Positions 1 through 64,000 of a stretch of 64,000 nt of DNA are shown here, piece after piece (position 1 is the first letter of the stretch; each line of letters begins with the position of its first letter). The stretch comes from Dillenia suffruticosa (Eukaryota; Streptophyta; Magnoliopsida; Dilleniales; Dilleniaceae). Position numbers and translations under genes: made by a program. A model generated the notes under the pieces. That model was not told the origin of the DNA. It saw only the letters and a program-made list of their open reading frames with translations, and made no database searches. The stretch lies in assembly GCA_033439265.1 (NCBI GenBank), contig JAVTVX010000010.1, positions 5,518,001 through 5,582,000 on the forward strand, written 5' to 3'.

Positions 1-2600
1 TTAGAAATGAAAGGAATGGAACATAAAAGCATGAAAAATTTGGGATTCTACTTGCTAGACACTCAGACCATGTTTTTCTTTTTAGCTCCTAACTTTCTCA
101 GCATAACAATAAATTTAATGAGGTTTACTTAGTATGGAACTAGAATTTCGGAACGTGAAAATGACATACAACTCGAAAGATTTTATTAAGAATTTTGTAA
201 AATTTTAAAATAACACAAACTCTGCAAGAAAAATTGCCCTGTTTCTATCCTAGTTTGGTTCTAAGATTTGTCTTAAAATTAGCTGACTTTTAGATTGAAC
301 TAGGCTAAAATTAAACATGGAAGTTATAGATCTATATTTTTTCTTTAATTTGGGACTTGAATCACTTAGATTAGATATGTGCAGAGAATGTTATGGTAAT
401 TTTTCTATTACTGCGCAAATTTGGGTCATGAAGTTATGATATATCATGCTAAAAATTTGTTGTAAACTAAGGATTGTGGAATATTGAGAAGAAACCAATT
501 AGCCCAAGTATTGGTTTATAATTTAATGATAAATTAATGTTCAATGTCTTAGATTAAGGCATTTGAAACCCAAAGATAGATTAGATCTCATTGGAATGGA
601 AATTGAGAGTGAATACCCTCCCAAGCGGTGATTAGGCGGACTGTTTTGTGATGTAAATGAGAAATGAATTTTCCTAAATTTTTCTTAAAATGTTTAAAAA
701 AAGATTTTGAATGGATTTTGTGTATGTGAAATGTTCGGATATTTAGATTTTATTAAATTATACATCCAATGTATTTGAAATCGACTGTGTCATGTCTTAT
801 TTGATATATTGAGATATATGTCATTAATGACATGAGTGGAATATTTGTTTGAATATGATAGCATGTTTTATGCAAATGTGGAATTGTAAAAAATATTATG
901 TATGAAATTGTGATGCTAGCATCCCTTTGGATTCATGATTATAATCATTCTCTATCTCGTTGTAACTCGACGAGGCAACATAATTAGGATTTTATCAGAC
1001 GGAGAGGTTAGTCGGGCCCGGGAGATACCTATTTTGTCCCTTCATGCTAACTTGGTTACAGTGCCATGAAGGTCCAGAGCCAACACCAAAATTGGGGGAT
1101 TTATTTAAAATTTGAAACCAATGAAAATCTTTTGACGGTCCTACCTTGGTCATGGTAGACCATTGTCGGAATCAAATGGTTTTTTGGCATCCCATGGATT
1201 TTGAAAAGTGATGATGTCATTGAATGTAATATTTTCTTTATTTTATCATATTTATTTGATTGTTAGAAATTTTGATATATTTGATGATCATTGTTATATC
1301 GGATATAATGAAATGGCTTTGGAAATATGATTTATAATATCCGCACTCATCATTCTTTAATGTCACATTCATGCCGTTGCATTACACTCACCAAGTATAT
1401 TCACATTCACCCCTCCTATTTCATTTTTTATAGGAAACTAGTTACCGGATACTTAGGCCGATTTCTAATTCTGAGTTTGGAAACTTTATTTTGTGGGACT
1501 CCAATAGGTACTAATTTTTTTTTTTTATCTTGGTACAAACCCCTTAGGAGATTTTTTTTGGGTAAAATTTTTGGAACTTTAATTTGGCTATATTTTGTTA
1601 ACTTTAATTTTGGGAAGTAGTATGAAATTTTATATGCCGATTTTAGGATTCCTTCCGAAAGGATTCTGATTTGATTTTATGAATTTATTATGCATCATTG
1701 TGGGCATGGATAAACCGTGTTGATTTTTAGTTAATTATGGATTAATTTGGATTGGATTTGGAAATATTAGAATTTTGATTTATGTTTTGTGGTATGGACA
1801 TGTGGTGGGAATCCCGCATGTTCCAAGATAAGGCAGCAGTTGTTTAATATTTGACCCCTAGAGTTGGGGCATGAGAGAGAGAGAAAGAAAGAGACATCTT
1901 TTCAAGGGTCTAGATGTTACCATTTTGCGATGAACTTAGCAATACCATGCAATATTCATGTTATCGAGCACATTCGCTAGATTAGCAAAATGAGGTTTTG
2001 AGAATCTACCGAGTAATCGGAAGAATTTGCTAGTCATATGTATGACAATTACTTGTCCACGATGTAATACTTGATTGATGGTTTGGGTTTGCTCTCAACA
2101 GCGGGAGAAAAATGGCTGATCATCAGCAATTAGGAAAGGGTTCATTTTCTAAGCGTTTTCATGTCTGCATATGGATGTGTCTTTTGTACTTAAAAAGGCT
2201 TGAAAAGGAAAAAAAAAAAAAAAAAAAGAAAAAGTGTGTTTCCTTGCTTGTATAATGTTTGGTTCACACCAAAGTCCTAGAATCTAGTGATACAGTATAG
2301 AGTCCTTTAACTAAGAGAATAGAAAAACATATACAGGAAAAATCAGTCCCACAATAGTTAAGTTGGATGACTCGGATAATTAGATAACAGATAGATTAAA
2401 AACCCAACATAATAATAATAATAATAATGTTTGGCTGACAAATTGGAGGGGCATTTCTCCGGAATTCAGAAGAATCTGTGAAGAGGATAGAAAAGCTTAG
2501 TTAGAAGAAAACAAGGTTTTATATTCTAAACCAAATCTGGGACATTCAACAAACATGTTAGCATGAGATATTTTCTTTTTAGACACAAATGGGGAAATAA
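1..2600. other. AT-rich intergenic DNA, no gene; possible decayed LTR
   Basis: No reading frame here shows a recognisable protein. The stretch around 940-1200 is locally richer in GC and has the look of a plant retrotransposon LTR, but I find no second copy in the window and no coding remnant, so this is only a suspicion. A poly(A) run lies near 2210-2230 and an (AAT)n microsatellite at about 2409-2428. Confidence 0.35.
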
Positions 2601-3567
2601 TTCAACTTTTTTTCTTTTTCCTTTTTTCCCCTGAAAATTTGTTTATTTAATCACCATTTTGTGGGGAATGTGTCCAAATATTGAGCAAGAAGCATATTGC
2701 GTCAAAAAGTCGTACCTTCTGCCCAAGGATTTTCGTGGCTGTTTCAATCGTTCCAGTTCATGTCTTTCTCACCACGATCATCCACCGAGAGGGAAGGGCC
2801 TTACTTCACGCTGTGAGATCATGGGCCCACCAATTTTTATTTTATATTATATCAATTGATATCTAAAATTATAATTTAATTAATCCGATTAAAAACTCAC
2901 AATAATTCATTAAAAAAGCTATTAAAAAATTACATTCTTAATATAATTTTTTTCATATTTAATCAGTAAATCAAATTTAAAAACTTTATTAAAAAGATTT
3001 AACTCACATCATGTGTTAGTTGGGTCAACAAATTTTATCTGGCTACAGTACTACCCTACTCAACTGCCCCAAGAAAAGGACAACTTTTGAAGGGGTGACT
3101 AATCACACAAAATAGGGAAATTGTACGTTATAATATATAGAATATTCTATGTTAAAAAATTAGGAAACATTTTAATCAAATCATACAAAATAAAAAAAAA
3201 TAAAAATTTGTTCTAAATTATAAAAAGTAGGAAACAGTTTAAAGAAATACAAAATAAAAAAGTATTGGAAATCAATTTTATCTCAATCCTCAATCACAAG
3301 ATTCAAAAAATTCAAAAATAAAATTTTTTAAATAAACTCTACAGATCGACAACTAGTCAAAGATACCCTTTGATCTTCTACAATAATTGTTACCGCTGAT
3401 TGACTTGCTTTTAAATTGTGGGCCTTTAATTATGGTGCTGTTATCCCATGCGACGCCAAGCCTGAAAATTCAATATTCTACTCCGTCAATGCTTCCAAAG
3501 AGATCCGCCAAACTTATAAGATGGTGCCACATTATTGCTTAACTCATTCCTTCATAATCATCGGTCT
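2601..3567 (+). promoter_or_regulatory. Upstream region of the sugar transporter gene
   Basis: This AT-rich stretch precedes the transporter start codon at 3619 and must include its promoter. Several TATA-like strings occur (for example near 3126-3140), but none can be tied to a transcription start from sequence alone. No other feature is visible. Confidence 0.4.
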
Positions 3568-3606
3568 ACTCTCTCTCTCTGGGGGGGGTGTGAGAGAGAG
3601 AGAGAG
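3568..3606 (+). promoter_or_regulatory. CT/GA hairpin just upstream of the transporter start codon
   Basis: A CT run (3568-3580) is followed by eight G residues (3581-3588) and then a GA run (3592-3606). The CT and GA runs are complementary over about 12 bp, so the transcribed leader could fold into a stem-loop with a G-rich loop, ending about 12 nt before the ATG at 3619. CT/GA microsatellites are common in plant 5' leaders. Any effect on translation is inference. Confidence 0.5.
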
Positions 3607-3618
3607 CATAACAGAGAC

Positions 3619-5890
3619 ATGGCAGGAGGATTTAGCGTTCCTGCCTCACAAGGGCAATACAAAGGGAAGATGACTCCATTTGTCATCCTCTCTTGCATGA
3701 TGGCTGCCATGGGTGGTGTCATCTTTGGCTACGACATCGGTGTTTCAGGTTCTTTCTCTTTTCCACTTCCGTTCCTTTTTTTTTTCTTCCCCACTCACAA
3801 ATTTTTAACAAATGTACTGAACACTTGAAAAAAGAAACTGTCACCACTCCATCACTTCTGTCTGGCTTTTAGACATCTATTTCTCTCACATTTGGGCGTT
3901 ACTTAGTTGAGAGTTGTGTGTGGTCATGACAGTAGTTGAGAGCTGTCTGTGGTCATCACTGCATCATATGCAGTTTTTCTGTTTGTTCATTTATTTGTTT
4001 TCTGTAAATAGGGTTCCCACAAAGCATCCATAATCGGGGTTTGTCCTCCTAAGAGATGATGGAGACCTTTTGTTGAGTCACAAACTCAACCATAAACAAC
4101 AGCTAAAATGACCATAATCTGAATATGACCAGTTATTTTTTGTTTTATGGTATCTTACCCCTTTAAACCAAATTTAAAAAAAAAAAAAAAAAAGAAACAA
4201 ACAAACATACAAACATCTATTAGGAAAGGGATGTAATCGAGTCCTGAAATTAGTTCTAGCCCTCATGAGAATAGTGCACATGTAGAGTTGAGCAACAACA
4301 TTTGTAGACATGGTAGCTGATGCAAGAAGAGAGAGGTTTAAGTGCCAAATAAGTGTTGGATATATTTTAAACAAGTTACTGACTAATGCAAACACAATAC
4401 TTCTGGAAGGTGGAGTCACATCAATGGAGTCATTTCTGAAGAAATTCTTCCCAGAAGTTTACACAAAGATGACAGAAGATACCAAGATCAGCAATTACTG
4501 CAAATTTGACAGCCAGCTGTTGACATCTTTCACGTCTTCCCTCTACATAACAGGCCTTATTGCTTCCCTCTTTGCATCATCAGTCACCAAAGCATTTGGC
4601 CGAAAGCCTTCCATCCTCATTGGTGGAGCCGCATTCCTTTCTGGGGCAGCCCTTGATGGTGCAGCGGTCAATATTTTAATGCTCATATTTGGTCGAGTCT
4701 TGCTTGGTGTTGGTGTGGGTTTCGCAAATCAGGTTTATCCCCCTCACTCTAACATCTAGGAGGAAAAAATGTGCTACTTCTATTGCGGGGCCTGTCTAAT
4801 CAGACTTCTTTTGCAGTCAGTTCCACTATACCTATCTGAAATGGCACCAAGCCAATACAGAGGGGCAATCAGTAGTGGCTTTCAATTCTGCGTGGGAATA
4901 GGATTTCTATGCGCCAACCTAATCAACTATGGCACTCAGAAGATCAAAGCAGGTTGGGGCTGGCGAGTTTCGCTAGCCATGGCTGCAGTCCCTGCATTTA
5001 TCCTCACAGCTGGATCTCTATTCCTCCCGGACACCCCCAACAGTCTAATCCAGAGAACCAACAACCACCCAAAGGCAAAACTCATGTTACAAAGAATCCG
5101 AGGCACAGAAGATGTTGAAGCAGAACTAGAAGACATAATCAATGCAAGCAGCATATCGAAAACCATGAAAAACCCATTTAACAAAATCTTGCAGAGAAAA
5201 TACCGACCTCAACTGGTAATGTCAATAGCCATACCATTTTTCCAAATAGTGACAGGAATCAATGTGATTTCTTTCTATGCTCCTGTCCTTTTTATTACCA
5301 TTGGATTAGGAGAGAGTGCATCACTCATGTCTGCAGTTTTGACAGGAGGAGTTAGTTTGATTACAACCTTCATATCAATGCTCATTGTTGACAGAGTTGG
5401 CAGAAGGGTCCTCTTCAAATTCGGAGGAATCCAAATGTTTGTCTGTCAGGTTATAATTGGAGGAATAATGGCTGCTCAGCTGGGGGATCATGGCGGGATG
5501 AGCAAAGGCTATGCATATCTTCTTTTGGTTTTGATTTCGATTTATGTGGCAGGATATGGTCTCTCGTGGGGTCCTTTAGGATGGTTAGTACCGAGTGAGA
5601 TTTTTCCACTAGAGATTCGATCTGCAGGGCAGAGTATTAATGTGGCTGTCAACTTCTTGTTCACTTTCTTTGTTGCTCAGACTTTTCTGTCTATGCTCTG
5701 CCATTTCAAGTATGGGACTTTCTTCTTCTTTGGGGGGTGGGTTGCCGTGATGACCATGTTTGTTCAGTTGTTCTTGCCGGAGACAAAAGGTGTGCCCATT
5801 GAGCAGATGGAGAACGTGTGGAAGCCGCATTGGTTTTGGAAGAGATTTGTAGTCGAAGAGGGTGAGGGGGAGGGCGAGGTTGAGAAATGA
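3619..5890 (+). CDS. Sugar transport protein, STP-type hexose/H+ symporter (3 exons)
   Basis: Exons are 3619-3748, 4410-4732 and 4817-5890 (stop TGA 5888-5890). The introns of 661 and 84 bp are both GT-AG, and phases fit exactly, giving 508 aa, the usual length for plant STP monosaccharide transporters. These are 12-helix plasma-membrane proteins of the major facilitator superfamily that import hexoses with protons. Visible signatures are an MAGGF start, GYDIGVSGGVTSM across the first splice site, GRVLLGVGVGFANQ before the second, SVPLYLSEMAP, DRVGRR, the SWGPLGWLVPSEIFPLE block, PETKGVPIEQM (P472) and the C-terminal HWFWKRF followed by an acidic EGEGEGE tail. I chose the ATG at 3619 because it gives the family N-terminus; the longer overlapping frame from 3416 does not. 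The gene looks intact. I cannot assign the paralogue number or substrate range. Confidence 0.95.
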
Positions 5891-6207
5891 AAATTGAGGA
5901 TAGGTGACTACTTTCACGTTTAAATTTGTTTCCCCCTTCAATAGATATTTGGGATCCATCCATTGTGCAGTTTATAAAGGTTTTTGACATTTGGGTCCAT
6001 TTTAGATCTTTTGTCTTGGTATAATGATGTTTACAAAGCTGTCCCAAATAAATTTGGTTACAATTCTATTCTTATCAAAAATTATTATCCAGTCCTCATT
6101 TTGTTGTTATACAAGTCTCATGACCTTTAACATGGCATTCACGTAGCTTCTAGGTTTCAATTGATTGCTAAGTAAGCTAGATAGAGTGAGAAAAAGGAAG
6201 AGAGACA
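5891..6207 (+). terminator. 3' flank of transporter with AATAAA signal
   Basis: An AATAAA hexamer at 6047-6052 lies about 160 bp past the stop codon and is a plausible poly(A) signal for the sugar transporter. Nothing else is recognisable before the duplicated PPR segment begins near 6208. Confidence 0.5.
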
Positions 6208-6640
6208 GGGCGACGGCGTAGGTCTTATTCGTGGGCCAAGAAAGAAGAGGAGAGAGAAGAATCAAGCTAGTCCAAGAAACCACATTTCTTTTGGGCATTT
6301 CATCAAGTTTTAAAATCATCAATACCACCCCACTCACCACCAAAATGAATCAATGAATTCTGTACATAAACATCTTTTTTTCCAAACCTATGTTCGCATT
6401 GACCATGAAGCTGAACACCCTCATAAAAAGCCACAACCTTAGTATTTCCCCGTAAACACAAATGGGTAAGTGTATTTATCACCCAAACTTCCATCAAACA
6501 CCATTTCAGCATAAATTAGCATAATTTCATAAGCAAGTTCAATACATTAGTAAGCTCTAATCAAAGAATTGAACATGCACAAAATATCACTAGACTTTAA
6601 ATTGCTACCTTTTCTGAATAATTTAAAGGCCTTTTCTTGC
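6208..6640 (-). pseudogene. PPR-protein gene fragment, copy 1
   Basis: Read on the minus strand, broken frames match a PLS-type pentatricopeptide repeat protein: KYTYPFVF, then KVVAFYEGVQLHGQ, KDVYVQNSLIHF and LDEMPKRNVVSWTSLI. These are hallmark strings of successive PPR motifs in organellar RNA-binding proteins. There is no start, the frame shifts at least twice, and only about two repeats remain, so it cannot encode a working protein. The right side is cut by LTR element 1, inserted at GTCTA (6644-6648). A second copy lies at 24418-24870. Confidence 0.75.
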
Positions 6641-6648
6641 ATGGTCTA

Positions 6649-7528
6649 TATTGGAAGTGTGTCTGCTCTACAGATAGATTGTTTTACTAACTCAAACGGG
6701 GAATTGGTACTAATGCATCTGCTCGACCTTCGTGGATTGAAAGACCTATAAAATACCTACCAAAAGTGATCTCGCAGAGGAAAATCCAACGCTTAAGTCA
6801 GAAAGAGTAATGATAAAAAAGAGCATAGATTGAAACAAGTTGTATAACTTTTGCCCCATGTTGCCTCTGTGTAATATGTTTATTGGATGTTGAATGTCAA
6901 ATGTCCCCTTTGTAGGCTATCTTTGTTCAGTATATATAACATGTGCATGCATGACAAGTTTCACTTATTTCGGGTTGTAAAAACCATAATTATTTTATGA
7001 AAAATTGTTAGAGATCTTCCCAAGATTATAGAGACTGTAATTAAAGATTTTTAGGAGATTTAAGATTTTATAGAATTAGGAGAAGTTCAAATTATCACGA
7101 AAATTTCCTTCCTTATCGAACAATATTACTTCTGAGATTAATAGAGGATTATATCATGTGCAATCATAATCTTGATTTGTTTGGTGGAAACATTATTGAT
7201 TTGAAAATCACTCGGTAGTGGCCATGAGGCTTAACGAAAGTGTTCGACCAAGAAGTGGCCTAAAGGTTTAACCTAGAGTGTTTAACCGAGCAACTACTCA
7301 GTTGTCTTGGGTGTTTATCAAATGGTCACTTGATGGAAGATCACTTAATAGTGACCAAGAGAATCTGACAGAGCACCTACTTGGTCATCTTGGTTACTCA
7401 ACCGGCCATCCTATGAGTAGTTACTTGGTAGCCTGTGGGTTTTGCAATTGGTGTCTAGTGGACTTAGCAGTCCGTGGGCTTTATGGTTATGGGCCATTTG
7501 GTCTTGTACCATTATTTATGTATCATTA
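6649..7528 (-). repeat. Left (3') LTR of element 1
   Basis: The body aligns with 12853-13528, 16885-17512 and 22960-23474, sharing the block with a TATATATAACAT string followed by TAAAAACC. It ends at CATTA beside TTTACCCCC, which on the minus strand is a purine-rich tract expected just before a 3' LTR. The inner boundary is uncertain by about 15 bp because of a small insertion, and the outer 60-80 bp are poorly matched in the other copies. Confidence 0.7.
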
Positions 7529-8269
7529 TTTACCCCCACTCTTGATGTCATTTCGGAGAGAGTGGCATTAGCAATAGAGTTATTAAGGTAAGAATTGGGA
7601 AAGTTGCGAAAGTGGAGTATTAAATGCAAAATGTTCTACTTCGATTTAGACGAACAAAATTTGAGACACTTTCTATTGTAATAAATAATTGGATATAGTT
7701 CTGTTAGTTTATTTGTTAAGAGAGAATTTAAGAATTTAGGATTTGCGAAATTCGTGAAAAAGTAAAGATTGTGAAAGGTTCTGAATCACAAGGTCACCAT
7801 GATATCAGTGAGATTAAGAGTACAATAACAAGGAAAGAATGACAAGAAATGGTGAATGAGATTCGCTAGGGTGATAGTTATTATGGTTAGTACTCATATG
7901 TATTAGGAGTACAGTTCATTTTCTATATGTTCTATTCAGCGTAGGTAGTGGCCTTAGTCGCGTTTTAGATGAATCTAGTCATAAAGGGCAAGGGAATGAA
8001 GGAAGGAAAAAGTGGGGCTTTGGATGATAAACTTGGTTGGCAAGGCGAAGGGGAGTGATGCTAAACTCTAAGTTGTTGGCTGATTGTTATGGGAGTGGAA
8101 TACTCCTCCTTTTTTCTCGTAATCCTCCTATTTATATACTTCGTTTTCTATATACCCTCATATTTCCATCCTTTCAACGTTGTACTCTTGTTGTATAAAC
8201 AATGCATTATGTTGAAATGAATTTCCTTCGTTACTTGTTCTTCTACTCTTGATTGTATGGTGATGGGGT

Positions 8270-8780
8270 CATCTTGAGGGTGATGGGACCTGAGAGAGTC
8301 ATTAGATCCTGTTGAGGGTGCAGGGACCCTATAGACGAGGTGTATGAACCTCTAAAGCATCAAAGCTGAAAAATGGGTGTACTAACTCATTCAGGTGCTA
8401 CGATCTGCATAAGGCGCAAAGCTTATGATCCTACTCGGGTGTTAGAACCCATGCGAGGCATTGTACTGAGAGAGTGGGTGCGCCAACCCACTCAAGTGCT
8501 AGGACCCATATGAGGCACGGAACCAAGAGAGGCTGAAAGAATAGGAGTTTGATCCTACACAAGTGTTAAGACCTGTAGGAGGCGTGGAGCCAGGGTGTAC
8601 CAACCTACTTAGGTGCTAGGACCCATATAAGGCATGCTGCTTAGAGAATAGGTGCGCCAATCAGTTTGGATTTTAGAACTAGTATGAGACATTAAGCCGA
8701 GAGAGTGGGTACGCCAACCTATTCGGGTATCAGGACTCGTATGAGGCATAAAGCCACAAAAGTGGTCCTGCAAAAAGGAG
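8270..8780. repeat. Degenerate ~60-bp tandem repeats in the 3' region of element 1
   Basis: About eight diverged units, each containing a GAGAGAGTGGGTGCGCC-like start and a TAGGACCCATATGAGGC-like core, lie between the LTR and the integrase end. Related units occur in element 2 at 20195-20650. Tandem repeats in this position are a known habit of Tat-lineage elements. Confidence 0.75.
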
Positions 8781-8939
8781 TGATAAAGTAAGGGCTTATA
8801 GGTATAAGTCCCCAAGCTGTCCATAACTTATTAGGTAAATGATATTATGTAAAAAAGAAAAATATAATTGATGACAAATTATGAGATAACATATATTAAA
8901 ACTAGGATGTTGGCAAAGATTATTGATAGTAGTCACATA

Positions 8940-10200
8940 GAATATCTTAATTCCACATTTTGGGTATGGCATATCCATCTAAGTGGCTGAGGCAATACGT
9001 TCCGAGATGAACTATTGAGCGTATTTGATGTGGACCTTCCAAGTTTGGTGTGAGTTTATCCCCTGGATAGGGTTGCCCCGTTGCCTCTACTCTCCAAAGA
9101 GCTAGGTTTCCTATTTTGAACATTCTAATTTTCACCTTTCTGTCATAATATCAAGCCATATGCTACTGATAGGCTACCATTCGAGCGGATGGGGTGTCTC
9201 ATAACTCTGGCAAGAGATCCAATCGTTCCTGTAGTACGGGCTTATTGACTTTGGCTAGTATTATTCTACATACAATGAGTAAATTCCTACTTTAACCGGT
9301 ATAACTGCTTCGTATTTGTAAGTAAGGCTAAATGGCATTTCCCCATAACCATTTCGGGTGTAGTTCGATAGATTCAAAAGATTCCATAAAGTTCATCTAC
9401 CTAGAGCCCCTTAACTTCATCAAATACCATTTTGTGCCCTTGAAGGATCGTTCAATTAGCCATTTCAGCAAGGCCATTGGCTTACAGGTAAGCAACATAT
9501 GTGAAACAATGTAGAATTGGAGTTTGTGTCAGAATTCCCTAAAACTTTTGTTGTCAAACTACTTATCGTTGTCAGTGATGAAAACATGGGGTAAGTCAAA
9601 CCTAGTGATGATAGATACTCATATGAGCATTTGAATCTTGCCGGCTATTATTTGGGCTAGCAGTTCGACTTCTACCCATTTGATGAAATAGTTTATGACT
9701 ACGATAAAAAACTTTCGCTGCCTGGTGCCTCAAGAATGGTCCCAGTATATATATCCCCCATTATGTGAATGGCCATGATTTGCAATTGGATAAAGCTCGA
9801 AGGAGGGTTGGTGAGCCACTAAGGAGAAGTGCTGGCACTTATCACATTTTTTGACGTAAGCTTTATCTCATTGGCTCTCATGGTGGGCCAAAAGAATTCT
9901 TGATGCAAGGCCTTATTTGCCAGGTTTCGGGCACCTAAATAGTCACCACACACCCTCTCATGAATTTCTCTAAGGACATAGTTTCTTTTTTCAGGTGTCA
10001 GGTATTTGAGATAAGGATGAATGAAAGACTTCTTGTAGAGATCCTTATTAATGATGGCGTAATACGCTGCTTTGGCTTTGACCTAGGCTACATCTTGTGG
10101 GGAGTTCAATAGTTGGCCATTCTTCAGGTAAGCCTGGATTGGATCTTTCCAACTCGATGAGTCATTAACTATCATGATTTGCTCTAGTTCGTCAATACTC
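8940..10200 (-). pseudogene. Integrase region of element 1 (broken)
   Basis: On the minus strand the C-terminal segment (about 9135-8947) reads FKIGNLALW ... PNLEGPHQI ... GTYCLSHLDG, the GPY/F-type module of Ty3/gypsy integrases. The core, near 9750-9530, reads KFFIVVINYFIKWVEVE and VFITDN, the DDE-type catalytic core pattern. Upstream is a degraded zinc-binding region with a KCHHF string near 9840. Several in-frame stops and frameshifts are present, so the enzyme is dead. Confidence 0.8.
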
Positions 10201-10388
10201 GGGTACCGAAGGCTCTTGATGTAGACCATTCAGCTAGTAGTGACAGAATCCGAACTTACAAGCTTGGACAGTGTGTCAGCTCTAGTATTCTCGAATATAG
10301 GAATTTGTTGGATATCAACCTTAATGAAATTGCCCATTAATTCCTGGAGTTTTACGAGATAGTTCACTATCATGGGCTCTTTAGTTTT

Positions 10389-11280
10389 TTATGTTCCCTC
10401 GACTTGTTTGACCACAAGTTCACTGTCGATGAAGATCCAAATCTCTTGAGCTCCTAATGTTGCTGCAATATGTGGTCCGATTAAGAGTGTTTCATACTCG
10501 GCTTGGTTATTGGTGGCTTGATAGTTGAAGCGGAGTTCATACTCCACTTTAAAGTCATCAAGACTCATCAGGACGAGCTTGACTTTGTTCCCTGATGGGT
10601 TGGAAGAACTATCCACATGTAAGGTCCATATTGGCAGTGAGTTTCCTTATGGATGGTTTTTGGTGGCTTTTTTGGTAAGGTTTGGGAGCGTGCATTCGAT
10701 GATGAAGTTAGCTAGGGTCTGATATTTGATGGCGGGTCTTGGCTGATGGTCGATATCAAATCCACCAACTTTGATGCTCCATGTGATAAGCTGGTCCAAG
10801 GTGTCTTTTTGCTTCAGGATCTACTTTAAAGGCTGGTCTGTCAGAATTACAATCATGTATGCCTGAAAAGTAAGGGCGAAGGCGCTGAGTGATTGTGATG
10901 AGAGTAAAGGCCACCGTCTCAATAGGTTTGTAATTGATTTTGACTCCTGGGGTACCCAATTGACAAGCATCCTATCTTACAAGTGTAGAGCAAAGGGTTC
11001 AATCAGAGACAGATAAGTAGAGATAGAGTTGGTCATCAGAGAGTAGTGGAGAAGAAAAGAGGTACTCTTTGAATTTGAAGAAGGCTATTTTGGCACTTTG
11101 GTGTTCATACGAAGTTTTGGAACTTCTTTGATGTATCAAAGAAGGTTTGTATTTTTCTCCTACCTTCGATATAAGCCTACTCAAAGCCACAATTTGTCCT
11201 CTGAGGCATTGTACTTCCTTCAATGTTCTTGATGGCACCAGGTATAGTAGGGCTCGAATCTTCACTAGATTGGTCTTGAT
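10389..11280 (-). pseudogene. RNase H and connection domains of element 1 (broken)
   Basis: The frame 10616-10389 reads NYQATNNQAEYETLLIG and IFIDSELVVKQVEG, matching the archaeal-type second RNase H of Tat elements. The frame 10959-10756 (INYKPIETVAFTLI, LRPYF) and the frame 11265-10999 (LKEVQCLRGQIVALSRLIS, FKEYLFSSPLL) match the ordinary RNase H and the region joining it to the polymerase. The pieces lie in different frames. Confidence 0.8.
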
Positions 11281-11780
11281 TATCGGTCAGTGATAAGAAC
11301 CCAAGAACTTGCCTAAAGTGATCCCAAAGGTACACTTGGTGGAGTTTAGCTTCATGTTGCGTTCTAATATCTTAAATGTTTCTTCGAGATCTGCTATGCG
11401 GCCCTTCAGACTGGTATTCTTAATGAGCATATCATCCATATAAGTCTCCATATTTCTGTTGAACTGCTAGTTGAGGACCTTGTTGACTAGTTGTTGGAAG
11501 ATTGCTCTTGTAGTTTTTAGACCAAATGACATGACTTTATAACAATAGGTGCTCAACTTCATAATGAAGCTTTTTTATGTCTTCTGAGGCCATGTGCACT
11601 TGATAGTAACCAAAGTATGTGTCCATAAAATTGAGGAGCTCATGACCCGATGAGTTGTCCATATGTTGTCAATGTTGGGAAGCGGGTAGCTGGCTTTTGG
11701 GTACATTTTGTTGAGATCGGTGAAATCGAGATACATTCTCCGCTTACTGTTCACTTCTTTTACCATGGCCACCTTTACTG
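11281..11780 (-). pseudogene. Reverse transcriptase of element 1 (broken)
   Basis: Minus-strand frames read KRRMYLDFTDLNKMYPKASYPLP (split here by a later frameshift) and the active-site string YMDDMLIKN at about 11412-11441. This is the LTR-retrotransposon RT with its YxDD catalytic pair. Frameshifts separate the two blocks. Confidence 0.85.
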
Positions 11781-12199
11781 GCTACTCAGGATATTTCACT
11801 TCCCTGATGAAGTTCGCCTATAGGAGTTTTTGCACTTCTTCTTGTATTGTTTGCTGGTGTTCCAATGCAAACACCCTCTTCTTCCACTTCACGAGCTTAC
11901 GGCTAGTATCCACTATCGGCTTATGAATAATCATTGAGGGATGGAATCTCGACATGTCTTCAGGTGACCATACGAAGGCTTTGGAGTGTTGTTGTAAGAA
12001 TTCAATTATGGTGTCCCAAAGACGTGTTGGTGGATGGACTCCAATTTGAACAATTTGTCAGGGCATGTTCAAGATCGAGACCTCAATCACCTCTTCACCA
12101 AGCTTGGGTTTAGCAACTTCTTTAGTGTCATCTCTAAGTTCCATGGCTTCTATGGAGTGATTCTTCTTTTCTTTCTTTTGCACCAAAATGCTTGGAGGG

Positions 12200-12500
12200 T
12201 TGGGATCGTTATCAAGTGGTCCAATACTGAGAGATAAACTGAATTTAACCTTCATGTGTTCGTACTCGGCAAGACTTCCAAGCTGTTTAGGCTGGGGCAG
12301 CCTAGAATGGCATTATAGGAGAATGAATGTTTGACCACATTAAAAGTGGCTATGGTTATAGCGTGGTTTGGTGGCGTTCCCAAGGTTACTAAGAGCAAGA
12401 TAGTGCCCTCGAGATATAGCCACACATCAGAGAGTCCTCTTAAATGAAGGTGTGCCTGGCTTAAACCCATTTGTTAGAAGGTATTCCAATAGAGGAGATC
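12200..12500 (-). pseudogene. Aspartic protease region of element 1
   Basis: The minus-strand frame 12470-12252 contains FNVVKHSFSYNAILG, the C-terminal part of the Tat retropepsin-like domain. Element 2 has the same block at about 21130-21270. Confidence 0.7.
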
Positions 12501-12852
12501 ATAGCTTTCCACTTGGTCAATGAAAACTCTTTTCACGATGTATTGGCCTACCTTGGGTGATAACCAATGAGTCATGTTAGTTCAGGTCCACCCCTACTAG
12601 GTCATCATCGTCGAAACTAATCATTGATCTTTTCCTCTTTTCCCCCTTCTTAGCGTGCATGGTGAGAACATCCCTAGGAGTAGGAGTCTCGATCTTCCAA
12701 AATACAAGTATGACCAATGGCACGATATGAGACTACTATACTAAGGGAGTTTTCCCTTGGTGACCAAAGCTGTTGGTGACATAACGACAATGAAATAGGG
12801 CGTGAAGTTTCTTTGGCTAAATAGTCAATTTATTCCCACAAATGGTACCAAT

Positions 12853-13528
12853 TGTGGATGGAAAGACTTGCAAAATACCCAAAAGAATGGTCGAGAGAGG
12901 AAGAGCCGTAGTTTTTGCCCTTTGTTGTCTCTGTGTAACGTATGTATCGGATATTAAATGTCGAATGTCCCCTCTGTGGGCTGTCTTTGTTCAATATATA
13001 TAACATACCTATGCATGACAAGTCTCTCTTGTTTTGGGATATAAAAACCCTAATTATCTTATGAAGAGATTATTAGAGATTTTCTCGAGTATACAAGAAC
13101 TATGATCAAAGATTTTTAAGAGATTTGGGATCTTGTAATATTAAAGAAAATTTAAGTTGTCATGGAGATTTCCTTTCTTATCGCTGAGATTACTTCCGAG
13201 AATAATGGAGTTCATATCTTGTGTAATCATAATCTTGATTTACTTGGCAAATACGTTGTTCACTGAAAGAGCACTCAGTAGTAGCCAAGAGGGAGCACTG
13301 GCTCAGTTGTCTCGAGTGTATGTCGAGCGGTCACTTGATGGAAGATCAATCGGTAATGACCAAGAGGTTTAACCGAGAGAGTCTAACCGGCCTATTTGGT
13401 CATTTCAGTTACTAGGCTGGCTATCCTATCTAGTGGTTACTTAGTAGCCTATAGGCTTTGTAATTGTTGTCGTGGACTTAGTAGTCTGTGGGATTTATGG
13501 TTATGGGTCGTTGGACCCCGAGCCATTA
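12853..13528 (-). repeat. Right (5') LTR of element 1
   Basis: It aligns with the left LTR and both LTRs of element 2 and ends at CCATTA against the GTCTA target duplication. Shared blocks include the TATATATAACATA string at about 12995 and repeated GTCACTTGATGG-type strings. Next to its inner edge, 12835-12850 read on the minus strand resembles a decayed tRNA primer site, but I would not rely on that. Confidence 0.7.
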
Positions 13529-13533
13529 GTCTA

Positions 13534-14560
13534 AGCTTTCAAATGTGGCAATCTTTATGCAAGGGGATATACGTTTGGTCATGGAGGTAGCAAAGCAGTG
13601 AAAAAGATCACATGTTTTGTGATTTATGTGCGAAATTCTTCGATTTTGGTCATTTTTATTTTTTATTTTTATCAAAATTTGAGAGACTTAGTTGAGGAAT
13701 CGTGTTTCGATGTTTGGATGTGGGTGGTTTGGTGGTTAAGAGCATCATTGTGCGATTTCAACTATGATATTGATGATAGGAAAAAGGTGTTTGATGGAAT
13801 CTCCGAAAGAATTCATTTCTATGTCTCTTTCCTAGGAGACAAAGGTAGAGATTTCTACTTTTCTCTCCCTCTCTCTCTCCACTTTATAGCTTGCTTACTT
13901 GGCAATCAATTGAAACGTGATAACAATGCCAACATTATATAAAAAATTAAGTGACTTCCTTAACAAGATATATGGCCACTATAAATTCCATGTAAGATCA
14001 AAATTTTAATAAACATTAGCCTTTAGAATTTAATAGAAAAATACTTACTTTGATGATTAAATCCGAAAAAAGATTAAAAAAAAAAGCATATCTAATTATC
14101 CTAAAAAGGAATTTTCTTTTAACAAAATTCTAAGGATGAATTAAAATCCTAATGGTGAAGATGAACACCCCACTAGGCTAAGAATTAAAGCATATCCATT
14201 TAACTCATCTTTTAGCTCCCTAGCCTAGCCCATCATTGATCTTGTCCGCCCATTAGCTCTTCTATTCAAGGAAAGAAACAAAGGGGATTCAATCAAAATA
14301 CTATTTGTATCCAAATACTATTTTGAGAAGAGGGAAAATGGCGACAAAGGACTAAATCAAAAGTTGACTAATTGTAGAAGAGTAGTGGAAAGAGTAGGTC
14401 CCCAGTTTTGGGAGGGGAAAGGCCATCATCATATTAGTTGCTTTTTCATGGGGTAGATTTTCACATAATAGTAATGAAAAGGGCAGATTGTCATGCAATT
14501 GTAAACCAAATTATGGATAAGTATTTCAACAGAATATCACTGTTTGAAACTTGAGAATAG
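13534..14560. other. Host spacer of duplication unit 1
   Basis: This stretch matches 24861-26035 closely, including the CT-rich block near 13860-13880 and the TTTTGGGAGGGG string near 14408. No protein is recognisable in either copy. Confidence 0.6.
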
Positions 14561-14569
14561 AAAAAATGA

Positions 14570-14968
14570 GAGTAAATTACATGTTTAGTCCATAAAGTTT
14601 ATCCTATTTTCACAAATTAGTCCATATAGTTAGGAATGCTATATTGTAGTACTAAAACTTCCAAAAGTACAACAAGTTGGTCCTTCCATCAATGACGGTG
14701 ACACAGTGTGCAGTAACTGCTGATATAGACTGACGTGGCTGTCTACATAGTTATACGGATGCTGACATGTCACTGCCATGTCAACGACTATAGACATCTC
14801 ATAGTGTCGCGTCAACAATTTGCTGACGTGGCTATGCCACACTGTCAAATTGCTGACTTGGTACTGCCACGTCACGATAAAGAGGGCATTCAGGTCTAAT
14901 GGTGACTTCATGAGAGGGCATTTCGGTATTTTCAAGCCCCCAAGTTCAAACTTCTTCCGTCTTCCTTC

Positions 14969-14999
<31 letters not shown>

Positions 15000-16316
15000 T
15001 CTCTTTCTTTCTGTTTTTTGCAATTTCTCTCCCTTTCTCTCTCATCAGTAATCAAACAACCATGGCTTCTTCTCTTTCCTCACCACTAAACCTCTTCGGA
15101 GTCCTTCTCCATTTCTCTCTCATCAATAATCAAAGGGCTTGTACTTCTACGTATGCACCCAAATACAAGATTTGAAGCAATAGTAATACCATTGGGGAGT
15201 TTAAGACCAAACACGTCTCTAACAAGTATACCATTTGATGAACCTTTATCAGCATAGGTAACTTCACACTCGCAGCGGGAGTTTCCTTTGTAAGGGGTTA
15301 GCTTAGGCAAGAATATTGGTACACAAGCGAGGTCCTTGTAGGGTACGTTGTTATTGGGCTTGTATGGAGGATAAGGTGCCTGCACATATACACCCACAAG
15401 AATTGGAAAAGGGACACAAGAAGGTGGGCTTTCTCCACTGATCGAACATTTACCTTTCAGCAATTTTTACAAGGGACATCACATTGATCCAAGTGAGATC
15501 ACTGCCAGAGTCAACATCAAGAAAGTAGGGCTTGGGTGGGTTACCAATAATCATAGCCGTGTAATAGTAACTGCACGTTGAAACAACATAAAGCATATCA
15601 AATCCAATGTCAATAAATTCAAAAGTGAAAATTAGAAGCCATCGACAGGAAGGAGAGAAACATGGACAATTTTGTCTAGCAGCTAAGTAGATTTTCTTAG
15701 CTTTTCTAAAGTGGGCCTCAAGACTCTAGGAAAAAACCAACATAGGAGACAAGAAGAACCATTCTCCAAAAGAGAACATTAGATGATAATGACGACGAGA
15801 TGATGAAGACCACGAGGAGGAGGAGACGATGATTAAGAAAGTTACTCTCAGCAATGTTGGGATATTCACATTACAGAAAAGTAGTCAAGAAAAGCTCTCA
15901 ATATAAACAAATCAAGCCTTTTTTGGGAAAAAAGAGCACACAAAACTCGAAACGTATCAAAGCAATTTGGGGATAATCAAAGAGACAAATAATCAAACAT
16001 GAAATGAGGCATACCACAATGCTCCCTAACGAATTGTATACGAATCAAATTCAAGAAACGCTGACTGCCACTAAAACTAATGCTGTAAACCATCCCACCC
16101 CCACCCTCACCCCCAATTAAACCCATTGAACTACGTTGAAAAGGAAAAAGAAAAAGATTAATCTCACAATTTTCTTTCTTATCCATCAATCTAAACCCAT
16201 TAACTCATTACTAAAACAAAGAGGCCCCCCCAAAAGATTAATCAGAGGTTTGATCAACCCCAGAAGTACAAGCCCTTTGATTGCTGATGAGAGAGAAAGG
16301 GAGAGAAATTGCAAAG

Positions 16317-16352
<36 letters not shown>

Positions 16353-16797
16353 AAGACGGAAGAAGTTTGAACTTTGAAGCTTGGGAGCATGACGTAGCAT
16401 GCTTAGGAAGGGTTACGGTTATCTTAGGGGCTTGAAAATACCAAAATGCCCTCTCATGAAGTTACCATTAGACCAGAATGCCCTCTTTATCATGACGTGG
16501 CAGTGCCACATCAGCAATTTGACAGCGTGGCACAGCCACGTCAACAAATTGCTGACTTAGCACCATGAGATGTCTACAATCGTTGACATGGTAGTGACAT
16601 GTCAGCATCCGTACAACCATGTAGATAGCTACATCAGCCCACGTCAGCAGTTAACAGATATCGTGTCGCCGTTATTGACGGAAAGACTAACTCGTTACAC
16701 TTTTGGAAGTTTGAATACCATAAGGTAGTATTTCTAACTATAGAAACTAATTTATAAAAATGGGACAAATTTTAAGGACTGAACATGTAATTTACTC
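14570..16797. mobile_element. Pack-MULE (Mutator-like element) carrying a protease gene fragment
   Basis: Long terminal inverted repeats of roughly 430 bp (about 14570-15000 and 16350-16797) begin with GAGTAAATTACATGTT and contain many GCTGACGTGGC-like segments. The element is flanked by a 9-bp target duplication with one mismatch (14561-14569 AAAAAATGA, 16798-16806 AAAAAATTA), the size expected of Mutator-like elements. There is no transposase. The interior holds a fragment of a cellular aspartyl protease gene, which makes it a Pack-MULE. Confidence 0.88.
15165..15575 (-). pseudogene. Captured aspartyl protease (nucellin/Asp1-like) gene fragment
   Basis: On the minus strand, 15571-15480 encodes IGNPPKPYFLDVDSGSDLTW, the first catalytic site of pepsin-like plant proteases (D-S/T-G-S). 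Downstream, 15400-15165 encodes PPYKPNNN, CEVTYADKGSSNGILVRDVF and LPNGITIASNLVFGC, the next conserved blocks of the same family. The two parts are in different frames and neither the protein start nor the second catalytic aspartate is present. The flanking TIRs show that it was carried by the MULE. It is a non-functional gene scrap, although it could still be transcribed. Confidence 0.8.
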
Positions 16798-16884
16798 AAA
16801 AAATTATATTGTGAGAGTTCTCCTAAATTGGACCCAATAACGTTCGAACCGAATTAATCAAAATATAATTTCAGATAAATTATT

Positions 16885-17512
16885 CTACTAACTCAAGTAG
16901 GGAATCAGTGCTGATGCATCCACTAGATTTTCGTCGATGGAAAGACCTACAAAATACCTGCTAGAGTGGTCTGAAGGGGGAAACTCCAATGCTTAAGTCA
17001 TAAAGAGTAATAAAAAGAGAACATAGTAAGAAAAGCTGTATGTCGTGTCCCCCTTTCATGGGTCATCTTTGTCTAGTATATAGAGCATGTGTATGCATGC
17101 CCAATCTCTTGTTTAGAGGTGTAAAAACTCTAATTACTTTATCGAGAGATCTTTAGACATTTTTCAAAATTATAGAGATTATAATCAAGAATTTTTAAAA
17201 GATATAGGATCTTTCGGGATTAAGGGAGATTCAAGTTGTCATGGAGATTTCCTTTCTTATCAGCGAGATTATAGGAGATTCAAATCTCATGTGATCATGA
17301 TTTTATTTGCTTAGCAAAGATGTTGCTCTGTAGAAGATCACTCAATAGTGACCGAAACGTTTAACCGAGAGAGTTCGACCGGGCACCTGCTCAGTCGTCT
17401 CAGATGCTTACTGAGTGGTCACTTGTTTGTCTATGGGCTGCATGGTTATGGTCTAGTGGACTCGGTAGTCTTTGGGTTTTGTGATTATGGGCTGCTGGGC
17501 CATGAACCATCA
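16885..17512 (-). repeat. Left (3') LTR of element 2
   Basis: It aligns with the LTRs of element 1 and ends in ACCATCA, giving the expected TG start on the minus strand, directly beside the purine-rich tract at 17513-17527. The left edge is approximate. Confidence 0.7.
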
Positions 17513-18229
17513 TTTACCCCCGCTCCTAATATTGTTTCGAAGAAGTGGAATTAGGAGTAGAGTTGATGAGGTAGGAATTAGGTAATTAGAGAAGTATGAA
17601 ACTAGAGTATTAAATATGAAACATGTTGTTTTAATTTAGGCAAATCGTATTCGATATACTTTCTGCTGTTTGTAATTTGTGATAGATGGTGAAGGATGCT
17701 TGATATAGTTTCGTTAGTTTATTTGTTTAGAGAGAATTTTGGACTTAGGGTTTATGAAATTCGTGAAAAAGCATGGATGGCGAAGGGTTTTGAACTACAA
17801 GATCACTGTGATATTGGCAAGATTAGAAGTGCAATGATAGGGAAGGAATTACAAGAAATGGTGAATGGGATGGAGTTGGGTGATAGTTATTGGTTGTGAT
17901 TATCAACACAGTATGAAAGAGCGAATGAAGTGCCAAAGGGGTGTATCCCATGTATAAGGATTATGTGAGGTACGAATTTCGAATACCCTATTTGGGTCCT
18001 TTGGCCAGAGTTTTGAAAGGTTGAAATATATTTCCGACCTTATTGATTTCCAATACTTTGCATTTGGTCATGGCAGTAGCTAGCTTGCTAAGCTACTATC
18101 ACTTAAGTTCTAATTTCAAAATTCGGTTGTCAGTTTTTTGTTTGAAAATGTATGTTTCTAGAGGTCCCACTGAGGACTGGTTTTGTCTTTAAACAAGTCC
18201 GGAATCTAAGTTGAAGTTCTTTTATAAAG

Positions 18230-19520
18230 AGACCATTGATAAGATGTGTATGGAGAATTTTTTTTTTCTTGAGTTCAAAAATAAGATTTGATGCTGGTGT
18301 TTCTGGAAGTTGGGGTAGAGCTTTTGGTAGGGTTGAGGCTTCTAAAACCGCTTCTCGGCATTTAAGTTTTGCACACTCTGTTACAAATTTCTGTTTTGCA
18401 AAAAACAGGGCTGTCTATATGGAAGCCCTACTTGACGATGAAATTTTGAAACTAGCAGGCTTATTGGTGAGTGAGAAGGTACAAATCGAGGGGCCCTTTT
18501 GATGGAAAATAGAGAAGTAAGGCTCTTTGACATCCTTACTTTTTTTAAAGGGGACAATCTTAGGGAAATAACTACTGATAGGTTAATGAGAGCCAACTTT
18601 AAGAGGAGTGTCGAGAATGGGAAGAGGGTATTGGAAAAAGATACTCTGTCAATGGATGCCTATCCACTTTTATTTAAAAGAGCAAGATGGGAACATCGAG
18701 TCCAGGTAGTGAAGAAGTGGAGAAAGATAGAGAAGGAGGCTCAATGGGTGCATCTATCATGTATCTATTGGAGACAACTAAAGAACCAAGATTGGTTCTC
18801 GATGAGAGTGTCGAGAGAGAGAGGGCATCAAGAGTGGGGTTCTTGACGAGCATGTGGCTCAGGGGTTAGATGCAGGGGATGATCCAAGTCATAGGGAGGA
18901 CGTTCTTGTGGGGTATCATCAAATTTATGGGGAGGAATGGGAGATATCAATACCACCGTAGGACCATCTTGTGCTTTTACTGGGAATTTGTACATGCAAA
19001 GGGCAAATGGGTCATGCTGGACCAAACGGCTCCTCCTTCACCTGCTCTATTAGGTCCTTTGATGCTAGAAAGAAGCTAAGGGAGAGAGGTATTGTTGCAA
19101 TTAGTGTCGAAAGTAATCTCTTCAGCTATGTTAATATTGTTGAGCTAAGAAAGTTCACTGACCGACTGGATTGCCATCACTTGAGTTGGAGTTGAATGGT
19201 TTGACCATGGAGTAAGGTGACAAACCCATCATGGCCGTTAGGATTCAATTTAGAGGTATGTTTCGCTTAAGTTCTCGACCGTAGTAAGCTAATCTAATAT
19301 GTTTCGTGAAGGCTATTGTTTTAGCTGAGTTTCAAAAGTTGAAGAGGAACCAGGTTGCGGGGCATTTTGAGCATTTGTTAAGCTAGAGGAATGAGGAGAT
19401 TTCTCGATTGTATGCTATTTTGGTTCAGAGGGAGAGGGAAGATGAAGAAGGGAAAGTAGTATTAGAGTACACGAATGCTACCTTAAAGGCAATAATAAGG
19501 AGATAGAGGATATGAAGCTT
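18230..19520 (+). pseudogene. Degenerate antisense ORF in the 3' region of element 2
   Basis: Plus-strand frames at 18236-18502 and 18499-18846 encode charged, helix-rich protein (for example DILTFFKGDNLREITTDRL and KRVLEKDTLSMDAYPLLFKR). Further frames near 19320-19500 contain FQKLKRNQVAGHFEHLL and RNEEISRLYAILVQRE, which look like coiled coil. The frames are interrupted by stops. Position and orientation (antisense, between pol and 3' LTR) match the additional antisense ORFs known from Tat-lineage retrotransposons. I do not recognise the protein itself. Confidence 0.45.
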
Positions 19521-20194
19521 GACCTAGAGTCTACGTTTTGCTAGTGTGACGTGCTATCACGGAGTGTGAAAGGCTGGAAGCTGAAGCAATGGGAAGTGAA
19601 GTGAGGTTGCAAACTATAAAAGGTTGGTTTAGGAGTGAGAGTAATCGTGTTTGGCCATGGAGCAAAGGCTGATCGATTTGGGGAGCAAGTTCACGAAAGT
19701 GGTTGAGAGTCATAAGCATAGTTAGCATGAGCCCTCCAAGAAGTTGTGGTGGGCTGAGGAAGCTCTCTGTCGATTAGGGCTGGGGGAGCATAGCTATAGG
19801 TACTAGTTGTGCTAACTCAAGGTGTTAGGTCCGAGCCTAGTCGGTGCTCATGGGAGTGATTCTTCGCATGAAACAGTCAATGCAAGCTCTCTATCGCCAC
19901 TTTTCGAGCCAACTTTCAATCTTGGCAAGAAAAGACTCTTTCCCTTCCTCTATCTCCTTCATTGTGATCTCTCAATTTAGCATTGTATTCCCTTTTCTTC
20001 TTATGGATTCTGCCCCCATAATTTGTATGAATCTTATCTCCTATTGTTTTTCACTTGTACAATGTATGAGAATTTGTGTGAATGGTTATCCAAAGAGTTG
20101 TTACTTGTCACTATTGCATTCTTGTTGTCATATCGATCGTGTATTGAAATAGAGTGACTTAAGCACTGAGTTGTCTTTGAAGGCATTGTAACTG

Positions 20195-20770
20195 GGAGAG
20201 TGTGTTAGAACCTTTTTAGGCATTAAAGCCGAGAGGATGAAAATTAAAGCCAGCTCAAGTGTTATAACCTGTATATGGTACGGAGCTGAGAGAATGGGAG
20301 TTAATCCTGCTCGGGTATCAGAACCCATATGAGGTATAAAGTCGAGAAAGTAGGAGTTTAATCCCGCTTGGATACTAGGACCCATATGAGGCATAGAATC
20401 GACAGAGTAGGAATTCAATCCCGCTTGAGTAGTAGGACTCATGTGAAGTATAAAGCCGAGAGAGTAGGTGCGCAACCCATTTGGGTGCTAGGACCCATAT
20501 AAAGCGTCGAGCTAAGAGAGTATGAAAGTTTGATCCCACTCAAGTGTTAGGATCTATATGAGGCATAGAGTCAAAATAGTGAGTGTTCAATCCCACTTAG
20601 GTACTAAGACCAGATGAAACATAGAGCTGAGAGAGTAGGCGTTACTTTCTAGAGCTACCGGCTACCAGGTACAAGGGTCGAGTCTCGCGGTTGCTCAAAA
20701 AAGTCGATTTCTGGTGCTGTTGATTACCAGGCGTAAGGGTCAAGTCTCGTTGTTGCTCAACAAAATTGGA
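20195..20770. repeat. Tandem repeats in the 3' region of element 2
   Basis: About seven units of roughly 60 bp (20195-20650), with cores like TAGGACCCATATGAGGC, are related to those at 8270-8780. They are followed by two copies of a different ~62-bp unit (about 20651-20770) containing ACCAGGYRYAAGGGTC. Confidence 0.75.
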
Positions 20771-21099
20771 TTATGGAGTGGCTCAACATGATCAATTTTT
20801 TGAACGGCTTAATAAAGGGGTGCCCCTATCTATATTACCACCAGCTAATAGTTGTTTTTAATTGTTATACAGTCAACATGATCAAAGTGTTACAAAGAAG
20901 ATGCAGAGCATATAAAATAGAGATATTATTGTCATGATAAGCAAAAGACAAAATTTCAGATCGGGACAACTAGTTAGCAATACCAGAATAATAACAAAGT
21001 AATAGTGGGTGGTCAATAGAAACTACAAAATCAAGGCATTCAATGGATTGGATCACAGTAGAGTACTCCAATGCTAAGAGGCATTCTAAACTTGACTAG

Positions 21100-21500
21100 T
21101 GTTTGGTGCTCGGTAATACTTCCAAGGTGTCTAGGTTGGGCCGACCCAAGATGGCATTGTAAAGTGATAATATTTTGACCACATTAAAGGTAGTTGTGGT
21201 AGTAGCATAGTTGGATGGCATTCCTAAGTTTATTGGGAGCAAGATAGTACCCTCGGAGTATAACCACTCGCTAAAGAGTCCTCTTAAAGGTCTGGTATGG
21301 GGTTGAAGATATGCTTAGTCGAAGTTTATTTGTTGGAAGACATCCTATAGAGGAGATAGCAGCTTGGCCCTTGGTTGGTGAAGACTCTTTTCACTATGTA
21401 TAGGCTTATTTTGGCGGTGATAACTAGTGAGTCATGCCAATTTGAGTATATTCTTATTAGATCATCATCGCTAAAGCCAATCATTGATCTCTTCCTCTTC
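21100..21500 (-). pseudogene. Protease region of element 2
   Basis: On the minus strand about 21270-21130 reads EGTILLPINLGMPSNY and FNVVKILSLYNAILGRP, the same retropepsin block as in element 1. The frame then ends at the large pol deletion. Confidence 0.65.
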
Positions 21501-21689
21501 TACCCTTTCTTGATACGAGTTGTGAGAACCTCTTTATAAACGGATGTCTTTATCATCTGGAACATCGAAGTGACCATTCGCTCGGCCCGTAGTTGTCATG
21601 TTACACTTTGTCAGCTGAAGTCTTAGCTAGAGGAGAATTACTAAGAATGGCAGGTGCTGAATAGTTGCACAATAAGGGATTTCCACTTT

Positions 21690-22900
21690 GTATGTGAATG
21701 ATTACTCCATTAGTCTAGTTCTAGACGGCTCCTGCAATCGACGGCTCAATCGATTTTGACAGGTTAGCCTCCGTCCGGCCCTTCTGCTTGGTCCCTGTGG
21801 GGATTGTTCTATCATTCTATTCCAATGAATTTCTAGAGTTTGCCATCTTGAATTAAGGCCTCGAGCTTGTCTTTCAACTTTTAGCATCATATGTCAGGTG
21901 GTCGTAGTCTCTGCGGAAGTAGCAGTATCGGGTCTTGTCCTTTTTGGAATCATTTCTCGTTGGGCGAGGAGGCCAATTAACATATGACTTGTTTCTAATC
22001 TGCATTAGGATATGGTTAGGATTGTTATTCGGAGTAGTTGGTGAATTTGCTTTGGGGCAGAGATCTTGCTTTACCTCTCTTGGGTGAGAATTCGTGCTAC
22101 AGGGAATGATTATACTTGTTTCTTCATGTTCCACCTTGGCATCTGTCGAATACCTTAGCTTCTTCTGTAGCAATATACTTTTTTGCCCTGATGTAGAATC
22201 CTTGGATGGTGGTATGAGAATTCTTTGTGATCGAGTTCTTCATTCCTGATGGCCGCAACCCAGTGAGCAATGCTGCTAAATCGATGGAATGGTCCAAACT
22301 CGAGACCTTCATCATCTCAGTCTTGAATTTGTTGACAAAGTCCTTCAGGGATTCGTTATCTCTCTATCGTAGGGACAGAAAGAAGGTAGACTTTCTCTCA
22401 CCACCTTGATTGGTCACGAAGTATGCTTCAAACTGTTGCCCAAACTGTGAGAAACTCTTGATGCTAAGCGGTAGAAGTAAATTTAGTGAGTTGCCCTCAT
22501 TTAGTGAGTTGCCCTCCAGGGTTGTGGCAAAGTGTTTGCACATGGCAGTGTCCAACATGTCCCTCAAGATTATAATTGTCACAAAGTAGACCACATGATC
22601 TCAAAGGTCAATAGTACTATTGTACATCTCCATAGGGGAAGGAGAACATCTCACAGCATCAGCTCGACGGAGATTTTTTGAATTAAATGGCGACAAATTA
22701 AGGGCGTATTGGATGATATCATCCTATCCCACACCAGTATGTTTAAGCTCAATGGCCACGAGCTCTTCAACTTATTTCTTCAAGTCGTTTGGGTCTTATC
22801 GAGAGGTCACTGAGGGTCTCGACATCTTCAAGCCTGAGACCTACGTGAGTGTGAATGCCCTAACCTCCTGGAGGAGGACGAAACTTCTTATTTGATGGTG
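21690..22900 (-). pseudogene. Gag of element 2 (broken)
   Basis: Minus-strand frames match the Tat retrotransposon gag: NLLLPLSIKSFSQFGQQFEAYFV, RDNESLKDFVNKFKTEMMKV, IRAKKYIATEEA and the C-terminal CYFRRDYDHLTYD (longer strings are split here by frame changes). An 18-bp in-frame duplication at about 22479-22514 doubles the residues EGNSLN. Frameshifts separate the pieces. Confidence 0.75.
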
Positions 22901-22959
22901 CAACTGAGTTCCTCCAGGTATTTGCTCATACCCTGCATCGGGATTCCAGCCTTGCCATT

Positions 22960-23474
22960 TGAGAGCAGTTGACTCGATTGTTTGATGTGTGTATATCATA
23001 TCCCCCTTTTGTGAGTTGTCTTTGCCTAGTATATATAACATGTGTATGCATAACCAGTCTCTTGCTTAGAGATGTAAAAACCCTAATTATCTTATGGAAA
23101 GATCGTTAGAGATCTTTCAGGGTTATGGAGATTATAATCAAAGATGTTTAAGATATTTACAATCTTTTGGAATTAACGGAGGTTCAAACTGTTATGGAGA
23201 TTTCCTTTCTTATCGGACGATATAATATGAAATTTAAATCTCGTGTGATCATGATTTTGATTTGCTTGGTGGAGACGTAATCCAGTAATTGCTCAATAGA
23301 AGATTACATGGTAGTGATCGAGAGTTTTAACCAAGAGAGTTTGACTGAGCACCCGGTCATATTGGGAGCTTACTAAGTGATCACTTGGTAATCTGTGAGC
23401 TTCGCGGTTATGGTCTACAGGACTTAATAGTCTCTGAACTTTATGGTAACAGGCTGTTCGGTGATGTACCATCA
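22960..23474 (-). repeat. Right (5') LTR of element 2
   Basis: It aligns with the other three LTRs from the CCCCCTTTTGTGAGTTGTC block onward and ends in GTACCATCA at 23474. Its inner end lacks about 70 bp present in the left LTR. Confidence 0.7.
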
Positions 23475-24401
23475 CTTATGAAGATTCATTTATGTACACA
23501 TCTAATTATTATTCATTATCTGAAATTATAGAAAATCAATATCAAGTTGAAGATGAAATTTGTTATAATTGAAATAATACCTTTATAAATGTTGTATTGT
23601 ATAGAATAAGACTTTGTATAGAATGCGATATTATCTCAAATTATATATATATAATTCAAATAATTTTCATTATAACAAATTGAATTTGAAAGAGAATGTT
23701 AGAATATAACATATATCAAAATCAAATTAATTATCTAAGAATAGTGTTTATTTGAGTAAATTGATAATTTATTTGATTTTGAAAATATTTGACCTTTTTA
23801 TTTTTATGTTTTCATATTTGTAACAATAAATTTTTTTATATATATAAACTCAATTTATTATAATAATTTATTCAAATAACGGATTATAAAGATTTAATAA
23901 TTTATATTGTTTTCCATATTTGAATTTCTTTAATATTGTATATTATTTTATATCGTAAAAGATTATGATGAAAAGATTATCCATCGAGATGTAATAGTTC
24001 TACATAAATAAAAGGAACTTGATAAACTAGTAGAATTATGTAATATCTTTTGCAATTCCAGTGTAGAGAAGATGACTACAGAATTAGGATCACTTATTAA
24101 GAGGATAGACTATGATAAGGAATTCAACGAAGAATCTGCGAGTTTAAGTGCTCCATTACAAAAGTGGTAAATTATTTCATGAGTGTAATATTGATGCATA
24201 CACTCTAATGGAAGAGGATAGACTTACGACGGATCTAAATGAACCAAGAAACAACTTGTTGGTGGAATTATTTAAAGGCTTACAATATATCACGTCAAGA
24301 GGTGACACATACCGTTCTTGATTTGATCAAAGCACCATGTTGCCATTTTCACCCACAAGAAGGCCTATTCATGGAATCTAGAGTTACCAAGATGCTTTCA
24401 G
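23475..24401. repeat. AT-rich segment of duplication unit 1, paired with 26116-27080
   Basis: It begins CTTATGAAGATTCA and runs parallel to 26116-27080 to its end, including the string TTCATGGAATCTAGA. No protein is recognisable. An internal TGTTAGAATATAAC-like start followed by a TATA-rich stretch could be part of an old copia-type LTR, but this is weak. Confidence 0.65.
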
Positions 24402-24417
24402 CATTCGAAGAGGGGTG

Positions 24418-24870
24418 GGGGGCGAAGGCATAGGTCTTCGTGGTGGGCCGAGAAGAGAAGAGAGACAAATGAATCAAGCTAGTCCAAGAAACTGCATTTC
24501 TTTTGGACATTTCATCAAGTTTTAAAATCATCAATATCACCCCACTCACAACCAAAATGAATCAAAGAATTCTGGACATAAAAATCATTTTGTCCAAACC
24601 TATGTTCGCATTGCCCATGAAGCTGATCACCCTCATAAAAAGCCATAACCTTGGTATTTCACCTTAAACACAAATGGGTAAGTGTATTTGTCGCCCAAAA
24701 TTCCTTCAAACACCATCTCGGCATAAATTAGCGTAGTTTCATAAGCAAGTCCAATAAATTAGTAAGTTCTAATCAAAGAATTACATGTGCACAAAATATC
24801 CCTCGACTTATAATTGTTACCTTCTCTGAATAATTCAAAGGCCTTTTCTTGCATAGTCTAAGCTTTCAAA
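24418..24870 (-). pseudogene. PPR-protein gene fragment, copy 2
   Basis: This is the paralogue of 6208-6640, with the same minus-strand blocks such as LDEMSKRNAVSWTSLI. Like copy 1 it has no start and is frameshifted. Its sequence runs without a break through the site (24856-24860) where LTR element 1 sits in copy 1. Confidence 0.75.
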
Positions 24871-27085
24871 TGTGGCAATCTCTGTGCAGGCAGATATGGT
24901 TTTGGTCATAGAGGAAGCAGAGTAGTGTAAAAGATCACATTTTTTTTGCGATTTTTGCACGGAATTCTTTGATTTCGGTCCCTTTTTTATGGCAGAATTT
25001 GAGAGACTCAGTTGGGGAATCGTGTTTCGATGTTTAGATGTGGTTGGTTTGGTGGTTAAGAGCGTCGTTGTACGATTTCAATTGTGATATTGATGATGGG
25101 AAAAAGGTGTTTGATTGAATGTCCGAAAGAATTCATTTCTCTCTCTTTTCCATCCTTGGCGACAAAGGCAGAGGTCTCCGCCTTTCTCTCCCTCCATCTC
25201 CGCTCTATAGCTAGCTTACTTGGGAATCAATTGAAGCGTGATAACAATGCCAATATTATGTGAAAAATCAAGTGACTTCCTTGACAAGATATATGGCCAT
25301 TATAAATTCCGTGTGAGATCAAAATTTGAATAAATATTAGCCTTTAGAATTTAATGGAAAAATATTTACATTTAGGACTAAATCTGAAAATAGATAAAAA
25401 AAAAATGCATGTCTAATTATCCTAAAAAAGAATTTTCTTTTAACAAAATTCTGAGGATGAACTGAAATCCTAATTCTGAGGATGAATACACCACTAGGCT
25501 AAGACTTGAAGCATATCCATTTGACCCATCTTTTAACTGCCTAGCCCAACCCTTCATTGATTTTGTCCACACATTTACTCTTCTATTCAAAGAAAGAAAC
25601 GAAGTGGATTCAATCCAAATACTATTTTGAGAAGAGGGCAAATGGCGGAAAAGGAATAAAGTAGAAGTTTGACCGATTGTTGACCGATTGTGGAAGAGTG
25701 GTGGAAAGAGTGGATGTCCAGTTTTGGGAGGGGACAGACCATCATCGTATCAATGGAGAGTTTACCTGTCCAAAAAGATACTAAAGTTTTTAATTCAAAT
25801 TTTAAAAATAAAAAAAAAATTATATTAAGAGAGTTCTCTCATGATCTAACACTAGTTCGAACTAAATTAGTCGAAATATGATTTTAAATACCAATTAATC
25901 AATTATAAAAACATATCATCATCAAATTAGTTGATTTTTCACGAGGTAGATTTTTACGTAAGGGTAATGAAAAGGGCTGGTTGCGATGCTATTGCAAACC
26001 AAATTATAGCTGAGCAGCTAAGTAAAATATCACTTAATTGCCGGTCAAGTGTTTTTAAGACCTTTTGAATATTAGACTGCAGGTATAGTTTGTCTCTTAA
26101 AAGGGGTCTTCCACGCTTATGAAGATTCACTTATATACATATCTAATAATTATTCATTTTCAAAATATAAAAAATCAATTTCATGGAATCGAAGATGAAA
26201 TTGGTTATAACATAAATAATATCTTTATAATTGTTGTATTGTTTAGATTAAGACTTTTCTAAAACTTTAAGTACTATCACTAATAAAAGTAAAATTGTGT
26301 ATACAATGCAATGATATTCCGAATTATGTATATTAAATTCAAATGGTTTTCGTTATAACAAATTGAATATTGAATATGAGAGGGAATGTTAAAAGATACT
26401 ATATGTCAAAATCAAATTAATTATTAAAAAATATTATGTGTTGGAATAAATTGATAATTTATTTGATTTTAAAAATATTTAATTTTTTTTATCTTTATGT
26501 TTTCACAATGAGTGTTTTTTATATATAAACTCAATTTATTATAATAGTTTCTTCAAATAATAGATTATTAAGATTTAATATTTTATATTTTTTTATATTC
26601 AAATTCTGACGAGAAGATTATTCATTGAGATATAATAGTTCAACATAAAAAAAAAAAATGAACTTTGATAGATAAACGAGTAGAATTATGTAATATCCTT
26701 TTGCTATTCTCTTGTAGAGAAGATGAGTGCAAAATTAGGATCACTTATTGAGAGGAGCACACTTCTTTGTACAATGGGATAAATTTGTCCATGAGAGTTT
26801 TGTATGATTCAGAATTCAAGCGCTCCATTACAAAAGTGGTAAATTATTTCATGAGTATGATGTTGATGCATACACTATAATGGAAGAAGATAGACTACGA
26901 CGGATCTAAATGAATTAAAAAGGAAAAGAAAAACTTGCATGTAGATTATATAAAAGGCTTATGATATATTAGGTCAAGAGGTGACACACATCATTCTTGC
27001 TTCCATCAAAGAACTATGTGTCCATTTACTCAGCACAAGAAGTTCTATTCATGGAATCTAGAATTATCCATATGCTTTCACTATA
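24418..27085. repeat. Unit 2 of the tandem duplication (uninterrupted)
   Basis: This continuous ~2.7-kb block corresponds to 6208-6648 + 13534-14560 + 23475-24401. It holds the second PPR fragment and lacks the two LTR elements and the MULE. It has its own small AT-rich insertion near 25755-25905. The viral array begins just past its right end. Confidence 0.8.
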
Positions 27086-27094
27086 TATAGCATA
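24871..27094. other. Non-coding remainder of duplication unit 2
   Basis: AT-rich DNA with no recognisable protein. It carries poly(A) runs near 25399, 25813 and 26650, and a TGTTAAAAGATACTATATG string near 26386 that parallels 23698. Confidence 0.5.
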
Positions 27095-27138
27095 TAAATA
27101 TATATGATATTTTAATTTATTTATTATATTTATTTGTA
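27095..27138 (+). repeat. 44-bp direct repeat, left border of the viral array
   Basis: An exact match to 46237-46280. The two copies enclose all viral sequence. It is followed by about 11 nt of unassigned filler (27139-27149) before recognisable viral DNA. Confidence 0.85.
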
Positions 27139-27610
27139 TACAGAAAATTAAAATATGGGATCCTTGGGTGGCAGAGCCGACCACTAATCACCACAATAAA
27201 CAAATAAATAAAGAAGATAAATAAATAAGAGAAGAGGTTAGTGAGGCGGCGTAGCCAGCCAAGCATATAAAGATAAATAAAAATTAGGATCAAAGATTTA
27301 TGGGCGGCAGAGCCGACCGCACTCTGGAGAGAGAGCTAGGAGAAGAGAAGAGTTAGATAGCATCATGAAATATAAACAATTTATTCATAAAAATAAATGA
27401 TTACATAAGATAAAGACAAGGAGCTTACATTTGAATACTTGCACCTTGGTCTTGATGGGGTTTTTCAATAATAAGAAGGGAAAGAGAGGGGACACTCAAG
27501 AAATTTGCATAATGCTCCCAAAGCTTTTCCTTCCAAGAATGTGCTCTCAAAGATGTTTGGTATTTTTCTCACCAAGTGATAACTTATGAAGACCAAAGAG
27601 AAATGACTTC

Positions 27611-27620
27611 ATTTATAGAA
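27611..27620 (-). promoter_or_regulatory. TATA box of the viral promoter, copy A
   Basis: The minus strand reads TTCTATAAAT. It lies 60-130 bp downstream (viral sense) of the repeat cluster and about 230 bp before the AATAAA signal. Transcription would run leftward, out of the array at 27095. Confidence 0.6.
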
Positions 27621-27679
27621 ATTTAGAAGGTTCCTGTTACTACACGGATGAACAGTGTAGTTTACTGTTACAACACGGG

Positions 27680-27748
27680 TGAATAGTACCGTATATGTGA
27701 ATAGTGCCAAATAGTACCGTGTGAATAGTACCGTATACATGAATAGTG
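27680..27748 (-). promoter_or_regulatory. Repeated GAATAGTACCGT motifs upstream of the viral TATA box
   Basis: Four or five near copies of (T)GAATAGT(A/G)CCGTATA-like strings are packed in 70 bp just upstream of the TATA box in viral sense. The same set recurs in copy C at 43721-43792. Clustered short repeats here suggest a promoter enhancer; binding factors are unknown. Confidence 0.5.
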
Positions 27749-28039
27749 TTTTACAAGCAGAGACTATACCAAATACAGGAAATGGTACTGATATTGGTAT
27801 ACCAGTTTTGAGATAATTGATTGACCGATAACAAAGTTTTATCAGTTTTAGGGCAACTGATTGGCCACTATTTTATTAATTTTGTTGGAGATGCCCTTTC
27901 GGGTTTTCATTCCAACTTAATGCTCTAACTTTTGCATAGGATGTTTTTAGGGTTTTCATCCTATCGAGCTCATAGCCGATTTTGCATGGAATAGAAGTTC
28001 CATCCAGCTAAAAAATTTTTTTTTTTTTTTTTTTTTTTT

Positions 28040-29431
28040 TTAAGTTAACAAGTCATCATTATCCATATCTATTATAGGGTCTGACTCAGAATCAGATAAT
28101 GCAGATTTGGAAGATGATCCTCGTTCACTTTGGAGCAACTGCTCCATGATTTGGAGATACTCGTCTTTAGATTTGGCTGCAGCAAGAAGAGCCTGAGCAT
28201 GAGATTTTTGGGCTAAAAAGGTTTGATCAGAAGGATCAGGTTTTAGAAGCCCATGAGTTTTGAGCCAAACTGAAACAGCTGGTTTAAGGATTTTATCAGG
28301 GATGCGAAAGGAATTCCACCATTTAACTTTGAATTTACGGATAAGAATGGTGGATCCGTCAGAAAATGCATAATCTAAATACCATTGGCTAACCCATGGT
28401 ACATAGAATTTGGAACAGAAAAGACATAGAGGTGAAAACTTCTTTTCTACCTCTGAGGGTTTGTATTGGGTTTTAAAGAGGTCAAAGGATTCTTTGACCG
28501 ATGGAACAAGAATATTGGGCAAAGATCCAAAAAATTTCCACCAATGGGGAAACCATGCCGGGTATTTATGAATTTGGGTTTTTTCATGGAAATAAAAGAG
28601 CCATGAATGGGTCCTTTTACTGTTTTGGATAAGAAATGTGTTATACCAGGCTTGAACATAATCCCAGTATGAGAAAATAGGACAGAAGTTTATCTTGGTT
28701 TTAAGGTTTACCGGAAAAGTTTTAGGTTTGGAAAGTTCCTGTCCCCAATCAGAAGGATGGATGACTTTCAAAATTTTACAAGTGGAATAAGAGGGAAACT
28801 GTTGTTCTGAGGAGAATTTAAAATGTTTGAACTCAGCACTTTCTGTTAATTCCAAAATGGTTTGATAATAATCAATTGTTTTGGATAAATCCCAAGGTTT
28901 ATAAAACCAATTTTTTAGAAAATACCCCTCCATAGTCTGGAAAGGGTCCTTTTGGGAAAATCCTTCGTCAATAGTCAAAATGTTTTGAGAATATATTTTC
29001 TCAATAAAACTAGAAGATTTTAGAGATTTTGGATCCGTTAAAACTAGGGTTTTACTACTGGTAGTAGTCAAAATTTTAGGATCCGCTTGAGACAAGGTTT
29101 TAGAAGATGAATCTCATTTTTCTCTGCTGGAAGGGAGAATAGAAGTTTTACCTGTTTTACCTGTGTGCTGAGTCGGGATTAAACTCAGGGTTGCTTTAAG
29201 GGTTTGAAACAAGTCAGGGCTCCACAAGTTTGGTTGATCTGGAACCGATTCGACCCATTTTTGGATTAGGGCGAGTCTGTCTTCAGACTGGGCTGCTGTT
29301 TTAAATGGGTTTTGGACTTCAGCCCTGTTCTGTGAGTCTTCCTCTTCGATCACCATTTCATACCATGATTTTATTGGTTTTGTCGAATCTATACCGATTT
29401 TTGCTTTGTCTTTAGTAGTTTTTCGTGGCAT
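28040..29431 (-). pseudogene. Viral ORF2, copy A (one nonsense codon)
   Basis: Full length is 463 codons from the ATG (complement of 29429-29431), but codon 106 is TGA (29114-29116), where copies B and C have GGA (Gly). A few private substitutions also separate it from B and C. The function of this protein is unknown; see copy B for description. Confidence 0.9.
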
Positions 29432-29467
29432 TTGATCTGCACAGAACAAATAAAGATTTCAGATTAT

Positions 29468-29659
29468 TTAAAGAGCAAATTCTTTCATATTAAGTCTAAT
29501 AAGCCAGATTCTGGTTTTATTGTTTTCGATGTTTGCACGAAGAATATTGCGATGTGCCCATCGCTGTTCGTGTTTTAGCTGTTCTTTGAAGAGTTTGATT
29601 TCAGCGTTATAACGATGGATTTTATTCTTCATCTCGAACAAGGTCTTCCAATACGCCAT
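29468..29659 (-). CDS. Viral small ORF (63 aa), copy A
   Basis: Lies between ORF1 and ORF2. The predicted protein is identical in all three copies. See copy B entry for description. Confidence 0.7.
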   Translation of the reverse strand: MAYWKTLFEMKNKIHRYNAEIKLFKEQLKHEQRWAHRNILRANIENNKTRIWLIRLNMKEFAL

Positions 29660-29682
29660 CTGCAAAAGAGGTTATAACAGTT

Positions 29683-32600
29683 TTATTTGTCCTGTAAAAA
29701 TTCTCTGGTTAGAAAATCAGGCAGAGAATTTCTTTCACCTTTGATATATTCAATATCAAAATAAAAAATAGATAATATAGCTTGCCATCGTGCAAAAATT
29801 TGTTTAGAAGCAATGTTTTGGACATCCTTTTGCAAAATTTCTTTTGCAGATTTACAATCGATACGTAATAAAAATTTTTGATTTAACAAGTCGCTTTGAA
29901 ATTTTGTAATGCATAAAACAATTGACAAAATTTCCTTTTTTATGGTAGAATAGTTTTTCTGGGTTTGATTCCAGTGACCAGAGGTATATTGGATTACAAC
30001 TTCTTTATGATCCTGGAGTTGTTTTAGGATTCCTCCATATCCTAAATCACTAGCATCGGTTTCAACAATTTTAGGGAGGCTAGGATTGGCAATATGAAGA
30101 CAAGGAATTTCTAGGATTTGTTTTTTAATGAGTCGGACAGTTTCGGTATGTTCATTTGTCCAAGGTTTAGGGTTTTTCTTTAATCTGTTATGAAGAGGTT
30201 GTGCAATTTTATTGATATTTGGAAAGAAATCTAGGACATAATTTAGACTTCCTAGAAATCTCTGAAGCTGAGTTTTATCAAGAATTTTATCTGGAAATTT
30301 GTTTGCAAATTCCAAAGATCTTTCTATTGGTTTTATGGTTCCACAAGTTATGTGGTGACCTAAAAATCTTATTCTTGTTTGGAATAAAGATATCTTTTTA
30401 GCTGATAAAACCAGTCCATTCTTTTTACAAACATAGAAGAATGTTTTGAGATTTTTAAAATGTTGTTCTATTGATGAGGAGAATATAAGTACATCATCAA
30501 TATAAACAATGCAGAATTCCGAGTATGGATTGAATATATCATTCATAATTCGTTGAAATTCTGAAGGTGCATTTTTTAAACCAAATGGCATAACATTCCA
30601 TTCGTATTGTCCAAATGGAACAGTAAACGCCGTTTTATATCTATCTTTAGGATGAATTTGGATTTGCCAAAATCCTGATTTCATATCGAATTTTGAAAAT
30701 ATGTTGGCGGAATTTAGTTTTTGTAATAAGTCTTTTTTGTTAGGGATTGGATAGCGGATCCATTTTAAAGCTTCATTTAGAGGTTTATAGTTTATGACAA
30801 GTCTAGGGGTTCCTCTTTCTATTTCTGAATTTTTGTTTACATAGAAAGCTGCACAACTCTATGGAGATCTGGATTTTGAAATTAATCCCTTGGATTCAAG
30901 GTCTTGAATTTCCTTTTTACAATATTGTTCTAATTCGGCATTCATTTGAATTGGCCTTGCTTTAGTAGGAATATTTCGTTCATCGAATCCTTTTTCATAT
31001 GGTATATCGACCATATGTTGTTTTCTATCCCAAAAGGCATTGGGAAGATCAGAACAGATATCGGTTTCAATGTTTTTCTGGATTTCAGAGATTTTTTGTT
31101 TTATAGAATTGGTTTGTAATTGTTGTTCAATCCTTTGGAGATCAATATGCTGTTTTAGATATAATAGGTCAAATTGTTTTTTCTGTATTAAAAGATTGAT
31201 TGAGTTTTCATGGATGGAAGCGGCTTTGATTAAATTTAAGTTTCTAGTTTTAGGAGGTTCTAGGAATGGAAAGAAGAGTTTTTCGGTTTTGTTTTTTGAT
31301 TTAATTCCATTGTATTCAACCTTATAAGGGGTAATAAGATTGATAAACGGAGTTCCCAGTATTACTGTTTGTCGGATGTCAGAAACTAGGACGAAAGTTG
31401 TTTTAATTGTGAATTTTTCATTTTGGATTCCTGCATCTAGTTTGGCAATTATATGTAATTTGGAACTATTTGCCGCAGATAGTCTTTCGCTAGTTTTTTC
31501 ATGAAATCTTTTTGGAATGAGATCTGCTTTTATGCAATTTAAGTCAGCTCCGGTATCGAATAGAGCGACCGTATCAATTTTAAAATTTTCGGATAATCTA
31601 AGTGTGATTTTTATAAGGTATTTTCGGGAAGTAATTTCCTTTAGGACGAAAAGGATTTCTTCAGGAAAGGTTTTATTGGTTTTTACGAGGTGTTGGATGG
31701 TCTGAGGATCTAAAGGATCCTCATCCGAATTTTCTTCATCACTGCTTGAATCAGTAACTACATTTTTGGCTTTTATTTGAGATAATAAGATCGAAATGGT
31801 TTTAGAATTTTCCTCTTGTTTGTGTTTTAATTCTTTTAATTCTTTTTTGATTGTTTTTATTTCTTCTTGCAATTCTGGAATTGTTGCAGAGGATTTTTTA
31901 TTGAATTTCTTTTTATTTAATATGGAAGTGAGATTGTACATACCGGTATTAATATGAGGAGTACTAGAAGGATTTTCAGAACTTCCTTCTAGAGATTGTT
32001 TTAATTGATCCAAACATTTTTTCTGGATTTCCTGATTGTTTATATGTTGAATGGCTTCCAGAATTAAGCTTTGTTCCTTGGTTATCATGTTTATATGTTT
32101 TGAATCTGAAGAGTCAGTATCGGATTCTGTTTTACTGGAACTGGTTATAAGTTCATCAATTTGAGGATTACTAGTAGAAGTTTCTGAACTGATTGTATCT
32201 GTATCAGAACTATCTACTAATAAAACTGAGATTTTATTTAGAATTTTTTCGTCCAAATGGAGTTCTCTAATCTTTTTAGATACTCTGCAATATTTGGAAG
32301 TATGTCCTTTTCTTCCACATTTGAAACATGTTATATCTTTTAATGATTTTGAGGTTGAAGGTTTTGAGATTGAAGGTTTCTCTTCCTTTTTGTATTGCTT
32401 AGTTTTACGAAATTTTTTGTAAGGTTTTTTATAATAATCCTCTTTATATTTTTTATAGGGTTTGAATTTTTTAGGATATTCTTTTTTAGAGTATTTTTTG
32501 GATTGTTTCTTACTGCATTCTCCATTGCAGGTTTTATGTTTATTAAGATCAAACTGGGCACAGAATGATCCTAATTCTTTTTTGGTTTTCTTCATTTCCC

Positions 32601-35358
32601 ATTTTAGATGTTTTTGGAGTTTTAAGTCTTGACAGATTTTAAGACCTTCCTTTTGTGTGAAGCTAACTAATTCACCGTAAGTAAGTTGGTCATATGGAAT
32701 AATTTGTTTTCCAAAAGTTTCACGAATGGTGTTCCTAACCTTTTCTCCTAACAAGGTTGGAAGTCCGGCAAGGAATTTTTCTTTCCAAAAGGGTTGATTA
32801 GAGTCTTCGCGAAGCATGACCCTGGATAGAAAGGTGGTTTTATACCATTGGAAGTCACTGAGTTTTTTACATCGGAGGTTGGATAAGAGATCGGTATTTT
32901 TATCTTTTAGATGGGATGAGTCGCCAATAAAATGAAGTGATATAGTGAATATTAGGGTTGCGACAGCATCTTGGATTGGTTCACCCAAATGATTTAAAAT
33001 TGGTTCACCTTCTTCACCAATTTGAATTGCATTTAAAATACTTAATTGTTGTTCTATATTGAGATGAAAATCCCACCATCCTTTTAATTGGCCAGAAAAT
33101 CCTGCGATAAGGAGTTCTGCAACTGTTTTATCGGTTGTTCCTTGTTGGGTTTTGTAGGCATTGGATGCCATTGTCATTTGTTGTAATGTATTCAGGATTT
33201 GGTATTCACTCATTCCATCTATATTCCATACATATATAGAATTGGCGTTGTATTTTGGCTGGACCAATATCTCGGGTTGATTACCTATTTCTAACTCAGG
33301 TAATCTGGTTTTAACATATTCGGATTTAGGAGTTTTCCAAAGAAGTTTGTTTATCTCAGGATTTTGTTCCTGAAAAGCTTCTTCTTCATCCTCATCTAAT
33401 TCGGATGAAAGGGTTTTATTTAGGACTGTAATATCTTGATTTACAGATTGAGGAGTGTCAGGAACAATCGGATTGGACTGTCCTGAAGATGACTCGATTT
33501 TACTGAGTTGAAGTTTTATGGCTTCCAAGAATTCTTGTTTATTGGTTTTGATTTCTTGGTTGGCTTGGTTCGAAATTTGATAGGGTTTGAAAATAGGGTC
33601 TTTTGATTTTTTAAGCTTTTCTATTTTATTAGACTCAGTAGGTTCTTTTTGTGATTTGTCGATTTTGGAAAGTTGTTTTCCAATTGTGTGTAAATGTGCA
33701 TTTGTATAATTATTTTGGATGATGATATTTTTTAAGTTTACAGAGTCATTTTCCTGAGGTTTTTTATAAGGACTCGCCTCAATGTTTTCTGTACCAACAG
33801 TGATTTTGATCGTCCGAAGAGGTGGATGATCAGACTCGATGTTTTCACCATCTTTGGTTTCCCATGAGGGTTTTTTGTTTCTTTTTGTGATAGGGTTGGC
33901 TGTTTTGAATGGATATTTAATGTTGTGTTTTTTAGTATACGTTTCAAGCCATGTGAAAAATAAAATATTTATTTTATTTTTTCTACAAAACTTAAAATGT
34001 TTATCTTGGATTTTGAAAATGTTTTCTCCAAAAGTTTTAAAAAACCAATTTCTTTTTTCTTTGTTTTTATCAGAGAAAAAATCATTTTCTAAATATTCTT
34101 TATTTATTTCAAAATCACTTTTGATGAGAATATTGAGTTTTGTCAAAATCTCATTTTCATCATATGTTTTATCAAAACCATTTTCTTTTTCTAAAACGTT
34201 TAATTCATTTTCCCTTCCAACGTTTTCTGTTATAGCTGAAGGTGTTGGAGAGGTTGGTTCTGAATCAATTGGGTTTTGTTCTTCTGTTTGAGAACGTGTA
34301 TAGACCGGTTGTGGGATTGTTTTTCCTAATACGATATTTTTTAAAGAGGTCGTCGGAATATCTGAGGTCGAATACCTCGGAGGTTTTATTGGGCTTTTAT
34401 CATGAAGATTTATAACGGATGGTAATTTTGAGATTCTTCCCAGATTTATATATTCAGACGATGTTGTTGATGTATCCGAAAATCTGGAGCTATAAAATGG
34501 TCTATCAAAACTTATTTTAACATTACCATCTGTATATTGTGTTATTTGTTTTATTCTGGTACTTGGTTCTGGAATGTCATTGTTTGATTTTGGTTGAACT
34601 GCTCCTTCTAGCATCCAATCTTCTGGAAGGGTTATTTCTTCCCATCTGATAGGTTTTGGAATAACCAGGTTGGATTTTGTAATATCGGTTTGGAGAAGAA
34701 GAGTTTCTCCTTTTTTGTGTTGAATTTTGTGTTTTGAGCCGAAGGCTGTTGTCATGGCTTTATAATGTATTTTATATATTAGAGCGACCGGAATTGATCC
34801 CTCCATCATATCATAATTATGTATTTTAACTTGTAGAATAAGGGATTTTAATATATTTTTATCATTTAAGGAGATTATAAGATTTGGAAAACAGTCGAAG
34901 GAAACTGGACCTTTACATAGACTGGATTCAACAGTTCCTAACAAGGAATCTGAGAAGTTATTATGTCTGGCATCCCTAAGAGTTACCAGAATAGAAGTAT
35001 TTAATCCTTCTCTTGTTAATGGTCTAAGACCGATTTGGACTAATCCGATATGGACATATTTATATCCTTTGGACATATGTTTTTCTAAAGATTTTTTGGA
35101 AAATAGTTGTATAGTTTCAAAAGATTTTAAAAGTTGAATATCTCTTTCTTCGGTTTTAATGGTATAATCTGTTTTAAAAAAACTGATTTTGGGTGTTTTG
35201 TATATTTGGTCTATACTTATTTTGGGTATCTCCCATTCATCTATTCCTTTTTCAAAATCTTCAATTGTTATTTCTTCACTGTTTATTATATCTTTAGTTC
35301 TTGAAGAACTTGACATAGAACTCGAAGAGCTAGTAGTTCTACAGAATATAGGGTTCAT
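29683..35358 (-). pseudogene. Viral polyprotein ORF1, copy A (one nonsense codon)
   Basis: Same length and reading frame as copy B (1891 codons from ATG at 35356-35358), but codon 1500 is TAG (30859-30861) where copy B has TGG (Trp). The stop lies at the start of the RT region, so this copy could make movement, coat and protease parts but no polymerase. Apart from the stop I count only four amino-acid differences from copy B (V/I, I/M, I/L and Y/D). Confidence 0.95.
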
Positions 35359-35545
35359 CGTTTTGATTCTGCACTGCAAATCCAACTATATACCTACGGA
35401 ACACTGGGATGTCCAACGGCCTTACTGCCCCTCCTGGGTCTTACTTCGCCTGGACCACCGGTGTCTAAAGGACTCGGTATATAATCAGATCTGAAGTTTA
35501 GAACTTCAAACAATTAAATCTATATGCTGTATAATACTATCCCCC
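35359..35545 (-). promoter_or_regulatory. Viral leader of copy A (primer site missing)
   Basis: Mirror image of 35574-35760. It stops short of the primer-binding site, which is present only on the copy B side of the junction. Confidence 0.8.
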
Positions 35546-35573
35546 ACTGGGGCTTCTTGGTATCAGAGCCACG
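35546..35573. other. 28-bp spacer at the head-to-head junction
   Basis: Symmetry is exact from 35545/35574 outward and lost between them. The spacer holds CACTGGGGCTTCT of unknown origin and the copy B primer-binding site. Confidence 0.85.
35558..35570 (+). promoter_or_regulatory. Primer-binding site for tRNA-Met, copy B
   Basis: TGGTATCAGAGCC is complementary to the 3' end of initiator tRNA-Met, the minus-strand primer of plant pararetroviruses. It marks the conventional start of the viral genome, 190 bp before the ORF1 ATG. Confidence 0.85.
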
Positions 35574-35760
35574 GGGGGATAGTATTATACAGCATATAGA
35601 TTTAATTGTTTGAAGTTCTAAACTTCAGATCTGATTATATACCGAGTCCTTTAGACACCGGTGGTCCAGGCGAAGTAAGACCCAGGAGGGGTAGTAAGGC
35701 CGTTGGACATCCCAGTGTTCCGTAGGTATATAGTTGGATTTGCAGTGCAGAATCAAAACG

Positions 35761-38700
35761 ATGAACCCTATATTCTGTAGAACTACTAGCTCTTCGAGTT
35801 CTATGTCAAGTTCTTCAAGAACTAAAGATATAATAAACAGTGAAGAAATAACAATTGAAGATTTTGAAAAAGGAATAGATGAATGGGAGATACCCAAAAT
35901 AAGTATAGACCAAATATACAAAACACCCAAAATCAGTTTCTTTAAAACAGATTATACCATTAAAACCGAAGAAAGAGATATTCAACTTTTAAAATCTTTT
36001 GAAACTATACAACTATTTTCCAAAAAATCTTTAGAAAAACATATGTCCAAAGGATATAAATATGTCCATATCGGATTAGTCCAAATCGGTCTTAGACCAT
36101 TAACAAGAGAAGGATTAAATACTTCTATTCTGGTAACTCTTAGGGATGCCAGACATAATAACTTCTCAGATTCCTTGTTAGGAACTGTTGAATCCAGTCT
36201 ATGTAAAGGTCCAGTTTCCTTCGACTGTTTTCCAAATCTTATAATCTCCTTAAATGATAAAAATATATTAAAATCCCTTATTCTACAAGTTAAAATACAT
36301 AATTATGATATGATGGAGGGATCAATTCCGGTCGCTCTAATATATAAAATACATTATAAAGCCATGACAACAGCCTTCGGCTCAAAACACAAAATTCAAC
36401 ACAAAAAAGGAGAAACTCTTCTTCTCCAAACCGATATTACAAAATCCAACCTGGTTATTCCAAAACCTATCAGATGGGAAGAAATAACCCTTCCAGAAGA
36501 TTGGATGCTAGAAGGAGCAGTTCAACCAAAATCAAACAATGACATTCCAGAACCAAGTACCAGAATAAAACAAATAACACAATATACAGATGGTAATGTT
36601 AAAATAAGTTTTGATAGACCATTTTATAGCTCCAGATTTTCGGATACATCAACAACATCGTCTGAATATATAAATCTGGGAAGAATCTCAAAATTACCAT
36701 CCGTTATAAATCTTCATGATAAAAGCCCAATAAAACCTCCGAGGTATTCGACCTCAGATATTCCGACGACCTCTTTAAAAAATATCGTATTAGGAAAAAC
36801 AATCCCACAACCGGTCTATACACGTTCTCAAACAGAAGAACAAAACCCAATTGATTCAGAACCAACCTCTCCAACACCTTCAGCTATAACAGAAAACGTT
36901 GGAAGGGAAAATGAATTAAACGTTTTAGAAAAAGAAAATGGTTTTGATAAAACATATGATGAAAATGAGATTTTGACAAAACTCAATATTCTCATCAAAA
37001 GTGATTTTGAAATAAATAAAGAATATTTAGAAAATGATTTTTTCTCTGATAAAAACAAAGAAAAAAGAAATTGGTTTTTTAAAACTTTTGGAGAAAACAT
37101 TTTCAAAATCCAAGATAAACATTTTAAGTTTTGTAGAAAAAATAAAATAAATATTTTATTTTTCACATGGCTTGAAACGTATACTAAAAAACACAACATT
37201 AAATATCCATTCAAAACAGCCAACCCTATCACAAAAAGAAACAAAAAACCCTCATGGGAAACCAAAGATGGTGAAAACATCGAGTCTGATCATCCACCTC
37301 TTCGGACGATCAAAATCACTGTTGGTACAGAAAACATTGAGGCGAGTCCTTATAAAAAACCTCAGGAAAATGACTCTGTAAACTTAAAAAATATCATCAT
37401 CCAAAATAATTATACAAATGCACATTTACACACAATTGGAAAACAACTTTCCAAAATCGACAAATCACAAAAAGAACCTACTGAGTCTAATAAAATAGAA
37501 AAGCTTAAAAAATCAAAAGACCCTATTTTCAAACCCTATCAAATTTCGAACCAAGCCAACCAAGAAATCAAAACCAATAAACAAGAATTCTTGGAAGCCA
37601 TAAAACTTCAACTCAGTAAAATCGAGTCATCTTCAGGACAGTCCAATCCGATTGTTCCTGACACTCCTCAATCTGTAAATCAAGATATTACAGTCCTAAA
37701 TAAAACCCTTTCATCCGAATTAGATGAGGATGAAGAAGAAGCTTTTCAGGAACAAAATCCTGAGATAAACAAACTTCTTTGGAAAACTCCTAAATCCGAA
37801 TATGTTAAAACCAGATTACCTGAGTTAGAAATAGGTAATCAACCCGAGATATTGGTCCAGCCAAAATACAACGCCAATTCTATATATGTATGGAATATAG
37901 ATGGAATGAGTGAATACCAAATCCTGAATACATTACAACAAATGACAATGGCATCCAATGCCTACAAAACCCAACAAGGAACAACCGATAAAACAGTTGC
38001 AGAACTCCTTATCGCAGGATTTTCTGGCCAATTAAAAGGATGGTGGGATTTTCATCTCAATATAGAACAACAATTAAGTATTTTAAATGCAATTCAAATT
38101 GGTGAAGAAGGTGAACCAATTTTAAATCATTTGGGTGAACCAATCCAAGATGCTGTCGCAACCCTAATATTCACTATATCACTTCATTTTATTGGCGACT
38201 CATCCCATCTAAAAGATAAAAATACCGATCTCTTATCCAACCTCCGATGTAAAAAACTCAGTGACTTCCAATGGTATAAAACCACCTTTCTATCCAGGGT
38301 CATGCTTCGCGAAGACTCTAATCAACCCTTTTGGAAAGAAAAATTCCTTGCCGGACTTCCAACCTTGTTAGGAGAAAAGGTTAGGAACACCATTCGTGAA
38401 ACTTTTGGAAAACAAATTATTCCATATGACCAACTTACTTACGGTGAATTAGTTAGCTTCACACAAAAGGAAGGTCTTAAAATCTGTCAAGACTTAAAAC
38501 TCCAAAAACATCTAAAATGGGAAATGAAGAAAACCAAAAAAGAATTAGGATCATTCTGTGCCCAGTTTGATCTTAATAAACATAAAACCTGCAATGGAGA
38601 ATGCAGTAAGAAACAATCCAAAAAATACTCTAAAAAAGAATATCCTAAAAAATTCAAACCCTATAAAAAATATAAAGAGGATTATTATAAAAAACCTTAC

Positions 38701-41436
38701 AAAAAATTTCGTAAAACTAAGCAATACAAAAAGGAAGAGAAACCTTCAATCTCAAAACCTTCAACCTCAAAATCATTAAAAGATATAACATGTTTCAAAT
38801 GTGGAAGAAAAGGACATACTTCCAAATATTGCAGAGTATCTAAAAAGATTAGAGAACTCCATTTGGACGAAAAAATTCTAAATAAAATCTCAGTTTTATT
38901 AGTAGATAGTTCTGATACAGATACAATCAGTTCAGAAACTTCTACTAGTAATCCTCAAATTGATGAACTTATAACCAGTTCCAGTAAAACAGAATCCGAT
39001 ACTGACTCTTCAGATTCAAAACATATAAACATGATAACCAAGGAACAAAGCTTAATTCTGGAAGCCATTCAACATATAAACAATCAGGAAATCCAGAAAA
39101 AATGTTTGGATCAATTAAAACAATCTCTAGAAGGAAGTTCTGAAAATCCTTCTAGTACTCCTCATATTAATACCGGTATGTACAATCTCACTTCCATATT
39201 AAATAAAAAGAAATTCAATAAAAAATCCTCTGCAACAATTCCAGAATTGCAAGAAGAAATAAAAACAATCAAAAAAGAATTAAAAGAATTAAAACACAAA
39301 CAAGAGGAAAATTCTAAAACCATTTCGATCTTATTATCTCAAATAAAAGCCAAAAATGTAGTTACTGATTCAAGCAGTGATGAAGAAAATTCGGATGAGG
39401 ATCCTTTAGATCCTCAGACCATCCAACACCTCGTAAAAACCAATAAAACCTTTCCTGAAGAAATCCTTTTCGTCCTAAAGGAAATTACTTCCCGAAAATA
39501 CCTTATAAAAATCACACTTAGATTATCCGAAAATTTTAAAATTGATACGGTCGCTCTATTCGATACCGGAGCTGACTTAAATTGCATAAAAGCAGATCTC
39601 ATTCCAAAAAGATTTCATGAAAAAACTAGCGAAAGACTATCTGCGGCAAATAGTTCCAAATTACATATAATTGCCAAACTAGATGCAGGAATCCAAAATG
39701 AAAAATTCACAATTAAAACAACTTTCGTCCTAGTTTCTGACATCCGACAAACAATAATACTGGGAACTCCGTTTATCAATCTTATTACCCCTTATAAGGT
39801 TGAATACAATGGAATTAAATCAAAAAACAAAACCGAAAAACTCTTCTTTCCATTCCTAGAACCTCCTAAAACTAGAAACTTAAATTTAATCAAAGCCGCT
39901 TCCATCCATGAAAACTCAATCAATCTTTTAATGCAGAAAAAACAATTTGACCTATTATATCTAAAACAGCATATTGATCTCCAAAGGATTGAACAACAAT
40001 TACAAACCAATTCTATAAAACAAAAAATCTCTGAAATCCAGAAAAACATTGAAACCGATATCTGTTCTGATCTTCCCAATGCCTTTTGGGATAGAAAACA
40101 ACATATGGTCGATCTACCATATGAAAAAGGATTCGATGAACGAAATATTCCTACTAAAGCAAGGCCAATTCAAATGAATGCCGAATTAGAACAATATTGT
40201 AAAAAGGAAATTCAAGACCTTGAATCCAAGGGATTAATTTCAAAATCCAGATCTCCATGGAGTTGTGCAGCTTTCTATGTAAACAAAAATTCAGAAATAG
40301 AAAGAGGAACCCCTAGACTTGTCATAAACTATAAACCTCTAAATGAAGCTTTAAAATGGATCCGCTATCCAATCCCTAACAAAAAAGACTTATTACAAAA
40401 ACTAAATTCCGCCAACATATTTTCAAAATTCGATATGAAATCAGGATTTTGGCAAATCCAAATTCATCCTAAAGATAGATATAAAACGGCGTTTACTGTT
40501 CCATTTGGACAATACGAATGGAATGTTATGCCATTTGGTTTAAAAAATGCACCTTCAGAATTTCAACGAATTATGAATGATATATTCAATCCATACTCGG
40601 AATTCTGCATTGTTTATATTGATGATGTACTTATATTCTCCTCATCAATAGAACAACATTTTAAAAATCTCAAAACATTCTTTTATGTTTGTAAAAAGAA
40701 TGGACTGGTTTTATCAGCTAAAAAGATATCTTTATTCCAAACAAGAATAAGATTTTTAGGTCACCACATAACTTGTGGAACCATAAAACCAATAGAAAGA
40801 TCTTTGGAATTTGCAAACAAATTTCCAGATAAAATTCTTGATAAAACTCAGCTTCAGAGATTTCTAGGAAGTCTAAATTATGTCCTAGATTTCTTTCCAA
40901 ATATCAATAAAATTGCACAACCTCTTCATAACAGATTAAAGAAAAACCCTAAACCTTGGACAAATGAACATACCGAAACTGTCCGACTCATTAAAAAACA
41001 AATCCTAGAAATTCCTTGTCTTCATATTGCCAATCCTAGCCTCCCTAAAATTGTTGAAACCGATGCTAGTGATTTAGGATATGGAGGAATCCTAAAACAA
41101 CTCCAGGATCATAAAGAAGTTGTAATCCAATATACCTCTGGTCACTGGAATCAAACCCAGAAAAACTATTCTACCATAAAAAAGGAAATTTTGTCAATTG
41201 TTTTATGCATTACAAAATTTCAAAGCGACTTGTTAAATCAAAAATTTTTATTACGTATCGATTGTAAATCTGCAAAAGAAATTTTGCAAAAGGATGTCCA
41301 AAACATTGCTTCTAAACAAATTTTTGCACGATGGCAAGCTATATTATCTATTTTTGATTTTGATATTGAATATATCAAAGGTGAAAGAAATTCTCTGCCT
41401 GATTTTCTAACCAGAGAATTTTTACAGGACAAATAA
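35761..41436 (+). CDS. Viral polyprotein ORF1, copy B: MP-CP-PR-RT-RNase H (intact)
   Basis: An open frame of 1891 aa from ATG 35761; a longer frame would need a non-ATG start at 35734. Domains in order: a serine-rich N-terminus; a 30K-superfamily movement protein at about 50-310 (with the LRDARHNN block); a long charged linker; a coat protein region with GQLKGWWDFHL (W761) and a basic Lys-rich stretch; a CCHC zinc knuckle CFKCGRKGHTSKYC (1011-1024); an aspartic protease with active site DTGA (D1268); a reverse transcriptase with YIDD (1619-1622); and RNase H beginning at ETDAS (D1768). It would be cleaved by its own protease. No stop or frameshift is present. There is no viral promoter upstream of it in this array, because copy A's mirror image lies there, so expression from this locus is doubtful. 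Confidence 0.96.
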   Translation: MNPIFCRTTSSSSSMSSSSRTKDIINSEEITIEDFEKGIDEWEIPKISIDQIYKTPKISFFKTDYTIKTEERDIQLLKSFETIQLFSKKSLEKHMSKGYKYVHIGLVQIGLRPLTREGLNTSILVTLRDARHNNFSDSLLGTVESSLCKGPVSFDCFPNLIISLNDKNILKSLILQVKIHNYDMMEGSIPVALIYKIHYKAMTTAFGSKHKIQHKKGETLLLQTDITKSNLVIPKPIRWEEITLPEDWMLEGAVQPKSNNDIPEPSTRIKQITQYTDGNVKISFDRPFYSSRFSDTSTTSSEYINLGRISKLPSVINLHDKSPIKPPRYSTSDIPTTSLKNIVLGKTIPQPVYTRSQTEEQNPIDSEPTSPTPSAITENVGRENELNVLEKENGFDKTYDENEILTKLNILIKSDFEINKEYLENDFFSDKNKEKRNWFFKTFGENIFKIQDKHFKFCRKNKINILFFTWLETYTKKHNIKYPFKTANPITKRNKKPSWETKDGENIESDHPPLRTIKITVGTENIEASPYKKPQENDSVNLKNIIIQNNYTNAHLHTIGKQLSKIDKSQKEPTESNKIEKLKKSKDPIFKPYQISNQANQEIKTNKQEFLEAIKLQLSKIESSSGQSNPIVPDTPQSVNQDITVLNKTLSSELDEDEEEAFQEQNPEINKLLWKTPKSEYVKTRLPELEIGNQPEILVQPKYNANSIYVWNIDGMSEYQILNTLQQMTMASNAYKTQQGTTDKTVAELLIAGFSGQLKGWWDFHLNIEQQLSILNAIQIGEEGEPILNHLGEPIQDAVATLIFTISLHFIGDSSHLKDKNTDLLSNLRCKKLSDFQWYKTTFLSRVMLREDSNQPFWKEKFLAGLPTLLGEKVRNTIRETFGKQIIPYDQLTYGELVSFTQKEGLKICQDLKLQKHLKWEMKKTKKELGSFCAQFDLNKHKTCNGECSKKQSKKYSKKEYPKKFKPYKKYKEDYYKKPYKKFRKTKQYKKEEKPSISKPSTSKSLKDITCFKCGRKGHTSKYCRVSKKIRELHLDEKILNKISVLLVDSSDTDTISSETSTSNPQIDELITSSSKTESDTDSSDSKHINMITKEQSLILEAIQHINNQEIQKKCLDQLKQSLEGSSENPSSTPHINTGMYNLTSILNKKKFNKKSSATIPELQEEIKTIKKELKELKHKQEENSKTISILLSQIKAKNVVTDSSSDEENSDEDPLDPQTIQHLVKTNKTFPEEILFVLKEITSRKYLIKITLRLSENFKIDTVALFDTGADLNCIKADLIPKRFHEKTSERLSAANSSKLHIIAKLDAGIQNEKFTIKTTFVLVSDIRQTIILGTPFINLITPYKVEYNGIKSKNKTEKLFFPFLEPPKTRNLNLIKAASIHENSINLLMQKKQFDLLYLKQHIDLQRIEQQLQTNSIKQKISEIQKNIETDICSDLPNAFWDRKQHMVDLPYEKGFDERNIPTKARPIQMNAELEQYCKKEIQDLESKGLISKSRSPWSCAAFYVNKNSEIERGTPRLVINYKPLNEALKWIRYPIPNKKDLLQKLNSANIFSKFDMKSGFWQIQIHPKDRYKTAFTVPFGQYEWNVMPFGLKNAPSEFQRIMNDIFNPYSEFCIVYIDDVLIFSSSIEQHFKNLKTFFYVCKKNGLVLSAKKISLFQTRIRFLGHHITCGTIKPIERSLEFANKFPDKILDKTQLQRFLGSLNYVLDFFPNINKIAQPLHNRLKKNPKPWTNEHTETVRLIKKQILEIPCLHIANPSLPKIVETDASDLGYGGILKQLQDHKEVVIQYTSGHWNQTQKNYSTIKKEILSIVLCITKFQSDLLNQKFLLRIDCKSAKEILQKDVQNIASKQIFARWQAILSIFDFDIEYIKGERNSLPDFLTREFLQDK

Positions 41437-41459
41437 AACTGTTATAACCTCTTTTGCAG

Positions 41460-41651
41460 ATGGCGTATTGGAAGACCTTGTTCGAGATGAAGAATAAAAT
41501 CCATCGTTATAACGCTGAAATCAAACTCTTCAAAGAACAGCTAAAACACGAACAGCGATGGGCACATCGCAATATTCTTCGTGCAAACATCGAAAACAAT
41601 AAAACCAGAATCTGGCTTATTAGACTTAATATGAAAGAATTTGCTCTTTAA
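41460..41651 (+). CDS. Viral small ORF (63 aa), copy B
   Basis: Starts 23 nt after the ORF1 stop and ends 36 nt before the ORF2 ATG. The predicted protein (MAYWKTLFEM ... NMKEFAL) is short, basic and likely helical, with heptad-like spacing of hydrophobic residues. The same protein is found unchanged in copies A and C, whereas ORF1 and ORF2 have acquired changes. The tight spacing suggests translation by reinitiation or leaky scanning on a polycistronic RNA. I do not recognise a family; the chance that it is spurious is real but reduced by its conservation. Confidence 0.65.
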   Translation: MAYWKTLFEMKNKIHRYNAEIKLFKEQLKHEQRWAHRNILRANIENNKTRIWLIRLNMKEFAL

Positions 41652-41687
41652 ATAATCTGAAATCTTTATTTGTTCTGTGCAGATCAA

Positions 41688-43074
41688 ATGCCACGAAAAA
41701 CTACTAAAGACAAAGCAAAAATCGGTATAGATTCGACAAAACCAATAAAATCATGGTATGAAATGGTGATCGAAGAGGAAGACTCACAGAACAGGGCTGA
41801 AGTCCAAAACCCATTTAAAACAGCAGCCCAGTCTGAAGACAGACTCGCCCTAATCCAAAAATGGGTCGAATCGGTTCCAGATCAACCAAACTTGTGGAGC
41901 CCTGACTTGTTTCAAACCCTTAAAGCAACCCTGAGTTTAATCCCGACTCAGCACACAGGTAAAACAGGTAAAACTTCTATTCTCCCTTCCAGCAGAGAAA
42001 AAGGAGATTCATCTTCTAAAACCTTGTCTCAAGCGGATCCTAAAATTTTGACTACTACCAGTAGTAAAACCCTAGTTTTAACGGATCCAAAATCTCTAAA
42101 ATCTTCTAGTTTTATTGAGAAAATATATTCTCAAAACATTTTGACTATTGACGAAGGATTTTCCCAAAAGGACCCTTTCCAGACTATGGAGGGGTATTTT
42201 CTAAAAAATTGGTTTTATAAACCTTGGGATTTATCCAAAACAATTGATTATTATCAAACCATTTTGGAATTAACAGAAAGTGCTGAGTTCAAACATTTTA
42301 AATTCTCCTCAGAACAACAGTTTCCCTCTTATTCCACTTGTAAAATTTTGAAAGTCATCCATCCTTCTGATTGGGGACAGGAACTTTCCAAACCTAAAAC
42401 TTTTCCGGTAAACCTTAAAACCAAGATAAACTTCTGTCCTATTTTCTCATACTGGGATTATGTTCAAACCTGGTATAACACATTTCTTATCCAAAATAGT
42501 AAAAGGACCCATTCATGGCTCTTTTATTTCCATGAAAAAACCCAAATTCATAAATACCCGGCATGGTTTCCCCATTGGTGGAAATTTTTTGGATCTTTGC
42601 CCGATATTCTTGTTCCATCGGTCAAAGAATCCTTTGACCTCTTTAAAACCCAATACAAACCCTCAGAGGTAGAAAAGAAGTTTTCACCTCTATGTCTTTT
42701 CTGTTCCAAATTCTATGTACCATGGGTTAGCCAATGGTATTTAGATTATGCCTTTTCTGACGGATCCACCATTCTTATCCGTAAATTCAAAGTTAAATGG
42801 TGGAATTCCTTTCGCATCCCTTATAAAATCCTTAAACCAGCTGTTTCAGTTTGGCTCAAAACTCATGGGCTTCTGAAACCTGATCCTTCTGATCAAACCT
42901 TTTTAGCCCAAAAATCTCATGCTCAGACTCTTCTTGCTGCAGCCAAATCTAAAGACGAGTATCTCCAAATCATGGAGCAGTTGCTCCAAAGTGAACGAGG
43001 ATCATCTTCCAAATCTGCATTATCTGATTCTGAGTCAGACCCTATAATAGATCTGGATAATGATGACTTGTTAA

Positions 43075-43079
<5 letters not shown>
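41688..43079 (+). CDS. Viral ORF2 protein of unknown function (463 aa), copy B (intact)
   Basis: The ATG at 41688 opens a 463-aa frame ending TAA at 43077-43079, directly followed by a homopolymer A tract. The N-terminal ~115 residues are hydrophilic (MPRKTTKDKAK start). A central part is unusually rich in Trp, Phe and Tyr (for example PAWFPHWWKFFG and YVPWVSQWYLDYAF). A pair of cysteines, LCLFC, precedes the latter block. The last ~40 residues are serine-rich and acidic. Florendoviruses are known to carry a downstream ORF of unknown role, and this is probably its equivalent. I see no transactivator, protease or polymerase motif. No function should be assigned. Confidence 0.88.

Positions 43080-43110
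<31 letters not shown>
43077..43110 (+). repeat. Homopolymer A tract at the ORF2 stop codon, copy B
   Basis: The stop codon TAA runs straight into more than 30 A residues. The same tract is present at the same place in copies A (about 28017-28041) and C (about 44057-44083) with different lengths. In all copies viral intergenic sequence continues beyond it, so it is encoded, not a captured mRNA tail. Confidence 0.85.
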
Positions 43111-43115
<5 letters not shown>

Positions 43116-43196
43116 AGCTGGATGGAACTTCTATTCCATGCAAAATCGGCTATGAGCTCGATAGGATGAAAACCCTAAAAACATCCTATGCAAAAA
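43111..43196 (+). other. Start of viral intergenic region, copy B (truncated)
   Basis: Only about 85 bp of intergenic region follow the A tract before the sequence switches strand and copy. The TATA box, repeats and poly(A) signal are absent from copy B. Confidence 0.85.
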
Positions 43197-44051
43197 TATG
43201 GGATCCTTGGGTGGCAGAGCCGACCACTAATCACCACAATAAACAAATAAATAAAGAAGATAAATAAATAAGAGAAGAGGTTAGTGAGGCGGCGTAGCCA
43301 GCCAAGCATATAAAGATAAATAAAAATTAGGATCAAAGATTTATGGGCGGCAGAGCCGACCGCACTCTGGAGAGAGAGCTAGGAGAAGAGAAGAGTTAGA
43401 TAGCATCATGAAATATAAACAATTTATTCATAAAAATAAATGATTACATAAGATAAAGACAAGGAGCTTACATTTGAATACTTGCACCTTGGTCTTGATG
43501 GGGTTTTTCAATAATAAGAAGGGAAAGAGAGGGGACACTCAAGAAATTTGCATAATGCTCCCAAAGCTTTTCCTTCCAAGAATGTGCTCTCAAAGATGTT
43601 TGGTATTTTTCTCACCAAGTGATAACTTATGAAGACCAAAGAGAAATGGCTTCATTTATAGAAATTTAGAAGGTTCCTGTTATTACACGGATGAACAGTG
43701 TAGTTTACTGTTACAACACGGGTGAATAGTACCGTATATGTGAATAGTGCCAAATAGTACCGTGTGAATAGTACCGTATACATGAATAGTGTTTTACAAG
43801 CAGAGACTATACCAAATACAGGAAATGGTACTGATATTGGTATACCAGTTTTGAGATAATTGATTGACCGATAACAAAGTTTTATCAGTTTTAGGGCAAC
43901 TGATTGGCCACTATTTTATTAATTTTGTTGGAGATGCCCTTTCGGGTTTTCATTCCAACTTAATGCTCTAACTTTTGCATAGGATGTTTTTAGGGTTTTC
44001 ATCCTATCGAGCTCATAGCCGATTTTGCATGGAATAGAAGTTCCATCCAGC

Positions 44052-44081
<30 letters not shown>
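43193..44081 (-). promoter_or_regulatory. Viral intergenic region of copy C
   Basis: A near-identical direct repeat of the copy A intergenic region, with repeats at 43721-43792, the TATA box complement at 43654-43663 and the AATAAA complement at 43423-43428. Its left edge joins copy B through a shared AAAA. A promoter here would point leftward into the antisense strand of copy B ORF2. Confidence 0.8.
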
Positions 44082-44083
<2 letters not shown>

Positions 44084-45471
44084 AAGTTAACAAGTCATCA
44101 TTATCCAGATCTATTATAGGGTCTGACTCAGAATCAGATAATGCAGATTTGGAAGATGATCCTCGTTCACTTTGGAGCAACTGCTCCATGATTTGGAGAT
44201 ACTCGTCTTTAGATGGCTGCAGCAAGAAGAGCCTGAGCATGAGATTTTTGGGCTAAAAAGGTTTGATCAGAAGGATCAGGTTTTAGAAGCCCATGAGTTT
44301 TGAGCCAAACTGAAACAGCTGGTTTAAGGATTTTATCAGGGATGCGAAAGGAATTCCACCATTTAACTTTGAATTTACGGATAAGAATGGTGGATCCGTC
44401 AGAAAAGGCATAATCTAAATACCATTGGCTAACCCATGGTACATAGAATTTGGAACAGAAAAGACATAGAGGTGAAAATTTCTTTTCTACCTCTGAGGGT
44501 TTGTATTGGGTTTTAAAGAGGTCAAAGGATTCTTTGACCGATGGAACAAGAATATCGGGCAAAGATCCAAAAAATTTCCACCAATGGGGAAACCATGCCG
44601 GGTATTTATGAATTTGGGTTTTTTCATGGAAATAAAAGAGCCATGAATGGGTCCTTTTACTGTTTTGGATAAGAAATGTGTTATACCAGGCTTGAACATA
44701 ATCCCAGTATGAGAAAATAGGACAGAAGTTTATCTTGGTTTTAAGGTTTACCGGAAAAGTTTTAGGTTTGGAAAGTTCCTGTCCCCAATCAGAAGGATGG
44801 ATGACTTTCAAAATTTTACAAGTGGAATAAGAGGGAAACTGTTGTTCTGAGGAGAATTTAAAATGTTTGAACTCAGCACTTTCCGTTAATTCCAAAATGG
44901 TTTGATAATAATCAATTTTTTTAGATAAATCCCAAGGTTTATAAAACCAATTTTTTAGAAAATACCCCTCCATAGTCTGGAAAGGGTCCTTTTGGGAAAA
45001 TCCTTCGTCAATAGTCAAAATGTTTTGAGAATATATTTTCTCAATAAAACTAGAAGATTTTAGAGATTTTGGATCCGTTAAAACTAGGGTTTTACTACTG
45101 GTAGTAGTCAAAATTTTAGGATCCGCTTGAGACAAGGTTTTAGAAGATGAATCTCCTTTTTCTCTGCTGGAAGGGAGAATAGAAGTTTTACCTGTTTTAC
45201 CTGTGTGCTGAGTCGGGATTAAACTCAGGGTTGCTTTAAGGGTTTGAAACAAGTCAGGGCTCCACAAGTTTGGTTGATCTGGAACCGATTCGACCCATTT
45301 TTGGATTAGGGCGAGTCTGTCTTCAGACTGGGCTGCTGTTTTAAATGGGTTTTGGGCTTCAGCCCTGTTCTGTGAGGCTTCCTCTTCGATCACCATTTTA
45401 TACCATGATTTTATTGGTTTTGTCGAATCTATACCGATTTTTGCTTTGTCTTTAGTAGTTTTTCGTGGCAT
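44082..45471 (-). pseudogene. Viral ORF2, copy C (2-bp frameshift)
   Basis: Open from ATG 45471 to a premature stop at 44209, after about 420 codons. Two T residues present in copy A are missing near 44214-44215, shifting the frame and replacing the serine-rich acidic tail. The rest of the tail sequence is still present out of frame to 44082. Confidence 0.9.
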
Positions 45472-45507
45472 TTGATCTGCACAGAACAAATAAAGATTTT
45501 AGATTAT

Positions 45508-45699
45508 TTAAAGAGCAAATTCTTTCATATTAAGTCTAATAAGCCAGATTCTGGTTTTATTGTTTTCGATGTTTGCACGAAGAATATTGCGATGTGCCCA
45601 TCGCTGTTCGTGTTTTAGCTGTTCTTTGAAGAGTTTGATTTCAGCGTTATAACGATGGATTTTATTCTTCATCTCGAATAAGGTCTTCCAATACGCCAT
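45508..45699 (-). CDS. Viral small ORF (63 aa), copy C
   Basis: Same predicted protein as in copies A and B, between the ORF1 remnant and ORF2. Confidence 0.65.
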   Translation of the reverse strand: MAYWKTLFEMKNKIHRYNAEIKLFKEQLKHEQRWAHRNILRANIENNKTRIWLIRLNMKEFAL

Positions 45700-45722
45700 C
45701 TGCAAAAGAGGTTATAACAGTT

Positions 45723-46144
45723 TTATTTGTCCTGTAAAAATTCTCTGGTTAGAAAATCAGGCAGAGAATTTCTTTCACCTTTGATATATTCAATATCAAA
45801 ATCAAAAATAGATAATATAGCTTGCCATCGTGCAAAAATTTGTTTAGAAGCAATGTTTTGGACATCCTTTTGCAAAATTTCTTTTGCAGATTTACAATCG
45901 ATACGTAATAAAAATTTTTGATTTAACAAGTCGCTTTGAAATTTTGTAATGCATAAAACAATTGACAAAATTTCCTTTTTTATGGTAGAATAGTTTTTCT
46001 GGGTTTGATTCCAGTGACCAGAGGTATATTGGATTACAACTTCTTTATGATCTTGGAGTTGTTTTAGGATTCCTCCATATCCTAAATCACTAGCATCGGT
46101 TTCAACAATTTTAGGGAGGCTAGGATTGGCAATATGAAGACAAG
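45723..46144 (-). pseudogene. Viral ORF1 remnant, copy C (RNase H end only)
   Basis: Only about the last 140 codons of ORF1 remain, starting just before the RNase H block. Homology to copy A stops abruptly at 46144, where the mosaic begins. Confidence 0.92.
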
Positions 46145-46236
46145 CATATAAAGACCCATTTGGACTAATCCGATATGTCAAAAATTTTACAGCATATAGA
46201 TTATACAGCATATAGATTTAATTGTGGCTCTGATGT
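46145..46236. other. Scrambled mosaic at the right end of the viral array
   Basis: Short pieces abut: a string like the intergenic AAGCATATAAAGA (46143-46154); a movement-domain scrap (46153-46176, matching 35028-35052 with one mismatch, minus orientation); a copy of host flank TCAAAAATTTTA (46177-46189, matching 46291-46303); two overlapping leader scraps in plus orientation (46190-46203 and 46202-46224, matching 35589-35611); and TGGCTCTGAT (46225-46234), the complement of part of the primer-binding site. This is templated filler, typical of end-joining repair. Confidence 0.8.
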
Positions 46237-46280
46237 TAAATATATATGATATTTTAATTTATTTATTATATTTATTTGTA
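46237..46280 (+). repeat. 44-bp direct repeat, right border of the viral array
   Basis: Exact copy of 27095-27138. Host sequence leading to the RhoGAP gene follows. Confidence 0.85.
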
Positions 46281-47362
46281 ATTCAAATTTGTCAAAAATT
46301 TTATAATTTTTTTTTAAAAAATAACGTAGAATAGAAATCAAACGTGAAGATCGATTCATGGTCTTTAAAATTAAGTTAGAAATCTTCATGTACTCATTTA
46401 AATCAAGATTATTCCACATTAAATCAAAAATAAAAAAGAATCAAAAAAATTATCTCAATAAATTGGATATTATTTTATGAATTCCGACCATTAGTGCCAT
46501 TATTTTTTTCCTAAGAGAGAAGAAATTTGGTATCTTATTTATTGTTTATTTATTATAGGAAAAATTTGCAAAATCCGGAAGGAGGTAAAACAGAGGAAGA
46601 GAAATAAAAGATCCGTTAAAATCAGTTACAAATTTCTAGAATAATCCAAACTCTAACGTTGCCTCCCGTGTTCTTCCTTTATTAAAACTTACGTGCCACT
46701 TTTTGATTGGTCAATCACTTGTAACCGACCTGTCACATCCCCCCTCACAGAATCCTAGTGCCGTGGGCCTCTCTCTCTCTCTCTCTCTCTCTCTCCCCTT
46801 TTCGTCAGCTCCAGTTGGTCTCAAACAGAAAAGTATGTCTGCTTTAAAATTTCATATTCAACAATAGGGTTTCTGCGATCGATCCATTGAATCAAATCGG
46901 TTGGTTTCTCCATTTTGTTTTCATTAGGTATATGGATTTTGATCGTTCTTTTCTATCGTAAAAGTAGGGCTTTCCTTGAGTTATTCTTGTAGCCTGAATT
47001 TAATTTTGTATACTTGGTTTCTTTGGATGATTTCAATTACTCTGAACTTTGTCTCAGTCGATGCAAGTTTACATATCTTGATTATCAGGGGAATGATAAT
47101 GGGTTTGTGGGTGTTACTTTTTCTTCTTTGCCTTCATATCATGGGCAGTCAAAAGGGCATAGGTGGTCTAGGGTTTTAGGAATGGACATACCTTTTGAGA
47201 TATTAACTTCTTTTCAACATATGGTCATGCCAAACAAATTTATGTTTGAATGGGTTGTTCTGTTGGTGTTGTATACTCACTGCCCATGCTGATTGCTTTT
47301 TTATCTGAATTAGGTGTTAGTTTTTCTTTCTTCCCTCGGTTTTGATATTTTGGTTTAGTCCA
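46281..47362 (+). promoter_or_regulatory. Promoter and 5' leader region of the RhoGAP gene
   Basis: AT-rich to about 46600, then a (CT)n tract at about 46770-46795 typical of plant leaders. The transcription start is probably near this tract. A leader intron is likely: AG at the end of 47351-47358 (TTTAG) lies 4 nt before the ATG, and a donor ATTAG|GTATATG is available near 46928. The exact donor is inference. Confidence 0.5.
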
Positions 47363-50300
47363 ATGCCATCTGTGGAATCCCCTCAGTGGCGCGAGAAGGC
47401 TAGCGACTTCTTTTCTTCTTCAGGTAAACTCTTTAATTGTCGATATCTCTATGTGAAGGCAGTGAAGGCATATACTTAAAGAGTTCTGATGCTGACAGGG
47501 GTAAAGCTTAAAGAAGCAGGGCAATCCGCTGGAATATTTGTTGGGGAGAAGGCAAAGGATGCGAAGGGCAATGTGGCTGGTGTAGCAGGACGAATGGGTA
47601 CACTTGTTAAGACACGATGGTCGCTGCTTCAGCAGCCATCTTCAAGACAAGCGATGCAAGAGCGCATTCTTTCAGCTGCTGCTTCTACAGGCACTTTTTT
47701 GAGGAAGGGAATCACAGAGACTAAGGATAAAGTTGTGGTTGGAAAGAGCAAGGTTGAAGAGGTAATTTTGTTGTGGGGGGTGGGGTAATTGAATTACTTG
47801 ATTGTATTTCTTTTAATGCATTTAACTTATTTTCTTTTAAGTTGTTGAGGTTTCTCTGGATGCGGAAATGCTTTTCTGTGTCTGATATTCATTCTGCTTA
47901 TGGAGGCCTTAAAGTTGTTTACATAGGCATAGGCTTTACTTTTGCCACGGAGGTGGAGGAAAGAGCAACAGGGCTTTTTTGTTTATCACATCTCATTTGC
48001 AAATCTTTTCTAAGCATGAGGTTGACTTTGACCTGATTATTAATTTGAGATGTATTTTTCTTTTTTTATAGTTTGGAAATAGTCTTCGGCACTCAATTGG
48101 TCAAAATACTGAAATTATCTCTATTTGGTAGGGATGTCCATTAATGGAGCTTTGTTAACGAGCATTTTTGAGTGCTATTGTGTGATCCTTAACAAATATC
48201 TATTTAGGTTTTCCATTGGGATGAAAATTTAGGGATATCCGTTATTTGACCCATGATTGTTAACAACACTGAGGACAGATTCTGTGGGATGGAAAGAGCC
48301 CCTTCCAAGGAGTGTAAACTAACTATTATCAAGAATGCATTGTTCAATGGTTTAGACAAATCACAGAGAAGATTCTTGTGGGGATCAGGTTGGGTACGGA
48401 GAGTGTCTCTAATATGGTAAGGTGGAGATCATGGTGCTTCCAATTTTGTAGGGGTATTGAAGCATCAGCTCACTTGCTTTGGTTGGGTGGGTAACGTAGC
48501 TATATGGATTGGACCTTGATGGTTGTTGTCCTAAAGAAGGTGGGTGGAACATTTGCGCAAGGTGTCCTGATGGCTTAGGAAGGTTTGGGTGCAATTGGGT
48601 GAGTTTGTGAGGTTTGAAGTGAGTGGCTGATCAATGGTGGTATTTTGGTCAGAGTAAGTGTGGGCAACCTATCCTTCTGAAGTTGTTTTCCCACTTGTTC
48701 TCTAATAGTTGATGAGTGAGTTGGAGTATCTGTCTTAATCAAGAATGTTTAAGATTGGGAAGTTAATACATTTGTTTCTTTGTGTACACTTTGTTAGATA
48801 TGACACTTCTCACACATATTGTCTGTGCCAAGTGATGAATTCCTTTTTTTTAACTTCTTTTCTGTCTTTTTTTTTGGGGGGGGGAGGCTTCTTGGTTATT
48901 CTTTTGAACATCGGAAACTTCTAGGACAGTCCTCAAACATTTGAAAGACACATATTGGACACTTTATAAATAACCTTAGATTGTTGTTGTTAACAAAATT
49001 GCAATCTTTCTTTTGTCTTAGCTATTTGCTTACTCTAGAATATCTACAATAAAAAGAAAAGCTATTACCAGTGTGTTGATGTTATAACAATGCAAATAGA
49101 AATAGTAATGGATTGTTGCAATTGCGTAGCCATGTCATATTTGGTTAGGTGAATTGGATTTGAAGTAGGTTAATTGGGTCTAGTCGGATGTGCAGGGGAA
49201 CAAATTGGAAATCAGTAAATTGTGCAATTACATTAGTACAAGGGGAACACTTGATGAGACATGAAATCCTGAATAGATCCATGTGGAAGGTCAATGTTCC
49301 TACTAGGTTAGCTTTCTCATATGCAGCTTGAGCTAGATTTCAGCTTGGGTTAATCTTCTAAGAAGGGGAGTGCTGGCTTATCAGTGCTTCCCTTGTGAAT
49401 GGAGGATAAATAAATTGCCCTTGAGCAATGTGGTTGTGGGATAACATCTATGCACATTTGTGAGCTTCTTGAGTCATGTCATGATCCATTAGACATGTCA
49501 TGACTATGGTGTGCACCTTTGCTCCCATGGTTGGATGCTCAATGACTTGTGGTGAGTAAAAGGAAAGCTAAATTTGGGGAATTTAATTCATTTTTATACA
49601 TTAACACAACCATATGTATCATAACATCTACAAATGCCATACAAATTGAAGGTGCTTCCAGGATGCAGACCTGGTAAAACTGTAAGTGAGATGGCAAAAA
49701 CATGATATTTTAACTTTTAACCTAACAATTGACATGACTTTAAACATATTCACATAGACAACAGCCAGCTATTTGCAAAAAAATTAAAAATCATACAAGA
49801 AAATGGCAAAATTGCAATTTGAGGCTTAGTTGAGTTGAGCTGAATAAATAGCGCTTTTATATGAGCCTCCCTTCCCCCCCTCCCCCCAAAAAAGAAGCAT
49901 CATGCTTACCCTGAAGCTGCTTTTTCTTTTTTACTTCTTTCTTTTAATAAATGTTTCCAAAGTTTGTGATGTTATATAAGATGCCAGTTAATGTATCTTG
50001 TTGGTGACTTATTTCAGGTTGCAAAGAAGACAGCCCAAAGAAGTAAGACTCTTTTGACTGACATTGAACGGTGGCAAAAGGTATTGGTCTTAGAAACAAA
50101 TGGAAAAGAAAATATGTCTCTTTTTTTCTTCTGAGCACATGTTCTATATATCTTGGCCTTATTTTGCTTTCTTTGTTTTCAGGGGGTTGCAAGCACTGAT
50201 GGTGAGCTTCATTTCTTCATCCATATAGTTTTCTCTCATCATTATTTTCCCTTCTGTCGTATAAATAGAAAATCTTGTTTATCTATAAAATAGATATGGC

Positions 50301-53300
50301 ATTGAGCTCTGTGTCTTAGGTTTAACAGAGCAGGGTCTCAAGTTTAGCAATACTTTTAACTAATAAATAGGATTATTTGATATTTTGAAGCAGCACATTA
50401 CATACAAAGTTCAAACATTGTTTCTATTTTACATCTAGCCATTGTTAAGTGCACGGTAGAAAGTACTTGCAAAAGGTGTTTTACTAAAATCTGTTTGGTC
50501 CAGTGTCATAAAAAGCCCTACGCTGTCAAATGCGCAAGGCCCTATGCACTGCCTAAGTGCTCGCCCGAGTGAAGCAAGGCACTGTTCTATAAATTTTCAA
50601 AATTTCAAATAAAATAATTGTATAATATTAAATTATAATATATAAATAAAAAATATATATTATAAAAATTAAGATTAGAACATTCCAAAGTCAATTTGAA
50701 ATTCCAAATACTAAAGAATCATATAAAGTCATATTTTTCACCAAGCAGATTTCATCAGTCTTCTAAAACATAATAATCGATGCTTTCCTTTCCTTCACTT
50801 GAGTACTCGCTAGCTTCCATCTCAAGATTATCATCCGAAGAACACCGCATCCAAAAAAAAAAAAGATGAAAAGAAAAGAAATAGAAGGTTTAAGCTTCAG
50901 TCAAAGAACAGAGCAGGGAATAGAAGAGCAATAGAAGATGAAGAACAGACGGCAAAAAAAAAAAAAAAAAAAAAAAAAAAGGTAGAAGAAGAAGGAGAAA
51001 CACAGTAACAACAACAACAACAACCACGGCCTTCTATCCCAAATTTTGGGGTCGACCATTTGAGAGACAAGAAACACAGCAACAAAAAAAAAGAGTTTGC
51101 ACATCAGCTTCAGTTGAAGAACAGAGCAGAGGATAGAAGTTGAAGAATAGAAAACAGAGAACCACAAAAAGAAAAACACAGCAACAAAAGAAGGAAAGAA
51201 AAAAAAAAGCTTGCACATCAGCTTCAGTCGAGCCACAGGGCAGAAGATAGAAATTGAAGAATAGACAACGCAGTACCAAATTAAAAAAAAAAAAAAAAAA
51301 AAAGTCTGATGTCTGATGAAAATGGACTTTTGAAGAGAGAGAAACAGAAGAAGAAGAAAATAAATTAAGTGAGAAAGAAGAAGAAGAAAATCACCAGTCT
51401 AATTTCTCACTCATTATGTACACTACATGCCATATTCCTCCTCCTCTCTTCTGTTCTGTCTTCTGATTCTATGAGAACAGATTGCACATTCTTCCAAGAT
51501 TTGCTGACTTCCCTTTTTATTTTGTTTTCTTTTAAGATCTGCAATGGTTCCAGATCCTTCCCAACTTTTTTTTATTTTCTATTTTTTAAAATTTTTACAT
51601 GAAAAGCCCTTTTAATATGGTCTCTTGTTTTAAAATAGAAACAAATACATGTTCATTGTATTTCCTTCTTAAATTTTTTGATTTATAATTTAAACTAATT
51701 AAATTTAGTAATAATTGTAATAAACTTCTAAGACAACTTGAATTAGCGCATTATCTAAAATAGTTTGAATGCTAGATATTGAAATAAAGCTAGTAAAATC
51801 TTGTTAAATGCGTTTATGTATTGTACAATATGGCTAAATTTAATGTACCAATGAGGAAAATCCCCATATTATTGATATTTTATTAACCCCATATGGCCGC
51901 TAGGGTATCCTATATTTCTACTCATTCCTCAATTTAAATCTATGGTACCAAGTGCACAAATATGGCATGTAGTGTACATAATGAAAATAAATCAGTATTA
52001 GACAGCCCCTACTTGTGATTTGGCTGTCTTTTAGTTAAGTTGGATTTGATGGATATATCTGATTCATGTTGCATAGATCAAGTTCTGCATCTTTTCTGCT
52101 CATTTCCTATTACAATCTGGCTTAGCAAAATAATTCTTGTATGGGATGTGAGCTCAGAGACATCTTGGCTTCCATTGTTGCACATAAATAAATGATGGCT
52201 GTTGGAAATAATAGAGTTAATAGAGTGTGATGGAAACAGTAGAGAGCTAATAAAGTATTGAGACTTTTTGGAAATATGAATAGTCACTTTGTGAAATAGT
52301 TAGGAGTTAATGTTCATAGGAAATTGTTGTGTTGTTGGTGTATGGTTTGCTATATAAATAGATTTGTGCTGAGTGCTAGGTATTTAAGCAAGCTTTTACC
52401 ATCGAACTTCTTTCTCACCGGTTTAGTCAAAAGAATATTGTTTTTCCTCCCCCATACTCAAATGGTAGCCATCTTCTGGCCTGTCTCCAGAGATTTCAAT
52501 CACATTTTTCTCTAATCTATTGCAAGTCAGCCCCTACCAACTCGAGTCTGGTCAGCTTCCTGTCAGGCTTGAGTAGTCACTTGTTGTCCTTCCTACAGTC
52601 AAGCTCATCTTACTATCTGGTACTGCTGGAGCTTTCATGGGACTTCCATCTGGTCAAGCAGATCCCAATGTCTCCGTCAAGACCGTTCTCCATCAGAAAG
52701 TTTCTTCTGCCTTCTTGTCCCGCAAAGGCTTCACAATTGTCGTTTTCATGGAACTTCTGAATCTTCTCATCGTCTCCTCAGTCAGCATAATTATCTCCGT
52801 AAGATATTTCAGCATCTGGTCCCATTCTGCCCAAGACTCCTTGAAATCTCCTTAGTCAGCTTAGTTTTTTTTGCAGAAAATTCGGCATCTGGTCCCATTC
52901 TGCATAGACTAGGATAAGATTGTTGTCTCTGCAGCAAATTCAACATATTTGCAGCATCTGGTCTGTCCTGCAAAAGGTTCAGCATCTCTGCAGTGTCCCA
53001 CAGCAGGTTGGCTCTGATTCTCTGTTCTTCAGATTCACCATCTACCATCACCATGGAGTGTCTCGGATCAACTCGCCAGGCTCTCTTATCATTTTGGGGG
53101 TCACTACCATCCAGTTTAGTCATTTATATTTTACATCATTATGTTTGTGACGAGTTTAGTGCATACTATCCCTATGCTCCAGCTTGAGGGGAAGTATCAG
53201 AAATAATAGAGAGTTAATAGATAGTTAACAGAGTGTGTTAGAAATAATAGAGAGTTAATAAAATATTGGGACTTCTAGGGATTTTGAATAGTTAAATAGT

Positions 53301-55254
53301 AAATAGTTAGAAGTTGATGTTTGTAGGAAATTCTTATATTGTTGGTCTGTTGTATAAATAGTTTTATGCTAAGTGCTAGCTATTTAAGAAACCTTTCACC
53401 ATGTAACCTCTTTTTCTCTCTCATTTAAGCCGTCGTAAGAATATTGTTTTTCCTCCTCAATTTTCAACAATGTTATCCAGAAAAGTGAGTCCATAGACAC
53501 CTTGATTTGGAGGCTCTCACCTCAGGTTTAGTGCAACTGGTGCATTCTACGTCATTTAATGAACAAGTTTATATAGCTCTTAAGCTGCATAAGAATTGAT
53601 AATATATTTTAGAGTTAATGCTGTTTCTTGGGAAAGCAGAATTTTCTTTGTTGTCTGCTAAATTTGTCTGATCTGTTTCAGTATTTGGAGTTCCAATAGA
53701 GATTACTGTACAAAGGCAAGAATCAAGCAAGCCCATTCCACATATATTAGTCAAATGTGCTGATTATCTTATATTATCAGGTAATATTTAAAGAATGAAA
53801 CAAAACAAATTTGTGCAATTTTATTGACCTGTTCAATGCTGAGACTCCTTTAAATCTTTCTCTGATATTCAGGATTAAGCTCGCAATATTTGTTTAAAGC
53901 TGATGGAGATAAAAAGGTTATACAGAACTTGGTGTCACTATACAATCAGGGTACATTGTGAAAAATTCTCTTGTCAGCTTATTGTTGTTTGTATCTATTT
54001 TTGGCCTCTTTCTCAGCTACATATTATTTTATTTTATTTTATTTTTTTGTGTTTATAGACTCAAATGCATCCTTGCCGGACAGCCTAAACCCAGTTGATG
54101 TAGCTGCATTAGCTAAGTGTTACCTTGCAAGCCTTCCTGAACCACTGACCACATTTGAGCTATATAATGAAATCAGAAATGCTCGTTCCAGCATAGTTAT
54201 GATGAGAAACATACTAAAGAGGCTTCCTACTGTAAATTATATGACACTGGAGTTCGTTACTGCATTGCTGCTCCGTGTGAGCCAGAAGTCAGTTCTGAAC
54301 AAGGCAAGAAGCAAAACTTTCTTGTTCTGTTATCTGTTTCATTGTATTATGATCTATTATTATTGTTGCAAAGTCTTGTTATGGTTGTTGCTCAGCAGCT
54401 ACATGTCCATATTATTGTTATCAAGATCTCCGCAAGACCAGATAGGCAAATTCTTCTTTATAGATGACTATATCACCTTTATCCAAACTTTCCTTTCTGG
54501 TGTATCCTTTATTTTGGAGAAGAATAAAATGGATTGGCTAGTTCTCCTTCAGCTTAGGTTAGGCTTTCGTTTGTGGGATCTTCGTATAGAAAAAAGGCTG
54601 AGTTAATGCCTTTTTTCCTTGACTTGTTTCTCTTGGGGGTGAATGGAATGGTTTGAGAGAAATAAGTACCCGTTTGGTAAGGTTTTTTTTTTTACTTTTC
54701 TTCTTCTTATTAGGAGAAGTAAAAATTAATAGTTTTTGAAATTAAGTTAAAAGTTGTTTGGCATTTTTACTTTTAAAAATAAATTGATTTCATAACTTTT
54801 GAAATAAAGTTAAAAATTAAAAGTTAAAAGTTAAAAGTTAAAAGTTAAAGTTAAAGATAAAGAGAGGACATAAGGGTAAATAAATTTATGATATTGACAT
54901 ATTTGAAATTTCATATCCTTCAAGTGAGAATATAAATGGAATAAAAAGAAACATATTCCCTAAAAGTTTGGTGTGTTTTTAAAAGGAGTAGCAAAAGCTC
55001 CTTCCGGGAGCTTTTGCTTTTTTTTGTTTTTCTTCATAAAAAAAAGCTCTTTTTTTAAGAGTTTCTAAAAAATATTGTTTGATAGGCTTCTCCTTAAAAG
55101 GAGAAGAGAAACTGAAAAAAAAGCCCTCTCAAACGGGCACCAACTGTCAAACGGGCACCAAGAGTCTGAGAAACTTCTTAAGTGCTGAAATGATTCTATA
55201 GGTTTCAGATGGAGTCTGATTTCCTTTGTCACTCAATGACATGTAAGTACTGAT

Positions 55255-55290
<36 letters not shown>

Positions 55291-58200
55291 GGTGATATAC
55301 CAAGTTACAAGCTTATGTGACTCATGCTTAGAAATTTTTCTATTCTTTCTTTCCTTTCTCAATGTATAATACCATTGATTGTTTTTTGATGCATTCATTT
55401 TGGGAAGATTGATGTAAATTGCTTGCTGCTTCTTTTATTCCTTTTCCATCATTCTGGTCTTTTGTGATGCACCATTCGTGACTTATTTTGATTAATGAGA
55501 ATTAAGTAAATTAGAACATTCACTTGGTGATAGTAAATTTGGGGATCTTGTTACTTAACATCATTGACACGTGAGGTCCTGCTCTTCTTCGAACTTGACC
55601 CAACGGGATACGACCTGGGTGGTTTCATTTATTCCCTTTCAAATTCCCTTTTTGTGGTCTTCAACCAGAACCATATCTTGTTAATCCCAATTTAAACAAT
55701 TACATTTGGGATATGTGTAAAGTTGAGGCATTTGTAAATGATCAATTGCTGTAGTGGTGGTAATGCACCTCTCCCCATTCTCAGTACCCAGGTTCAATTC
55801 TTTGTATTGGCAATTTGGGATGTTTTCCACTAATATATTTGGTAATCCCACAAATAGGTTAAACCTTTCTGCTTGCCTGGTGCACATGATTTGTTGGGTC
55901 TTGTGCGTTTGATTGGGTTTGGTGGTGCACACACTAAGGGTGGCTGAGGTTTCACCATTATTCTTCCAAAAAAAAAGAAAAAAAAAGGGCATTTGTTTGG
56001 TTGCTTGGTTGCTGGTGATCAATAGGGTCAGCACTACATAAGTTTGGTAGGAAGATGCAGGACGAAAAGTTTTCCTCTCATGTGTATAATAATAGAGTAG
56101 CAATACACATATCCATCACTCCTGAAGACAAGAAAAAAAAAATCTCCAGAGGTAATGGTCCAGCCAGTGGTGGCCGAAGGACTTGGATGTTTCTCATAGT
56201 AAAAACCTGGCATGACCTAATTTTTGGTTGTCTATATTTGATAAATTTTCACCTTCGCTTTATAATCCGTAGATTACTTGCCCAATAAGCAGGTTTTGTG
56301 AAGAAAGGAGAGGCAAAGAGGTTTTAGCACATTGCTTTGTTGTGAGTGTAACTTGATGGACTGACAACAAATACTTGGGTTTTGTTCTTTATGGACTGCG
56401 GTGGCTTTGATAAGACAAGTTATTTTCCGAACTTTCTTGTATATCTTGCACATAGTGGTACTTGACAAGTCATTTTCCTAATCTGTATGGTTCTTCTTGC
56501 CATTTCAGTAATTCAAATGCATGAGATCTTTCAAATCCTTTCACAAACTATTTTTTTGAGGAATAGTTATTTTTGCAATATGGTTATGAGGTGCATAGTT
56601 CCGTGGCTACTTCTAGATTTATAATAAGAGCAATGCCTCCAGAAGGAAATGGGACTAGATACCAGTGAAGTCCTAACTAGGATATCTGCTAGGTTTGAAC
56701 TCACATGGATTGAATGGAGAAGCATCCTGGAATGTTTCATCTTATTCATTGTCACTCTTTCGGTGAGAAATTATTGTGTAAAATGATAAGAAATCCTGAA
56801 ACTAGCTTACTCCTCAATTGTTCTACAATTTTGTGGACATAGATATATTGTTTTATAATGTGTAGGCACACTTGTGTAGCTTAAAATGGCAATATCTTGT
56901 GAGATGTCACCAAGTAAGAGCTATGGATGATAATGGGAATGTCAATATTGAGTAAATAATGGTTGGAAAGATAATGCCATAGATTTTAGATTTTTTGACA
57001 TTATTTAGGATGATAAGTAAGATGTAGCCAATTGCAGGAAAAGAATACGAATGAAAATATTTATATAATAAATTTGAAATTAATATTTATCCTGAAACAT
57101 AATTTCTCATCTCTGAGATCTCGCAAAGAAAATTTCGCATTTTTGCTGAGTGAACAAAAATAATGAGATTCAAATCAGACACCTGCTTGGTGGTGTAGCC
57201 TTTCAAAGTAAGGTAAACTCGACTAAATTAAAGTATTTCATTCTCAGTCTCAAATAAGTAGCTCTAGTGTTGCTTTACTATTGCATGCTTTTTTCTGTGG
57301 CTACTTTATACTCCTTGAAATTGAATCTGTTTTCTTCATGTGACACCCTGTCAATTTCTTGTTTGTAATTACATTATTGAAGCTGTTGCAAAATTTCTTT
57401 CAGATGGATGCACGAAGCCTTGCCATGGAGATGGCTCCAATAATTCTCTGGCAGAAGGGGTGGCGGCCTGATTCTTATAGGCACTATTGGTTTATACCAC
57501 CTGGCAATTCTAAGAAGAATGTGGATGCAGAACCCAGTTACACTGCATGGGACATGCTTTCTGGTGGGTATCCACTCTTGAATAACTTATCGTTTGTTAA
57601 ACAATCTATTTAATGCCCTTTCTATGTCTGAATATTAGTAAAAGCCTGTGCTCACGGGACATGGGGATTGCATGTTATTTTCTAGTTGTGAGATTTCTTT
57701 AAATGGACAAACCTACCTCTTGAGTAGTCAGTCATAAATAATGCAAATAAAAGGAAGCGAACTTTTGAAGTTTTGGGGGCCACTTAGGAGAAGTTAAGAG
57801 ATCTCACTCATATAGATGTTCTCAGGCATTGTATCCGAGTTTTTGTTTAACATTGTTGCACACTTGCTCTTTGAGCAATGATGCAAATTCGAACTTCTTC
57901 CTCAACCTCAATTGTTTCTGTTTGAGGAATCCCAAATTCTTCCTCTTTCTCAACCATGATGCCATGATCCATGGACTTGAATGTTACCTCTCTACTCCTT
58001 TGAATGATGAGGCAATGACCATAAGGAGGATGACATTTGCAGATAGTACCTGTAATTGCTGATGGAATACTGTAAGTTTTCATATGCTCGGGAGACAAAA
58101 TATTGCATTAACAACTTGGTCAAGTATTTCACCCAGAGATGATTACTGCAAACAGCTATAACATTGCTTGCAGCTAGTACTCTAGCTAGTTAGTGGTGGC

Positions 58201-59705
58201 CACCATCATGCCAACCACTTTCATGCCCAATTACCAACCATCATCACCTCCATTCTGCCTTTTGCCCAACTAAACCCTTTTGAACTAGCACTACATCAGG
58301 AGGCCTGTTCCTTGCTGAATCTGTAAACGTATGTACTCTGATTTAAAGAGGCAATTACTGCTTTGGATGACATAAAGTCTGCTGAAAATGATGCATAAAT
58401 TATCATGGATTGTACTACTAAAGTTTTGACATTAAGGAACAAGTGCTTGTTACTAGCTTTCACTGTGGAAGGACATAACATAGTATGTCATAATAACACT
58501 TGAAACAAACTTTCAACAGTAAATAAAGTAAATAAGGTGAAACAACTATATGATAACCTTAATGTCTCCAATAAAAAATGGTTTTACATTCCTCGCTGAA
58601 AGGAATTATATATTTTATTTTCAAATTTTTATTCCTTTGGTATGTCAAAGTAAATTGATTTGGTTAATTTTACAAAAATTTCTGGTGTTGGAACATGACA
58701 CAAGCATGCATCAAAAGTGCTATTATTCACAATTTGAAATTCATTTTCCTTAGAATTGGATTGTTGCACTCATATTGCTTAATCCATTGCATCACACAAC
58801 ATTATGGCCATTGAACATGGAATTCATATCTATTGCAAAGCATACATTTAAAGAGAATTATGCATATGACCTTTGCGTAGGATCAACAGAATTTCTTATG
58901 TTGAAGAAATGGGAACAGAAGGAAGCAATGTGATCTGGCATGTTTGTTTCACGACATCATTTAGGTCTCTTGCATGAGATCCTTTCACATAAAATATAAG
59001 ATTGACTAAGAATTTTTTTGGTTGTGAAAGAGTCGTGAACTGTTGAGAGTTACGGCATTACTGCTCCGCTGTGGGACAAGGAATTTCAACAGTGTGAAAA
59101 GATTTTTGAAACAGTTGGAACTGGAGAATTTTTGCATTTGAAACTGTAAGTGATCAATTTGCAACGGTCAAAAAGGAAAAAAGCAACATTGTTCCATTAT
59201 TCAATTCACTACTTTTGCCCATATATTATTGCACTAATTAGAGAGCCCTCACTCATACATCTAGATAAAAGCCTCTAAATAAAACTAAAGGGGCAGCTGT
59301 GGTCTGTACATGTGGATCTGTCCTCCATAGTATCCCGAAACCGTAAGTGGCTTTTGAGCTGTTTAAGTGAATGATTTCATGTATGTAAGAGTTGTGATGG
59401 GTTGATCCTTTTGTCTATTATCATGCGATTGAACAACAGTTCCCTTATTTCTGTTGTCACTGGGAACATGTTGACCTTGGTTTATTTCATTGTACTACTG
59501 AGGATTATTATTCTAGTGGTTTCACCGATCACTTCTTTTTGTGCTCCTTGTGTCTACAGAAGAGAGTGAAGATCCTGATGCATCCACACCAATACCCTTG
59601 GATGATGGCTTGCCAATCGACTATAATGCAATTGAGGCTGTTCAATGCTTGATAGAGCATCACAATGCGATTTTCACCGATGCGAATGAGACAATCTGGA
59701 GATGA
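47363..59705 (+). CDS. RhoGAP-domain protein (9 exons, 377 aa)
   Basis: Exons: 47363-47423, 47499-47761, 50018-50080, 50183-50201, 53682-53780, 53873-53950, 54059-54303, 57404-57563, 59560-59705. All phases agree and the product ends NETIWR before TGA. Residues 1-130 are Lys/Ala-rich and helical (KLKEAGQSAG, ERILSAAAST). The RhoGAP fold spans about 136-325: FGVPIEITV, IPHILVKCADYLILSG, VIQNLVSLYNQ, LPEPLTTFELYNEI, LEFVTALLLRVSQKSVLNK and LAMEMAPIILW. Such proteins stimulate GTP hydrolysis by Rho/ROP GTPases. Where most RhoGAPs have GIFR, this one has LFK (K177), so the catalytic arginine finger seems absent. The layout and length fit the single-copy plant RhoGAP family represented in Arabidopsis by At5g61530. 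Intron 7 begins with GC. Confidence 0.9.
47762..50017 (+). other. Intron 2 of the RhoGAP gene
   Basis: A 2.26-kb intron (GT at 47762, AG ending 50017). It holds an old LINE fragment at about 48290-49560; the remainder is AT-rich with no gene. Confidence 0.8.
48290..49560 (+). mobile_element. LINE ORF2 3' fragment (decayed)
   Basis: Plus-strand frames read KSQRRFLWGSG near 48355-48390, and later MWKVNVPTRLAFSYAA, then NLLRRGVLAYQCFPCEWR near 49270-49400. These match the C-terminal part of plant LINE reverse transcriptases, ending in the zf-RVT cysteine motif. There are many stops and no intact ORF. Confidence 0.65.
50890..51300. repeat. Three imperfect ~130-bp repeats with long A tracts
   Basis: Units share CAGCTTCAGT(T/C)GA, ACAGAGCAG, GATAGAA(G/A)TTGAAGAATAGA and ACACAGCAACAA strings, separated by runs of 10-28 A. 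The open frames on the minus strand here are low-complexity artefacts. Confidence 0.6.
52200..53469 (+). mobile_element. TRIM-like non-autonomous LTR retrotransposon in intron 4
   Basis: Two direct repeats (52200-52460 and about 53195-53469) start TGTTGGAAATAATAGAG and TATCAGAAATAATAGAG and share ATATTGTTTTTCCTCC near their ends. A purine tract GCTTGAGGGGAAG (53182-53194) sits directly before the second repeat, the classic copia-type position. The first repeat is followed by TGGTAGC, like a decayed tRNA-Met primer site. The ~730-bp interior has no pol gene. The second LTR has an 18-bp insertion. No clean target duplication is visible. Confidence 0.75.
54666..55141. mobile_element. hAT-like MITE in intron 7
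   Basis: The left end GTACCCGTTTGGTAAGG and right end CTCTCAAACGGGCACC are inverted repeats of the (G)TGCCCGTTTG type common in plant hAT MITEs. The ~475-bp interior is A/T-rich, non-coding, and contains (AAAGTTA)n repeats near 54810-54860. The right terminal motif is duplicated at 55147-55159. An 8-bp target duplication is not evident. Confidence 0.65.
55736..55987 (+). mobile_element. SINE in intron 7
   Basis: A ~250-bp element ending in an A-rich tail (55968-55987) is flanked by a perfect 9-bp target duplication GGCATTTGT (55727-55735 and 55988-55996). A GGTTCAATTC string near 55791 resembles a pol III B box. The head is tRNA-like at best. Confidence 0.65.
57564..59559 (+). other. Intron 8 of the RhoGAP gene
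   Basis: About 2.0 kb, GT-AG. I recognise no gene or element in it. Confidence 0.75.
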
Positions 59706-61562
59706 CTTTCATTTCTAATTCTTCTGTGACTAGTTGAATGTGGATGTTCATTATCGGATTCGCTGTGACAATGACAGTACAACCACTGAACTCACTCTCA
59801 GGTTCCAAATTTTAGCCACGAAAGGCTGCAGGTGTTGGAATTATTTCCTATTTCTTCAGGTGTGGGCTTTGTATCTAAGAAAAAGAGACTTCAATTCTGA
59901 ATCTTTGAGCACTTGAAAACTTGTTGGATTGTCATGTTTGTTTGTGTGTAAAGTCAGTCTCCTGCCTCTATGAATACTTAGATTAATAAGAAAGCCTATT
60001 ATTTTTGGTTCTCCCCTATGCTTTTAGTGTTTATTCAAGTTAGATTTGCTCCATTTGATTTTGTTAGTATTACCCATGTGTAGTAGTTCAAAAACTGCAG
60101 TTGGTATATCATGAATGACACCCTTTAAGCCTCTATTCAGGAAATCATGCCAAGGGCCATTCTTTTCCTGCTATGGGTTGGTGATGTGATGTTTCCTATC
60201 ATGAGTGACACCCTTTAGGCAATTTGCGAGTTTCATGGATTGCTTGAATTTTGATGATGCTTTTAGACATTTGTCCACCCTATGAAAAGATCATCCAGTT
60301 AGATGATTCGCCGCTCATAGTAACATCAAAGGAATAACGGATTTTTCAGCAACGTTGTAATTTTTGTTTGTTAATGTTGCATGGTGAATATGGCATGTCT
60401 AGCCATGGCATGCAACATAGATATATAACTAGATAATTTATTATTATTATTAGATATCTTCTAATAATTAAATGGGGATAATTATTTAAATGATAATTAT
60501 GTTACTTATCTATGTAATAATTACCCTATCCCAAATTTGATGTGACAAACTCATTTGTTGAGTCGGGCTCTTTTTAGTAATTTCTAAACTGATAAGAAAT
60601 AAAACTCTTGAGATAAAGTACATGCATGATTTAGGGAAAAGAACAATAACAATAAATTGATTTTAATTTTAAATTTTGGGTCAACTGTTTGAGGTCAATA
60701 TCGAAGAAATAATAGAAAAAACTATCCATAAAAATTAATAATAATAATAATAATAATAATATATTAATTCAATTGATTCGAATTCTCATACATCATTTAT
60801 TTGTATCTAAAGTGATCTTTTCAATTAAATTTTTGACATTTATATTTTTACGAATAAATTGATCAATATTTTTAATGAAATATTCTAATATTTTACTAAA
60901 TTTCTTACATTTAAAATCTTATTCCTAAAAAAAAAAAGGATACGCTTATGAAAATATATGTAAGATATTTTTCACCTTATATACATAGAATTCTATTTTC
61001 TGTAGGTCCCATTCTCCGAAGAGGCACCATCACTAAGCCTTAGGGATTTACAACGTGAAATTAGTGGGGTCAATCCGGTAACACCATTCCCACGTACGCA
61101 AGAAGGTGCATTAGGCGCAATATGATTTCATATTTGCAAGTACCGCAAAAATTCAAATAAATAGAGATGGAGGGTGGCCATGAATCGCTAACTAAAGCAT
61201 ACAAGAACAAAACATCCGATAAAATATGATATTAATCAAAATCAATTGTAGATTAATGAATTTATTTAAATATAATAATGATAAAAATAGAGATGAAATG
61301 ATTACATTAGTTTATGTTTAGGGTTTTTCCTTTAATTTTGGTGAAATAAATTAAGTTTTATTAAATATTCTGCAAATGCATTACACAACGTATTCCATGA
61401 TTCACATAAACAGTAGGGCGAAAAAATTATATTCCAAAGTTGTGAAAGATCTACCTATTTATTTGCTAAATTAGATGATTGAGTTTCTACGGTCGGTGAT
61501 ATTTAGACCGATCATTTGTAAATACAATCTATCATGCCCTTAGAGAGATTAATAGAATATTT
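59706..61562. other. 3' UTR of the RhoGAP gene and intergenic DNA
   Basis: The RhoGAP 3' UTR probably ends near an ATTAATAAG signal at about 59982-59990. A short duplicated string ATGA(A/G)TGACACCCTTTA occurs near 60110 and 60201. An (AAT)n microsatellite lies at about 60738-60762. No gene is visible beyond. Confidence 0.5.
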
Positions 61563-61760
61563 ACTGACCACCGGTGGCTTAGTTGGCTTAGTGACTGATA
61601 CCCTTATGATTGGGGTTTCGATCCCCATGGGCACGGAAAAAAGCCAATGTTAGGAGACCTGCCCCCTTCGAGCCTTGTAATGATCAATTCAGATTAGTCG
61701 GGGTGAAATTCCGGATATTTGGTGATGACCAAGTCAAGGTACCCAAAAAAAAAATAATAA
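61563..61760 (+). mobile_element. tRNA-derived SINE
   Basis: A pol III A box TGGCTTAGTTGG (61575-61586) and a B box GGTTTCGATCCC (61614-61625, one change from consensus) lie about 27 nt apart. The ~200-bp element ends in an A-rich tail (about 61744-61760). A 7-bp AT-rich target duplication AATATTT flanks it (61556-61562 and 61761-61767). It is not a tRNA gene, because the arms do not fold and the body continues past the B box. Confidence 0.75.
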
Positions 61761-61799
61761 AATATTTGAATTTATATTCTGAAAATTTGGATAATTGAT

Positions 61800-63640
61800 T
61801 TTACAACAAAAAAATACAATTTTAACGATCGATTTAACGATAAAAAATTTTTCATTGTTAGTGACGCATCACAAAAATTTTAATTTCTAATTTCTATTGC
61901 TAAATTTAGTGACGGAATCTGAAATCCATCACTAACGTACAAGAGACGCAATAACATGCACATGCACGCGCCCCAACCCTGCTGGCTTCCGCTCTCGTGC
62001 ATGCACACGTGCCTAGTGACTTCTTTTTTTGCAAAAAATGCTATTAGCCCGGCTCAAACTTTCGTGAGAAATGTTAGAGTTGTCACAATTACCGTACCAC
62101 AATAGTTAACTTATCTTTTTCTTTTTTTTTTATTTGCTATTTTATTGTCACATTTTTTTAATAATAATAAAATAATATAAAATAATAACTTGTTATAAAA
62201 TAATAAAATAAAAAAATGATAGCTTAAAATAAAAAAATAAAAGATTTAAAAAAATAAAATAATAATATTTAAAAAAAATAAAATATAACATATTAATTAA
62301 AAAATGATAACTTATTATAAAATAATAAAATAATAAAATGCTAACTTAAAATAAAATAATAAATGAATTAAAAAATATATTAATATTATTCTTAAAAAAT
62401 AAAATATAAAAAAATGAAATAAAATACTATTTTAAAATATTATAAAATAATAAATATGATTTGTTAATACAAAATAATAAAATAATAGAAAATAAAATAA
62501 ATTAACATATGATTTGTTAATGTGATTTTTTTTAGTTTGTTATCTTACATTCACATTTTATTAATAATAATAAAATAATATAAAATGATGATTTATTATA
62601 AAATAATAAAATAATAAAATATTAATTTAAAATAAAAACATTTTAATCTTAAATTTAATGACGGTTTCCATAAATCCATGGTTAAATCAGATATAAGGAA
62701 TGTGTGACAAAATTAGCCATGAATTTCACATATCCGCTAATTTTAGTAACGGATTTTCAAAATCTATCGCTAACATTAGCGACGGATTTTAAGAATCCGT
62801 TGCTAAAGCACATTTGCACGCACTCTCATCTCTATTCTTTTTTCCATCAACCTGGGGTCATTTTTTTTTATTGAACTTTCCTTACCGTCTATTTTTTTTC
62901 CTCTATCTTAGGGTATTTTTTTTCTTTTTCTATTTCCGTAAAACTTTTCTTACTATTTAAATTCGATTTTTGATTATATTGGTGGTAAATGAAGAAATAA
63001 AATTTTTTGAGGTAAAAATATAAATTTGATTAATTAAGATAGAATAACAAATTATTTTTCTTGATTCATCTAATAAAATGACCGTGATTTGTTAATTTTA
63101 TTATCAACTTTTTTGATTTACCTAATAAAATAAATAATAAAATAATAAAATAAAATATAAAATGCTAATTTAAAATTAAATAATAAAAGATTTAAAAAAT
63201 AAAATAATATTATTATTTAAAAAATATAATATAAAAAATAAAATAAAATGCTAATTTAAAATATTATTTAAAATATTATCAAATAATAAATCTCATTTGT
63301 TAATATAAAATAATAAAATAAAATATAAAATACTAATTATTTTTTTTATAAAAAAGAAAATATTAAGTTTAGCGACGGATTTCTGGAATCTGTCGCTAAG
63401 TTAGCAATGAACTGTTATATCCATTGCTAGCTTAGCGATAGATTCAATCCGTCGCTAATTTAACGACAGATAACGTTTCCATCGCTAATTTAATCCTTTT
63501 TTAAAATTATCATTTTATATTATATTTTCTTATTTTATATTTTATTTTCTTATTTTATTATTCTTTTTCTTTTTTATTTTATTTTTTTGAAACCCTATAA
63601 TAGTCTGTAAATGGACAGCCGTCTTTTAGTACCCACCCGT
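61800..63640. repeat. CACTA-like subterminal palindrome array in AT-rich DNA
   Basis: At least five palindromic units of the type TTAGCGACGGATT...AATCCGTCGCTAA occur at about 61906-61935, 62776-62806, 63368-63399, 63432-63458 and 63461-63488. Long (A)TAAAATAATA stretches separate them. Such palindromes are typical of plant CACTA transposon subterminal regions, and a decayed CACTACAA-like end may lie at 61798-61815. No transposase is present. Confidence 0.6.
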
Positions 63641-64000
63641 CTCATTGCTGCCATTTTTCGAAACTACTATTTGATGTACTTGCCAAACGAGATGTATTGC
63701 TGGACGTAGATATATGATCTATTGTTTTCCTTACTGATGACGCTGATAAATGAAGATAAACAATTAAATTTTAAAAGACGATTGAACTATTTATAAGAAA
63801 AGTGAACTGACATAGAAGATGAAGAATATGAATAGTGAATTCGATAGCAGCGATTGATGAAAAATTATTTATTAGACATTTGTAAAATTATTTATTGTTA
63901 AAAATTATCCATTTGTTGAGAATTGTAATATTTACTATATATTCAATTCGATTTCGTTATTCAAAATATATTAAAAAAAAGATATGGTTAAAAATATTTC
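63641..64000. other. AT-rich end of window
   Basis: No gene, repeat or RNA is recognisable here. Confidence 0.4.

What the first reader, a model, noticed from the sequence alone, without database searches (positions are those of the whole stretch)
27923..43196. A ~7.6-kb near-perfect palindrome of an endogenous pararetrovirus
Copies A and B are mirror images around a 28-bp spacer (exact symmetry from 35545/35574 outward). Large palindromes with so short a spacer are unstable in eukaryotic chromosomes. If real and transcribed, the locus would make a long viral hairpin RNA and so could be a natural source of siRNAs against the related exogenous virus. The palindrome is seen in sequence; the silencing role is inference.
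Basis: partly seen in the sequence, partly recalled or inferred. Interest (0 to 1): 0.9.

Follow-up and report, generated by a model that had tools for sequence, protein, structure and literature searches.

The report
Head-to-head viral fossils forming a palindrome
A plant chromosome carries two nearly identical copies of an ancient plant virus joined head to head as a 15-kilobase palindrome, best explained as viral DNA pasted in during repair of a broken chromosome; if it is transcribed, its RNA would fold on itself and could feed antiviral silencing, but that is untested.

Summary
The palindrome is real in the assembly. Arms A (28042-35545) and B (35574-43077) mirror each other with 17 differences in 7,504 columns and a 28-bp spacer. 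It is part of a larger insert, about 27139-46236: X (intergenic/promoter region), A, B, X', and a truncated third copy C. An exact 44-bp host direct repeat flanks the insert, with a 92-nt patchwork filler at its right end. The virus is florendovirus-like (Caulimoviridae); the host is probably Dillenia or a relative.

The axis sits on the tRNA-Met primer-binding site. Of 38 other copies examined, 18 also begin within -25 to +27 nt of it. Best explanation: linear viral DNAs opened at that discontinuity were joined head to head and captured in one repair event.

New here: the arms are identical over 3.8 kb, where three close copies elsewhere carry 7-10 private changes each, while the outer arms diverge normally. 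That suggests arm-to-arm gene conversion.

The layout (X' promoter, B antisense, A sense, X poly(A) signal) would make a hairpin RNA; no RNA data were available. Precedents exist: a cotton head-to-head pair, and tomato inverted-repeat loci making 22-nt siRNA. New member of a known kind.

The parts
27095..27138 (+). left copy of a 44-bp direct repeat of host AT-rich DNA (target-site-duplication-like)
   Evidence: 44/44 identical to 46237-46280; sequence read
27139..27929 (-). X: viral intergenic region with a TATA-like box (27617) and, downstream of it, AATAAA (27385) on the - strand; stops about 205 bp short of the PBS
   Evidence: 449 of its 791 bases match L007 upstream of the PBS at 98.4%; L011, L014, L016 and L021 match it over 786-791 bases at 91-95%; end compared; motifs (a further AATAAA at 27877 lies upstream of the TATA-like box)
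27930..35545 (-). Arm A: viral copy on - strand from about PBS +17 to the end of ORF2; ORF1 interrupted (open pieces 30859-35385 and 29683-30684), ORF2 open piece 28040-29095
35546..35573 (+). 28-bp spacer: one extra A (35546), then B's sequence from PBS -11 to +16
   Evidence: compared with other copies
35558..35570 (+). tRNA-Met primer-binding site TGGTATCAGAGCC, at the palindrome axis
   Evidence: same motif at the start of other copies
35547..43195 (+). Arm B: viral copy on + strand from PBS -11 to the end of ORF2; ORF1 35734-41436 (MP, coat, protease, RT, RNase H), ORF2 41670-43079
43196..43972 (-). X': second copy of the intergenic/promoter region (TATA-like 43660, AATAAA 43428), joined to B's end at an A-rich microhomology
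   Evidence: 2 internal substitutions against X; motifs
43973..46144 (-). C: third viral copy, 5'-truncated in the RNase H region
46145..46236 (+). 92-nt patchwork filler with pieces of viral ORF1 and leader, and shorter matches to X, PBS and the host right flank
   Evidence: longest exact match to the insert 26 nt, against at most 15 in 300 shuffles
46237..46280 (+). right copy of the 44-bp direct repeat
35941..39753 (+). stretch of arm B identical to arm A (31366-35178), bounded by differences: proposed gene-conversion tract

Best explanation
The locus is an endogenous florendovirus-like insertion. Several linear viral DNAs, opened at or near the reverse-transcription discontinuity at the tRNA-Met primer-binding site (PBS), were joined end to end and captured during repair of one break in AT-rich host DNA. 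Two of them were joined PBS end to PBS end, which makes the palindrome. Junction microhomology and patchwork filler fit polymerase-theta-type end joining (inferred). After insertion the arms mutated like other copies, except that a ~3.8-kb stretch of each arm was made identical, most likely by arm-to-arm gene conversion. If transcribed from the viral promoter in X', the RNA would run B-antisense then A-sense and fold into a ~7.5-kb hairpin, a potential siRNA source (not shown).
For: Viral identity. Insert bracketed by an exact 44-bp repeat, with a filler holding viral patches. Axis on the PBS. Of 38 other copies examined, 18 begin between about -25 and +27 nt of the PBS, 9 of them at -9 to -11 where B begins at -11; 2 break at -44 and -85; 18 have more viral sequence upstream. 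The tandem junction in L010 carries the PBS twice. A second PBS-to-PBS head-to-head pair lies on C21. Conversion: 0 of 17 arm differences fall in 3.8 kb (P about 1e-4 for the longest gap). Over that stretch C27, C2 and C8 have 7, 10 and 8 private changes, A 0, B 0, A+B shared 4; over the outer 2.0 kb A has 5, B 4, C 7, C27 5, A+B shared 3. C:G>T:A changes are 32 of 55 and lean to CG/CHG sites (15 of 32, background 26%, P 0.01), as for methylated host DNA, so many changes probably post-date insertion.
Against: No reads: assembler or polisher homogenisation could also make the inner arms identical, though two differences survive within 400 bp of the axis. Tract limits were chosen after seeing the data; only the longest-gap test is free of that. 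The C21 pair shows no homogenisation in the 2.65 kb read. A and B share 3 outer changes that C lacks, so they may stem from one viral molecule. X and X' end within about 12 bp of each other (27139 against the X position 27150), which independent random breaks would not predict. In the filler only the 26-nt and 27-nt (96%) patches exceed what shuffles give; the 11-15-nt matches alone prove nothing. AATAAA occurs 8 times in B antisense and 20 times in A sense, so a full-length hairpin transcript may be cut short. Polymerase theta is inferred from junction style only.
Confidence: 0.75

Rival explanations
1. Assembly artefact: the inverted arrangement, or at least the identity of the inner arms, comes from fold-back reads, misjoining or polishing.
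For: Inner arms identical over 3.8 kb; at least 40 other places with related copies make misassembly possible.
Against: A fold-back read mirrors the flanks as well, but here the arms end in different contexts (X and host on the left; X' and C on the right). The arms carry 17 differences, 2 of them near the axis. A 44-bp repeat brackets the insert, and the axis falls at a viral landmark used by other loci. The window has no N.
Confidence: 0.12
2. The palindrome arose after insertion of a single copy, by inverted duplication (fold-back or break-induced replication).
For: A and B share 3 outer changes that C and the other compared copies lack, and 4 inner changes that the other compared copies lack (C does not reach there).
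Against: Outer arms differ nearly as much from each other (10) as from another locus (13 to C27). B's start at PBS -11 is a recurrent terminus of other insertions, not a random fold-back point. The filler and the 44-bp repeat enclose all copies together.
Confidence: 0.12
3. The identical inner stretch is not gene conversion: A and B were recombinant viral genomes sharing that stretch, and insertion was very recent.
For: The virus behind the close copies had low diversity: C27, C2 and C8 are 99.6-99.7% identical to B over the inner piece.
Against: Changes look post-insertion: CG/CHG-leaning transitions; 20 of 30 changed codons in the inner piece alter the protein, one to a stop. Rates in the outer arms equal those of C and C27, so the inner arms should each have about 8 private changes and have none.
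Confidence: 0.2
4. The locus is an inert fossil: no hairpin transcript and no silencing role.
For: Endogenous caulimovirids studied so far carry silencing marks such as DNA methylation and H3K9me2 (review PMC10377300, section 16); internal AATAAA signals lie in the read-through path; the mutation spectrum suggests methylation.
Against: The promoter-like region X' faces into the palindrome and X beyond it carries a poly(A) signal; inverted-repeat caulimovirid loci in tomato and soybean make 22-nt siRNAs (PMC10377300, section 16).
Confidence: 0.55

Closest known systems
eCPRVE locus on cotton chromosome A04 (PMC10458927; section 13 whole, passages of abstract and discussion)
   Same: About 15 kb, two near-full-length endogenous caulimovirid copies head to head, 98.98% alike
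   Different: A different caulimovirid with six or more ORFs and a transactivator-like ORF. In the parts I read, no axis position, flanking duplication, third copy or conversion tract is described
Transcriptionally competent siRNA areas (TSAs) in tomato (Valli et al., known here only through review PMC10377300, section 16)
   Same: Rearranged endogenous caulimovirids in inverted-repeat form; hairpin RNA predicted
   Different: There 22-nt siRNA and transcript degradation were reported; here no RNA evidence
Endogenous florendoviruses (Geering et al. 2014, PMC4241990; abstract, sections 6 and 11, passages)
   Same: Two-ORF layout, large ORF1 polyprotein, ORF2 without known homology, tRNA-Met site taken as genome start, capture near AT-rich repeats
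   Different: The word 'inverted' has 0 hits in its main text; the formal AP-RT-RH1 clade test was not done here
ERTBV in rice and TPVL in tobacco (PMC526188; passages only)
   Same: Junctions prefer the intergenic region and the discontinuities of the open circular DNA; integration after reverse transcription proposed
   Different: Other viruses; highly rearranged; 'palindrom' and 'head-to-head' have 0 hits in its main text
Sex-chromosome palindromes of man and willow (PMC3723533, PMC7023750; search listing with abstract starts only)
   Same: Arm-to-arm gene conversion keeps palindrome arms alike
   Different: Those are large sex-chromosome palindromes; here a viral insertion

Membership tests
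Caulimoviridae (endogenous) | Movement protein, caulimovirid coat domain, aspartic protease, RT and RNase H domains | tested here: met
   PF01107, PF22909, PF00077, PF00078, PF17919/PF17917 in three separate ORF1 pieces
Caulimoviridae (endogenous) | tRNA-Met primer-binding site at genome start | tested here: met
   TGGTATCAGAGCC at 35558-35570 and at the start of other copies; that this motif is the tRNA-Met site is recalled; PMC4241990 uses the tRNA-Met consensus as genome start
Florendovirus | Two ORFs: ORF1 205-216 kDa polyprotein, ORF2 45-58 kDa without known homology; genome 7.2-8.5 kb | tested here: met
   ORF1 1,900 and ORF2 469 codons from the first TTG, masses estimated from length only; ORF2 has no Pfam match and 9 database relatives, among them Hevea, Citrus, Primulina and Erythranthe; two pairs of like-oriented copies 8,504-8,505 bp apart
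Florendovirus | Falls in the florendovirus clade on AP-RT-RH1 sequence | not tested
   No named florendovirus references were available; a caulimovirid closer to PVCV can have a superficially similar layout (PMC4241990, section 6)
siRNA-producing inverted-repeat caulimovirid locus (TSA-like) | Inverted-repeat layout of a rearranged caulimovirid | tested here: met
siRNA-producing inverted-repeat caulimovirid locus (TSA-like) | Transcription and high 22-nt siRNA density | not testable with these tools
   No RNA or small-RNA reads
Palindrome with arm-to-arm gene conversion | Arms more alike than their age predicts, in tracts | tested here: met
   assembly homogenisation not excluded
Polymerase-theta-type capture of foreign DNA | Junction microhomology and templated filler from nearby sequence | tested here: met
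   (two filler patches beyond shuffles); the criterion is recalled, and the enzyme is not testable

The most novel reading that the evidence does not exclude
The array is a self-contained, naturally assembled hairpin-RNA gene: the viral promoter in X' drives RNA through B antisense and A sense to the viral poly(A) signal in X, giving near-full-length viral dsRNA and siRNA against related virus and against the other copies in the genome. Arm-to-arm gene conversion keeps the two strands of the hairpin matched over time, so the silencing source renews itself instead of decaying.
Probability: 0.15. Interest if true: 0.85.

Novelty: new member of a known kind. Interest (0 to 1): 0.5.

Why it matters
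It gives a detailed anatomy (termini, filler, flanking duplication, relatives) of how a virus without an integrase becomes a head-to-head chromosomal palindrome, with the PBS discontinuity supplying the joining ends. If the conversion tract holds, palindromic viral fossils can be kept matched by recombination, which bears on how long hairpin-type antiviral small-RNA loci can last in plants.

Tried and rejected
Considered X as host DNA: rejected, because it matches the region upstream of the PBS in other viral copies. Considered that X and X' end exactly at the PBS: rejected after reading L007, where about 205 more viral bases follow. Considered a fold-back (snap-back) priming origin at the axis: no convincing microhomology seen by eye; not formally tested. 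Rfam search of the window at gathering scores: 0 matches.

Junction counts: the automatic sorting labelled 24 of 38 copies as breaking near the PBS. In one search, L012 and L032 are alignments split by an indel that run on upstream, and L022 and L023 have further viral sequence upstream after a rearrangement at -79; L009 breaks at -44 and L036 at -85 (or diverges there). That leaves 18 of 38. L004 was placed at -11 by the script but by eye shares bases to about -25, so it is not among the 9 at -9 to -11. In some of the 18 (L004, L037, the C21 pair) the neighbouring sequence is viral in another arrangement. Two of the 40 other places were not in the count: C15:19602083 (divergent) and the minus copy of the C21 pair (it starts at lead base 9, i.e. 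at the PBS). Only 40 of 146 first-look candidates were scored, so copy numbers are lower bounds, and the copies found contain the leader by construction.

Dropped rows: one search aligned 8 of 10 inner pieces (without L057 and L062, short matches) and 7 of 10 outer pieces (without L044, rearranged, and L047 and L052, no match). In its outer table the C8 row has 119+7 changes because the match ends early (1,839 of 2,063 bases); that row was not used. One search used 5 outer loci, without C8.

Full report
OBSERVATION. The palindrome is in the sequence. The repeat finder gives inverted arms 28016-35550 and 35569-43103, and blastn of the window against itself aligns 27930-43195 to its own reverse complement at 99.58%. 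Read by eye, the mirror starts at 35545/35574 with a 28-bp spacer, exactly as reported. Over 7,504 mirrored columns (28042-35545 against 35574-43077) there are 17 differences. The poly(A) tract at the outer ends varies in length.

THE WHOLE INSERT. The palindrome is the middle of a larger insert. Left of A lies X (27139-27929); right of B lies X' (43196-43972), a direct copy of X with 2 internal substitutions, followed by C, a third viral copy truncated in the RNase H region at 46144. Then come 92 nt of filler and an AT-rich 44-bp host sequence that is repeated exactly, 44 of 44, just left of X (27095-27138 and 46237-46280). The filler contains 26 nt of viral leader and 27 nt (96%) of ORF1, plus shorter matches: 15 nt of leader, 14 nt of X, 11 nt of the primer-binding site, and 14 nt found in the host flank just outside the insert. 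Its longest exact match to the insert is 26 nt; 300 shuffles reach at most 15, so the shorter matches are not significant alone. X' is joined to B at an A-rich microhomology. One capture event during break repair explains all of this; patchwork filler is the style of polymerase-theta end joining known from T-DNA insertion (my knowledge; papers seen only as a search listing).

WHAT THE VIRUS IS. Three separate pieces of ORF1 match movement protein, caulimovirus coat domain, retroviral protease, reverse transcriptase and RNase H models. ORF2 (469 codons) has no Pfam match and 9 database relatives, the named ones in Hevea, Citrus, Primulina and Erythranthe. Two ORFs of these sizes, and two pairs of like-oriented copies 8,504-8,505 bp apart, fit the florendovirus layout in PMC4241990 (section 6). 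The genus was not tested by a tree. The host is probably Dillenia or a close relative: the neighbouring sugar-transporter ORF is 96% identical over 92% of its length to a Dillenia turbinata protein (a second one 94%), the other 118 listed hits being at 68-78%. The genome held is 596 Mb in 37 contigs.

WHY THE AXIS IS WHERE IT IS. The spacer holds TGGTATCAGAGCC, the tRNA-Met primer-binding site at which caulimovirid minus-strand synthesis starts and where virion DNA has a discontinuity (recalled; PMC4241990 counts genomes from this site). B begins 11 nt before it and A about 17 nt into the genome. I read the 5' junctions of 38 of the 40 other places. In 18 of 38 the contiguous viral sequence begins between about -25 and +27 nt of the site, 9 of them at -9 to -11 like B; two break at -44 and -85; 18 have more viral sequence upstream (with the corrections given under Tried and rejected). 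In L010 a tandem junction carries the site twice. So linear DNA opened at this discontinuity seems a common integrating form in this genome. Preferred junctions at discontinuities were already proposed for rice and tobacco pararetroviruses (passages of PMC526188). A second head-to-head pair on C21 again has both copies starting at the site, 413 bp apart, with arms 92.4% alike over the 2,651 columns read; pieces 5 kb or more out on either side held no match. By its divergence it is older, so head-to-head pairs can persist, though here with a longer spacer, and it shows no homogenisation in the part read.

ARM EVOLUTION. The 17 arm differences are clustered: none lies in B 35941-39753 (3.8 kb; P about 1e-4 for so long a gap). 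With other loci as outgroups, in this stretch the close copies C27, C2 and C8 have 7, 10 and 8 private changes, while A has 0 and B 0, and 4 are shared by A and B. In the outer 2.0 kb, A has 5, B 4, C 7 and C27 5, and 3 are shared by A and B. If all lineages mutate alike, finding all 25 inner private changes in three of five lineages has P = 3e-6, but the tract limits were picked after the fact. Gene conversion between arms is the simplest reading. Polishing or assembly homogenisation is the main rival, weakened by the two differences that survive within 400 bp of the axis. C:G to T:A changes make 32 of 55, 15 of them at CG/CHG sites against 26% background (P 0.01), as expected for methylated chromosomal DNA. 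About 2.2 private changes per kb per copy would be roughly 0.3 My at 6.5e-9 per site per year, or about 1 My at slower woody-plant rates (recalled rates, not calibrated here).

FUNCTION. X and X' carry, on the - strand, a TATA-like box and a downstream AATAAA. A transcript starting in X' and running left would pass its own leader, B in antisense, the axis, A in sense, and then X with its poly(A) signal: a hairpin transcription unit. This follows from layout only. Against it: it must pass the AATAAA in X' itself, 8 in B antisense and 20 in A sense, and caulimovirid fossils studied so far carry silencing marks. In its favour: endogenous caulimovirids in inverted-repeat form make 22-nt siRNAs in tomato and soybean, and florendovirus small RNAs were found in eight plants (PMC10377300 section 16; PMC4241990 section 11).

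NOVELTY. A 15-kb head-to-head endogenous caulimovirid pair is already known from cotton (98.98% alike; PMC10458927, section 13). In the searches of the held open-access library made here (listings only, except the papers named) I saw no report of arm-to-arm conversion in such a palindrome, nor of this locus. I therefore call it a new member of a known kind, of moderate interest.

Noticed in passing
L028 / C21:11215178-11216398; arms read in L063 and L064: A second, more diverged head-to-head pair of the same virus family, both copies starting at the primer-binding site, 413 bp apart, arms 92.4% alike over 2,651 columns.
   Followed up: partly
L010 (C19:11786086-11787306, near 1088-1115): Tandem junction with the primer-binding site twice in a row, suggesting linear viral DNA with short terminal redundancy around the discontinuity.
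   Followed up: partly
L015, L024, L029, L030 and window 35546: Several insertions have an A just before CTGGGG/CTGGAG at the terminus where copies that run on upstream mostly have C; possibly an untemplated base added at the viral DNA end (by eye).
   Followed up: no
L068 (C9:17228351-17230365): An inverted pair of the viral intergenic region within a complex multi-copy locus.
   Followed up: no
window 13527-14306 / 24854-25627 and 6208-6648 / 24420-24860: Dispersed direct repeats (85-89%) upstream of the viral insert.
   Followed up: no
window 62160-63590: AT-rich tandem-repeat region, GC 20%.
   Followed up: no
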